A DNA stretch of 64,000 bases from Craterostigma plantagineum. Lineage: Eukaryota > Streptophyta > Magnoliopsida > Lamiales > Linderniaceae. The stretch is taken from NCBI GenBank assembly GCA_027422505.1, contig JAPQWV010000658.1, forward strand, positions 124,001-188,000. The letters are read 5' to 3'. A program made the position numbers and the translations under genes. The notes beneath the pieces were generated by a model. It saw only the letters and a list, made by a program, of their open reading frames with translations. It made no database searches and had not been told where the DNA came from. Numbering within the stretch: the first letter of the stretch is position 1; the number at the start of each line of letters is the position of its first letter. This document shows positions 1 to 64,000 of the stretch, piece after piece.

Positions 1-1550
1 CAGTACCATGGGTAATATATCAATATACCCGTATCAATATCAGCGGTATGCACCTCCAATCGACCACATCCGAGTAGACAGATCGATCACGTCTGTCTCC
101 GCTAAGTGGCCTGCGAGCCCAACCTCAAACAATAGTCAAAATCATTTCATTCTACCCCAATCGTTCGTATATCAAATCATCACCGTATCGCTACGGTGGA
201 AACCATCTCTCAACCTGATGTGATATGCACATACTATGGATATAAGCGTAATAACATATAAAACATGATTCATATGAAATATATGTAAAAACACATAAAA
301 CACGTATTTCACATAAATCACTGAATAACATAAAATCACATAAGTCACATATGTGTTTACGCATTGTAGGTGGATGATCCACCTACCTGTCCTACTGCTA
401 GCGTCTAATAAAAAGTCCGGTGTAGTCCCTATATATCGATCCTCTGAATATAATAAATATTTTCATATTAATTTACTAAGTCATATAAATTTCGAAAATG
501 CTAGAATTATCAAAATCCTAAAATTTATGAAAACCTAAAAATAATGAAATTCCTAAAAATAAATAAACCCTACAACATTGAAAACCCTAGGAATAGCAAA
601 ACCCTAAAATTATGAAAATCCTAAAAATCCTAAAATGCTAAAATTACTAATTATCGGAAACTATTATATTTCGAAGTCTTTGTATGATATAATTATTACA
701 TCTCGATTTCTTTTGATAACTATCCTATATCGAAATCATATATAAATGTCGAGGTTGTTGGTTGAAATAGTTCTCGACATCTTCCTAAGGTTTATGATAT
801 CTTGAAATCATCTAAATGTCGAAAGCAATACATGATAGTTAATATCGAGATAAAAGAAATGTTGAGATTCATTACCTCTCAAGATCTAATAAATATCGAA
901 TTATATCATGGAGTATGTCGAGATTTTCACTATTATTATCAAACATTTCGATATTCTACAAGCTATCATACTTCGACATTTTATATATATCGACATCTAT
1001 CTATAATAAAAATACAACACGCAAACATACCTCGAAATCATTAGTGGTACTATACTTCGACATCTATCTTTCGAATTTATTACATACCTCGAAATCATTA
1101 GTGGGATTATACCAATTCGAGATCTAAAAATCGTGATCCTCCCAAGAACCTAAAATCAGTACTATCAAAATCATCTTCAAAAAATCATTTCTAATACAGA
1201 ATACGGTACACCTTAAATTTAACCTTCATTACAATTTCATATACTCCAAAAATTCACATAAATATCGAAACCTCGTTAGATAGCTCATATGATTATTAGT
1301 AAGCTTCTAAAATTAGGGTTTCTATCCATAACAGGTTTCGGACCTTCATGATACTATCGACAATTAAAACTCATACTCTACCATATGAATACCCATAATT
1401 ATGAATTAGAATTCGGAAAACCTAGGATCTTGACAGAATATCCTCGAAAGTCTTCAGTTGTTTACCACATAGTCATGTGAGTGTATATTCATATCGAAAA
1501 TAGTCTAAAAACATATTAAGCGTGGGGAATTTTTCATATACCTCTTCTTC
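1..1550 (-). repeat. Tekay-like gypsy LTR, array copy 1 (partial)
   Basis: This stretch is collinear with the complete LTR at 3289-5889 (window base 1 matches base 3868) and looks nearly identical by eye. The window edge removes its first ~579 bases. At about 1550 the copy jumps from LTR sequence straight into the RT remnant of the internal region. The join removes ~595 bp equivalent to 5415-6009, including the LTR terminus and the polypurine tract. A short shared string around ttct/tctca at the join suggests a microhomology deletion. Confidence 0.85.
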
Positions 1551-3130
1551 TCATCACGATTTCGCTGCGCACTCTAGGCGATAAAGAGTTTCAGAAATAG
1601 GGGCAAACCCCGGTATCAGATCTATCCTGAACCTTATTTCTCGATTAAGGGGTAACTTCGGGAGATCATTTGGAAATACATCAGCCTGCTAATTAACTAT
1701 CGTTACGCTTTTCAGTTCTGGCTGAGGTAATTCCTCCGCCTTCACCGCATATACGAGATAAGACTCACGACCGGACCTCAAAAATCGCTGAGCCTTTAGA
1801 GCAGAAATTCGTGGAACACGTGTCGAATTGGCTTTACCCGAAAAAGTGAACACCTCTTCTTCGGGCAATTGAAATATTACGACCTTCTTGCTATTATCTA
1901 TAATGGCTCCGAATTTCGAAAGCCAGTCCATCCCAAAGATGACATTATAGTCATTCATTGGGATCACAATTAGGTCGACGCTCAAATTCCTACTCTCAAC
2001 GTTCATGGAGCATCATTTTAGCACTTGGTTAGTGTCCGTCGGATCTCTATATGGCAGAGAAACTACATAGTCACATTTAGATAAGGTAGGAGAGATCCCA
2101 CCTTTGCCACGTACTTGGCCGACACGAACGTATGTGTGGCCCCAGAGTCAATTCACACGGACGTGGGAACGTAATAGATAGTTAACGTACTCGTTACTAC
2201 AAAAGGATTTGCTTCGGCCTCCTCATTTGTCAAAGTAAAAACTCGTGCTGGCACCGGTGGAGGTCGGACTAACGGTTGATTTGGAATTTGAGGAATATTC
2301 ACATGGCAAGTTATGGCATAGTGCCCAGTCTTTCCACATCGAAAACACTGCGGAGTTAGGTTCGGTCTTGTCCTACGACATACCCCGTAGTGGTAGCGTC
2401 CGCACTGTTTACACTGCGGTACGATGTTCGTGGGTCGGTTTGGAACATTACCCGGTCCCTGGTTCGCCCTCGGTTGCCAGTTTTGTTGGCCTTGTGGATT
2501 CCCGTGGTACTCTGGCCCCTTACCAAAGAACTGACGCTTCTGGTTCCCTCCTCCCTGTTGCACTTCCGTCTTTCTTTTTGCTTCTTGCGCTTTTGCAACT
2601 CTACTCTCCGCCTGTTCGGCTAGGATTGCTCGTTCAGCAATGCGTGCATAGGTCTTCCCCTCGGTGTCGTACATACTTACGTTTCGGAAGATCTCGGGTT
2701 TGAGACCTTCCAGAAAACGCTCGATCCATCGTAGTGGAATCCTCAAACACCTGAATTGTATCCCACCAGTAGCCCGCGTTCCCACGTAGCATGAATGTGG
2801 CACATGTCACCTTTTCTGTATCGGGTAAATGGCTCACACGGAACATATTCTCGATGGTCCTAAGCCAATCCTCGGCATCGGTAGGATCGGCGGCCTCCTC
2901 AAACATAGGGGGTTTAACCTTCGGAACCTCTCCCCGGCAGCTTCTACACGTTCTAGTCCTGGGGATGCATGACGTTCCGAAGAATTCTGACGGTGAATGA
3001 GATCATTGATCTGATCTGACTGTCGTCGGATCAGATCGGTCAACTGATGGATGGTAGAATTGTCGTTAGGTGGGGATTCAGATCCCGCCCTACGACCAGA
3101 ACTGCCTATCTCTCGACGTCCCTTCGGCAT
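1551..3130 (-). pseudogene. Gypsy gag-protease, array copy 1 (broken)
   Basis: On the minus strand this reads as Gag then aspartic protease of a Ty3/gypsy element. Gag starts at 3130 with MPKGRREIG, contains a retrotransposon-gag segment and a CCHC knuckle (CFRCGKTGHYAITC), and is followed by the IDSGATHTF protease site and the downstream FGMDWLSKFG block. Three lesions separate it from the copy at 6147-7767. A one-base loss in a G run near 2905 shifts frame. A deletion of ~180 bp at about 2730 removes the middle of Gag. A TGA at 2153-2155 stands just before the protease active site. Beyond 1689 there is a stop shared with the other copy and a short RT remnant. No RNase H or integrase is present before the LTR. 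It cannot encode a full Gag. Confidence 0.85.
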
Positions 3131-3274
3131 TTTTAACTAGTTCTACAGTCATTCATATAAAACACGTATATCAAATAACACGTAATCACATCAATCATTG
3201 AACTTACAGGCCAGGCTGGTTCTCCAGGCTTTTGAGCGGCAGTACATGGACAGTCTGCAGAATCTAAAGCCTAC

Positions 3275-3288
3275 GCTCTGATAGCACC
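3275..3288 (-). other. Primer-binding site, gypsy copy 1
   Basis: Read on the minus strand, this directly follows the LTR end and contains TATCAGAGC, the core of the initiator tRNA-Met site (TGGTATCAGAGC) used by many plant gypsy and copia elements. The first bases are diverged (GGTGC). Position next to the LTR terminus supports the call. Confidence 0.75.
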
Positions 3289-5889
3289 TGTGGCGACCCT
3301 ACTTTTCTAACTAGGATTAGTGGCGAATTTCCGCAACGTAAGCCGCGGAAGGCCCGTCTAATTAAAACTTTTTCCTAAAATAATAAACACTTATAAAAAT
3401 TCGTCTACATCGTCATGTCTGTACACGGGCCGAAGCCCCAAAAATACCAAAAGAACCAAAAGTCCTAAAGCCGCTCCACAGGTCTTCATCCATGTACAGC
3501 ACCGCCCTCAAAAGTCCGTGGAGCACCGCCACCAGCCGCCTGAGTCACGACGCGTATCAGCGTCGGACTCAGTGCCTACAACACGTAAACACTGAGCAAT
3601 TTGCCCAGTAGGTAAATGAAATGCATGTAAGTAAGTGTGCACTCAATCCCAACCCCCATATCTCACATGCCAATGGACACTCTTTCTTTTCCCACATCAT
3701 ATCTCATCTCATACAACACAGGGCCCTAGGTCAGGCTCGGCACCCACGCGCGCAATAAATATCATGGGTGGTCACGTGATTCCACCCGTATCCAATATCA
3801 TGGGGGATAACACCCATATCCAATATCATGGGTGATAACCCATAGTCATGGGCGGTCAGACCCGTATCAGTACCATGGGTAATATATCAATATACCCGTA
3901 TCAATATCAGCGGTATGCACCTCCAATCGACCACATCCGAGTAGACAGATCGATCACGTCTGTCTCCGCTAAGTGGCCTGCGAGCCCAACCTCAAACAAT
4001 AGTCAAAATCATTTCATTCTACCCCAATCGTTCGTATATCAAATCATCACCGTATCGCTACGGTGGAAACCATCTCTCAACCTGATGTGATATGCACATA
4101 CTATGGATATAAGCGTAATAACATGTAAAACATGATTCATATGAAATATATGTAAAAACACATAAAACACGTATTTCACATAAATCACTGAATCACATAA
4201 AATCACATAAGTCACATATGTGTTTACGCATTGTAGATGGATGATCCACCTACCTGTCCTACTGCTAGCGTCAAATAAAAAGTCCGGTGTAGTCCCTATA
4301 TATCGATCCTCTGAATATAATAAATATTTTCATATTAATTTACTAAGTCATATAAATTTCGAAAATGCTAGAATTATCAAAATCCTAAAATTTATGGAAA
4401 CCTAAAAATAATGAAATCCCTAAAAATAAATAAACCCTACAACATTGAAAACCCTAGGAATAGCAAAACCCTAAAATTATGAAAATCCTAAAAATCCTAA
4501 AATGCTAAAATTACTAATTATCGGAAACTATTATATTTCGAAGTCTTTGTATGATATAATTATTACATCTCGATTTCTTTTGATAACTATCCTATATCGA
4601 AATCATATATAAATGTCGAGGTTGTTGGTTGAAATAGTTCTCGACATCTTCCTAAGGTTTATGATATCTTGAAATCATCTAAATGTCGAAAGCAATACAT
4701 GATAGTTAATATCGAGATAAAAGAAATGTTGAGATTCATTACCTCTCAAGATCTAATAAATATCGAATTATATCATGGAGGATGTCGAGATATTCACTAT
4801 TGTTATCAAACATTTCGATATTCTACAAGCTATCATACTTCGACATTTTATATATATCGACATCTATCTATAATAAAAATACAACACGCAAACATACCTC
4901 GAAATCATTAGTGGTACTATACTTCGACATCTATCTTTCGAATTTATTACATACCTCGAAATCATTAGTGGGATTATACCAATTCGAGATCTAAAAATCG
5001 TGATCCTCCCAAAAACCTAAAATCAGTACTATCAAAATCATCTTCAATAAATCATTTCTAATACAGAATACGGTACACCTTAAATTTAACCTTCATTAAA
5101 ATTTCATATACTCCAAAAATTCACATAAATATCGAAACCTCGTTAGATAGCTCATATGATTATTAGTAAGCTTCTAAAATTAGGGTTTCTATCCATAACA
5201 GGTTTCGGACCTTCATGATACTATCGACAATTAAAACTCATACTCTACCATATGAATACCCATAATTATGAATTAGAATTCGGAAATCCTAGGATCTTGA
5301 CAGAATATCCTCGAAAGTCTTCTGTTGTTTACCACATAGTCATGTGAGTGTATATTCATATCGAAAATAGTCTAAACATATTAAGCGTGGGGAATTTTTC
5401 ATATACCTCTTCTTCACAGCTTTTGGATTGGTTATTGACCTTAGTCGAATTTCTCCCTTCTTGGCTCGAGAATGGTTGTTCTTCTCTTTTTAATTCTTAT
5501 CTTCTTAAGGTTTCTTTATACTGAATCGTTACTTCAATAGGTATGAATATTATCTCTTAAAAACTCGTGTGATAAGACAAGGTGGTGACGTAAATTTCCT
5601 TAACCTTAAGTAATGTGGTAAACCTTATCATACTTTAATATCTTTAAGCCACCTTTGGGCCTCATTCACATTTAAAGTATAGCTTATTCATTTGTTGGGT
5701 CTTAGAGATATTATTTAAATTTCCTATAAGTCCAAACGAATTTATCCCCATAATATTTTCTTTAAAATTCTTGGCCAAATCTTGAGAATGATTCTTATAC
5801 AATTAGTATTTAAAACACATATTATGTAAATTTCGTTTAACTATATATCTAACTATATCGAATCCCGTATTAAATTTACGGGTATTACA
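3289..5889 (-). repeat. Tekay-like gypsy LTR, array copy 2 (complete)
   Basis: A 2.6-kb LTR. On the minus strand it begins TGTAATACCCG and ends GGTCGCCACA. It lies between the PPT at 5890 and the PBS at 3275, so it serves at once as 3' LTR of the 5890-7925 unit and 5' LTR of the 1551-3288 unit. Inside it has a short-period array of atcatgggtg/acccatatcc motifs (3761-3915) and a stretch rich in tcgagat/tcgaaat words (about 4540-5150). The 3' end has chromovirus-LTR hallmarks, including acgtgttgtagg on the minus strand. Confidence 0.88.
3761..3915. repeat. Short-period atcatgggtg array in LTR copy 2
   Basis: The word atcatgggtg or close variants recurs about six times here, alternating with acccatatcca/acccgtatc, so direct and inverted half-sites interleave. 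The same array recurs in LTR copy 3 (about 8400-8550), and the window start cuts through it in copy 1. Confidence 0.75.
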
Positions 5890-5904
5890 TCATCCCCCTT
5901 AAAA
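5890..5904 (-). other. Polypurine tract of gypsy unit 2
   Basis: On the minus strand the sequence TTTTAAGGGGGATGA lies immediately upstream of the LTR start TGTAATACCC. This is the standard plus-strand priming site and fixes the LTR boundary at 5889. It is preceded by a GGGGACGAAATTC block typical of the end of Tekay/Del-type polyproteins. Confidence 0.88.
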
Positions 5905-6146
5905 GAATTTCGTCCCCGAAATTCAGTGGTGGAGGACTCACGTTCGGTTCTACGACTAGCCTTTATTCGTGTATTCCCCATACCCTCTAGGTGTACTTAT
6001 TTCTATTCTCATCACGCTTTCGCTGCGCACTCTAGGCGATAAAGAGTTTCAGAAATAGGGGCAAACCCTGGTATCAGATCTATCCTGAACCTTATTTCTC
6101 GATTAAGGGGTAACTTCGGGAGATCATTTGGAAATACATCAGCATG
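5905..6146 (-). pseudogene. Residual RT start fused to polyprotein tail
   Basis: After the protease block and a stop codon shared by both array copies, the minus strand reads [17 protein letters not shown] and PISETLYR, the start of a gypsy reverse transcriptase. It breaks off near 6010 and runs into the terminal GGGGACGAAATTC segment before the PPT. The RT core, RNase H, integrase and chromodomain are therefore missing, several kilobases compared with a full Tekay element. Because copy 1 shares the same remnant, the deletion predates the array. The unit is a gag-protease-only, non-autonomous element resembling described TR-GAG elements. Confidence 0.75.
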
Positions 6147-7767
6147 CTAATTAACTATCGTTACGCTTTTCAGTTCTGGCTGAGGTAATTCCTCCGCCTT
6201 CACCGCATATACGAGATAAGACTCACGACCGGACCTCAAAAATCGCTGAGCCTTTAGAGCAGAAATTCGTGGAACACGTGTCGAATTGGCTTTACCCGAA
6301 AAAGTGAACACCTCTTCTTCGGGCAATTGAAATATTACGACCTTCTTGTTATTATCTATAATGGCTCCGAATTTCGAAAGCCAGTCCATCCCAAAGATGA
6401 CATTATAGTCATTCATTGAGATCACAATTAGGTCGACGCTCAAATTCCTACTCTCAACGTTCATGGAGCATCCTTTTAGCACTTGGTTAGTGCCCGTCGG
6501 ATCTCTATATGGCAGAGAAACTACACAGTTACATTTAGATAAGGTAGGAGAGATCCCACCTTTGCCACGTACTTGGCCGACACGAACGTATGTGTGGCCC
6601 CAGAGTCAATTAACACGGAAGTGGGAACGTCATAGATAGTTAACGTACTCGTTACTACAAAAGGATTTGCTTCGGCCTCCTCATTTGTCAAAGTAAAAAC
6701 TCGTGCTGGCACCGGTGGAGGTCGGACTAACGGTTGATTTGGAATTTGAGGAATATTCACATGGCAAGTTATGGCATAGTGCCCAGTCTTTCCACATCGA
6801 AAACACTGCGGAGTTAGGTTCGGTCCTGTCCTACGACATACCCCGTAGTGGTAGCGTCCGCACTGTTTACACTGCGGTACGATGTTCGTGGGTCGGTTTG
6901 GAACATTACCCGGTCCCTGGTTCGCCCTCGGTTGCCAGTTTTGTTGGCCTTGTGGATTCCCGTGGTAGTCTGGACCCTTACCAAAGAACTGACGCTTCTG
7001 GTTCCCTCCTCCCTGTTGCACTTCCGTCTTTCTTTTTGCTTCTTGCGCTTTTGCAACTCTACTCTCCGCCTGTTCGGCTAGGATTGCTCGTTCAGCAATG
7101 CGTGCATAGGTCTTCCCCTCGGTGTCGTACATACTTACGTTTCGGAAGATCTCGGGTTTGAGACCTTCCAGAAAACGCTCGATCTTCAGCTCGTCGGTAG
7201 CTACTATATGTGGTGCAAACCTCGAGAGTTGCTCGAACTTGCGGATGTAATCCGCTACTGACATTCCTCCTTGCTTGAGATTGATAAATTCGTTCAGCTT
7301 CCGCGTCCTATCCGGCTCCGTAAAATATTTTCCTCGGAATAGAATCTTAAACCTTTCCCAGGTCATCGTAGTGGAATCCTCAAACACCTGAATTGTATCC
7401 CACCAGTAGCCCGCGTTCCCACGTAGCATGAATGTGGCACATGTCACCTTTTCTGTATCGGGTAAATGGCTCACAGGGAACATATTCTCGATGGTCCTAA
7501 GCCAATCCTCGGCATCGGTAGGATCGGCGGCCTCCTCAAACATAGGGGGGTTTAACCTTCGGAACCTCTCCCCGGCAGCTTCTACACGTTCTAGTCCTGG
7601 GGATGCATGATGTTCCGAAGAATTCTGACGGTGAATGAGATCATTGATCTGATCTGACTGTCGTCGGATCAGATGGTCAACTGATGGATGGTAGAATTGT
7701 CGTTAGGTGGGGATTCAGATCCCGCCCTACGACCAGAACTGCCTATCTCTCGACGTCCCTTCGGCAT
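6147..7767 (-). pseudogene. Gypsy gag-protease, array copy 2
   Basis: This is the better preserved copy. An open frame of 340 codons (6521-7543) begins MFEEAADPTDAEDW and covers the Gag capsid-like region (ERFKILFRGKYF, FEQLSRFAPH, ERFLEGLKPEIF), a basic linker, a CCHC knuckle (CFRCGKTGHYAITC) and the protease active site LIDSGATHTF. The true N-terminus at 7767 (MPKGRREIG) is cut off from it by a 2-base loss near 7675, while the G run at ~7545 keeps the correct length, the reverse of copy 1. After the protease start a further frame change leads to the FGMDWLSKFG block, which ends in a stop at 6147-6149. Each copy therefore carries different frameshifts on top of one shared stop. Confidence 0.85.
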
Positions 7768-7911
7768 TTTTAACTAGTTCTACAGTCATTCATATAAAAC
7801 ACGTATATCAAATAACACGTAATCACATCAATCATTGAACTTACACGCCAGGCTGGTTCTCCAGGCTTTTGAGCGGCAGTACATGGACAGTCTGCAGAAT
7901 CTAAAGCCTAC

Positions 7912-7925
7912 GCTCTGATAGCACC
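7912..7925 (-). other. Primer-binding site, gypsy copy 2
   Basis: It matches the site at 3275-3288, with TATCAGAGC directly after the LTR terminus on the minus strand, consistent with initiator tRNA-Met priming. Confidence 0.75.
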
Positions 7926-10019
7926 TGTGGCGACCCTACTTTTCTAACTAGGATTAGTGGCGGATTTCCGCAACGTAAGCCGCGGAAGGCCCGTCTAATT
8001 AAAACTTTTTCCTAAAATAATAAACACTAATATAAAAATTCGTCTACATCGTCATGTCTGTACACGGGCCGAAGCCCCAAAAATACCAAAAGAACAAAAA
8101 TTCCTAAAGCCGCTCCACAGGTCTTCATCCATGTACAGCACCGCCCTCAAAAGTCCGTGGAGCACCGCCACCAGCCGCCTGAGTCACGACGCGTATCAGC
8201 GTCGGACTCAGTACCTACAACACGTAAACACTGAGCAATTTGCCCAGTAGGTGAATGAAATGCATGTATGCAAGTGTGCACTCAATCCCAACCCCCATAT
8301 CTCACATGCCAATGGACACTCTTTCTTTTCCCACATCATATCTCATCTCATACAACACAGGGCCCTAGGTCAGGCTCGGCACCCACGCGCGCAATAAATA
8401 TCATGGGTGGTCACGTGATTCCACCCGTATCCAATATCATGGGGGATAACACCCATATCCAATATCATGGGTGATAACCCATAGTCATGGCGGTCAGACC
8501 CGTATCAGTACCATGGGTAATATATCAATATACCCGTATCAATATCAGCGGTATGCACCTCCAATCGACCACATCCGAGTAGACAGATCGATCACGTCTG
8601 TCTCCGCTAAGTGGCCTGCGAGCCCAACCTCAAACAATAGTCAAAATCATTTCATTCTACCCCAATCGTTCGTATATCAAATCATCACCGTATCGCTACG
8701 GTGGAAACCATCTCTCAACCTGATGTGATATGCACATGCTATGGATATAAGCGTAATAACATATAAAACATGATTCATATCAAATATATGTAAAAACACA
8801 TAAAACACGTATTTCACATAAATCACTGAATCACATAAATCACATAAGTCACATATGTGTTTACGCATTGTAGATGGATGATCCACCTACCTGTCCTACT
8901 GCTAGCGTCAAATAAAAGTCCGGTGTTTTCACTATTATTATCAAACATTTCGATATTCTACAAGCTATCATACTTCGACATTTTATATATATCGACATCT
9001 ATCTATAATAAAAATACAACACGCAAACATACCTCGAAATCATTAGTGGTACTATACTTCGACATCTATCTTTCGAATTTATTACATACCTCGAAATCAT
9101 TAGTGATATTATACCAATTCGAGATCTAAAAATCGTGATCCTCCCAAAAACCTAAAATCAGTACTATCAAAATCATCTTCAAAAAATCATTTCTAATACA
9201 AAATACGGTACACCTTAAATTTAACCTTCATTAAAATTTCATATACTCCAAAATTCACATAAATATCGAAACCTCGTTAGATAGCTCATATGATTATTAG
9301 TAAGCTTCTAATATCAGGGTTTCTATCCATAACAGGTTTCGGACCTTCATGATACTATCGACAATTAAAACTCATACTCTACCATATGAATACCCATAAT
9401 TATGAATTAGAATTCGGAAATCCTAGGATCTTGACAGAATATCCTCGAAAGTCTTCAGTTGTTTACCACATAATCATGTGAGTGTATATTCATATCGAAA
9501 ATAGTCTAAACATATTAAGCGTGGGGAATTTTTCATATACCTCTTCTTCACAGCTTTTGGATTGGTTATTGACCTTAGTCGAATTTCTCCCTTCTTGGCT
9601 CGAGAATGGTTGTTCTCCTCTTTTTAATTCTAATCTTCTTAAGGTTTCTTTATACTGAATCGTTACTTCAATAGGTATGAATATTATCTCTTAAAAACTC
9701 GTGTGATAAGACAAGGTGCTGACGTAAATTTCCTTAACCTTAAGTAATGTGGTAAACCTCATCATACTTTAATATCTTTAAGCCACCTTTGGGCCTCATT
9801 CACATTTAAAGTATAGCTTATTCATTTGTTGAAGTCTTACAGATACTATTTAAATTTCCTATAAGTCCAAACGAATTTATCCCCATATAATATTTTCTTT
9901 AAATTGGCCAAATCTTGAGAATGATTCTTATTACAGTATTTAAAACACATATTATGTAAATTTCGTTTAACTATATATCTAATTATATCGAATCCCGTAT
10001 TAAATTTACGGGTATTACA
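7926..10019 (-). repeat. Tekay-like gypsy LTR, array copy 3 (internal deletion)
   Basis: It has the same termini as the 2.6-kb LTR (TGTAATACCCG and GGTCGCCACA on the minus strand). It is 2094 bp because ~515 bp are missing at about 8923, where ccggtgt runs straight into ttcactatta. It is the outer 5' LTR of the array. To its right, from 10020, comes ccggccggaaccggccgg, which is not LTR sequence. The other outer end lies outside the window, so target-site duplication cannot be tested. Confidence 0.85.
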
Positions 10020-11708
10020 ACCGGCCGGAACCGGCCGGTCCGGTCCTGTCTTCAAAACCATGGCCGTCACTGTTAGTGCATGCCATAGTGGATGGCCTTG
10101 CAGAATGGACACGATAATGTCATCCGGACACCTGACACGCTCGAATACTAGCAAGTATACTAGGCCGTGCAAGTAGTATAAAATGGACGTAAGTCCAAGT
10201 ATCGATCCCCGAGGACAGCTCGATTAATTTTTAAATATTACGCTGAACTTTAATTTAGATTAAATCGAATTTTCTTTGATATTTGATATATTTTTCTTTT
10301 AGTGAAACTTAATAAAAATACGGCAAACCAATCAACACAGAATGATAAATAAAAGAAACAATCAATGACAAACGTGATTAAAGCACATATTCGGCACGGA
10401 TTAATCCTACGTATTCATGCGATCGATTTTAGCTAATCGACATAAATCTAGTTAAAGTAAAAATTCCTCACGTACGCGCTACCCGTTATTCACGTATCTA
10501 GCAACCATATGCAAAAATGAACCAATCAACTATGTTTCTATACGACTGTAGTTACTCCGCATGCATTCGGCTCGATGAATTTCCCCGAGTTTAGACGCTT
10601 TCGGCGACTAAGGTCTCGGAAACCTCACGAACGAAACTGAATTCCATCTCTGGTCTGTTTTACGTCGTGGTATTCCTTGTTTATTAATCTAACCGGTTTA
10701 ATCACTTACGCAGTCTCATAAACCAACCAAAATTCATGCATATGATGATCAAGCACATGCAAGCATTTAGCACAAACAAGAAATACGTAACTTAACTTAT
10801 ATGATTAAATAAACTACGAAACACCAATATTACGAATTCATAACCGGCCTACTACGGCCTTAATCACAAAGAGATTCAAACAAACATATTAATGAACGAA
10901 AACGACGAAGGTTTCACGCAAACACATAAGTAAAGCAATAACAGAAAAGATAGAATACGCCCTCACAATACTTTCGTCGAACGGGTGGTGGGCGACTGAA
11001 AGGAAGGTGAGCAAGGTTAAGCGATGGGTGCTTGCTTCAGCCGTGTGAGCGTGTATGTAGCCTTGGAGCGTGAGTAGTTTAGAACTTCGTAGGTGTTTGC
11101 CTCGTATTTTTTTCTTTTTCTCCTTATCGCCCCCCCCCCCCCCCCCTCTCCTTCACTTTCGTCTGATTGATGGTCCTTTTATAGAGTTTGAAACTCTAAA
11201 CCACTAAGAACAAAGATTTCTTGCGCAGACTTTCTACGGATACGAATCTCTATCGCTTGGTTGCATTTTTGTACCTTGAGCTGCCTTATTTATTTTCTTT
11301 TGCCTTGAGCCTTGTGCGTGCGCGTGATATAGTAATCTTCTCCTTTGATTTTCTGCCATTGAGTAGATATAATATTAAAGCCACTAAAGTCAATGTGCTT
11401 TGAACGGGCTTCATAGCTCTTATTTTGTCCATTTCTTGATTAAACAAGGGCTCCGATCCTTATTAGTTGGGCTTGTATCATGGGGCTGAAATTTGGCTTG
11501 TGGGCCTGAATTGTTTGGGTTGTTCTTGGGCTCATGGATACTTGAAATTTCTAGTCCGAATCTTCCCTATTTTTAATCACTTTGCGCCATTACCTAAACA
11601 AATATGAAGAGACAAAAATACAATAGGATATTTCGGACATTTAGACATATAACGATTGAATTTCGCAAGTTTTTGTGTCTAAAATATTCGTAAAATCCTA
11701 ACTTATCA
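10020..11708 (-). repeat. Athila-like LTR, copy 1 (left end unresolved)
   Basis: The right boundary is clear. On the minus strand a purine tract (AGTTTGGGGGTTGT) is followed by TGATAAGTTAGG, the typical start of an Athila LTR. The left end is uncertain. A TGACACGC at 10133 could be the terminus, giving ~1.58 kb, or the LTR may continue to the junction with the gypsy LTR at 10019. The part 10738-11708 is repeated at 14317-15268. The GC-rich palindromic block at 10020-10050 (repeated ccggccgg) may belong to it. No coding sequence was seen. Confidence 0.65.
11130..11146. repeat. Poly-C run in Athila-like LTR
   Basis: There are seventeen consecutive C residues. The paralogous position in the second LTR copy (about 14714) has only seven, so the tract has changed length since the copies separated. 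Confidence 0.9.
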
Positions 11709-13374
11709 ACAACCCCCAAACTAGCTTCGATTGTCCTCAATCATGAAAGCGGAATAACCTTAACCAAGTTATGATTTTACGAAGTCAAAATGAACTCTCA
11801 TGTTTATTCTCAGAAAATCAAAAGCAAAATCGGTCGAAATCGTCATCAACTAATGAATGATCCAGCTACACACGAGACATGAAATGATAGTTCGCAATCA
11901 TACCATAGCACAAAAATATTTCCAGAATCCTACTACGTATGATGTAACAACTCTCACATGGATCGTACAAGTCACTCGAAGTGTTTAATTGGGATCTGTA
12001 CAAAAACGCTCAACTCACGACATAGAATGATATTACTCTAAGCTTGCAAATATATCACATCATATTCACGTAGTGAATCTCATGTACGAATCAAAAGGTC
12101 TTTATCCATGGTTGTAATGGGGCTCATGGTAATAAGGTGTGTGACATATGTGATAAGTGGGTTATAAAGTAAGCATGTTAGTCACTAAATTGCTTCCCTG
12201 TTTATACGCTGAAGCAACAACAAATACGACATCAAATAATGAAAGCTCGTACTACTATAATAACGCACTAAAAACTATTACTAATAACTCGAGAAAATAA
12301 TTCATAAAATCTACTTTAGCCCTCTTTTTTTTCTAACATAAATATTTTTTTCTTTCTTTTCGATATTTTTTTTCATTTTTTTTCATTCATTCGTTTTCTT
12401 CAAATAACTAGTAAAATACCACAACCGGATATAACATGCCATAATTGTCTTTCCTCTAAATTAACAGACTCAATACTCTGAAGCGAAAAGTAAGCTAACA
12501 TGCTGACGGTGGGTTCAATGATGAAGGATAAAATAACGGGATAAGTGGCTAATATCGTAGCTCCAAATCAAAAAATAAGGCTAATAAAGCTCAAATGGGC
12601 TCACTAATTGATAGATATGTCGGGTATGGAGATATTTAGGCCAGTGGCTCATCCTAAGCGCCTTTATCATTTTCGTACGCAAAAATCCACAAAGTGGTAT
12701 TGACATGCATAACAAAGCAAGTTCAAAAATATTCAGACCATGTGTGACACTCATGAAAAATGCATCGAGCAAGTATTGTGTTGCCCTAATTTTTTTTTCG
12801 GCTCAAAACTCACAATATTTTCTGGGTTTGTGTCTCAAGATACGTACTATTTTTCTGAAGTAATCAATGTGTTCAGATAATCATGCTAATATCGAAACAC
12901 GTAACATGCGAACTTTCTCACTCAATTAGCTGAATCTTATCTCGACACCAGCAAAATTTTAAAAATTTTCATCATCGACAGGAGATTTCACAACAAGTGA
13001 CGTTCAAACCATGGCCTTGATCAGTTAAACCAACTAAAATCGAAGAGATCGATATCATTTAAATCTAGCATGTGTCACCCCACCCCAAACTAATTTGCGC
13101 ATTGTCCTCAATGTATAAAAATTTAAAGCAAATAAAGAGTTTAAGTTACACTGCCCTGAATAATCAGTTCATCGATGTGGACGGGTCGTGAGAAGATTTT
13201 GGTTCCTTCATAGATCGAGCTAGCTCTGCGAACAAACCACCCCCAAACTGACTATGAGCCTGCGAGGAAGCATAACTAGACGGCACCGTGATATGAATTT
13301 TTGTGAAAAAGCAAGACACACTTAATAAAATGCAATATGATAAATATAAGACTCGAATACGAAACAAAGTGATG
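11709..13374 (-). other. Athila-like 3' untranslated region with PPT
   Basis: The region lies between the integrase end and the LTR. The PPT is at 11709-11721 (minus strand TTTGGGGGTTGT), next to a TTGAGGACAAT string. A similar ATTGAGGACAATG followed by TTTGGGGTGGGG occurs near 13080-13110. The duplicate purine-rich ends resemble the conserved block downstream of Athila pol. An A/T-homopolymer-rich tract lies at 12320-12385. The part up to ~12922 is duplicated at 15269-16486. Open frames here are short and unlike known proteins. Confidence 0.65.
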
Positions 13375-14316
13375 CATAGATAGTACTTGGGTTGCCTCCC
13401 AAGAAGCGTTGCTTTTGTTGTCGTTAGCTCGACTCTCAAACCGATCAATGTAGATCGGTATTTGGACTTGCTTCGGCGTGCTGGAGGTCCTTCAGCTTGC
13501 TGGTATTGTCTCCAGACAAGGTGTCCCTGAAAGGCATAGAACGACTCAAAGCAATAGTGTAGTCAATAACAGGTTCCACAAGATATACCGAAGTTGTGTC
13601 TGTAACGTTCTGATCATTTTATAATTTAAGGCGTTGTCCATTGACCGTAATCGAATCTTTTCCGTTAATGAGGACCTGTACGGCTCCAGATGGAAACATC
13701 TTCTCGATTACATAAGGTCCCACCACTTACTTTTTAGTTTTCCCATAAATCGTCGTAAACGTGAGTTGAAGACTAGGACTTGATCTCCGACCCTGAACTC
13801 TCTTGGGACAATTCTTTTATCATGCCATCTTCGTCCGCTCCTTATATAATTTTGCATTCTCGTATGCATGTAGGCGAAATTCATCCATCTCGTTCAGTTG
13901 GAATAACCCGTTTTTACCTGCCTCGATACAGTCAAAATTAAGTTTCTTAACAGCCCAATATGCACGATGATCTAGCTCAACAGGTAAATGACACGCTTTT
14001 CGATTAACTAATTAAAAAGGTGAAGTTCCTATTGGTGTTTTAAATGCACTGCGATATGCCCATAGTGCATCATCTAACTTTAAAGACCAATCCTTCCTAG
14101 AGGCATTCACAGTCTTTTCTAAAATTTGTTTGAGCTCCCTATTAGAAACTTCTACCTGACCACTAGTTTGCGGGTGGTACGGGTTTGACACTTTATGTTT
14201 GACACCATACTTTGACAATAAATTAGCAAACAACTTATTGCAAAAATGAGTACCACCATCACTAATTATTGCGCGTGGTGTACCAAATCGAGTAAAGATA
14301 TTTTTCTTAAGCACAT
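13375..14316 (-). pseudogene. Athila-lineage integrase C-terminal half (truncated)
   Basis: The minus-strand frame 14012-14316 reads [18 protein letters not shown], then a [15 protein letters not shown] block and an [20 protein letters not shown] block. These are core integrase motifs of the Athila/Tat branch of Ty3/gypsy; the DDE aspartate (ISDGG) and glutamate (QVEVSNRE) are visible. Translation continues after a frameshift near 14010 through a conserved downstream part (HLPVELDHRAYWAVK, then ENAKLYKERTK) to about 13440. A LLGRQP-like tail follows at ~13390. Everything upstream of the core (gag, protease, RT, RNase H, integrase zinc finger) is missing: at 14316 the frame runs straight into LTR sequence. 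It is a fragment and cannot function. Confidence 0.8.
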
Positions 14317-15268
14317 GCATATGATGATCAAGCACATGCAAGCATTTAGCACAAACAAGAATACGTAACTTAACTTATATGATTAAATAGAATATGAAAC
14401 ACCAATATTACGAATTCATAATCCGGCTTACTACGGCCTTAATCACAAATAGATTCAAACAAACATATTAATGAACGAAAACGACGAAGGTTCACGCAAA
14501 CACATAACTAAAGCAATAACAGACAGATATAGAATACGCCCTCACAATACTTTCGCCGAACAGGTGGTGGGCGACTGAAAGGAAGTAAGCAAGGTTAAGC
14601 GGTGGGTGCTTGCTTCAGCCGTGTGAGCGTGTATGTAGCCTTGGAGCGTGAGTAATTGAGAACTTCGTAATCGTAGGTGTTTGCCTAGGATTTTTTTCTT
14701 TTTCTCCTTATCGCCCCCCCTCTCCCTCACTTTCGTCTGATTCATGGTCCATTTATAGAGTTTGAAACTCTAAACCACTAAGAACAAAGATTTCTTGCGC
14801 AGACTTTCTACGGATACGAAGCTCTATCGCTTGGTTGCATTTTTGTACCTTGAGCTGCCTTATTTGTTTTCTTTTGCCTTGAGCCTTGTGCGTGCGCGTG
14901 ATATAGTAACTCCTTTGATTTTCTGCCATTGAGTAGATACAATATTAAAGCCACTAAGTCAATGTGCTTTGAACGGGCTTCATAGCTCTTATTTTGTCCA
15001 TTTCTTGATTAACAAGGGCTCCAATCCTTATTAGTTGGGTTTGTATCATGGGGCTGAAATTTGGCTTGTGGGCCTGAATTGTTGGGTTGTTCTTGGGCTC
15101 ATGGATACTTCAATTTCTAGTCCGAATCTTCCCGATTTTTAATCACTTTGCGCCATTACCTAAACAAATATGAAGAGACAAAATACAATAGGATATTTCG
15201 GACGTTTAGACATATAAAGATTGAATTTCGCAAGTTTTTGGGTCTAAAATATTCGTAAAATCTTATCA
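14317..15268 (-). repeat. Athila-like LTR, copy 2 (truncated)
   Basis: It is collinear with 10738-11708 and ends at the same LTR/PPT boundary (minus-strand TGATAAG next to TTTGGGGG). The part equivalent to 10020-10737 is absent and replaced by integrase coding sequence. The breakpoint lies at a gcatatgatgatcaagcaca string. The homologous poly-C run is only 7 bases. Confidence 0.8.
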
Positions 15269-16486
15269 ACAACCCCCAAACTAGCTTCGATTGTCCTCAA
15301 TCATGAAAGCGGAATAACCTTAACCAAGTTATGATTTTACGAAGTCAAAATGAACTCTCATGTTTATTCTCAGAAAATCAAAAGCAAAATCGGTCGAAAT
15401 CGTCATCAACTAATGAATGATCCAGCTACACACGAGACATGAAATGATAGTTCGCAATCATACCATAGCACAAAAATATTTCCAGAATCCTACTACGTAT
15501 GATGTAACAACTCTCACATGGATCGTACAAGTCACTCGAAGTGTTTAATTGGGATCTGTATAAAAACGCTCAACTCACGACATAGAATGATATTACTCTA
15601 AGCTTGCAAATATATCACATCATATTCACGTAGTGAATCTCATGTACGAATCAAAAGGTCTTTATCCATGGTTGTAATGGGGCTCATGGTAATAAGGGTG
15701 TGACATATGTGATAAGTGGGTTAATAAAGTCAAGCATGTTAGTCACTAAATCGCTTCCCTATTTATACCCTAAAGCAACAAAATACGACATCAAATAATG
15801 CAAACTCGGACTACTATAGAAACGCACCAAAAACTATTACTAATAACTCGAGAAAATAATTCTTAAAATCTACTTTGGCCCTCTTTTTTTTTCTAACATA
15901 AATATTTTTTTCTTTTTTTTCGATATTTTTTTCTCAGTTTTTTTTCATTCGATTTTCTTTTTTCAAATAACTAGAATAAATACCACAACCGGATATAACA
16001 TGCCATAATTGTCTTTCCTCTAAATTAACAGACTCAATACTCTGAAGCGACTGGTAAGCTAACATCCTGACAGTGGGTTCGAGATGAAGGATAAAATAAC
16101 GGGATAAAGTGGCTAAATATCGTAGCTCCAAATAAAAAAATAAGGCTAATAAAGCTACAAATGAGCTCACTAAATTGATAGAATGTCGGGTATGGAGATA
16201 TTAGGCCAGTGGCTCATCCTAAGCGCCTTTATCATTTTCGTACACAAAATCCACAAAGTGCTATTGACATGCATAACAAAGCAAGTTCAAAAATATTCAG
16301 ACCATGTGTGACAATCATGAAAAATGCATCGAGCAAGTATTGTGTTGCTTTAATTTTTTTTCGGCTCAAAACTCACAATATTTTCTGGGTTTGTGTCTCA
16401 AGATACGTACTATTTTTCTGAAGTAATCAATGTGGTCAGATAATCATGCTAATATCAAAACACGTAACATGCAGAACTTTCTCACA
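15269..16486 (-). other. Second copy of Athila-like PPT and 3' UTR
   Basis: This is a near-identical duplicate of 11709-12922, with small indels in homopolymers. It stops at ctttctcac, where copia coding sequence of the opposite strand begins. The block order LTR + UTR, integrase, UTR + LTR shows two element copies in the same orientation with most of the intervening internal region lost. Confidence 0.78.
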
Positions 16487-18607
16487 GTTATGGAAAGCAT
16501 TAATGTAACGTTTGACGAAGTAGACCGAGTAGTTTTCTGCACAAATCAGTCCAGAACCAGGACTTCTATGAGAGTTGACAAAGGATCAACCAAGCACCTC
16601 CTCTGTGGGTGAAACATCAAAATCAAATACGTTGAGTGACATGGAACTTGATCTCTTATTCGAGAAGCTCTTCTCTAGGCCGTCACCACCCACTGCTCCA
16701 ACAAATTCTGCAGCACCAGGAAATAATGATCCTACAGAGACTAACAATGACAATCCCCTTCCGACGATGGAAGATCTTCACCTTGATGACGACAGTGAAC
16801 TCCCAACTGATACAGAGATCATCTCCAGTTCAGCCGCTGAAACACCATAGCACTCTGATTCAACAATTGAAATTTCTTCAGGAGAGTCAGTAATACCACA
16901 ACCTGGAGAAGAAACGGAAATCAGGCTGATCAGAGTGCAGAAACGATACACGATACAAGTGCAGCTGGATCATCACAACCTAGTACAAGAAAGTGGACCC
17001 GAGCACACCCAAACTCACAAATAATTGGAGACCCTTCCACTGGTGTAACCACTCGAGCATCAACAATAAATGAAAGCCTATATTCCTGCTTTCTGAGTCA
17101 AAAGGAGCCCAACAAAGTAGCTGAAGCACTCGCCGATACAGATTGATAATCGCAATGCAGGAGGAAATCAATCAGTTTGAGAGGTTGAAAGATTGGAACC
17201 TAGTACCTAGACCAGCTGGAAAAACAATCATAGGGACTAAATGGGTGTTTAAGAACAAAAATGACGAGCAAGGAGTTGTTATCAGGAATAAAGCAAGGCT
17301 GGTGGCGAAAGGATACAATCAACATGAAGGAATCCACTATGATGAACATATGCCCCAGTCGCTAGAATTGAAGCCATCAGGATCTTCTTAGCTTTCGCTG
17401 CACACAAGACTTCACAGTCACAGTCTACCAGATGGATGTCAAAACTGCATTCCTCAACGGAATACTAGAAGAAGAAGTCTTTGTATCTCAACCTGAAGGT
17501 TTTGTAAACGAACAACTCCCAGATCACATCTACAGACTCGATAAAGCTCTCTATGGACTTAAACAAGCTCCCAGAGCCTGGTGTGAGGTCCTCTCGGATT
17601 TTCTCATTTCCTCTGGTTTCACAAAAGGGAAGATCAATACGGCTCTCTCTTTATCAAGAGGGATGGCTCAGACATTATGTTAGTGCAAATTTACGTCGAC
17701 GACATCATATTCGGGTCGACGGACTCAGAATGTGCAGGAACTTTGGGGATCTAATGAAGCAAAATTTTAAATGAGCATGATGGGCGAACCAAGTTTTTTC
17801 TGGCCTTAGGTAGCAGGTTAGGCTTTGCAATGGAATCTTCATCAGTCAATCCAAGTACATTCACGACATACTCAGAGTACAACTTGGACAACTCAAATGC
17901 TGTCATCACTCCCATGTCTACCTCATGCAAATTTGATGCAGATTCATCAGGAAAATCTGTCAACCAGACGTTTATCGAGGCATGATAGGATCCTTGCTCT
18001 ATCTTACGTCCAGTCGGCCTGACATAATGTTCGCCACGTGTCTCTGTGCTCGCTTTCAAGCTGATCCAAGAGTCTCACATGCTCGCTGTCAAGAGAATTT
18101 TCAAATACCTCAAGAGAACACCAAATCTAGGTCTATGGTACCTGATGGAGTCGAGCTTCGAACTCGTAGGATACACTGACGCTGATTACGCGGGATGCAA
18201 GCTGGACATAAAGAGCACTTCTGGAGCCGCTCAATTTCTCGGGTAAAACTCGTAAGCTGGCCGTCTCGAAAGCAAAATTGTGTCTCAACCTCGACAGCAG
18301 AGGCAGAATATGTCGCTGCTGCGAGTTGCTGCTCACAAATTTTGTGGATAGAACCCAGCTGCGAGATTTTGGCATAACGTTAAATCGTATTCCAATTTTT
18401 AGTGACTCTAATAGTGCTATAGCTATAACGAGTAATCCAGTTCATCATTCACGCACAAAATATAGACATTCGATATCACTTTATCAAGGAACATGTGGAC
18501 GAGGTACAATCGAAATGCATTTTGTTCACACACAGAGCTTCAACTTTGCCGACTTATTTACTAAGCATTGGATGAAAAGCGATTCCAATTCTTGGTATCT
18601 AGTTTAG
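16487..18607 (+). pseudogene. Copia pol fragment: linker, RT and RNase H
   Basis: It begins in the integrase C-terminus/linker (a version of the ESYNVTF motif) and passes an acidic linker with a RKWTRAHP-like block. It then enters reverse transcriptase ([55 protein letters not shown]) and RNase H (GYTDADYAGC, STAEAEYVAAASCCSQ). The tail reads HSRTK, then ADLFTK. Several frameshifts (about 17350, 17400, 17690, 17760, 18000, 18240 and 18470) break it. The catalytic YVDD is still readable near 17693. It is the only copia RT here on the plus strand apart from what the 45541-51162 element lost. Gag, protease and most of integrase are absent upstream, where Athila-like sequence joins at 16486. Confidence 0.88.
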
Positions 18608-19213
18608 GCATGTTGAATCACAAGACATGATCGATGGCCTCTACATGAACTTGATATTGTGTAAATAGGTCACTTAATTTTCCTCTGTATGTTTCATATG
18701 AATGTAAAATAAAAAATAAAAATCATAAAAACTTCTACTATCGTATCTAGGGGGGGAGTCTAATAAACTTTATGCATGGACCTAGGGGGTCTTTGAAAAT
18801 TATGCACTAATCTAGGGGGAGTCTTTGAAAATTATGCACTAATCTAGGGGGCGTCATTGAACAGTTCACACAATTAAAGGGGAGCTTTTATGATCTTTTA
18901 TCAAATTTAATTTCAAAATTGCATAAGGGTTAAACTTATTGATAATAATTTCTATAACCTTAAAACACTTTTTTCTCGGCGAAACTCAAAGCTTGATCGA
19001 AACTGAAATACACAATTATTTAAAATGTTTTCTCGGCGAAACTGACCATCGCGCCGAACTCTCTCTAAAATTCGATCGAACTGATTTTTAATTAATTCAA
19101 TTCAAAGCTTTCTCGGCGAAACTATGTACGCCCGAAACTCCTTTGAATTGATTTGATAATCGCACGAAGCACGTTTCGATCGAAACTGCATTTTAATTCC
19201 TTTTATAATTTTC
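18608..19213 (+). other. Copia 3' spacer with repeated purine tracts
   Basis: It is non-coding sequence after RNase H. Four or five ctagggggg-type purine tracts occur at 18748-18855, two of them inside a ~31-bp direct repeat (tctttgaaaattatgcacta). Further on the words tctcggcgaaact and cgatcgaaact recur (18970-19170). The sequence ends abruptly at 19213, where oppositely oriented integrase sequence begins. No LTR follows. Confidence 0.65.
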
Positions 19214-21701
19214 TCGGCTTCGGTTGGACTTGATGTAACTCAGTATGCTTTTGATGTTGAAGAATACCCGACGAAAGTTGCTTCGAATACTTTAGGGTCG
19301 AACTTTGCACGTTGCTCTCTGTCGTTCGCCACAAAGCACTTGCACCCGAAGACTTTAAGGAATGAGATGTGGGCACTCTATTGATCACAATCTCGTACGG
19401 AGTCATGTTGAAACGTTTGTGAACCACTGTCCTGTTTTGGGTAAAACAGGCGGTATTGACTGCTTCAGCCCATAGAAAGTGCGGAAGTCCTGAATGGATC
19501 AGCATTGTACGAGCTGCTTCCACTAGTGTTCGGTTTTTCCTTTCAACGACCCCGTTTTGTTGAGGTGTTTTGGCGGCTGAAAATTGTTGACTTATTCCAA
19601 GTTTCTGATAAAACGCACTGAGGTGGTTGTTCTTGAACTCAGTGCCGTTGTTTGTTCGAATAACTTGAATAGTCTGTTGCAGCAGATTTTGAGTAGTGTT
19701 CACAAAGTTGATAATCAAGTCACCGGTCTCATCTTTGGTTCGGAGGAACTTTGTCCACGTGTAGCGAGAGTAGTCATCAACGATCACTAGCACATACTTT
19801 CTTCCATTGATACTCTGAGTCTACATCGGCCCACAGAGATCCATGTGTATGAGTTCCAATGGTCGAAAAGTAGACGCAATTTGCTTGACGTGATGAGATG
19901 CTCGCTTTATTTTTCCCAATTGACATGCCGAATACTGATGCTCCCTTTGTAGTAGTATAGTTGGAAGGCCGTGAACCAACTTTTTTGTAGAAAGACGTTG
20001 GAGAGCTTTCATATTCAGATGAAACAGTCGTTGATGCTATAGGCTGTTCCTCAGTAAATCAATCTGAGAGATGAGGCATACAGCTGTCGAGGGCCGCACG
20101 GACGTCAGGTTGATCGTGTAAAGATTGGATTTGCGAAGTCCTTGAAGGAGTTCTATGTCCTGACTATCCAAAATTCTGCACCAGTCAGCATGAAAGACCA
20201 CCTGAAACCCTTTGTCACAGAACTGGCCTACGCTGAACAAGTTATGGTGGAGGCCTTCGACATACGAGACATCCTTTATTGTCAGTTTCTCCAGAATGAT
20301 ATCTCCAAATCCAATAAGTGGAGCTGAGTCATTGTTTCCGAATCTGACTTTGCCGTTTGGTCGGTCTTTGTAGCTGCTCAGTAGCTCTTGATTACCAGTC
20401 ATGTGTGTGGAGCAACCAGAGTCGAGGTACCACACATGATGGATCTCTTTTGACGAAGTGGATGCGTTGTCGTCGTCCGTACGATTAGATGTTTCGGCGT
20501 CCGATTCATTGTCGAGACGGGCCATGAGAGCTAGATTCTCTTCTTCATAACTCGACGTGCTCGAGCCATTGGTCCTGTTCGGCCATGAGAGCTCTCCAGC
20601 TTCCTTCTGTTTCGTCAATTGGAGCTTCCTGGAGTAGTAGTTGGCATCTATTTCTTTGGAAGAGTGCACTCTCTGGCGAAGTGACCTGGCTTGCCACAAT
20701 TGAAGCATTTGTTAGCCTCCTTAGGGTTCTTGACTTCGGAGTTCTTTGGTGCATGTTCTTTGTTTTTAGAGCTTGTAGTCCGAAGTCTGTTGGCTGAGGT
20801 TGAAGACTTCTTCTTGAAGTACTTCTTGCTCATCATTTGTCCTATGAGAGCTAACTGCTTTCCTAGAGCTTTCAAATTTGGCTCAACATCGGAGTCTGAC
20901 TCTTCTTCCGACTCTGAAGGTGAAGGAGGCCTAACGATCTTTTCCTTTCTTGATCTTGAGCTCCTCCTCTCCGAAACTAAGGCAACAGTGTCTTCGGTCT
21001 GTTTGCCTTTCTGCTCTTTGGCAACCTCGCTGATATCATGCTCATGCTGTGCGAGATTATCAAACACGGCATGGACATCCAACTCCCTCTAGATCTTTAT
21101 TTTGTCGAATCTGAGTGGATATTTTCTTCCAATCCGCAGGCAGAGAAGATAGAAATTTGATGTTTGTCTCCATATTGGTCTTTGTGATTTCTATCTTCCT
21201 CATGTCGTTGAGAAGAGTGATGTATATTTGGTAGATCTCGTATAGATTCTCCTCCAGCTTTGCTTTGAAGGAGTCATAAGAAGTGAGAATGTTAGCGTTT
21301 TTGGCCTTTATGCCAACTTCCGTCCTCTGCATCATCCTATGCAGTTCATCCCACATTCCTTTTTCCGATGAAAGGCTATCAATCTGTCTGTATATGTCAT
21401 TGGGGATGCCCTGCATGCGGGTATTCATGGCTACTAGATCAGCCTTAGTTCGAGCCCTTTCCTCTAGAGAGTATTCCCTAGGCTCCTTTAGTCGACTAGA
21501 AGGTGGAATTGGAGGAGTAGCTATTCAATCTCCGGGTACATGGACCCAGAATTGTGCCGGGTCCTCTTCAAGAGACTGCAGTAGATTTTCAGCTTGATCT
21601 TTTAAGGCGATGAAATTTAGGAAGCGGCTTCTCCACACGGTATATTCGCCTCGTTGCAAAATCGGCGGACGGTTGTCATTTCCGGGCGAGTATGCATCCA
21701 T
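19214..21701 (-). pseudogene. Copia A gag-protease-integrase (truncated; lacks coil segment)
   Basis: Read on the minus strand from 21701 (MDAYSPGNDNRPPIL). Gag contains EYTVWRSRFLNFI, the NTRMQGIPNDIYRQI block and a CCHC knuckle (CFNCGKPGHFAREC). A TGA at ~21525 and frameshifts near 21090 and 20650 interrupt it. Gag then passes directly into protease (HHVWYLDSGCSTHMTG, active site intact), the pre-integrase region, the integrase zinc finger and the core (VIVDDYSRYTW; the usual RTDNG is RTNNG; PQQNGVVERKNR). It breaks off at 19214 inside integrase, so RT and RNase H are missing. Unlike B and F there is no coiled-coil Gag extension: the frame is continuous across 20444/20445, exactly where B has GT...AG borders. 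The second DDE aspartate is replaced by asparagine. Confidence 0.88.
20444..20445 (-). other. Exon-junction-like seam in copia A
   Basis: On the minus strand A reads ...TCAAAAGAG then ATCCATCATGTG. The left half aligns with the B sequence before its GTAGTC and the right half with the B sequence after TTTTTGCAG. The seam is what splicing of the B-type segment would leave. The shared AG dinucleotide means a 2-bp microhomology deletion would give the same product. Confidence 0.7.
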
Positions 21702-22762
21702 TTTGTATTTTAGTCGAGTTGCTGAAGGATCTTCGTTAAGTGTTTTGTAGGTTTGAAGATGATATAATGGCTTCACAAGTGACAAAGTTCGTTAGTAGCG
21801 TTTGATTCGAAAAATTAGTTCGAGAATTATTTTCGATTCAATCTTTGAAGTTTGATTGAAAATAATTTCGTTGAAATAGAATATACTCTGTACTGTTCTC
21901 GTGCGAGAAAGTTTGTCAGCGAAATATTTTACGAGCGAAATAAATTGCTCAAAATTGTTTGGTCGATAAAAATTTCCTGATCATGAATTTATTTCGATCG
22001 TAAAGAAACAGTACGTTAGTAAGGTTCTCGACAAGTCAAAATAAATATGTTGACTAGAAACGTTTTATCGCGTGTAAATGATTTTCGCCTGGTCAAACGT
22101 TAAAGGTGACCGAAAAAGTTTTTCGAGAGATAGTTTTTACGCATGCAAAGTCAAAATTGGTCTCTCACGAAAACGTTTTTCGCTGAATAAAGCTCCAGAA
22201 ATGTTTCTAACTAAAATCGTTTCTAGTGATGACGATTCTAGCGCTGACTTCGTATTCTGACCGAGAAAAATTCTCGCGCCAAGTTTTTCGATCGAGAAAC
22301 TAATCCGACCGTTAACCTAGCGAGAAAAATTAGAACGATCGAGAAAAATTCACAGAATACGATTAACACGGATTCAAGCAAAAACAAGGAATTAGACAGT
22401 GAAATTTCAGGTAATTGCCCGCAATCAATCACTAACTACGCACGAACAAGCAATTAAACACGTTATGAAGCAAAATATGTCAAATTTGAGCAAAATCAGA
22501 ATGTGTTCTTCATGTTCTTCGCAAACAGTAACTCACAGGATTGATTTAATCCTAAATCCGAAGTTCAAATAGCTACGAATTTGATCGAAATCAACATTTA
22601 GCACTTAACCGAGCACAGAAACATCAAATTCAAGTCAATTAAGCACAGAATTATGCTATTGGATCGAAAAAATTCGCGCCAAACTGTTCTTCGATGAACA
22701 GTATCCAGAAAATGATTTTCGATCCAATTCTAACAATTTTTGATTCAAAACAGAACGAATCT
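21702..22762 (-). other. Copia A untranslated leader
   Basis: It is about 1.06 kb between the gag start and the PBS. It is AT-rich and full of tcgatcgaaa/cgagaaa words, without a credible frame. It matches the leader of copy C (51975-53046) in length and in scattered blocks such as cacattatgaagcaaaatatgt. Confidence 0.75.
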
Positions 22763-22774
22763 GCTCTGATACCA
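22763..22774 (-). other. Primer-binding site, copia A
   Basis: The minus-strand sequence is TGGTATCAGAGC, a perfect initiator tRNA-Met complement, two bases from the LTR end (CCTAACA). Confidence 0.92.
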
Positions 22775-22776
22775 AT

Positions 22777-23121
22777 TGTTAGGTCCTACGATTAACAAAT
22801 CTAAGATCCTAGGCAAGAATTCAAAGTAATTCGACGATAATGATAATCACTAAGATTCGATCGAAAAACTCATTTGAAGAACGAGAGACAGAATTCAAGT
22901 AGAGTGAGAAAGTTACTGTTGCTTCTCTCTCTAGAAATTGAATTGCAAGCCTTTCGGATCAATCTTCAAACTTTTTTCAGCACAATTTCTTTACATGTAT
23001 ATATACCAAACAAGCTCGGTATAAATATCAAACTAGTCCTAATCTAAGGACTACTACACAAAACGCCCCAAATTACAAGAACAACTAATAAAATCAAGCA
23101 GAATTAGAATGGTATTCTACA
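22777..23121 (-). repeat. Copia LTR, 345 bp (5' LTR of copy A)
   Basis: It is bounded by TG...CA (minus strand TGTAGAATACC to GACCTAACA). Length is close to the other copia LTRs here (346 and 363 bp). A TATA-like motif, GGTATATATACA on the minus strand, lies at about 22990-23001. Its outer boundary at 23121 abuts copia B RT coding sequence with no PPT. That fits insertion of A into B's RT, or an internal deletion of B ending exactly at the LTR. Confidence 0.78.
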
Positions 23122-25681
23122 GATAAATATTCCATCATTGAGCTGCCTGACTTGAAGTCCTATGAAGAATTGCATCTCTCCCATGTGGCTCATTTTGAGT
23201 TTACTCTTCATGAGATCTCCAAACTTCTTGCAAAGTCGTGTTGTTGAACCGAAAATGATGTCGTCGACGTAAACTTGAACGACCATCAGATCCTTGTCTT
23301 GCCATTTGATGAAGAGGGTCGTATCGATTGTTCCTCGAATAAATCCAGACATTACGAGGAACTCGCTCAAGACATCATACCAAGCACGTGGGGCTTGTTT
23401 TAGTCCATAGTGAGCTTTATCCAATCGATAGACGTGATCGGGATGTTCTTGATCAACGAAGCCATCTAGTTGAGCGACATAGACTTCTTCTTTAAGTACG
23501 CCATTGAGAAAGGCGGTTTTAACATCCATTTGATAGACCTTGAAGTCTTTATAAGCCGCGTAAGCCAAAAATAGACGAATGGCTTCAATTCGGGCAACAG
23601 GAGCATACGTTTCGTCGTAGTCAATGCCTTCCTGTTGGTTGTATCCCTTGGCAACTAATCGTGCCTTGTTCCGGATCACTTCGTCATCTTCATTCTTCTT
23701 GTTCTTGAATACCCATTTTGTCCCCATGATAGTTTTCCCATGCGGACGGGGTTATTTCCACACTTGAAGGCGTTCGAATTGGTTGATTTCCTCTTCCATT
23801 GCAATTATCCAATCCGGGTCTCGTAGTGCGTCTGCTACTTTAGTAGGCTCGTTTTGACTTAAGAAGCAGCTAAAAAGACCATGTTGATGTCGTGTCCTTA
23901 CTCCGCTCGAAGGATCGCCAATTATCTGATCAACCGGATGAGCTCTAGTCCACTTGCGCTCATGTGGCAAAGCTGAAGATGAAGCATCAGCCATTTGTGG
24001 GTCCGATTGTTCATTTGTGTGGGGAAGTTCCATATCTGCACTGGCAGGGAGCGACTCTGATGATTCTTCCTCAACACCCATGGTAGGTTCTTCAATGTGC
24101 TGTGGCAAATCTGAATCGGGTGAGGTAGGGACTGTTGAAGAACTTGGTACATAGGCCTCATCGGGTATAGTATTGACGGTGAGAGGCTCAAAGAGGGAAT
24201 CCAAGTCTTCTAACACAAGTCTTAGCGCTTCATCTGGCGGTGATCGCTGAGTTGTTGCCATCTTCTGTTGGTTTTGTGCCAACACACCAGTGAATACGGG
24301 CTCTAAGATGTTGTCTTTAGAAGCCGACGGGTTAAGCGCGGGTCCTGAACTGGTTTGTTCAGAAGCCATCGGGTTTGGCACGGGTCATGAACTGAGGTGT
24401 GCAAGAGCCATCGCATTCACTTCGTGAAAAGTGACGTTATAGCTTTCAATGATCGTGCAGTTGGACTTGATGTATACTCGGTACGCTTTTGAGGTTGAAG
24501 AATACCCGACGAAAGTTGCTTCGAATGCTTTAGGGTCGAATTTTGCTAGTTGCTCTCTGTCGTTCGCCACAAAGCACTTGCATCCGAAGACTTTAAAGAA
24601 TGATATGTTGGGTACTCTCTTATTAACAATCTCGTACGAAGTCTTGTTGAATCGTTTGTGAACCACCGTCCTGTTTTGTGTAAAACAGACGGTATTTACT
24701 GCTTCAGCCCAAAGAAAGTGTGGAAGGCTGGAGTGGATCAGCTTTGTACGAGCGGCTTCCACTAGGGTTCTATTTTTCCTTTCAACGACCCCATTTTGTT
24801 GAGGTGTTTTTGCGGTTGAGAATTGTTGACTAATTCCAAGTTTCTGATAAAATGCACTGAGGTATTTATTCTTGAACTCAGTGCCGTTGTCTGTTCGAAT
24901 AACTTGAATAGTCTGTTGCAGCAGATTCTGAGTAGTGTTCACAAAGTTGATAATCAATTCCCCTGTCTCATCTTTGGTTGGGAGGAACTTTGTCCAAGTA
25001 TAGCGAGAGAAGTCATCGACGATAACTAGCACGTGTGCGTCCATTGATACTCCGTGTCTGCATTGGCCCACAGAGGTCCATGTGGATTAGTTCCAATGGG
25101 CGAGAGGTAGATGCGATTTGCTTGAGATGATGAGACGCTCGCTTCATTTTTCCTGATTGACATGCCGAACATTGATGCTCCTTTTGTAGTAGTATAGTTG
25201 GAAGACCTTGAACCAACTTTTTCGTAGAAAGACGTTGGAGAGCTTTCATATTCAGATGAGACATTCATTGATGCCATAAGCTGTTCCTCTGTATGACAGT
25301 CTGAGAAATGAGGCATACAGCTGTCGAGGGCTGCACGGACGTCAGGTTGATCGTGTAAAGATTCGATTTCCGAAGTCCATAGAGGAGTTTTGTGTCCTGA
25401 CTATCCAAAATTCTGCACCGGTCAGCATGGAAGACCACTTGAAATCCTTTATCACAGAATTGGCCTATGCTGAACAAGTTATGGCGGAGGCCTTCGACCT
25501 AAGAGACATCTTTTATCGTTAGATTAGACAAGATAATATCCCCGCATCCAAGAATGGGAGCTAAATCATTGTTTTCGAATATGACTTTGACGTTTGGTCG
25601 GTCTTTGTAGTTGCTCAGCAACTCGTGACTTCCAGTCATGTGTGCGGAGCAAACTGAGTCGAGATACCACACATGATGGAT
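23122..25681 (-). pseudogene. Copia B protease, integrase and RT (3' truncated)
   Basis: The minus strand encodes, in order, protease (HHVWYLDSVCSAHMTG, where the expected DSG triad is DSV), the pre-integrase domain (HHNLFSIGQFCDKGF), the zinc finger and a well-kept integrase core. That frame, 24385-25071, has VIVDDFSRYTW, RTDNGTEF and PQQNGVVERKNR, so all three DDE residues are visible. A long acidic linker ends in RKWTRAHPVDQIIGDP. RT (23104-23727) has [26 protein letters not shown] and VYVDDIIFG. It stops after [14 protein letters not shown] sequence at the LTR boundary, so the end of RT and all of RNase H are lost. Minor frameshifts occur near 23750, 24385 and 25040. This is the best-preserved integrase in the window. 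Confidence 0.88.
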
Positions 25682-27482
25682 CTGCAAAAACATGTTAGAG
25701 AGCTTTAGGTACCCACTTAAGTATGGGTCCTCTCAGATTAGTAGATATAGTTTACGGTTCAGATATGATTCCTAAATTTTTACTTGAGGGAGTTTTAATA
25801 ACCCATTTCACTTTCGGAGAAGTGGGTTTGGGTTTTGCCTCTTTAGGTGACTTGGCCTTTTCGGTTTTTTCTCGTCCTAGGCGGAGATATAGGAACCCAT
25901 TTGGGTTGAACCTTGCAGGGAAGGTTAATTTCAGCAAGTACAAATGCTTTGGTAGGTTTTACCGAGGAAAAGATATTTTCTTTTGATAATCTCCTAAGGT
26001 GCTTTGGGGACTCAATCTTTACGAGATACCTTAGGTGAGAACAGGCATGTACAGCGCCATAAGCTTTCTTTATGGCTGGATCTTGTTTCTTACGGGTCTT
26101 CCTTGTGGCATTTGTTTCCGAATGATTATGTTTAGCTTTAGATGTAGAGCCAATTTCGAAATTAGTACTTCTAAGAATGGTAGGCTGTAGAGTACATGTA
26201 GAAGCAATTATTTGAAACGATGGCTCATTTATTTTTACGAGTGTCATTTATTTGTACAGGAGTAACATCTTAGGCATACTCAAATCCACTAGCTCCTTCT
26301 TAAGACTAGACACTCTCGCCTTCGATTCTAGTGCTTGCCCTACGCGCCCTGTAGACGTGGGTAAATAGATTTAGGCTTAGCTATTTTAACAGAATTATTA
26401 ATGCACTTTTGATCTTTCGAAGGTGATTTTTTGATTTTTCACGCTTTCCATAATAGCCTGAGAGGTAGTTTGGGAGGATGAGGAAGTGTTAAGATTTTCC
26501 ATCTCCTTTAAGAACTTTTTTTTCAGCTTCGAAATTCTCTCTTTCATTATCTAATTTTGCTTGAGAATTCCTCTATCTGTTTTATTATGGGAGGTATGTA
26601 AAGAGAATATTTATAATTAACGTCTTTGGATTCCTCGTGGACTCTTTGAGGGTCAGGAAGTTGAAGTAAGTCAGAGACAGGTGATAATGATGGTTTCATA
26701 TTTCTGTCTCTTTCATTTAGTGATGTGTACTCAAGGGGGATTTCAGGCCCGTGTGAGGCTTTTCTCATGGATGAATCGAAAGTATTTTGGTACGTCGATT
26801 CAGTAAAATCTCTAAGAGAGGTTACTCCTAAACCCATGTGCTTAATATCATATATTTCTTTCTTCCGTAGAACACGTGGGTTAGTGAAATCTAAGCCTTC
26901 CTTTGGATTATAGAAGTCTACATCCTTGGGCTGATTTAGGAATATCATCTGTTCGGATTGTCCCATACGCGTGACTATATCATCTAATTTCTTAATTTTT
27001 GCATATAGTTTCTTGCGTTCCTCACCTAGGAGAGCATAATTATTTTCTACCGTCAGTTTGGCGGCTTGACAGGCATCTAGTTCTTTACTAAGCTCACTAA
27101 CCTTAGCATTATATATTTCTAATTGAGTTTCCAAGTTAGTGATCTTAGTGGTAGTTTCGGTTATCCTACAATTTAATGTGGCTTTCTCATTGAGATTCCT
27201 AACCAAACAATTGTAGTTATTTGCTAGCCTATCTTCTAATTCCTTAATCTTTTCGCTATGCTGTCCTGTCTGAGGTTGACTAGTCTCTCTAGAATGTAGG
27301 CTCTTAGTAATTTCTTCAATTTTAGCACTAGAGCTTCTAAGTTCTGATTCGAGAATGTCTATCTTCTCCTGAGACCTCGAAAGTTTATCCTCTACTTCCT
27401 TAATACTTTTCTGCTCACGTCATGTTAGCATATTGTTTTTATATGATTCTAACATGGTCAATAATGTGGAAGAAGAGACTAC
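25682..27482 (-). other. Candidate intron carrying coiled-coil Gag extension (copia B)
   Basis: On the minus strand the segment is bounded by CAAGAG|GTAGTC and TTTTTGCAG|ATCC, both in phase 0, and copy A lacks exactly this part. Inside, the Gag frame continues as a heptad-rich coil (26547-27206, e.g. KLDDIVTRMGQSEQMIFLNQ) and a basic region. It ends with WVPKAL and a TAA at 25695-25697. That TAA is part of CTCTAAC, a branch-point-like string 13 bases before the cut. The protease frame is offset by one from this Gag frame, so readthrough alone would not reach protease. Stops at ~27420 and frameshifts near 26550 and 26250 mark decay. Splicing itself is inferred, not shown. Confidence 0.6.
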
Positions 27483-28736
27483 CTCTTGTGATGGGATGGA
27501 TGCGTCGTCATCGTCCGTCTGGTTTGAAGTTTCGGCATCCAGGGTGTCGTCCAAGCGGGCAATGAGGGCTAATTCTCCTCTTCTGAGTTGGACGTGTCTT
27601 TGAGCCAGTGGTCCTGCTCTGCCATGAGGGCTACTCCAGCTTCCTTCTGCTTTGAAACTTGAAACTTTCTGGAGTAGTAATTAGCATCTCTTTTCTTGGG
27701 AAGAGTGCATTCTTTGGCAAAATGACCGGGCTTGCCCCAGTTGAAGCACTTGTTAGGCTCTTTGGTGTTTTTGATTTCGGAGCTCTCAGGTGCATCTTCT
27801 TTATTTGTAGAGCTTGAGGTCCGAAGTCGGTTGGCCGAAGATGAGGACTTCTTTTTGAAGTACGTCTTGCTTATCAATTTGCTGATGCCAACTGCTTCCC
27901 CAGTGCTTTCATGCTTGGCTCATCGTCTGTCTCGGAATCTTCTTCTGACTCTGATGGGGAGGCATGCCTAACAATCTTCTCTTGACGAGACCTTGTTCCA
28001 CTCTTCTCTGAGACAAGGGCAACAGTGTCTTCAATCTGCTTGCCCTTTTGCTCCTTCTGAATCTCGCAAATATCTTCCTCATGTTGGGCGAGATTGTCAA
28101 AGACTGCATGGATATCCAACTCCTCCAAATCTTTGTTTTGCCTAAGTTGAGTGGATATCTTTTTTCCAGTCTGAGGGCAGGGAGGATAGAAATCTTATGT
28201 TTGTTTCCATGTTTGTCTTAGAGATTTCTATTTTCCTCATCTCATTAAGAAGGGTGAGGAACCTTTGATATACGTCATATAGGCTCTCCTCCGGCTTTAC
28301 TTTGGATGAGTCATAAGCCGTGAGAATATTGGCCTTTTTGGCCTTGATGCCCACTTCCGTCCTTTGAATCATTCTATGCAGTTCATCCCACATTTCTTTA
28401 GCCGTTGGGAGGCTGTCTATCTGTCTATAGATGTCGTTGGGGATGCCCTGCATGAGTGTGTTCATGGCTATTAGATCTGCCTTAGCGCGGGCCCTTTCCT
28501 CGATGGAATATTCCCTAGGCTCCTTCAGTCGCCTAGCAGCGGGAATATGAGGAGTAATCGTGTCATCGTCGGCTAGTGACCCAGAATTGTGCGGGCCCTT
28601 CTTTGAGTGACTTTAGCAGGTTTTCGGCTTGATCTTTCAAGGCTATGAAATTTAGGAAGCGACTTCTCCAAACTGTATATTCGCTGCGTTGCAAGATCGG
28701 CGGACGATTGTCATTTCCTAGTGAGTATGCATCCAT
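27483..28736 (-). pseudogene. Copia B gag, N-terminal two thirds
   Basis: It starts at 28736 with MDAYSLGNDNRPPIL, then EYTVWRSRFLNFI, the MNTLMQGIPNDIYRQIDS block, ESLYDVYQRFLTLLNEMRK and a Lys-rich segment. The CCHC knuckle is mutated to CFNWGKPGHFAKEC (second Cys to Trp), which should abolish zinc binding. Frameshifts sit near 28570, 28140, 27875 and 27585. The last codons before the candidate donor are acidic (TDDDDAS), like copy A. Confidence 0.85.
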
Positions 28737-29345
28737 CTTTTCTTTCTTTGTGGTAGAGTTGATGAAGGATCTTCGTTAGTTTTGATGGATGGATTTTGAT
28801 GTAATATGCTTCACAAGTAGCAAATTTGTCAGTATCGTTTGATGTTGAAGCAGTCGAGAATTATTTTCGATTCTATCTTTAGATTTTCGATCGACAATAA
28901 TTCAATCGAGCTTATGTCACTGTTCTCTTCTGAGAAAGTGTGTCAGCGAGAAAATTTACGAGCGAGAAATTTCTGCGATCGAAGACTTTAGCCAGAAAAA
29001 TTGAAATTTTGCGAATGAAATCAGAACCCTAATTAAACTTGATTCAGCCAAGTACAATGAATTAGACTATGAACTCGCATGTTTCAGTTCGTAATCAGAT
29101 GTCTAGTACGCACGAACAGACAATTAAACACATTATGAAGCAAAATATGTCTTAATCAAATTCAAAATGTGTTTAAGTATGTTCTTCGTGCAAACAGTGA
29201 CGATTCAAATCTGATCTATTCTGCAAAATTGATATTCAAACCGCTACGAATCTAATCGCAATTGATCTAACATACTTATGTGAGCACAATTTTGATCTAA
29301 TTAAATTAAAATTTAATTTTCACTGTTTGCGAGCGAGAAAGTTCT
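28737..29345 (-). other. Copia B leader, truncated
   Basis: It resembles the leaders of A and C (cgagaaa words, cacattatgaagcaaaatatgt near 29130) for about 600 bp. It then loses similarity near 29345, before any PBS or LTR. The 5' LTR of B is missing and spacer sequence of copy E follows directly. Confidence 0.65.
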
Positions 29346-30649
29346 TCGATGCATTTAAACCTTTAAACTCCAGTTTGGTCTTATCTGTCAATCGGACACT
29401 GATAACGCATAAAATCGAAGATATATTCACCCAAGATGTTAAAGAAACATTGAAACTAGCCTATTATGCAGTGTTTAACCCATATTATACTTAGAATAAG
29501 GTCTAATAAACTGCTAACGAGTATTTCGAGTTCCCAGGGTATGAACAGTCGAGAAATTTTCAAAGAATCATGCGAAATATTCCAAAATACAGACGCAAAT
29601 CTAGTTTAAATGCACGATAAACCCTAACAGATGTCAAATCTACCTTCTAAAGACGAAAATCGGATGAAAAATCGAAAGATTTTGAAGATTTTTTACGTTC
29701 GTCTTTTGAGAGAAGAAGTTTTTCGCATGAGAAATTTGACTGTTGAATTTTGCGATCGAGGGTTTTGCGTGTATTTAGGAATTTTCGACTGCAAACTAAT
29801 GATTTCGTTTAATTGGGCTGATTAGACGTTTTCGACACTTAGAGAATTAAACCCATATCTATTTGCGATCGAGAAACTTACGATAGAGAAATGTAATTTG
29901 GTTACTGTTGAATTTTCGCTCGACAATTCCGATTGAAAATTTTTCGGTTCCTGTTTAATTTTCGCTCGTCAGTATAAGAGCGAAAATTACAATTTGGTCC
30001 CAAATTAATTTTCGCATTTGCCCGAATTTCTCGATAGTAAGTTTACCTTAATATTTCATATTGATCCTAAATTTTAAGAATAAACCACAGAATTACTCCC
30101 CCTAAATATAAATGAAAATGCAATTTAACTCCCTATATTTTCGAAGAATTGACATCTGGCTCCAAAATCGATCTTTGAAAATCCGCAATACTTAGAGCAA
30201 GATGTCGAGAATATGAGAGTTAATAGGAAGTAATTATTATAATAAGGCTCCGCCTGAATTGTTTTAACAATGTCTTGAGTCCACAGTCATGAAGATTTGT
30301 GAAGTCCTCCTTATTTAAGCGTTGTCCAAAGCGAATCAAAATGAAAATTTTCTGCAACACTTAAGCAAAGAACATAAAAAATATTTGGACCTCAAAACAT
30401 GGAGTCATTGTAGATGCTCCCCCTCAAATAGTGCACATGTATCGATTTATCACGTAATTATGCAAATCAATACAAGTAACAATCATATAACATGCAATTA
30501 ATCATTTTTGACTAGTTACATGTTCCCCTAATCATATAATAAAGATTTGCGTGAGGGTAAGAGCATGAACAAATAGAATCGCATTTTAATTCATTTAGTA
30601 CCAATGCAAGTTAAGTTTGCATTCAAAATGTGCGAATAGTTTTTTTTCG

Positions 30650-30677
30650 TATATATATATATATATATATATGTATA
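30650..30677. repeat. (AT)n microsatellite
   Basis: It is a pure alternating AT tract of about 24 bases with a short imperfect continuation, in the copia E 3' spacer. Confidence 0.9.
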
Positions 30678-31085
30678 ATTTTCATATGTATATTAATATT
30701 ATTAATAGTATGGGGCCAGATTATTTTGTTTCAATCGATCGTCACGCCTAAGTTTTCGTATGACACTTGAAAGACACACTGCCGTCAAGTCTAGTCATCA
30801 AACTAAAGTCCTAAGATCATAGAGTGATACATTTCGACAACTCTCACTAAGTTCTCTCTAGCGCTCTTATTATTTTTTGACTCGGGGATTTATATATATC
30901 GCTCAAGTCAACAGAGGCAATTTAAGTCAATTTTCCTATGATCAAGGCATATTTAATCATTTTCACCTAAGCTAGAAATCGTCGTTTGGAATCAAATGGA
31001 CTTTTAAGGGTTTAATTTGGCTAGGACTTAGGGAGGAAGGAAATTTATAGGCAAAAGGTGAGCTTATCTTTATCGTATTCCATTT

Positions 31086-31467
31086 CTACCTCCGTCTCCT
31101 TCTGTTCTTTCGGCAAAAAAATATTTTCATCTTTTCAATCCCATCCCTTATGTTATCCCATTTATGCTCAAGTTGGAGCTCCGTTTCTCCACGAGGCTCT
31201 AGGAGATTATCGTAGGCAAAGTTCTTCCTGTTGGTTCTTGGGCCGATACCATGCCCCTCTTCTCTTAATCCCTAGAGAGGTTTCAGATATTATCAATTTG
31301 GAGAAGTTCACGGTTATGGAAGTCGTACCCAAGGCTGTGCTCATCTTCTCGTTTCCCGATATAAGACTGGATTATCGTTGGAGAAGTTCACTTCGAGGTG
31401 CTCCTCTTTCCAGCCGTTCTGACGAGCGTACGAGATTATCAACGGAGAAGTTCACAACAGGATCCAT
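31086..31467 (-). pseudogene. Small repeat ORF in copia E 3' spacer
   Basis: On the minus strand it begins MDPVVNFSVDNLVRSSERLE and contains a repeated motif of the form VNFSxDNLV. It recurs after about 26 residues and, degenerately, two more times (ITVNFSKLIIS, FAYDNLLEP). The frame ends in an Arg-rich tail (RRRRR) and a stop. A one-base insertion followed by a compensating one-base loss breaks the middle; outside that interval the frame is the one open in copy D (55292-55567). It lies between RNase H and the 3' LTR, where some copia lineages carry an extra ORF. I recognise no known domain. The repeats are also visible as a ~75-80 bp DNA repeat, so coding may be incidental. Confidence 0.4.
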
Positions 31468-32154
31468 GCCTTCTTTTAGTAGTTTGAAAAGTAGGTCATT
31501 TGGTCTGTATTTGTGCGTTGAGCATTGCCTTCTTTAGTCATCTTCTCGTTTTCTTTTACTTTTCTCCCCCTACTTTTCTTGTTTGAACAGCCATTTGACG
31601 AAAATAGAATCGGTTGAAGATTGAAATGGGTTTCAAATGAAGAAAAGGAAGTCGGAAAAGGTCCAAACTGGATGACTAAGGGCTATGATATGGAAAAGGA
31701 TTATGACAGGCCGAGTAAGGAATTACCTAAATACCCCAAATCATTTTCCTGACGATTTAAAGAAGGGCGAGTATGAAGTCGAGTATCACTAGAAAAGACA
31801 TTTAGTTGAAGTGTGACTTCACTCAAGAGATCGATCCAAGGAGAGAAAAATTGAAGGGCTAGAGTCCTCACATTTGGAAGGCGGCTTTGTGTCTAGTGGA
31901 GCAAACTTAAGACCTTTAGACACAAGAAAGCGACTTAGACTAACAGAATTAAGCAGTTGAATCAGTCGTACGTCGGGAAAAATTCTACGTGACTTACACC
32001 TAAGCATCCTAAAGGATCTCGTCATTCCCTTTCTATTATAGATGTTTGTACAGTAGTTTTTTTTGTTGTTTATCACGCAAGATAAAGACAAATAAGCATG
32101 GAAAACACATAGAATAGAGCATGTGATAGCACAGAAGATCAGGTAATGCACATA

Positions 32155-35100
32155 TCACGGAAGATTCAACATGCCTAATTTTCCGACAAGGAATTGGAAT
32201 CGTTTCTCATCCAATGCCTTGGTGAAAATGTCAGCTAGTTGATGCTCCGTACTTACAAAGTACATGTCAATGGTGCCTTTTTCTACGTGATATTTGATAA
32301 AGTGATATCTAATGTCTATGTGTTTCGTGCGTGAATGGTGAACAGGATTGCACGTAATCGCAATGGCACTTTGGCTATCACTATATATGGGTATATTATT
32401 TAGATTGTACCCATAATCGCGAAGCTAAGTCCGCATCCATAGCATTTGTGAGCAACAGCTGGTGGCTGTGACGTATTCGGCTTCCGCCATCGAAGTTGAG
32501 ACATAATTTTGCTTTTTGGATGACCAGCAGACTAGCTTTTTCCCTAGAAATTGAGTGCCACTGGAGGTGCTTTTCCTGTCCATTCGGCAACCTGCATAAT
32601 CAGCGTCAGTATAGCCGATAAGTTTGGAGTTCGTACCTTTAGGATACCAAAGCCCTAAGGTAGATGTGCCCTTAAGGTAGCGAACAAAGCGCTTCACCGC
32701 GAGCATGTGGGATTCTTTGGGATCGGCTTGGAAGCGGGCACAAAGACAAGTGGCAAACATGATATATGGCCTACTAGAAGTGAGGTAGAGAAGAGATCCA
32801 ATCATGCTGCGATAGAGTGTGATGTCGACAGATTTTCTTGTGGGATAGGCATCCAACTTGCAGCTTGTTGACATGGGAGTGCTGAGAGGCTTGCAAATGG
32901 AACTTTTTCAGAATGTCCTTAATATACTTTGTTTGACTAATAAATATTCCATCATTGAGCTGTCTGACTTGAAGTCCTAGGAAGAATTGCATCTCTCCCA
33001 TGTGGCTCATTTCGAATTTACTCTTCATGAGATCTCCAAACTTCTTGCAAAGCCGTGGATTTGTTGAACCGAAAATGATGTCGTTGACGTAAACTTGAAC
33101 GACCATCAGATCTTTGTCTTGCCATTTGATGAAGAGGGTCGTATCGATTGTTCCTCGAATAAATCCAGACATTACGAGGAATTCACTCAAGACATCATAC
33201 CAAGCACGTGGGGGTTGTTTTAGTCCGTAGAGTGCTTTATCCAATCGATAGACGTGATCGAGATGTTCTTGATCAACGAAGCCATCTACTGAGCGACATA
33301 GACTTCTTCTTTAAGTACGCCGTTGAGGAAGGCGGTTTTAACGTCCATTTGATAGACCTTGAAGTCTTTATGAGCCGCGTAAGCCAACAAGAGACGAATG
33401 GCTTCAATTCGCGCAACAGGAGCATACGTTTCGTCGTAGTCAATGCCTTCCTTTTGGTTGTATCCCTTTGCAACCAATCGTGCCTTGTTCCTGATCACTT
33501 CGCCATCTTCATTCTTCTTGTTCTTAAATACCCATTTTGTTCCAATGATAGTCTTCCCATGCGGGCGGGGTACTAATTTCCACACATGAAGACGTTCGAA
33601 TTGGTTGATTTCCTCTTGCATCGCAATTATCCAATCCGAGTCTCGTAGTGCGTCTGCTACCTTGGTAGGCTCGTTTTGGCTTAAAAACAGCTGAAAGACT
33701 GTGTTGATGTAGTGTCCTTACTCCACTCGAAGGATCGCCAATTATCTGATCAACCGGAGGAGCTCTAGTCCACTTGCGCTCATGTGGCAAAGCTGAAGAC
33801 GAAGCATCAGCCATTTGTGGGTCTATTTCCAATGATCTCTGATTGTTCATTTGTGTGAGGAAGTTCCATATCTGCACTGGGAGGGAGCGACTCTGATGAT
33901 TCTTCCTCAACACTCACGGTAGGTTCTTCATTATTCTGAGGCAGTTCTGAATTGGGTGAGGTAGGGACTGTTGAAGAACTTGGAATATCGGCCTCGTCGG
34001 GTGTATAATTGACTGTGAGAGGCTCAAAGAGGGAATCCAAGTCTTCCAACACAAATCTTAACGCTTCGTCTGGCGTTGATTGCTGAGTTGTTGCCATCTT
34101 CTGTTGGTTTTGTGCCAACACACCAGTGAATACGGGTTCTGAGATGTTGTCTTCAGAAGCCAACTGTTTGAGCACGGGTCCTGAATTGATTTGAACAGGA
34201 GCCATCTGGTTAGGCTCGGGTCCTGGACTGATGTGCCTAGAAGCCATCTCGTTCACTTCGTGAAAAGTGACGTTATAGCTTTCCTTAATCGTGCGGTTGA
34301 ACTTGATATATACTGGGTACGCTTTTGATGTTGAAGAATACCCGACGAAAGTTGCTTCGAATGCTTTAGGGTCGAACTTTGCACGTTGCTCTGTCGTTCG
34401 CCACAAAGCACTTGCACCCGAAGACCTTAAAAAATGAGATGTTGGGTACTCTCTTGTTTACGATCTCGTACGGAGTCTTGTTGAACCGTTTGTAAACCAT
34501 TGTCCTATTTTGGGTAAAACAGACGGTATTTACTGCTTCAGCCCAAAGAAAGTGTGGAAGGCCGGAATGGATCAGCATTGTACGTGCAGCTTCCACTAGA
34601 GTTCTATTTTTCCTTTCAACGACCCATTTTGTTGAGGTGTTTTTGCGGCTGAGAATTATTGACTAATTCCAAGTTTCTGATAAAACTCACTGAGATGTTT
34701 ATTCTTGAACTCAGCGCCATTGTCCGTTCGAATAACTTGAATAGTCTGTTGCAGCAGATTCTGAGTAGTGTTCACAAAGTTGATAACCAAGTCCCTAGTC
34801 TCATCTTTGGTTCGGAGGAATTTTGTCCAAGTGTAGCGAGAGTAGTCATCGACGATAACTAGCACATACTTGCGTCCATTGATACTCTGTGTCTGCATTG
34901 GCCCACAGAGGTCCATGTGGATTAATTCCAATGGGCGAGAAGTAGACGTAATTTGCTTGACATGATGAGACGCTCGCTTCATTTTTCCTAATTGACATGC
35001 CGAACATTGATGCTCCCTTTGTAGTAGTATAGTTGGAAGACCGTGGACCAACTTTTTCGTAGAAAGGTGTTGGAGAGCTTTCATATTTAGATAAGACAGT

Positions 35101-35515
35101 CGTTGATGCTATAAGCTGTTCTCTGTAAACAGTCTGAGAGATGAGGCATACAGCTGTCGAGGGCCGTACAGACGTCAGGTTGATTGTGTAAAGATTGGAT
35201 TTCCGAAGTCCGTAGAGGAGTTCTGTGTCCTGACTGTCCAAAATTCTGCACCGTTCAGCGTGAAAGACCACTTGAAATCCTTTATCACAGAATTGGCCTA
35301 TGCTGAACAAGTTATGGTGGAGGTCATCGACATAAAAGATATCTTTTATCGTCAGATTTTCCAAAATGATATCCCGACATCCAAGAATGGGAGCTGAGTC
35401 GTTGTTTCCGAATCTGACTTTCCCATTTGGTTGATCTTTGTAGTTGCTCAGCTGCTCTTGATTTCAAGTCAATGTGTGTGGAGCAATCATAGTCGAGGTA
35501 CCACACATGATGGAT
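32155..35515 (-). pseudogene. Copia E protease, integrase, RT and RNase H
   Basis: It is the most complete copia pol in the window. Minus-strand order: protease (HHVWYLDYDCSTHI, catalytic DSG changed to DYD); pre-integrase (HHNLFSIGQFCDKGF); integrase (VIVDDYSRYTW, RTDNGAEF); FLWAEAVN; an acidic linker with RKWTRAPPVDQIIGDP; RT ([26 protein letters not shown], with YVND at ~33080 in place of catalytic YVDD); and RNase H (GYTDADYAGC, MAEAEYVTATSCCSQ, HSRTK). It ends GMLNLP with TGA at 32155-32157. Frameshifts or stops lie near 35470, 35100, 34655, 34400, 33840, 33290, 32870 and 32430. Both protease and RT active sites are damaged, so it is inactive. Confidence 0.88.
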
Positions 35516-36410
35516 CTGCAAAAACAAGTTAGAGAGCTTTATGTACCCACTTAAGCATGGGTCCTCTCAGCTTAGCAGATATAGTTTTAGGTACGGATAT
35601 GATTCCTAAATTATTTCTTGAGGGAGTCTTAATAACCCATTTAACTTTCGGAGAAGTGGGTTTGGGTTTTGCCTCTTTAGGTGACTTGGCCTTTTCGGCT
35701 TTTGTCGTCCTAGGCAGTGATTTAGGAACCCATTTGGGTTGAACCGTGCAGGGAAGGTTAATTTTAGCACATACAAATGCTTTGGTAGGTTTGACCGAGG
35801 AAAAGATCTTTTCTTTTAATAATCTCCTAGGGTGCTTGGGGGACTCAATTTTTGAAGTAGAGCCTATTTAGAAATTGTCGCTTCTAAAGGTGATAGGCTG
35901 AAGTGAACAAGTAGAAGCAATTATCTTAATAGTAGAAATGGCTCTTTTATTACTACGAGTGTCTTTTATTGTAACAGAAGGAGTAACATTCTTAGAAACA
36001 ATCAATTCTACTTGCTCCTTCTTTATCTTAATACTAGACACTCTCGCCTTCGTTTTCAGTGCTAGCCCTACGCTCCCTGTAGACGTAGGTGACATAGAGT
36101 TAGTCATAGCACTTATAACAGAATTATCTTTACATTTTTTATCTTTTGAAGGCGATTTTTCAATTTTCATGCTTTTCATATTAGCGTGTGAGGTAGCTTG
36201 GGAGGATGAGGAAGCTTTGAGATTTTCCATTTCTTTAAGAAACTTTTTCTTTTCAGCTTCGAATTTCTGTAGTTCTTTATCTAGTTCAGCTTGAGATTCC
36301 TCTATCTGTTTTATAATAGGAGGTATTTAGAGAGAATTTTTATAATTAACGTCTTTGACTTCCTCGTGGTGTGTTTGAGAGTCAGAACCCGTATTCACTG
36401 GTGTGTTGCT
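35516..36410 (-). pseudogene. Copia E Gag C-terminal extension (partial)
   Basis: It corresponds to the last third of the candidate intron segment of copy B: a Ser/Lys-rich region (SSSQATSHANMKSMKIEKSP), a block homologous to B near 35930-36230, then a GPMLKWV-type end with TAA at 35529-35531. The 3' border is TTGTTTTTGCAG|ATCC, with the stop again inside CTCTAAC. The coiled coil and everything upstream are missing. The copy is cut at about 36410, where plus-strand copia F begins. Confidence 0.7.
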
Positions 36411-36419
36411 GACTTCCTC

Positions 36420-37533
36420 AATTTTAAGTTAATTATACTTAGTTAATTATACTCTCAATATACTTAGTTCGACTTCCCAACACATTTCTCAGAACCATGC
36501 TGAGAGAGCACGAGCCAGAGCGGACAAGCTTGCCCGACACTACGTACTTCAGGCCCTACCAAATGACGTCTACAAGCAAGTCGATGCAATGGTCACTGCA
36601 AAGGAAATTTGGGATAAAGTATGCAAAATGATGCTTAGGACAGAAGTTAGCAATCTGTCTAAGAAATCCAGCATCCTCACTGCCTATGATTCCTTCAAAG
36701 CTAAGGAGGGGGAAGAACTTCGAGATGTTTACCTTCGCTTCCTGACCATCATCAACGAGATGAGAAAGATCAACATCCAACACTCCAATCTCGAACACAA
36801 CATCAAGTTCCTCTCCACACTTCAACCTGAGTGGGGACGGATTGCAGTTCTGGTTAAGCAACAGAACAAAGATCTGAATGCTATGGACATTTACTCTCTA
36901 CACGATAACCTCTCACAATACTCCCAGTATGCCAAAGAAATCAAGAACGAATGAAAAACAAATGTTGACATGGAACCAATTCCACTCGTGACCTCTAAGA
37001 CAAGCAACAGGAGCTCGAGAACTTCAAAGGGAAAGCATGTTGTACAATCCAACACTTCTGACAACGCTGAATCTGACCAAGAATCTGAGGACGAACTCAA
37101 ATCAATCAGAAAGAAACTGGCAATGATCTCAGAGACAGTCAATAAGATGAGCGCCAAGAAGTCATCATATTCCTTCAACAAACAACGAACCTCGGGCGGG
37201 AAACAGAAGTTTGTTGCCCCTGAAGAAGCTGAAACCAAGAAATCTGAAGTATTAAAGAAGTGCTTCAACTGTGGAAAACCGGGTCATTTTGCTTGTGAAT
37301 GCTTCAGACCTAAGAAGAAAAACACTGAATACTACAAGAAAAAATTTCAGCTCTCACAGCGCAAGGAGGCGGGAATTGTCTTGGTTGCTGAGGAAGAAGA
37401 ATGGCTGGAGGACACGTCTGACGAGTAGGAAGATGAAATGGCCTTCATGGTGAAAAGCAATGATGATGATTCCGATGAGGATGAGCCAGTCATAGGGTCA
37501 GACAAGACGGATGTCTCTTCATCCGACCTGGAG
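36420..37533 (+). pseudogene. Copia F gag, N-terminal part
   Basis: The plus-strand Gag of a related but diverged subfamily. It starts mid-Gag after a junction with E (36410-36480), then the LPNDVYKQVDAMVTAKEIW block, EELRDVYLRFLTIINEMRK, a Lys/Ser-rich stretch and an intact CCHC knuckle (CFNCGKPGHFACEC). Stops at ~36952 and 37426-37428 interrupt it. It ends in an acidic stretch with SSSDLE immediately before GTATAC, the position of the candidate donor. The MDAY start and the leader are absent. Confidence 0.85.
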
Positions 37534-39011
37534 GTATACACTCCATCCCTAAATGATTTCGTTAAACTTGAACGTAGGATAGCCGAACTCTCCATGCATC
37601 CTAAAGATTACTCAGAACTCCAAAGCAATTTTGACAAAAATTATGCCTTACTAAACAAACAACAGGAAGAGATAGCCATTCTTAATGAATCCTTGACCTT
37701 GTCTGAAACTAAAGCAAGGACTTTAGAAGATCTTAAAGAAAGCAAGGAAAAAGAAATTAGCGATATGTGTAGAAGCTTGAAAGACAGCGAAGAAGAACGA
37801 CAAAATGTATTGTCTCAGTATGAACTAGTCACCAACAAACGTGTTCGACTATACAAGAAAGTAAAAGACTTAGAGGACATCATCACCAAAAGAGGTCAAA
37901 GTGAATGAACCATGTTTCTTTGCCAACCTAAAGATGTTGAATTCTATGATCCTTGCGAAGGATTGGGATTTGAATACACCACTAAACCAGAGACAGATAA
38001 AGTACTCTCTCTGTACAATATTAAACGTTTTAGATTGAGCCTTGAACAACTAAGGCCCTTCGTTGGATCAAGCGAGGTGACTACACAGAACTCAATGATA
38101 GCTACAAAACTAGAGAAATAACCATCTCTGATGATTACATGTCACCATTTGGACCCGAAATTCAGGAAAGCACTGGCGAGCAGGATAGACCCATTTATTC
38201 ATTTATCAACATTCCAGAAAATATTCACAATATAGGCGATCTAACGACCTCTCTGGAATCAGAAAGGAAAGCCCATGAAGAAGTGAAAACTATATTATTA
38301 AGCAAAATCTATACTCTTGAAAACTATCCTAACGCTCACAAACCTTCCACTTCACGTCCTGTTCCCGAAACCTCGACGTTTAAATACGAGCAAACTACAA
38401 AGAAAACTTTCTTATCTCACACTAACTCTGTATCGCGTGTACCCACAGACAAAGGCGTGAGTTCCAAGGAAAAGAAGAAGGTTAAATCGGGCTCAGTAAA
38501 TAAGAAAATTGTCCCTGATAAGAAAAAGAAACCAGCCTCGAATCTTGCTTCTCATGTTCTCAATTCCTTTATATTTCCAAAAGTGACTTATTGTCGTGTC
38601 GCAGATCGTGTTACCTTATTTTATACTCAAAAACTTAAATATCGTTATGTAAACAATGATGTACTGCCACATCCTCATAACGATATGTTATGCGAAAAGG
38701 CTTCCATGTTGCCCAGCTCTCGCTCTGTCGATGCGTCTCCCGAGCTCAACAATCACACTCGCAAATCTAAGAGGGAGAAAAACACCACTTCCCAAACCAA
38801 GCACAATAAGAAGTTAAATCAAAGACAAATTTGGATCCCAAAATCCCAACTACACACTTTAGGCAGTGGTCGTTTCTGGGCTCATAAGTCATCTCTTCAG
38901 CAATCTAACGAAGAAACCAATATAACGACAAATACGTTGGATTCCTCTCCTGTGATTAAAGTAAGACCTGTTTTTAAATGGGTCCCTAAGCTAACCTGAT
39001 TTATTTGGCAG
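37534..39011 (+). other. Candidate intron with coiled-coil Gag extension (copia F)
   Basis: It is bounded by GAG|GTATAC and TTTATTTGGCAG|GTCC, phase 0 at both ends, at the same codon positions as in copy B although the sequences are well diverged. Within it the Gag frame runs on as a coil (37540-37905, then DVEFYDPCEGLGF) and a Lys/Ser-rich region. It ends FKWVPKLT with TGA at 38997-38999, 12 bases before the border. GCTAACC and CTGAT just upstream fit branch-point consensus. Stops at 37906 and near 38120 are decay. It lies on the opposite strand from B, so the shared borders are a property of the family rather than of one copy. Confidence 0.6.
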
Positions 39012-39445
39012 GTCCGTCATGTGTGGTACTTAGATTCAGGTTGCTCCACGCACATCACCGGAAGTAAAGAGCTGTTGAGCAACTTTCTGAGGGTTTTCTA
39101 GGAAAGGTCTACTTCGGAAATGGTCAATCTGCATCATGCTAGGTACAGGGGACCTAATCCATAACAGACTCACCATCAAAGGGGTCTCATACGTCGAAGG
39201 ACTGAGCTACAACTTATTCAGTATTGGACGCTTCTGCGATAAGGGCTACGAGGTGAACTTTGAAACTAATAAATGTAGCGTCACCGACGACAATGGAAGG
39301 GAACTACTCACGGGCCACAAGAAGATAAATCTCTCCTCCATTGATCTCACGACTGTTCGACCGACATGTCTAATCTTCCGTGCTTCACTACATCAGAACG
39401 ATCTCTGGCACCAGCGGCTCTCTCATATCAATTTCAAAGACCATT
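39012..39445 (+). pseudogene. Copia F protease and pre-integrase fragment
   Basis: It reads VRHVWYLDSGCSTHITG (protease active site intact), then a frameshift near 39090. The pre-integrase region follows (LSYNLFSIGRFCDKGYEV, LWHQRLSHINFKD). At 39445 the copia frame ends abruptly inside the zinc-finger region and gypsy Gag sequence continues on the same strand. There is no LTR, PPT or visible duplication at the join. Confidence 0.83.
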
Positions 39446-40580
39446 CTCGCCTTTGAAGACCCTATCACGATGACATGGGATCGATTCAAGGAGCTTTATC
39501 GAAGCAAGTACTTTATCGGCCCTATGCGAGCTCAACGGATGAATGAATTCATCAATTTACGACAGGGCTCAATGATAGTGGCGGACATTAGGAAATTTGA
39601 GCAATTGTCCCGATTTGCAGCTCACATGGTGAGCACGGATACGTTAAAGGTAGAGCGTTTCTTGGAAGGCCTGAAGCCTGAAACTATACAGAGATGTAAA
39701 CATGGCCGGATCTAAAGGAGCTACCTACGCTCAAGTAGCGGAACGAGCGTTAATGGCGGAGCAAGTTGAGCTCCGAATCATCCGAGCCCAAGAATAAAGA
39801 GAAAGTTCGTTCAAGGACCGAAATGGAGCGGAGGCAACCCAAAGAAGCCCTTTAACCCCAAGAATGCCCGACCCAATTTCCAGAACCGACCTGGACCCCC
39901 ACAACAATTTAGTCCTAATCAAGGAAGACCTCCAATGACTATACCCCCATGTCCCAGGTGCACACGACGACATCTGGGCGTGTGCTATTCTCAGAATGCA
40001 GTCTGCTCTAAGTGCGGCAAGACAGGCCACTTTTCCAAGGCATGCACGGAGACTGCGTCTGGAAGTCAAGCACCTGTTCAAACTAGGCCGCATATGGTAC
40101 CTGCTAGAGTTTACACGTTGACTTCTGAGGAGGCGGAGAACAACCCGTCTGTGGTGGCAGGTACTCTCCTAATCTATTCAACCCCGACATGCATATTAGT
40201 TGACTCAGGAGCCACGCATTCATTTGCATCTACTAACTACGTGGCGAGACTCGGGGTTACGCCTAACCTAGTTAACTACTTATACAATGTTACTATCCCA
40301 CATGGAACCTCTACGAGCACCAACCAAATCTTAAGAGATAGCCAAGTAATAGTGAACGATAGGACCTTACCCGTGGACCTGATAGTCATTCCAATGAACG
40401 ATTATGAAGTAATCCTCGGAATGGACTAGCTATCGAAATACGGAGCAGTTATTGACTGTAACCGTAAGCAAGTGACCTTCAACCTAGGAGACACCGAACC
40501 AATCCCGTTTATGGGAAGTAGCAAGCGTGGTCAGATTCCCAAGATTTCAGCAATGAAGGCACATCGTTTGATCAAGACGG
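39446..40580 (+). pseudogene. Tekay-like gag-protease (plus-strand element 1)
   Basis: Gag picks up at FEDPITMTWDRFKELY with FINLRQGSMIVAD, FEQLSRFAAHM and ERFLEGLKPE, then a frameshift near 39700 and a CCHC knuckle (CSKCGKTGHFSKAC). The protease has VDSGATHSFAS and continues to the DLIVIPMNDYEVILGMD block. A TAG at 40427-40429 replaces the expected Trp codon of GMDWLS. The N-terminal third of Gag, the PBS and the 5' LTR are missing. It is homologous to, but clearly diverged from, the minus-strand array gag at 6147-7767. Confidence 0.87.
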
Positions 40581-42150
40581 GTGCGAAGCTTACCTAATAT
40601 TCGCAATATCATCCGAAGAACGCTTACCGCCAAAGCTAGAAGAAGTTCCAGTAGTACAAGATTTTCCCGAGTGTTTCCTGAAGACTTACTCGGACTTCCG
40701 CCAGATCGTGAGATCCAATTCACAATTGACCTAGTACCAGGAGCTGCACCAATCTCTAAGGCACCATACCGACTCGCCCCGGCTAAATTGAAGGAATTGA
40801 GGGACCAACTAGATGAATTGTTACAAAAAGGATTCATTCAGTCGAGCTTCTCACCCTAGGGAGCACCAATTCTGTTCGTTAAGAAGAAAGATGGATCGAT
40901 GCAGCTCTACATCGATTATAGGGAAGTGAATAAGATTACGATCAAGAACAAATACCCCCTCACTCGAATTGATGACTTATTTGACCAACGGCAAGGCGCA
41001 ACTGTTATTTCGAAGATAGTCTTAAGATCGGGATATCATCAGTTGAAAATCTGAGAAGAGGATATTCCGAAGACGGCTTTCAGTACCTGCTACGGGCACT
41101 ATGAGTTCCTAGTCATGCCTTTCGGGCTGACTAATGCGTCGGCAGCATTCATGGACCTGATGAACCGGGTATTCAAGCCATTCCTAGATAAGTGTGTTAT
41201 CGTATTCATCGATGACATTCTCATCTATTCGAAGACCAAAGAGGAGCATGAACAACACTTAAAGATCGTATTGGAAATAGTACGAGAAAAGCAGTTGTAT
41301 GCAAAATTCAAGAAATGCGAGTTCTGGCTCAATCAAGTCGCATTTCTCGGACACGTTATCTCAGGAGCTGGAATTTCTGTTAATCCCAGCAAGATCGAGG
41401 CTATTAACAACTGGCCTCAACCGATGAATGTCACGGAAATACGAAGTTTTCTCGGACTAGCTGGGTATTATCGGAAGTTCATCAAAGATTTCTCCAAAAT
41501 CGCATCAACCCTGACGAGGCTAACAAAGAATAATACTCCATTTCAATGGGACGACGCTTGCGAGCAGAGTTTTCAGGAACTTAAGCGACGACTCACTACG
41601 GCCCCAGTGTTAACTATTCCCACAGGCACTGGAGGATTTTCTGTCTACAGTGATGCGTCTAAAAACGGCCTAGGGTGTGTCCTAATGCAGAATGGAAATA
41701 TCGTAGCATATGCCTCGCGACAACTCAAAGATTATGAGAAGAACTATCCGATTCACGACATGGAGCTTGCCGCCGTAATTTTTGCTCTCAAAATCTGGAG
41801 GCATTATCTATACGGCGAGCGATGTGAGATTTTCATTGACCACAAGAGTCTCAAATACTTCTTCACCTAGAAGGAGTTGAATATGAGGCAGAGACGATGG
41901 TTAGAATTGGTTAAAGACCATGATTGTGTAATTAGTTACCACTCGGGAAAAACGAACGTAGTGGCTGATGCACTAAGCCGCAAGACTGTGAACACAGAAT
42001 TACAAAGACTTTAAGTAGAAGTGATACAAATGGATGAGATTGAGACAAGACTTGCAGCGTTAACACTTCGACCCACATTGATGGAATAGATTACGAAGGG
42101 CCAGAAGAATGACGAGTTATATATGAAAATCAAAGAAGTACAACCAGAAC
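40581..42150 (+). pseudogene. Tekay-like reverse transcriptase and RNase H (element 1)
   Basis: RT begins [17 protein letters not shown] and has the FVKKKDGS and [12 protein letters not shown] blocks and the catalytic [10 protein letters not shown] (near 41207). It continues through the HVISGAGI thumb and [13 protein letters not shown] into RNase H ([31 protein letters not shown]) and VADALSRK. In-frame stops occur at 40857-40859 (Trp expected), ~41054 (Arg expected), 41868-41870, ~42013 and ~42088. Each is one C-to-T or G-to-A change from the expected codon. Otherwise the frame from 41115 to 41870 is open. The FIDD form of the catalytic motif is usual for chromoviruses. Confidence 0.9.
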
Positions 42151-43240
42151 AAAGATCAGCAGACTTTACAATACATGACGACAGAAGCTTATATTATAGA
42201 AGATGTCTATATGTTCCTAACGACACCAAACTTCAAAGACTGTCATGACGGAGGCCCATACAACCGTTTATTCTATCCACCCGGGAGCAACAAAGATGTA
42301 CAGAGATTTACGAATCCATTATTGGTGGCCAGGGATGAAAAGAGAAATTGCAACATTTGTAAGCCAAGACATGTCAACAAATTAAGGCAGAGCATCAACG
42401 CCCGGCAAGAACTTTGCAATCCCTGCCAGTACCTGAATAGAAGTGGCATCAGATTACGATGGACTTCGTTGTTGGTTTTCCTAAGACCGTGAAAGGCCAC
42501 GACGCTATATGGGTTATCGTTGATCGATTAACCAAGCCCGCTCACTTCCTGCCTATCAGCTCAACATTTTCGATAGAAAGATACGCAAAATTATATATTC
42601 AAGAAATAGTACGACTTCATGGAGTTCGAATCTCGATAATTTCCGATAGAGATTCAAGATTTCTATCCAAGTTCTGCATGAATTTGCAGAAGGCCATGAG
42701 AACCAAGTTATCATTCAGTACTGCCTACCATCCTCAGACAGACGGGCAGTCTGAAAGAACTATCCAGACATTAGAAGATATGCTAAGAGCCTGCGTGCTC
42801 GACTTTAAAGGAAAGTGGAGCCGATACCTTCCTTTGATTGAATTCTCATACAATAACAGCTTTCATGCAACGATCAGAATGGCTCCATATGAAGCGCTAT
42901 ACGGACGCAAATGCAGATCCCCAATTCAGTGGGACGAAGTTGGAGAACGGGCGATACTAGGGCCCGAGCTAGTGCAAGAAATGACGGAAGCAATATCAAA
43001 GGTACGAGAACGGATGAAAATGGCCCAAAGCAGACGGAAAAGCAACGCAGACCAAAAGCGTAGACCACTGGAATTTGAACCAGAAGACTGTATTTCTAAA
43101 AGTATCCCGATGAAAGGCGTAAAACGTTCGGGAAAAAGGGCAATTTAAGTCCGCGTTACATAGGACCGTTCCGAATCCTCAGAAGAGTTGGCGAAGTAGG
43201 ATAACTCGAATTACCAGCCTCGTTAGCTCAAGTACATGAT
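42151..43240 (+). pseudogene. Tekay-like integrase (element 1, truncated)
   Basis: A degenerate zinc-finger region at 42290-42400 is followed by an open frame (42459-43148): [29 protein letters not shown] core start, ISDRDSRFLS, YHPQTDGQSERTIQTLED and the PYEALYGRKCRSPIQW block. The two DDE aspartates (near 42515 and 42645) and the glutamate (SERT) are all present. Past a frameshift at ~43085 the GPF-like C-terminal part reads to SLAQVHDV, and the copy stops at 43240. The chromodomain and PPT that should follow are replaced by a copia fragment. Confidence 0.88.
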
Positions 43241-43370
43241 GTTTAATATTTAGGTACGTCGATTCAGTAAAATCTCTAAGAGAGGTTACTCCTAAACCCA
43301 TGTGCTTAATATCATATATTTCTTTCTTCCGAAGAACACGTGGGTTAGTGAAACCTAAGCCTTCTTTTGG
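43241..43370 (-). pseudogene. 130-bp copia Gag-extension scrap
   Basis: The minus strand encodes EGLGFTNPRVLRKKEIYDIK and the following GVTSLRDFTEST, nearly identical to 26790-26910 in copy B. It is wedged between truncated gypsy integrase and an exact LTR start, so it is either the target into which the LTR inserted or filler from a break-repair event. Confidence 0.85.
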
Positions 43371-45540
43371 TGTAATACCCGAGTCCCGTGAGTAAGCTGG
43401 CCAATAAATATGCATGCATTTTATATGCCTTATGTGATTGCATGTGTGTGTTTATGTGATTTCATGCTAACCGTGTCAAATCATTCGTTAAACTCAAGAC
43501 ATTCATGTATATCTTATAAGATAAATATTAAGAAAGGCACACTTCAATCAACGAAAGAAACTCAACAGCAAAAGTGTCTTCAAGCAACAATAAGGAATTA
43601 AGTGGCATAGGAATTCAATCAAATCAAACCTCTGATTTTCGACTAAGAAAGGTAAAACCTTATTACTAATACATTTGCTTCTCTTATCCTTGAACGTATA
43701 ATTCGATATCTCAGTTTTTGTATTACTAAAGTATGCTAACTAGGGTTTAATAAGAATTTTAGGTTCTAAGGGTTCTAGATATTGATTTTAGGGTTAAGAA
43801 TGTTTGAAGTTTCTGTGATGAATAGACTGTTCTCGAGAGGAATAAGTTTCGATTGAAAATTTGATGAGTTAAGATATGTCGAATAATGATATGATCTGTC
43901 CAGATTATAGACCTCGAAGCCATAGTGGTTTTGCAGGAAATATTTCCAAGTCTGTATGAATATTTAAGAATGTCGAGGTCCTCCATGTCGAAATTGTGCA
44001 TTATTACATCTCGATATCTTGTTCATGATCTCGGCACACACCTCAAAATTTTGTAAAAGCTCGACATTCATCTTAAAATCCATATCGAGATTTAGTTCTG
44101 AAATTGACTTCGACATTTATATGTCTCGAAATCTATCTTTGATGGACATATCGAGATCTATGTGTGTAATATCGAAATACATCTCGGCATCTTTTACATT
44201 ACTGTTTAATTAATCTCGATATATAAAATAGAATTAAGCAACATCTTGTAATTATGTCGAGATCTTGTGTAGTGTTTAAATGTCGAACTTTTGTATGTGT
44301 GATGTCGAGATCAATTTTTAAGTCATGTCGAGATTTATGCCAAAACTCATGTCGAGATCCCTTTAACCCATGTAGAGATCTATTTCAAAACTTATAAAAG
44401 TCGAAACTAGGGTTTTCCTAAATTAAGCCATTTCAGTGAAACTATAATTAGACTAACAAACCCTAATTCCATATGTTTCTATACTTAGGGTTCAAAGATA
44501 AGAGACTTACAGTACGCTAAATTTAAATAGCTAAGGAGTACCAGGTAAGTGGAAGTCCCAACTACAACACATAATTGATGTGCATGAAATTATGTATTAT
44601 GTGTTTCTATGATATTATTTGACTTCCTACGTGAATTATTTGCGTTACATGACATGCATGATTTAATTATATGATATGATGGCATGACACGCATATTCAT
44701 GACATGAGCATATGCACGCACGTTTAGAACGAAAGGCGTGATATGAGAGTGTGCATAATATACGATCGCCTGAGAGCGATAAAGATTCGCCGATATGGGC
44801 GTCTGATGTCGACTCACAGTTGACTCACGCCTCTTCTATGCTACCATGGTGACGTCGTATGGCGCTACCGTCAAGACATGACATGTACAAGGCAAGACAT
44901 GATTTTAGGGTTAATGCCCTCATGGCGGATCGTGAAACCTGGAGGGTGCGAGCTGAGAGAGTAAGCGACACCGAGGGTATCTCTGGTGTGGACTACCTCT
45001 GATCAACCAGTGCGAAGCGTCCGCGTGGCGTATGAAACCACCTTGGGACAGAAAAGGCGCCCTTATATGATTATTTATCCCTTGTGGATTCGAGCTCCAT
45101 GATGGTGCATAGCAAGATAGCCGAGGGCCCTACACGACAAGACAAGACAAGGAAAATATGAGGTCTAGGGAGCATTGGCGCGGATGCCTTTGCGAATTGG
45201 GACACGTGCATGGCATGCATGGCTTTCACTTACTGAGCTTTATAAGCTCATTCCACGTATTTATGTGTTGTAGGTTCACGGGATCACAATACGTGATCTT
45301 TACGAAGGCGAGGCAAAATTTAGAAGCTTCTGGAGGACTTTTTGAGGTGGCAGTGTGTACATTGATGCGACCTGTGTGGCGGGCCAATAGATTATTTTGA
45401 ACACGCATGCGCACTCTACCTTGTATTCATATCCTAGGAATATTTTATATTGTACAGAAGAGTCTCCTTCATATAAAAGTAAAAATTTTGTACACATTTT
45501 CGCATATAGATTTCATTTATATCACATGCAGTCACATAAA
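43371..45540 (+). repeat. Tekay-type LTR, plus strand (right end approximate)
   Basis: It begins exactly with TGTAATACCCGAGTCCCG. It shares with the LTR at 60022 the start, a long block rich in tcgagatct words (about 43850-44400) and the segment gatcgcctgagagcgataaag...caagacatgacatg. The motif tatttatgtgttgtagg (about 45260) is typical near the 3' end of chromovirus LTRs, which puts the end near 45540; no clear CA terminus or PBS follows. Its family differs from the minus-strand array LTRs, though distant blocks match. No credible gene inside. Confidence 0.7.
43850..44400. repeat. Dispersed tcgagatct-word array
   Basis: Variants of atgtcgagatct/tatcgaaatc occur roughly every 25-35 bases on both strands over about 550 bp. 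The homologous LTR has the same pattern at about 60990-61600, and the minus-strand array LTRs show a weaker form. Confidence 0.75.
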
Positions 45541-46439
45541 ATAGTAATTAGTTGACCGAACCTGTGAATCGCCCGAAACTGAGCATCGCTCGAAACTTCC
45601 TTTGCAACTTTTGAATCGCCTGAACTTAAGAATCGGGAAAATATTTTATTTATTAAAATATTTCTTTGCTTTAAGTTTTTATCTTTGAGGGTCAAAGTCT
45701 AAAACTTCAAATATTGAGGGGGAGTAGTTGTTTTTTCGCAAACTAATCTTACGATACGTCCATCCTCCCAAATGCGAAAAACACTGTTACAACTCAAACA
45801 CACAAAACATCTTTAAAATCTCAAACACTCCAACAACGCAAATCATGAAAATAATATTACATCACACAGACTCAAAAACCAGTACGACTTGTAAGAACCC
45901 AAAACAGAACAGCCATCAAAACAACGACCAAGCACATAAAAAACAAAATCTCGAGTACTAACATTTCCAGATTGCGATTAAAGCGACGCACTAACTCTGC
46001 GTGTTCGTTGTTCTGCTCTTGGTCTCGCTGTTGATTCCAGTTCATCTCTGTGACCTCGATTAGTTGGTCTGAATGATTGACGGTATTATCGTGTTGTTCC
46101 AATCGGGTCTATTTGTAGGCATGAATCGACTAACGAAATCATAAAGTCACGAAAACATAATTAATGACACAGACGAATTTTTGACTTAAGGGTTTAGCGC
46201 CGCGTACGAAAGCAATGCTTTCTTTGTCGATTATCGGATTCTGCCTCACAGAAATCAATCTAGGAAGACTCGTTGATTCGATATTAATTTTGGGGCCTAT
46301 TTTTCTTTGAAGTCGGTATATCATAGACTAGTTGAAATCTTACATTAGACAGTTCTGGGTGATTCCCTTCAATTTTCCATTAATCGATTTTTGGGTCCAA
46401 GTTTTTTAAGTTAGACGTTGCTAAATCTTTAAACTACAA

Positions 46440-46830
46440 ACTAATCGCTCGATTTTACAAATTTTATCTCGGCGAATCTCAGAAATGCTCTATTTCGAAA
46501 TTGGCCGATACAACAACTTGTTTGAAATTACCCATCCTCGATTCTTGAAATCGGCCGACTCATCATCGCCCGATTCTTCAAATCGCTGAATTCTAGAAAT
46601 CGCCCGAATCCCACATTCACTAAGCGATTCCATGAATCGCACAATTCTGGAATCGATCGAACCTAGGTCCTTATTATAAGTTCTCTCGGTGATTCCTCCA
46701 ATCACCCGATTCCTCAAATTGCCCGATTCCTGCAATTGCCCGATTCCTCCATCAATCAAACGCCCTACAGTACATCATTTTCTCGGTGATTCTTACAATC
46801 GCCCGACTCCTCAATCGATCGAACATGCTA
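46440..46830. repeat. Degenerate cgcccgattc repeat block
   Basis: About fifteen imperfect units related to aatcgcccgattcct are arranged head to tail with an irregular ~20-30 bp period. Similar words (cgcccgaaact, ctcggcgaaact) occur in the spacer at 45570-45640 and at 18970-19170, so the unit belongs to the copia 3' spacer. Confidence 0.65.
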
Positions 46831-46861
46831 CAGTGCATCTTATATATATATATACATATGT

Positions 46862-47146
46862 GAGGAATTTTATGGTGCTCACCTCATGTGAGCACCTTAT
46901 GTGGGCACCTGATGATGATGTGGCATATTGACGCGATATATTTCATTGACATGTTAAATGTAATGTAAGGCGTTAATATATGCCACATCGGCATCCGAAG
47001 TGTCGACTAACAGCACCTAGAAGGTGTTAAATAAGACGACATAACCTTAGATGTCGATGCGGGATGTTGAAATGGCACGAATCGGTGCCACATCAACAGG
47101 TACCCACGTAAGGTGCTCACATAAGGTGAGCACCATAAGATTCCTC
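46862..47146. mobile_element. 285-bp MITE with ~50-bp inverted repeats in a TA tract
   Basis: The left end GAGGAATTTTATGGTGCTCA and the right end, reverse complemented GAGGAATCTTATGGTGCTCA, match over 50 bases with four mismatches. They stay weakly similar for about 15 more (tgatgtggca). Both ends adjoin TATATATA, consistent with insertion into, or preference for, a TA microsatellite. Each arm also holds its own smaller hairpin (GGTGCTCAC / GTGAGCACC). There is no coding capacity, as expected of a non-autonomous DNA transposon. The superfamily is uncertain; the TA flanks fit Tc1/mariner-like or Micron-type elements. Confidence 0.82.
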
Positions 47147-47561
47147 ATATATATATATATATACCAAATTGCGCGATTTTATCACTTTTCCCAAAATTGT
47201 ATACACGAATCAGCCTCGTGAAGTCATCAAGTTTCGCGGGTCAGCTTAAGAACTAGAGTTTCGTGAGTTCAGTTCCCGTGTCATTGAAACTCAAATTTCG
47301 CGAACACTCTTCAGTTTCGCGAACAACTTTGAATTCGCGGATCATTCAGTTCGCAAACCACAACTCAATTCGCGGTCCAAGCCAAATTCCAATTTGCAAC
47401 TCAAAGACTTCAAATTCTTTCGAAGACATACATCTTAGAAAATCATTTTCGCATACGGGATTTTTGGCACCACACTTTGAAATCTTCGAAACTAACAGCA
47501 CCACACATCTTCGAACTCCTCACTTATGAACTGAAAATTCTTCAAAAACACCTAGTGAAAA

Positions 47562-47831
47562 CACACCTCCCAGCATGCATGGTATCTCGAGTTGCTCCAC
47601 ATGCATGACTGGTAAGAGATGCGAGCAACCACACCTCCCAGCATGCATGGTATCTCGGGTTGCTCCACATGCATGACTGGTAAGAGATGCGAGCAACCAC
47701 ACTCCCAGCATGCATACTATCTCGGGTTGATCCACATGCATAACTGGTAAGAGATGCGAGCAACCACACCTCCCAGCATGCCTGGTATGTCAGGCTGCAG
47801 CACAGACACGACTGGTTAGGATGTGAGCAAC
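47562..47831. repeat. 68-bp minisatellite, four units
   Basis: Units start at 47562, 47630, 47698 and 47765. The first two differ at one base, the third lacks one C and has a few changes, and the fourth is clearly diverged. Each has cctcccagcatgcatggtat near its start and gagatgcgagcaac at its end, plus two gcatgc/atgcat words. Confidence 0.92.
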
Positions 47832-48414
47832 CCAACGTAGGTAAATTTTATATGCATCCTTTTGTAATTTCTGCATGCTTATCAAGTTGTAACTTCAATT
47901 TGCCTACCTTAAAACAATAGGGTACATTATAGTTATGCATGTTTAAGAAAAACGTTAAATTCCAAATTTTTACCTGCAAACACGAGCTGAAATGCAAAAA
48001 TACCTATAACAGGTATAATTTCATTATGCGTACAACTTATAGAAGTTTCAACCTTAACTTTTACGTATGCATATAATCTGAATTGATAAATGCCTATATC
48101 TTTTAAATGATACATTTTGAATATGCATGTTCTTGCAAGATTTTGAAATAGACAACGCTTATTCCGTGGCCAACTGATAAATACCATCCTTTTAATTGAG
48201 CTAAATTTGAGGGGGAGCAGCTCTTTATTTTTCGAAGAGAAGCAACTCCTATATTTGTGTTAAAGGGAGAGAGAATTAAATAGTTTTTGGGGGAGCAAAC
48301 TTAAATACGTGAACTTAGGGAAAGAGATTCGAAAGATAAATTTGATCCGTATTTGCATCTATTGAGGGGGAGTAGTTCAGTTCTAAGAAGCATGATTTGA
48401 GGGGGAGGAACAAA

Positions 48415-48445
<31 letters not shown>

Positions 48446-48614
48446 TATATACGTAGTATAATATATAGTATACTACTACATTATTAATACAATAATACAT
48501 ATATATATAAAATATCTGTATATATATATATACATATATATATGTAGTATAATATATAGTATACTACTACATTATTAATACGATTATACAAATATATATA
48601 TATATATATATACA
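48415..48614. repeat. AT microsatellite cluster with a duplicated hairpin
   Basis: (AT)n and (AC)n runs flank two copies of a 38-bp unit (48453-48490 and 48544-48581) whose arms GTAGTATA and TATACTAC are inverted, giving a potential cruciform. Confidence 0.88.
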
Positions 48615-49628
48615 TAAAAGGTAAAAAAGAAAGAAAATTTCCCCTCAAGCACGTCGAACTTCAAGACGGACTCCACAAAAACAAGCAACTCTCGAGAGCT
48701 CAAGAATTCCAAAAGGCGACGGTGGCTTCTAGTGCTAACTCGGCAAGGACCTCAACAGACCTGCTCCGAACTGCTGACCAAAATCAAGCAGCACGCATCA
48801 CTTTGTACCGGACGTATGGATTTCATGCTCCTATGGTTCAGTCAGACCAAACTGAACCTAACCCCGGAACACAGCCGAGTGTTACTAACGATCTCAAACT
48901 CATAAAGCTACCCATATGTGGAAAATCATGACAAGACCGAAGAGAGGAAGATACAAAATTCCCTTAGCTCACAAATTACTCGGACCAACCCCCATAGGTA
49001 CCGGTGCTAATTTTATTAGCTCACGGATAGCAGTCGCCTCATTTGGTCCAATGGCGCATGGACAACCAAGCCTTACCCACACATCGATCTCCCATAAACC
49101 CGATGTTTCATCAAATCACGGGAAGCCACGTATGCTATCACCGCTTCACTTGGAAGCGGGAGATATTGAATTTAGTGGTAGTTAGCCCCAGACCACTGAA
49201 CTTTCTTGAACACATCGAGTCTAGGTGTCTGCACTATCTATATGTTTTATATATTTTTAGGACACATACACCTTTTTCTCATCTGGACTTCGTGACCAGA
49301 TCTGAACTTCCGTAGACATGTCATTGCAAGACTTGCTTCGATGATCGGAAGGAAGTCCTGCCGTGGCACCATCAAAACAACTACGGAATTAGGCCATCGT
49401 CTAAGAGCTACGCTCCTAGATAGATGTTAATGGGATGCCTAAGTGGCCCCGGTTATCAAACCCTATCCTTAAAGGCCGCGTCTCAGAGTTTAACTCTGAA
49501 CTCGTGTCGACGGATTGCCTTAGTGGCTCCGTCTGGTTATTACCCGCACGACCTGTCGTGTGTGTCCTCCTTCGCCTCCTATACAAGCATGTCGATCTCG
49601 TTGACACGAATCGCCATGAGGGGGAGAA

Positions 49629-49808
49629 GGGGATATGTATAAACAAATAGGTCGGACCACCCAGGGGATACGTATAAACAAATAGGTCGGACCACCCACC
49701 AAATTTCTCCCAATCTTACCACTCTGAAGCCGGGCTCTCCTACACTCAAATAGGTCGGACCACCCACCAAACTTCCGCCGAGCGTACCACTCTGAAGCCG
49801 GGCTCTAT
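49629..49808. repeat. Three-unit aaataggtcggaccaccca repeat
   Basis: The word aaataggtcggaccaccca occurs at about 49645, 49679 and 49747. The last two copies are also followed by accactctgaagccgggctc, forming a ~68-bp repeat; the first pair shares atacgtataaac. Confidence 0.8.
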
Positions 49809-50216
49809 GCATTTAAATGGATAATCTCAAGGAGCCCAAACACATTGTCAGAAAACACACTCCACGCCAACCTTCTTTTGGAGCCAGATAGCTTCTTCTA
49901 GGCCGAACCAGACAATTTTCTTCGAAGATGACGAATCTGACAACGAGAAGTAGAGTAATCGTGACCACAAATCAACACCATTATCTTGTCCAAACAACGC
50001 GATCTTCTTGCCAAAGACGATGCCCCATATCTACCCATCGCATGATGATCTCCCCAGCTCGATCTTCAGAGGGAGGGGTATGAAAGCAAAATGGGAGCAA
50101 CACCACGACTAAAGATCAAGATAGATCAGAAAATGCTAAATCTCAAGCGTCATCAAAGAATCCAGCAAAGACCACAGAGTCCAAAGACTGAAGTTGCCAC
50201 CTCAAGTACATCCCAT

Positions 50217-50560
50217 CGACTTTAGAGAACTCCCCAATCCCAATGCAAGGTTGAGAAAATGTAGGGGGAGTTGTGCCACTATCAAACGTAGAGATCAGAC
50301 TCAAATGACAAGATACGGCCAACAATTTCAGCACGGACTTCTGAGATTAAAGCTGCTGATTCGTGTAGAGCTCTTCAGTTTAAAGAAAACTCCCAATCCC
50401 AGCACAAGGTTGAACAAATGTAAGGGGAGTTGCGACAAGTGAAGGGAAAGCTGGAACACCTAAAGAGAATATTCGACTCGTGTATGCCTTTCCAAATTTA
50501 AAGAGAAATCCACAACCCAGAACTTGATCAAATGCAGAGGAGTGGTGACTATCCAAGGGA
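50217..50560. repeat. Diverged ~130-180 bp repeat before the PPT
   Basis: Three related blocks near 50225, 50385 and 50500 share aactccccaatcccaaygcaaggttgar...aatgtagggggagttg. The third is degraded. Each carries its own purine-rich ggggagttg tract. Confidence 0.65.
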
Positions 50561-50802
50561 GAGTTCGAACACAAAAAGAGACGATCCAACAAGCAGCTTT
50601 CAACACTTAAGAGAAGGAAAGTTCAAGAGACAATGAGCTTGAAGATCTTTTAAAGAAGGGTCACATAACAAGACAAATGAGGATGTGATTGAAGGAAAAC
50701 ACGCATGCAAATGCTTTCGCATAAGTAACTCTGATACGTGTTCTATGAGGACTCAGGACGATTACAAGACGAAGATAACCAGCGCAGAATTGCAAATTGA
50801 AC

Positions 50803-50816
50803 ACAAAGGGGGAGAT
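50803..50816 (+). other. Polypurine tract of plus-strand copia
   Basis: ACAAAGGGGGAGAT lies immediately before the LTR start TGTTAGGAAT. It is the same PPT/LTR arrangement as 53424-53436 on the other strand. Confidence 0.9.
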
Positions 50817-51162
50817 TGTTAGGAATATTTTATTGTGTTCAAATAATTATTTTATCTTAGTCTTGTAATTTATTTAAGTGAACTGGGCTTTACTTTGTGA
50901 AGTCCAGTAAGCTTTTATTTGTAATGGGCTTACAAGGGCCCAAGTACAATATACCAACATGTGGTATAAGTACTGAAACCCTAACACATAGTTAAGGGTC
51001 TTGTGTGTGTGAGAAATACAAAAATTTAATTTTTGTGAGAGAAGCTCCAAACCCCTCTCAAGAACACGCACGCACTCCCCCACGATAAGTTAAATTCTTC
51101 CCATTATTTTTCGAGGTTAAAATGCTAGTAATGTGTTTTAGTTGGATATACTAGGACCAACA
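50817..51162 (+). repeat. Copia 3' LTR, 346 bp
   Basis: It starts TGTTAGGAATATTTTATTG and ends CTAGGACCAACA. The first ~30 bases match the minus-strand start of the LTR at 53061-53423, so it is the same family. A TATA-like GGTATAAGTA at about 50962 is followed by aaccctaacac. The element to its left lost its coding region. On its right it abuts minus-strand copia C sequence within ~25 bases. Confidence 0.82.
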
Positions 51163-51974
51163 AAGTATTTCCACTTAACGTTTTTCCGATTAAAGCCAAC
51201 TGCTTCCCCAGTGCCTTCATGCTTAGCTTGACGTCTGATTCTGAATCTTCTTCTGACTCAGATGAGGAGGGAGGCCTAACGATCTGCTCTTTCCGAGGCT
51301 TTATTCCACGCTTCTCTGAGACTAGAGCAACGGTGTTGTCAACCTGCTTGCCCTTCTGCTCTCTCTGTCTCGCAAACATCTTCCTCGTGTTGGGTGAGAT
51401 TATCAAAAATTGCATGAATATCCAACTCCTCCATATTTGTTTTATCTAAGCTGAGTGGATATCTTTTTCCAGTCCGAGGGCAGAGAGGATAGAAATCTGA
51501 TATTTGTTTCCATGTTCGTTTTCGAGATTTCTATCTTCCTCATCTCATTGAGAAGAGTGAGGTATCTTTGATATACATCATATAGGCTCTCCTCCGTCCT
51601 CTGCATCATCCTATGCAACTCATCCAACATTCCCTTAGCCGTTGGGAGGCTTTCTATCTGTCTATAGATGTCATTGGGGATGCCTTGCATGAGTGTGTTC
51701 ATGGCTATCTGATCAGCGTTCGCGCGGGCCTTTTCCTCGATAAAGTATTCCCTAGGCTCCTTAAGTCGCCTAGTAGCGGGAATTTGAGGAGTAGCCGTGT
51801 CATCACCGGCTATGGTGACCCAAAACTGTGCAGGTCCCTCTTCGAGTGATTGCAATAAATTTTTGGCTTGATCTTTCAGAGCTATGAAGTTTAGGAAGCG
51901 GCTTCTCCAGACTGTATATTCACCGCGTGCAAGATCGGCGGACAATTTTTATTTCCTAGTGAGTATGCATCCAT
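51163..51974 (-). pseudogene. Copia C gag (C-terminally truncated)
   Basis: The start at 51974 reads MDAYSLGN-like, then a frameshift near 51940. An open part (51442-51945) follows with EYTVWRSRFLNFI, FWVTIAGDDTATPQIPATRR, MNTLMQGIPNDIYRQI and ESLYDVYQRYLTLLNEMRK. About 33 codons present in A and B (VGIKAKKAN...) are missing after MMQRTE, an in-frame deletion. A frame change near 51440 leads to the Lys/Ser-rich part (51125-51415). The copy ends before the CCHC knuckle at about 51187, next to the plus-strand LTR. Confidence 0.85.
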
Positions 51975-53046
51975 CTCTTCTTTCCCCCTTTTTTTTGTTG
52001 ACGAAGGATCTTCGTTTGTTGTTTTGATGGATTTGAGTGATATTATGTGCTTCACAAGTAGCAAATTAGTTAGTAGCGTTTGATATTAAAGCAGCCGTGA
52101 ATTATTTTCGATTCTATCTTTAGATTTTTGATCGAAAATAATTTAGTCGTGACTAAAATTTATGTTACTGTTGTCGTGCGAGAAAGTGCGTCAGCGAGAA
52201 ATTTACGAGCGAGAAAAATTTGTTCAAAAGTTTTCGATCGAGAAAAATCTTTTAATCGTGAATTTATTTCGATTGCAAGAAACAGTACTTAAGGTAGGTT
52301 TCTTGCTTAGTCAGAATAACTCCGTTGACTGGAAAAGTTTTTCGATCGTAAGTAATTTTTCGCTTGGTCAAACTGTATTAGTTTTCACCGAAAAAAATTT
52401 CGACGGTATGTTTTGCGAGCGCAAAAGGTCAAAATATGTCTTCGTCAAAAAAGTTTTGCACTAAGTAACGCTCGAAAAAATTTTCTACTAAAATCGTTCT
52501 TAGTAAAGACGATTTTAGCGTTGACTTAGTGTTCTGATCGATAAAAATTCTTGCGCGGAGATTTGCGATCGAGTTTCTGCGATCGGAAACTTTAGCAAGA
52601 AAAATTGAAGTCCCGCAAATAAAATCAGAACCCTAATTAACCATGATTCAACCGAAAACGATGAATTAGACTATGAAATCGCAGGTTTCTGCTCGTAATC
52701 AGATGTTTGATTCGCACGAATAGACAATTAAACACATTATGAAGCAAAATATGTCAATTTTAATCAAAATCAAACTGTGTTCAAGTTTATTCTTCGCGTG
52801 AACAGTAACCATTCCAATCTGATCTATTCTGCTAAATTGATATTCCAACTGCTATGAATCTAATCGCCATCGATTTCTATTGCTAGAACAAACACGGAAA
52901 CATCAAAATCAAATCAGATACGCAAAGAATTAGGCAATTCAGATCGAAAAACTATTTCGCGCCAAAACTGTTCTTCGCGTGAACAGTTCGAGAATGTAAA
53001 ATTCGATCCGAATTCTAACAATTTCGATTCAAACCAGAACGAATCT
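51975..53046 (-). other. Copia C untranslated leader
   Basis: It is 1.07 kb, matching A's leader in length and motif content (gcgagaaa, cgatcgagaaa, cacattatgaagcaaaatatgt). Numerous start codons and stops; no conserved frame recognised. Confidence 0.75.
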
Positions 53047-53058
53047 GCTCTGATACCA
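53047..53058 (-). other. Primer-binding site, copia C
   Basis: The minus strand carries TGGTATCAGAGC, a perfect initiator tRNA-Met match, two bases from the LTR end. Confidence 0.93.
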
Positions 53059-53060
53059 AT

Positions 53061-53423
53061 TGTTAGGTCCCCTAATATCCAACCTAGATCAAATTACTAA
53101 GAATTGAATAGCAAATCTAAGAAATTTGAGAGCTTACGATTGAGATTTGCTTACAAAGAAAGCTTGGGAGAGAAGCAACGTTGAGAGCACTCAAGGGAGG
53201 CGAATATCTTCTCTCTAAGTTTTCAATTCTATTTTTCCATCTGTATTCCCTTGTACAACGCACTCCTAATTTTCTTAGGAGTTCACTTATATATACCACC
53301 TCGTGGTATATTTACACAAGTAGTCCTATACAATGACTAATTACAATTTAACCCAAGACTACTAATTTGCATAGCATGACTAAGACAACTCTATTAATTG
53401 AATACAATAAAATAGTTCCAACA
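53061..53423 (-). repeat. Copia LTR shared by C (5') and D (3'), 363 bp
   Basis: On the minus strand it runs from TGTTGGAACTATTTTATTG to GACCTAACA. It has a PPT on its upstream side (53424) and a PBS on its downstream side (53047), so one LTR closes D and opens C. A TATA box (TATATATAAG on the minus strand) lies near 53285-53296. Both ends are complete. Confidence 0.9.
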
Positions 53424-53436
53424 ATCTCCCCCTTTG
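53424..53436 (-). other. Polypurine tract of copia D
   Basis: The minus strand reads ATACAAAGGGGGAGAT directly before the LTR's TG. This shows D's own 3' terminus is intact at this LTR. Confidence 0.9.
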
Positions 53437-56400
53437 TATGCAATTTTCAACATTGCACGGGTTGTCTTCGTCTTGCAATGGAAAGAGTCCACGAGTCCTC
53501 GAAATCTCCATGTTAGAAAATCTTCAAGCTCACCCGGTCTTCTAGGCACTGGCTTTTTCTTTGAATCTTTCTTTGAAGTTCTTCTCCTAAATGCCGTAAC
53601 ATGTACGAAGTATTCTTGCCGGATTTAGAAAGTCCGCGTTCCATTTCTCCCGTTGAAAGCACACGAAACTCGAAACTCCCCCTATTTGGTTCAACCTTGT
53701 GTTGAGATCGGGGAGTCCGATGTGAGGTTTGGAAAGGTGGACACAGTTGGCAACTTCGATCATTGATGCTGGGTACACGGTTGGCAACTTCGGTCCTTGA
53801 TGCAGTGGACACAGTTGGCAGCTTCAGTCCTTGATGATGCTTGAGTCACGTGTCATTTAGTCCTCAGACGAGGAGAGGGCTCGGGGTTTAGCCATCTTCT
53901 CCGTTTCGCCAGATTCGTCCTCTCCGAATGAAAGTTGCCTGGTTCGGCCTCGAAGAAGTGCCTCTAGTTCCAGAAGTAGGTAGGGCGTCTCTTTCTTTCA
54001 TTGTTTAAGTTGTAGCGAGCCTCCTTTGAATGTGGCGTTGGGAGAGAGCCCGGTTTCAAAGTGATACGCGCGACGGAATTTGGTGGATTGACCGACTTGT
54101 TTTTCATTTGCTAAATCTTCAATGGTATGCTTCTGAGAAGTGGTTGGAAGATCTTCTTGAAATGCATCCACTTCATGTACCTGAAAATCATTAAAAGGCT
54201 CTCTCGAGGATTTAGTCGTTTATGCTTTTTCATACTAAATGAGAGTAGTGAGTCAAGAGTAACATTTAAAGTTAAATGTAGACATGAATTACAAAAATAA
54301 AAAATTACTCCCCGTAAAAGTATATTACTCCTCCTCAGATAATGCTCAGCAGAAATTTACTAAAGGAGTAATTTTAAAATAATAGAATAATTTTTCATTC
54401 TCGCGCCTTAATTCATGTTTTCACACCTAAGAATCTTGACTCCCCCTCAAAAAGTGCGCATCTAGTGTTTAACAATTTCGAAAAGATATACGTATTCACC
54501 AAGATATGCATATGAAAATGTAACACATATGATAGAACGAGTAGAGATGCATATAATAATTTCAGCATGTATGCATGAACTCCTAAGCATGCATATGAAA
54601 ATTTGCGTAACCATTTAAGCAAGAAATATTTCGCTTTTAAACAAGTCTGTGCCAATGCATATGCAATTGCATTTGAAAATGTGCGAAATTTTTCATGCAT
54701 AAGAAAAAATGCGAGTAAAATAATGCAAAACATAAGAGAAATATGCATGAAAAATATGCAAAGAAAGAAAAAAAATTTGAAACAATATACTATACGATTT
54801 TTTTAAGTCTTTTTTTATTTTTTTATTTTTGTTTTATTTGGGGTCATATTACGTCACTTTGATCATTTTCACGCAAATATTTCACATTACACAAAGAATA
54901 ATAATTCTCCGTCAAGTCATGTCCTTCCTAAGTTCATAGAGTGATCCACTTCGACAACTCTCACGAGGTTCGCTCTAGCGTTCAATTATTTTTATCATGC
55001 GATTTATATACTAGATATATCACTCATGTCAACACAAGAAAAATTATATCAATTAACCGCTATCAAGGCACTTTTAATCATTTCACTGAGCAAGAGACCG
55101 TGGATTCAGAATCAAAGGGACTTAGGGATTTAGTATTTTGGTTTTCACTTAGAAGGGAAAGAAAATATTTAGGAATCCTGGACTAAAGATCTTCTTCTTT
55201 TTCGTCGTCGTCCTCTTCACCGGTATTTTCTTTTCCATCCTTAAACTTTTTCATATTATTCTACACTTGCTCAAACTGAAGCTCCGCTTCTCTACGAGGC
55301 TGAGAGATTATCTAAGTGAAGTTCTTCTTGTTGGTTCTCGGGTCGATACCGTGCTCCTCTTCTTTTAATCCCTAGAGAGGTTCCAAAGATTATCGATTTG
55401 GAGAAGTTCACAGTTATGGAATTCGAACCCAAGGCCGTGCTCCTCCTCTCGTTGTCTCGATATAAGACCAGATTATCGTTGGAGAAGTTCACTTCGTGGT
55501 GCTCCTCTTCCAGCCGTTCTGACGAGTACACTAGATTATCGAAGGAGAAGTTCACAGCAAGATCCATGCCCTCCTCTTATGATTTCTATAAGATTTCAAT
55601 AATTAGGAAGGTAGGTTCTTTTGGACTATTTATTGTGCGTTGAGCATTCCTCGTGTGCGTTTTCCACCTCTTTTTTCATCAGTTTCTTCTTTTTCTTTCG
55701 TCACCTTTTTCTCCCCCTCCTTTTCTCGTTTACGCAACCCTCCGAAATTTATGAATTACGGTTGAAGGCTTGATTGGGATACAAATGAAGAAAAGGATAT
55801 CGGAGAATGCTCAAAAGGGATGACTAGAGGAATAATTTCAAGGATGATATTTTGATTTTGGCCAAGTGAGGATCCTACGTGCCTAATCATTTTCCTTACA
55901 ATCTAACGCAAGGCGACTATGAGATCAAGAAATACAAGTTAAGACAACATTTGAAGTGACTCGCTCAAGGATAAATTCCCGAAAAATAATAAGGTTCAAA
56001 ATTTCATGTATATGATGTGGGTTTGTGTCTAGTGGAACAAACCTTTAGACAACAAAATGCGACTAGACAGACAATATTGAGCAAATAACCACATATATCG
56101 AGGAAAGATTTTTGTGAACAAATCAAAGTAGATCGAGTAATCGTCACTCCCCATCTTTTCGTTGTTTTTGTTTAATTTGTTTTTCAAAACAATGAAAAAA
56201 ACTTTGTGTTCGTTTTTTGTTTGTTCTTTTTATTGTTGAATTGCGATTTTTTATTATTAAAGAGAAAAAAACACGAACATGATATAAAAACAAAGAAAAG
56301 GAAAAACATTTTCTGTAAAAGTGCATGAAATTTTTTTTATGTATATATATATATATTACATATGTATTAATATATATATATATATATTAATAGAACTAAA

Positions 56401-56589
56401 TGCGGAAAAATGCATGATAGATTTTTTTTGTTAAAGTTTGGCATTTAACATTTCAGCTCAGATGCAAATGTACCAAATTGTAATCCCTAGAAAATTAATA
56501 GTGACTCATCCTAAATTTTAGCACTTTTAGGAAAAAATGAGTAAGGAATTGTCACCGAGTTTGTCGCTTAGGTAGGAATTTGTTGTAGT
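53437..56589 (-). other. Copia D 3' spacer
   Basis: It is mostly non-coding. PPT-like tracts lie at 53675, 54305 and 54440 (minus strand GGGGGAGTTT, ACGGGGAGTAAT and TTTGAGGGGGAGTC). A block of gcatatgaaaatt-like words occupies 54480-54760. A small repeat ORF is at 55292-55567. A segment near 56015-56070 matches copy E's spacer. Poly-A/T and AT microsatellite runs lie at 56330-56395. The pol domains that should precede it are deleted at about 56400-56590. Confidence 0.65.
55292..55567 (-). CDS. Small repeat ORF, copia D 3' spacer (VNFSxDNLV repeats)
   Basis: An uninterrupted 91-codon minus-strand frame starting MDLAVNFSFDNLVYSSERLE. The motif VNFSxDNLV appears at residues ~5-13 and ~26-34 and in weaker form (ITVNFSKSIIF, LHLDNLSAS) further on, spaced about 25-30 residues. 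The stop after DNLSAS is specific to this copy, while copy E continues into a basic tail. The protein is hydrophilic and charged, with no signal peptide, membrane segment or known domain that I recognise. It sits between pol and the 3' LTR like an accessory ORF. Because the motif coincides with a DNA repeat (gagaagttcac/gattatcg), coding is plausible but unproven. Confidence 0.35.
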   Translation of the reverse strand: MDLAVNFSFDNLVYSSERLEEEHHEVNFSNDNLVLYRDNERRSTALGSNSITVNFSKSIIFGTSLGIKRRGARYRPENQQEELHLDNLSAS

Positions 56590-58200
56590 TGCTCTGCCGC
56601 TCGCCCTTGATCATGTATGTGGAGCAACTATCATCGAAGTACCACACATGAGGGAATTCTGCAAAACTATCGGGACTTTGGTACCCATTGTCGTATGGGT
56701 CCTCCCTTATTAGCAGAAATTGAGTTAGTCGTAAATCGTGTAAAATTAGATTGTGCGCCTAAGTTGGCTGAAGATGTAGTCTTAGGAGTCCATATTTGAC
56801 TAGGACTTTCTGACTTGATATCCGACTTAGGAATCCATTTTTGCTTGATTTTAAACGGATAAGTAATCCTAGCATGTGTATATGTGCTCCTAGAATGTGT
56901 ACTTGTAAAGGTCTCCTCAGTACCCAGTCATAATAAATGCTTTTCGGAACGAATATTGACTGGATATTCATGTAAGAATACGAGCAAATAGAGTGATAAA
57001 CATGTAAAGTAGAATTGTCGTAATTCCTACGTGGAGAATGCACATTTTTCACATGAGAATTAGAATTTCAAAAATTATGTTCAAGTCTAGGCTTTTTAAG
57101 TGAAAAGTTAGTAGAATCATTTGAAACACACGATGAAGTTTGTGCGCTAGAATCTGAATTATTTTCGTGAAAAATTTTCTTGGTGGAGACAGAGCCACTT
57201 TCAAAGTTTGTACTTCTAAAATTCATAGGCTTTAACGAACATGTAGAAGTAACGGCTATAGAAATTGGAGTATTTGATCTACTAGCGCTCAAAGCCTCTT
57301 TATCTTTCTTAACCTGCTTAAAGATTACTTTTCTTGTGAGGAAGCTTTGAAATTAGATATTTCCAATAAAAACGCATTCTTTTCCGCTTCAAAATTCTTT
57401 CTTTCCCTTTCTAATGTTGAATTTAAATCCTCAATTTTCTTAAGAATAGGAGGTATATCGACGGAAAAGAATTTTCATAATGACGAGATTGTGCTTCCTT
57501 GGTCTTAGAAATCGCAAGAAGATTTACTAATTGATTAATCTTAGAATAGAGCTTCCCACATTCTTCTCTTAAGAAAGCATAGTTATTTTGAGCAGTGCTC
57601 TTCTCGGCTTGACAAGTGTCTAGACTCTTAGTTAACTCACTTATCTTAGAATTAGATTTTTCTATTTGAGCTTCGAGACTGGTGACCTTTTTGTTCACAC
57701 CTTCTATTCTACATTTAAGAAGACTTTTCTCGTCTAGATTTCTAAGTAGACATTTATGGTTGTTGTCTAGCCTGTCCTCTAATTCCTTGACTACCGAGCT
57801 ATGCTTCTCTAACGAAATATGCTTAGCCTTGCTAAGAGTTGAGCTCTTAGTTAAGTTCATCTATTTTCGCACTAGAGCTCATAAGGTTAGATTCGGAAGT
57901 TTCTAGCTTAGATTCAAGACTAGAGATCATATCGAGAGCACTAGCTAGTCTTAATTCTAACTCTAGTTTGACTTTGCATTCTTCTATGGAATTTCTACCT
58001 CTACATGCATCCTGATTTTCCTCTACTTGGACTACATCAGCATTTTTGCTAAGTTCCTTAACCTTAATTTCTAAGGTTTCTATCTTAGCCTCGAGTGTTC
58101 TAACATTTTCAAGTTCATTCTTATTTTTTTCATAATGTCTCACTGCCGAATTAAAATTGATTGTTACATGGTCTTGTAATATTTTTATATTTGGATCCAT
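56590..58200 (-). pseudogene. Copia D Gag coiled-coil extension and protease stub
   Basis: From 58200 the minus strand reads a long charged coil (ETLEIKVKELSKNADV, SALDMISSLESKLETSESNL). After a frameshift at 57860 the coil continues (57423-57860, including SSVVKELEDRLDNNHKCLLR and ITSLEAQIEK-type heptads). A Ser-rich part (57068-57292) and a GPIRQWVPKSR end follow, with TAG at 56667-56669. Then comes TTTTGCAG| and a degenerate HVWY...CST protease start that fades at ~56590. It corresponds to the B candidate-intron segment plus acceptor. N-terminal Gag, CCHC knuckle and donor are missing, and integrase to RNase H are deleted downstream. Confidence 0.78.
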
Positions 58201-58344
58201 GATGTTTTATTGTAGTCTAAATTTTGGTTGGATATTTTGATCGTAGACGTGTTTATTGATTTGACTTTTAATATCGATTAAAATATTTGGCTTTTACAAT
58301 TTCAGTTTCGAAAAGTTTTTGGTTTTTAAGGTTTGATTTCAAAA
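58201..58344. other. Unassigned AT-rich join between copia D and gypsy
   Basis: This T-rich stretch on the plus strand has no recognisable similarity elsewhere in the window. It separates the copia D coil from the gypsy fragment and may be diverged copia Gag sequence. Confidence 0.4.
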
Positions 58345-58835
58345 TCTAGGAGACACTGAACCACTCACATGATAGTCATTCCAATGAACAATTACGAAGT
58401 AATCCTCGAAATGGACTGGCTATCGAATACGGAGCAGTTATTGACTGCAACCGTAAGCAAGTAACCTTTAATCTAGGAGACACTGAACCACTCACATTCA
58501 TGGGAAGTAGCAGGCGTGGTAAGATTCCCAAGATTTCAGCAACGAAAGCACATCGTTTGATCAAGACAGGATGGGAAGCGTACCTAATATATGCAATATC
58601 ATCTGAAGAACGTGCACCCCCGAAGCTAGAAGAAGTCCTAGTAGTACAAGATTTTCCCGATGTGTTCTCTGAAGACTTACCCGGACTTCCGCCGGATCGT
58701 GAAATTCAGTTCACGATTGATCTAGTGCCAGGAGCTGCACCGATTTCTAAGGCACCGTACCGACTTGCTCCAGCTGAGATGAAGGAATTGAGGGAGCAAC
58801 GAAGATGTACGGAGATCTATGAACCAACTATTGGT
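58345..58835 (+). pseudogene. Tekay-like protease end and RT start (element 2)
   Basis: It begins with a 27-bp piece (ctaggagacactgaaccact...) that recurs in its proper place at 58471-58497. Then MIVIPMNNYEVILEMDWLS-like sequence, a frameshift at ~58425 and an open frame from 58500 ([60 protein letters not shown]). At 58800 RT jumps to the integrase region, a ~1.5-kb deletion relative to element 1 flanked by gggaNcaac-like sequence in both parents. Catalytic RT and RNase H are gone. Confidence 0.87.
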
Positions 58836-59986
58836 GGCCAGGGATGAAAAGAGAAATCGCAACCTTCGTAAGCCAATGCCTGACATGTCAGCAAATTAAA
58901 GCAGAACATCAGCGACCGGCAGGAACCTTGCAATCCCTGCCAGTACCCGAATGGAAGTGGGATCACATCACGATGGACTTCGTTGTTGGCTTACCTAAAA
59001 CCGTGAAAGGCCACGACGCTATATGGGTCATCGTTGATCGATTGACCAAGTCCGCTCATTTTCTGTCTATCAGTTCAACATTCTCAATGGAATGATAAGC
59101 GGAATTATATATTCAAGAAATAGTACGACTTCATGGTGTTCCAAACTCAATCATTTCCGATCGTGATTTAAGATTTCTTTCCAAATTCTGGATGAGTTTG
59201 CAGAAGGCCATATGAACAAAGTTATCATTCAGTACTGCCTATCATCCTCAGACAGATGGGCAGTCTGAACGAACAATCCAGACGTTGGAAGATAAGCTAA
59301 GAGCCTTCGTGCTCGACTTTAAAGGAAATTGGATCCGATACCTTCCTCTGATCGAATTTTCATATAACAACAGCTTCCATGCAACGATCGGAATGGCTCT
59401 ATATGAAGCTCTATACGGACGCAAATGCAGATCTCCAATCCATTGGGATAAAGTTGGAGAACAAGCGATACAAGGGCCCGATCTAGTGCAAGAAATGACA
59501 GAAGCAATATCAAAGGTGCGGGAACGGATGAAGACAGCCCAAAGCAGACAGAAAAGCTACGCAGACCAAAAGCGTAGACCGTTGGAATTCCAAGTAGATG
59601 ACTTCGTATTTTTTAAGGTGTCTCAAATGAAAGACGTGAGAAGATTCGGGAAGAAAGGCAAGTTGAGCCCACGATATATAGGACCATTTCGAGTCCTCAG
59701 GAAAGTGGATGAAGTAGCATACCAACTCGAATTACCCGCTTCATTAGCTCAAGTACATGATGTCATTCATGTATCGACGTTACGAAAATACGTCGCAGAC
59801 TCAAGCCATGTGCTGAACACTGAGAATCTTCATCAACAACTCAAGCCAGATCTAAGTTACGAGGAAACGGAATAAGGAGATTCCGTTAGTCAAAGTGTTA
59901 TGGCAAAATCAATCCACGGAAGAAGCTAAGTGGGAATGGGAAGATGATATAAGAAGCCGCTACCCTGAGTTATTTCTCCCCACCTG
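58836..59986 (+). pseudogene. Tekay-like integrase with chromodomain tail (element 2)
   Basis: The zinc finger ([20 protein letters not shown]) and core ([20 protein letters not shown]) are open to a double stop at ~59094. Reading resumes with [10 protein letters not shown], a stop at ~59212, YHPQTDGQSERTIQTLED and the long frame 59285-59875 (PLIEFSYNNSFHAT, GRKCRSPIHWDKVG, KGKLSPRYIGPFRVL, DVIHVSTLRKYV, LKPDLSYEE). Past a stop and frameshift at 59873 a chromodomain core follows: IPLVKVLWQNQSTEEAKWEW, DDIRSRYPELF, stop at 59984-59986. About 15 codons normally between SYEE and IPLVKV are missing, so the chromodomain start is deleted. DDE residues are readable but the frame is broken. Confidence 0.9.
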
Positions 59987-60008
59987 ATTTCAGGGGCCAA
60001 ATCCCTTT

Positions 60009-60021
60009 TAAGGGGGGAAGA
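60009..60021 (+). other. Polypurine tract, Tekay element 2
   Basis: TAAGGGGGGAAGA directly precedes the LTR start and follows the polyprotein stop by ~25 bases, the normal arrangement for this lineage. Confidence 0.88.
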
Positions 60022-62244
60022 TTTAATACCCGAATCCCGTAAGTAAGTCGGCCAATAAATAAGCATACATATTATATGACCTACGTGACTGCATGAGACA
60101 TGTTTTGTAACTTTTATGTGCCTAACTGATTTCATGCTATACGTTAACATGACATGTACGGATGGGAATGTAGACTTTGAATTTAGGTTAGTTATTAATT
60201 TAGGGTTTCTAGTACATGGCATGCTAACCTAGCAGATTTTAAACGTAGGGGTTTTGTAAGGTTTGAACCCTTAGTGATAGAGTAAACGATTTTAATATTA
60301 AAATAGGCACACTAACTTGGGTATGGAGAGGTTTTCGAAAACTAAGATTTAGAATAATGGTAGTTTATTACTTTAACATTTAGGAAATGATTGTAAGACT
60401 AAAATTGTTACTTAAGAAATTTAGATAGGTGGGTGCGATTTATTAACAATATTATGGGGCTTATTATTTAAGGAATGAGGACATAGAGATAGCTTGATAA
60501 CTTAGCAAGGAGGGAAATAGTTTAAATTAATATTATAATGATTGTTACCAAGGAATTTGATAAGTGTGTAAAAAGTAGAAAGCAATGTCACTTAGCTCAA
60601 ATAACACGCAAGTATGATAAAAATATAACATACTTATCTTAGTTCATTAGGAAGAAACTAACAGATTTTCATTCGACAAGTCACAAACTAAACTCTAAAA
60701 AAAACTCAGAACTAGAAGGAATTAAAAATCGAAGAGGAGAACGAGACTTGAGCTAATTTGGAAAGGTATGAACTGTTATTTTTTATTTTAATCTGTTTCA
60801 TTCCTATATTACTGAGCATAGGAGAGTGTTAGAATAAAAATTTGGTTAATACTAGGGTAACTCCAAATACCGAAAGATTTATAGCTATGAAACCCTAAAA
60901 AATTTCAACTGTCCTTGAAGGAAAATTAAATTTGATCGATGGTTCAGATGATTTTGTACAAAAGAAGGTTTTTCATGTGATTTGATTTCTTCAGACTGTA
61001 AAGCTCGAAGCCATATTAAGTTTTATAGATACGATTTCGAGGTCCAGAAATGAGAATAGAAGAAAGTCGAACCAAAATTCAAAATGGAATTTTGAGGTAG
61101 AAGCTCGAAATCCATTTTAAAAGATCGACCTTGAAACTTCGTGCATCATCTCGAAATCATAGTGTTTAATGTCGAGATCTTTGCGTATTACTTAAATGCC
61201 GGTCTTTGTATGCACAATGTCGAGATCTCTATTGGAACTAATTTCGAACTAAGTATGAGATCTTGAGATTAAACTCGAGACCCATATCTAAATATACTTC
61301 AAAATCATATATTATTTAACATCTCGAAGTCTAGTATGATCTAGTATCGAGATCTTATAAGTTATATTGAAATCTAAGTTGGTATCGACATCTTGGTATA
61401 TAATTTTGAAGACACATATGTCGAAATCCTTGCATGTCATATGTCGAGATTTATACCTTTCGTAAACTCGAGATTCATAAATCGCATTACAAGCTCGAGA
61501 TCTATTTAACCCAAGTATGTCGAGATCTTTTAGTCCCTAGTAGCATGAATATCGAGATCCATTTGTAGATACATGTCGAGATCATGGTTCATGCCAAGAT
61601 TTATATCAATAGTATTTCTCAGTTTAGGTTAAAGTTCTGAATTTTAGGCTTTCGAAATTTATTGAAGTCAAAACTAGGATTTTCTAAATTAAGCCATTTC
61701 AGTGAAAATGTAATTAGACTAACAAACCCTAATTATATATGTTTCTATAGTTAGGGTTTGAACGTTAGCGACTTACCGATTAGCTAGTAGCTAAGGATAC
61801 CAGGTAAGTGGAAGTCACCACTACAACACATTGTGCATGAAATTATGTGTTATGTGTTTCTATGACTGTACGTGAATTTATGTGACTTCCTACTTGAATT
61901 AGTTGTGTTACATGACACATATGAATTATTTATAATATATGATGGCATGACACGCATATTCATGACATGAGCATATGCACGCATGTTTAGTACAAAAGGC
62001 ATGATATGAGAGCGTGCATAATATACGATCGCCTGAAAGCGATAAATATTCGCCGATATGGGCGTCTGATATCGACTCACAGTTGAGTCACGGCTCTTCT
62101 ATGCTACCATGGTGACGTCGCATGGCGCTACCGTCAAGACATGACATGTACAAGGCAAGACATGATATTAGGGCTAATGCCCTCATGGCGGATCGTGAAA
62201 CCTGGAGGGTGCGAGTTGAGGGAGTAAGAGACACCGAGGGTACC
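60022..62244 (+). repeat. Tekay 3' LTR, element 2 (interrupted at 62244)
   Basis: The first bases are TTTAATACCCGAATCCCG, so the terminal TG has become TT. It is collinear with the LTR at 43371 up to the block ending caccgaggg (equivalent to ~44975). There it is interrupted by an Athila-like LTR. About 570 bp of its 3' end should lie beyond the window. It contains about twenty tcgagatct-type words (60990-61600). Confidence 0.85.
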
Positions 62245-62420
62245 TGATAAACGCATTTATCGTAGTATTTATTCGGGGTACAATAGAGCTTTAGCAATTA
62301 AATTATGCATTTATTCGATATATTTACACTTGTTTTATTGTTGAAGGAGCTTAGGACGAGTCTCGGGCGAAAAGGAGCGAAAACGAGGCAAAAAGGCGCG
62401 AAAAGGGCAACACTGTCCTC

Positions 62421-62731
62421 GGTCACGGCCAGACGCATCACGCTTCACGGCCGTGACGAGAGACAGCGCGCGAAGAGTGGGACGGACGATGGTCACGGCC
62501 GTGACGTGCAATACACGTGGCCGTGACCAAGGACAGAGGGTATGACGGACGATGGTCACGGCCGTGACGTGCAATGCACGTGGCCGTGACCGAAGGCAGA
62601 GAAGCCGACTGATGATGGTCACGGCCGTGACCGGCAACGCACTTGGCCGTGACCTTGGGCAGAAAAGGCGAGACGCGGGCGACGTTGGTCACGGCCGTGA
62701 CGGCCCATGTCCCAGGCCGTGACCGACACTG
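62421..62731. repeat. Palindromic TCACGGCCGTGA array in Athila-like LTR
   Basis: Five perfect copies of the 12-bp palindrome start at 62445, 62493, 62556, 62619 and 62689. From the second copy on, each is followed after ~16 bases by ggccgtgacc (last copy diverged), so that each unit is itself an inverted repeat. The period is 63-70 bp except for the first (48). Confidence 0.92.
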
Positions 62732-62737
62732 GAATCA

Positions 62738-62750
62738 GTATAAAAAGCCC
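62738..62750 (+). promoter_or_regulatory. Probable LTR TATA box
   Basis: The motif gtataaaaagccc follows directly after the palindromic array, the expected U3 position of the LTR promoter. Called from motif and position only. Confidence 0.55.
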
Positions 62751-63693
62751 AAATTCGACCCCGAAAAAGACACAACTTACCAGAGATCAAATCCAAATCA
62801 TCTAGGGACGAATTTAGGACGAAAAGAACAAGGAATTACATCCCGGAGCGCAAGAGACGGAGCAACGACGCAATCACGCCCAATTGATCAGAGAACGAAG
62901 ATTTATCAAGCAAGCATCGATAATTCGCCAGTATTCAAGATCATGAGTCTTCCTTCTCTGTTCTCTAATTTCCTCGTTCTCTCGTCTATTATGCGTAGCT
63001 AAATCCCGTTTGTGTTAGATGAACGCTAGGATTAGTCGTACTTAAGACGTATATTATCGTGACTTTGTGTTTTGACTATTTATCGTTCTATGAATATGTT
63101 TCGTCGCTTTAATATGTCTATGTATTAAAGTGATCGTGTGGAAAAACGTTTAGGGCGACAGCTAAACAATGTTTAGGCCGTTCATAGAAGATAGGATTCG
63201 AGTATAGGGCGAAAGCAAATACTCGATCCTCGCCGTTAGTAATTATTGAACTTTAGATCCCCGCGAACGTTTAGGGCGACAGCAAATTCGCGAGCGGGTA
63301 GGAAATTACTGCGATTTAGTCAAGATCACGTAGGAATGATTTTATTGTCTTAGTCGATAACACCTAGCGGGATTCGAATCCCGAACACATTTTTATTATC
63401 TGAAGCTTCGTATCAGTTTTAAGCGTGTTATTTGAATCTCTTGTTGATTTAGGAGCGATTTGTTAGGTTAAGTCGTCAAACAATTTGCGTATTTTATTTA
63501 GGCTAAATATCGAGTCGATAGGTCATTACTAGTACTTGATTTATTCCTTGTGTTCGATACTCGTTTACTCACGTTGCTGCACTACAAACGATAGGTTCAC
63601 TGCCTATCGCACGTTGGTGATAGTAATTAGGTAATCGTTTTAGTTATTACTTGTCGCACTTTTCATTCACACACCACGTGTCGATCAAGTTTT

Positions 63694-63711
63694 TGGCGCT
63701 GTTTCCGGGGA
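63694..63711 (+). other. Primer-binding site, tRNA-Asp type
   Basis: TGGCGCTGTTTCCGGGGA differs at two positions from the Athila/Tat consensus TGGCGCCGTTGCCGGGGA, complementary to tRNA-Asp. It lies six bases after the LTR terminus, as usual for this lineage. Confidence 0.9.
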
Positions 63712-63917
63712 ATAAATTGATATTAGGAACACCGTAGTTCGGTACTTTAGCCACTGTGATTTCGACGTTTTCTTTGCTTTTACTGTTTGCGTTATCTGTG
63801 TTATTTGCATTAGTTGTTTTCCTACGTCGTTATTGATTTCGTATTTTTATTCGTCGTATTTGTTTACTTTTTCCTAATCTTTATTTCTCACTCATTGAAG
63901 GTACGATTCAGCGGTGA

Positions 63918-64000
63918 ATGATCCGAAGCCATCCATCGGGCCCCATTGTTGAAGCCGACCCGGATTTCGAACGAAAGTTGCGAAGGAAGCTTAAGTACGA
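63918..64000 (+). CDS. Athila-like gag, first 27 codons (window edge)
   Basis: ATG at 63918 opens a frame that stays open to the window end and begins MIRSHPSGPIVEADPDFERK, followed by a basic stretch (RRKLK). The position ~200 bases after the PBS and the acidic-then-basic DPDFERxLRR pattern resemble the N-terminus of Athila Gag proteins. Only the extreme N-terminus is visible, so the call rests mainly on context (LTR, PBS, leader). No upstream in-frame alternative start is more convincing. It may be an intact autonomous element continuing beyond the window. Confidence 0.6.
   Translation, partial: MIRSHPSGPIVEADPDFERKLRRKLKY

What the first reader, a model, noticed from the sequence alone, without database searches (positions are those of the whole stretch)
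20444..27482. Copia A lacks exactly a GT...AG-bounded segment present in copia B
Seen: on the minus strand B reads CAAGAG|GTAGTC ... TTTTTGCAG|ATCCATCATG over 1801 bp (25682-27482), and A reads AAAAGAG|ATCCATCATG with Gag fused in phase to protease. The more diverged, oppositely oriented copy F has the same border codons (GAG|GTATAC ... TTTGGCAG|GTCC; 37534-39011), also phase 0. Known: spliced gag RNAs have been described for BARE and EVD copia elements, and an intron for Ogre gypsy elements. Inference: this family has a true intron encoding a coiled-coil Gag extension, and A derives from reverse transcription of the spliced RNA. A deletion using the shared AG dinucleotide is the alternative.
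Basis: partly seen in the sequence, partly recalled or inferred. Interest (0 to 1): 0.88.

Follow-up and report, generated by a model that had tools for sequence, protein, structure and literature searches.

The report
Retrotransposon intron that hides pol
A very abundant plant jumping gene appears to carry a built-in intron that codes for an extra tail on its coat protein and ends in a stop signal, so that cutting the intron out is probably what switches on its enzymes; scattered copies lacking exactly that intron look like fossils of the cut RNA.

Summary
The join is not private to A. In the host genome (1.71 Gb) the intron-end 19-mer occurs 3210 times and A's 17-nt join 48 times, A included. 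In one exon-1 class of 814 copies, 37 are joined at the same base. A shifted-join control gave 0 of 100 listed. In a gag tree, joined and intron-bearing copies intermingle; one origin is rejected (p-AU 1.3e-7).

New: in all four window copies with the 3' end (B, C, F, H) and 98 of 100 listed genomic copies the intron's reading frame stops two codons after a WVPK-like motif, just before T-rich sequence and the acceptor. Pol lies beyond, mostly out of frame.

Best reading: a spliceosomal intron in a copia Gag-Pol gene. Unspliced RNA gives Gag plus extension, spliced RNA gives Gag-Pol: the reverse of BARE1/EVD, in logic like Ogre. A belongs to a coil-less sublineage with many copies. No RNA was available; splicing is inferred.

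The parts
20445..21938 (-). copy A, exon 1 (gag) up to the join ...AAAAGAG
   Evidence: aligns to B 27483-28965; PF14223 in ORF 21060-21524
20444..20445 (-). copy A, base-exact join GAG|ATCC where the intron is absent
19223..20444 (-). copy A, exon 2 (start of pol, protease side)
   Evidence: aligns to B and C; PF22936 in the ORF that spans the join
22763..22774 (-). copy A, exact TGGTATCAGAGC primer-site motif
   Evidence: that the motif fits tRNA-Met is recalled
22775..23121 (-). copy A, probable 5' LTR of about 350 nt
   Evidence: in 10 of 10 joined loci the similarity to A begins at 23106-23124, and L016 has 22771-23121 again downstream; no LTR pair found
27483..28965 (-). copy B, exon 1 (gag)
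25682..27482 (-). copy B, proposed intron (1801 nt), GTAGTC...TTTTTGCAG
26547..27419 (-). copy B, open stretch of the Gag extension (coil-like) in the gag frame
   Evidence: matches Asteraceae Gag extensions in frame 0
25695..25697 (-). copy B, stop TAA two codons after WVPK
24460..25681 (-). copy B, exon 2 (pol)
35516..36385 (-). copy C, 3' part of the intron (5' part missing), stop TAA at 35529-35531
37534..39011 (+). copy F, proposed intron (1478 nt), GTATAC...TTTGGCAG, stop TGA at 38997-38999
56659..57909 (-). copy H, degenerate coil and 3' end of the intron, stop TAG at 56667-56669
51195..52220 (-). copy G, gag fragment with a primer-site motif at 53047-53058, ends before the junction

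Best explanation
The segment is a spliceosomal intron of about 1.5-1.8 kb inside the Gag-Pol gene of a very abundant copia (Ty1) family. Its frame continues gag, codes for a coil-like Gag extension ending in WVPKxx, and then stops. Unspliced RNA, which is also the genome that is mainly copied, therefore yields Gag plus extension only; pol sits behind the stop and mostly out of frame. Removing the intron joins gag to pol in phase 0 and makes Gag-Pol. Now and then the spliced RNA is itself packaged and reverse transcribed, leaving coil-less copies with a base-exact join. Shown here: the anatomy, the conserved stop, the recurrent base-exact join, the intermingling of the two states. Inferred: splicing in the cell, the protein products, and the purpose (setting the ratio of Gag to Gag-Pol). 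I put about 0.9 on a true intron with retrocopied spliced RNA and about 0.65 on the switch role.
For: Intron-end 19-mer 3210 times, A's join 48 times, reversed controls 0. Exon-1 class GCATCCACNTCNTCACAAGAG: 814 copies; of 100 listed, 87 go on with GT, 5 are joined, 8 carry a one-base change or one-base deletion of the donor; 37 joined genome-wide in four alleles, each allele also seen with GT. Of 373 matches to [AGT]AG before exon 2, 62 of the 100 listed are joins with 25 different 15-nt exon-1 ends, 38 are intron ends with changed CAG. Shifted joins: 115 matches with a letter other than G before exon 2, and all 100 listed are intron ends by eye. Gag tree: single origin of joined copies rejected, p-AU 1.3e-7, at least 4 changes forced (19 joined, 6 intron-bearing rows). 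Stop after WVPKxx in 4 of 4 window copies, in L050 and L074 and in 98 of 100 listed of 3084. Donors of other copies: GAG|GTGGAT (L048), AAG|GTAAAT (L060). Six of 120 listed plant proteins, all named as Tanacetum, join the homologous codon straight to the protease.
Against: No RNA. Six plant gene models are predictions. F-type acceptors: 12 matches, none joined. The H-type copy L064 has GC, not GT, at the donor place. H, L050 and L074 have 11, 8 or a one-base-short stretch after CAG, so in those copies the join would not be in phase. T content is not clearly raised in the intron (B 0.249 against 0.172 and 0.274; F 0.256 against 0.208 and 0.249). No branch point was established. Gag and pol trees conflict, so recombination has happened and can explain part of the intermingling. 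In one search one of 24 followers has another breakpoint (donor into the intron by the look of its letters).
Confidence: 0.85

Rival explanations
1. One DNA deletion through the shared AG arose once and was spread among gag lineages by recombination (template switching or gene conversion).
For: Gag and pol trees conflict: in pol, intron-bearing B and C group with joined L004 inside joined copies (99/97), in gag B lies outside all 47 joined rows. Intron-bearing L083 and L084 lie inside a mostly joined gag clade.
Against: Joined copies keep the exon-1 letters of intron-bearing relatives right up to the join (TCACAAGAG in L076 and L082, TCTCAGGAG in L078 and L048), so crossovers would have to fall within a few bases of the join again and again; 25 exon-1 ends among 62 joins.
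Confidence: 0.07
2. The joined form is ancestral and the coil segment was inserted.
For: Some intron-bearing rows nest among joined rows.
Against: The diverged F has the segment; Asteraceae relatives have a homologous coil there; intron-bearing copies far outnumber joined ones; insertion would have to recur at the same base.
Confidence: 0.03
3. Pol is expressed from unspliced RNA by +1 frameshift, bypass or internal entry, and splicing is incidental.
For: Pol has one prevailing phase after the stop, the one of B, in 89 of 100 listed; PMC2829016 passages report pol in +1 and proposed bypass or internal entry in sireviruses.
Against: The phase differs in 11 of 100 listed and in F; recoding does not predict base-exact coil-less copies; the join restores phase 0 in A, and would in B, C and F.
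Confidence: 0.25
4. Repeated independent DNA deletions through the AG microhomology.
For: AG is shared by both borders.
Against: No shifted or alternative coil-less join in 100 of 115 listed or among the 100 listed of 814; a two-base homology is far too common to give one outcome each time.
Confidence: 0.02

Closest known systems
[quoted passage not shown]
   Same: Partial splicing removes a segment so that the rest of pol can be translated (passage of PMC6317226).
   Different: Gypsy element; intron lies after protease; the region between its two ORFs averages 274 bp in that passage. Here a copia element, intron before protease, 1.5-1.8 kb and itself coding.
BARE1 and EVD (copia) spliced gag RNAs
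   Same: Copia elements using alternative splicing at the gag/protease border to balance Gag and Pol (passages).
   Different: There splicing makes the Gag-only RNA and unspliced RNA makes Gag-Pol; here the reverse is inferred.
Sireviruses
   Same: Large Gag with zinc knuckle and predicted coiled coil, pol often in +1 to gag (passages of PMC2829016).
   Different: No intron mentioned in the passages seen; average LTR 1.28 kb there against about 350 nt here; RT tree not tested.
Asteraceae copia polyproteins (Tanacetum, Arctium, Centaurea)
   Same: Gag, zinc knuckle, homologous coil, WxPK motifs, protease; gene models often place an acceptor just before the protease.
   Different: Only predicted proteins were seen, not DNA or RNA, so whether they hold the same intron is open.

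Membership tests
Copia (Ty1) LTR retrotransposons | copia-type gag | tested here: met
   PF14223 above cut-off in gag ORFs of A, B and F
Copia (Ty1) LTR retrotransposons | order protease-integrase-RT-RNase H | not tested
   only the A junction ORF was scanned (PF22936); the order integrase before RT in B was read by eye
Spliceosomal intron | GT...AG borders kept in related copies | tested here: met
   87 of 100 listed GT; 3210 intact intron ends; exception L064 GC
Spliceosomal intron | base-exact absence in retrocopies | tested here: met
Spliceosomal intron | spliced RNA | not testable with these tools
   no transcript data on hand
Ogre | intron between protease and RT of a gypsy element | tested here: not met
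   copia-type gag; intron lies before protease
BARE1/EVD type spliced gag | spliced form encodes Gag only | tested here: not met
   the joined form of A is open from gag into protease; judged on DNA, not RNA
Sirevirus | large Gag with zinc knuckle and coiled coil | tested here: inconclusive
   zinc knuckle in F (PF00098); coil-type Pfam matches only below cut-off; no coil predictor was run
Sirevirus | pol in +1 relative to gag | tested here: met
   B, C, H by sequence and the same phase in 89 of 100 listed; F differs
Sirevirus | place in the RT tree, multiple polypurine tracts | not tested
   no reference set or 3' ends were analysed
Bianca | half tRNA-Ile primer site | tested here: not met
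   A and G have an exact TGGTATCAGAGC (motif recalled as tRNA-Met type); the Bianca feature is from a passage of PMC6317226

The most novel reading that the evidence does not exclude
A whole branch of coil-bearing plant copia elements, including the Asteraceae families, uses intron retention as its Gag switch: the coil extension is a retained intron with a built-in stop, and splicing makes Gag-Pol. This could also answer how elements with pol in +1 behind a long coil-bearing Gag express pol, for which bypass or internal entry had been proposed in sireviruses.
Probability: 0.4. Interest if true: 0.88.

Novelty: new variant of a known kind. Interest (0 to 1): 0.77.

Why it matters
How copia elements make more Gag than Pol from one gene is an old question. 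The plant copia cases in the passages I saw splice to make Gag; here splicing would make Gag-Pol, and the intron itself carries protein code and the stop. With 3210 exact intron ends in one genome the family is a natural library of splice-site variants, with a readable record of which were spliced and copied back. Coil-less copies in number suggest that the extension is not needed in cis for copying.

Tried and rejected
Read-through or frameshift as the sole route was set aside because the phase after the stop varies. A single deletion was set aside on the trees and exon-1 letters. T-richness as support was dropped. LTR pairs and target-site duplications of ten joined copies were sought and none was found; that they are separate insertions rests on the differing sequence next to the element end. 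F-type joins: 0 of 12. Protein searches with coil pieces of F and B found nothing at E 0.001. Viral and prokaryote collections gave nothing. could not see joined copies because its last letter excluded G; one search counted them. In one search the row for A's exon 2 was out of frame; put right, 29 of 56 differences are at third positions. The pattern RN14ATCC... did not complete and was dropped.
Full report
What was checked. Copies A and B align in two blocks that abut in A and lie 1801 nt apart in B. B reads CAAGAG|GTAGTC and TTTTTGCAG|ATCC, A reads AAAAGAG|ATCC, and a frame of A runs across the join from gag into protease. F shows corresponding borders on the other strand. The coordinates of the finding are right.

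What else is in the window. C and H also hold the 3' end. In all four copies with that end the coil frame stops two codons after a WVPK-like motif: TAA in B and C, TGA in F, TAG in H. Then come a short T-rich stretch, CAG and the protease. Relative to that stop pol is in +1 in B, C and H and in frame in F (read from the sequences). The coil frame shows more third-position differences than a third: 30 of 66 for C against B (p 0.027), 43 of 89 for B against H (p 0.0024), 10 of 15 for B against F (p 0.0085). Pol gives 31 of 55, 40 of 60 and 20 of 31, gag 54 of 84 and 30 of 47. So the segment was probably a selected coding sequence for part of its history, less strongly than gag and pol.

Splice signals. 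B's donor ranks 8th of 108 GT sites by matches to U1 and 2nd by duplex energy, F's 8th of 116 and 4th. B's acceptor ties for first of 280 AG sites and F's is listed 6th of 206, on a crude score of my own. GC falls in the segment (B 0.376 against 0.483 and 0.434; F 0.385 against 0.441 and 0.465); T is not clearly raised.

The genome. The window lies in an unnamed assembly of 1.71 Gb in 6262 contigs. A's 17-nt join occurs 48 times with A, reversed control 0. The intron-end 19-mer occurs 3210 times, control 0. A pattern for exon 2 preceded by [AGT]AG occurs 373 times; of the 100 listed, 62 are joins with 25 different 15-nt exon-1 ends and 38 are intron ends whose CAG has changed. The exon-1 end GCATCCACNTCNTCACAAGAG occurs 814 times; of the 100 listed, 87 go on with GT, 5 with exon 2 and 8 with a one-base change or one-base deletion of the donor. 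Genome-wide this class has 37 joins in four alleles, and each allele is also seen with GT among those 100. Followers that do not start with G and are not joins number 24: 23 are one- or two-base variants of the donor and one, on C30, has another breakpoint whose letters resemble the intron some 40 nt further on (read by eye). When a letter other than G is required before exon 2, 115 matches appear and the 100 listed are all intron ends by eye. Where it was looked for, the join is fixed to the base; the lists are capped at 100.

More copies by sequence. Donors: L048 GAG|GTGGAT and L060 AAG|GTAAAT. The H-type copy L064 has GAT|GCAGTG at that place. Acceptors: L050 (WVPKSH, TAA, TTCTTTTTTGCAG) and L074 (WVPKAL, TAA), the latter with L060 in one copy whose intron is 1710 nt. 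H, L050 and L074 have lost phase after CAG. Ten of ten joined loci inspected begin their similarity to A at 23106-23124, next to differing sequence, in several cases another copy of the family.

Independent events. The 48 joined copies include duplicates: L038 is 99.8-99.9% identical to A and L024 and L033 share 5 kb at 99%. A's type is a coil-less sublineage with many members. In a gag tree of 20 joined and 7 intron-bearing rows the two states intermingle (6 changes, 3 forced). Without the two longest rows, L081 and F (19 and 6 left), 5 changes are needed, 4 forced, and one clade of joined copies is rejected with p-AU 1.3e-7. Joined L076 pairs with intron-bearing L082 at 97/93, and joined L075 with L083 at 88/76. 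These rows were chosen by me: 13 of the 48 A-type copies, 7 other joined (6 without L081) and 7 intron-bearing (6 without F). In the pol tree (46 joined rows, B, C) B groups with joined L004 and C at 99/97 inside joined copies, while in the gag tree (47 joined rows, B, F) B is outside the joined ones. Recombination is therefore real here and may account for part of the intermingling. Against it as the whole story, joined copies keep the exon-1 letters of intron-bearing relatives up to the join.

The stop. Of 3084 matches to TGGGTACC...TTGCAG|exon 2 the 100 listed were read: 98 keep a stop at the seventh codon, and the phase on to pol falls 89, 6 and 5 in the three classes. The pattern itself asks for TGGGTACC, so copies that lost it are not seen.

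Relatives elsewhere. A search with the junction ORF of A gave 535 proteins; of the 120 listed all but P0045 (Cuscuta) and P0094 (unnamed) are named as Tanacetum, Arctium or Centaurea. Several printed have gag, zinc knuckle, coil, WxPK and protease in that order. B's and F's segments match 23 and 11 of the 120 in frame 0; C's and H's match none. Six models (P0011, P0018, P0033, P0073, P0085, P0116) join the codon that corresponds to our donor straight to the protease, while others go on with V into the coil. They are gene predictions. P0045 has coil and protease in one frame.

Mechanism. Unspliced RNA gives Gag with its extension and stops; spliced RNA gives Gag-Pol. The intron persists because unspliced RNA is what is mainly copied; spliced RNA is copied now and then. 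This reverses BARE1 and EVD, where splicing makes the Gag RNA (passages of PMC3735527, PMC8892269 and PMC12786077), and resembles Ogre in logic (passage of PMC6317226). Passages of PMC2829016 report large coil-bearing Gag and pol in +1 in many sireviruses, with internal entry or bypass proposed. An intron of this kind would be a simpler answer if those elements share it, which is untested.

Novelty. Nine paper searches showed no title or abstract start that describes a coding, stop-bearing intron between gag and protease of a copia element. Of seven papers I saw passages only. Gao 2003, Havecker 2005, Steinbauerova 2008 and Oberlin 2017 were not held, so prior description cannot be excluded.

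Noticed in passing
43247-43370: A 124-nt piece 96.8% identical to B's coil (26783-26906) lies near a gypsy-type element.
   Followed up: no
1-10019: Several blocks repeat at 97-99% identity in direct order, a recent local duplication.
   Followed up: no
L038 and L072 (G000:C658:91810-104826): A and B have near-identical counterparts (99% or more) 40 kb away on the same contig, in the other orientation: a segmental duplication.
   Followed up: partly
L004; window B and C: Gag and pol of the same copies group differently in trees, which points to recombination between lineages.
   Followed up: partly
genome G000: An AAATGAG-type coil-less join makes up 24 of the 62 joins listed, so coil-less lineages other than A's are repeated too.
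   Followed up: no
L048, L064, L066: Coil-less elements lie next to coil or H-type sequence at the element end, as if nested into other family copies.
   Followed up: no
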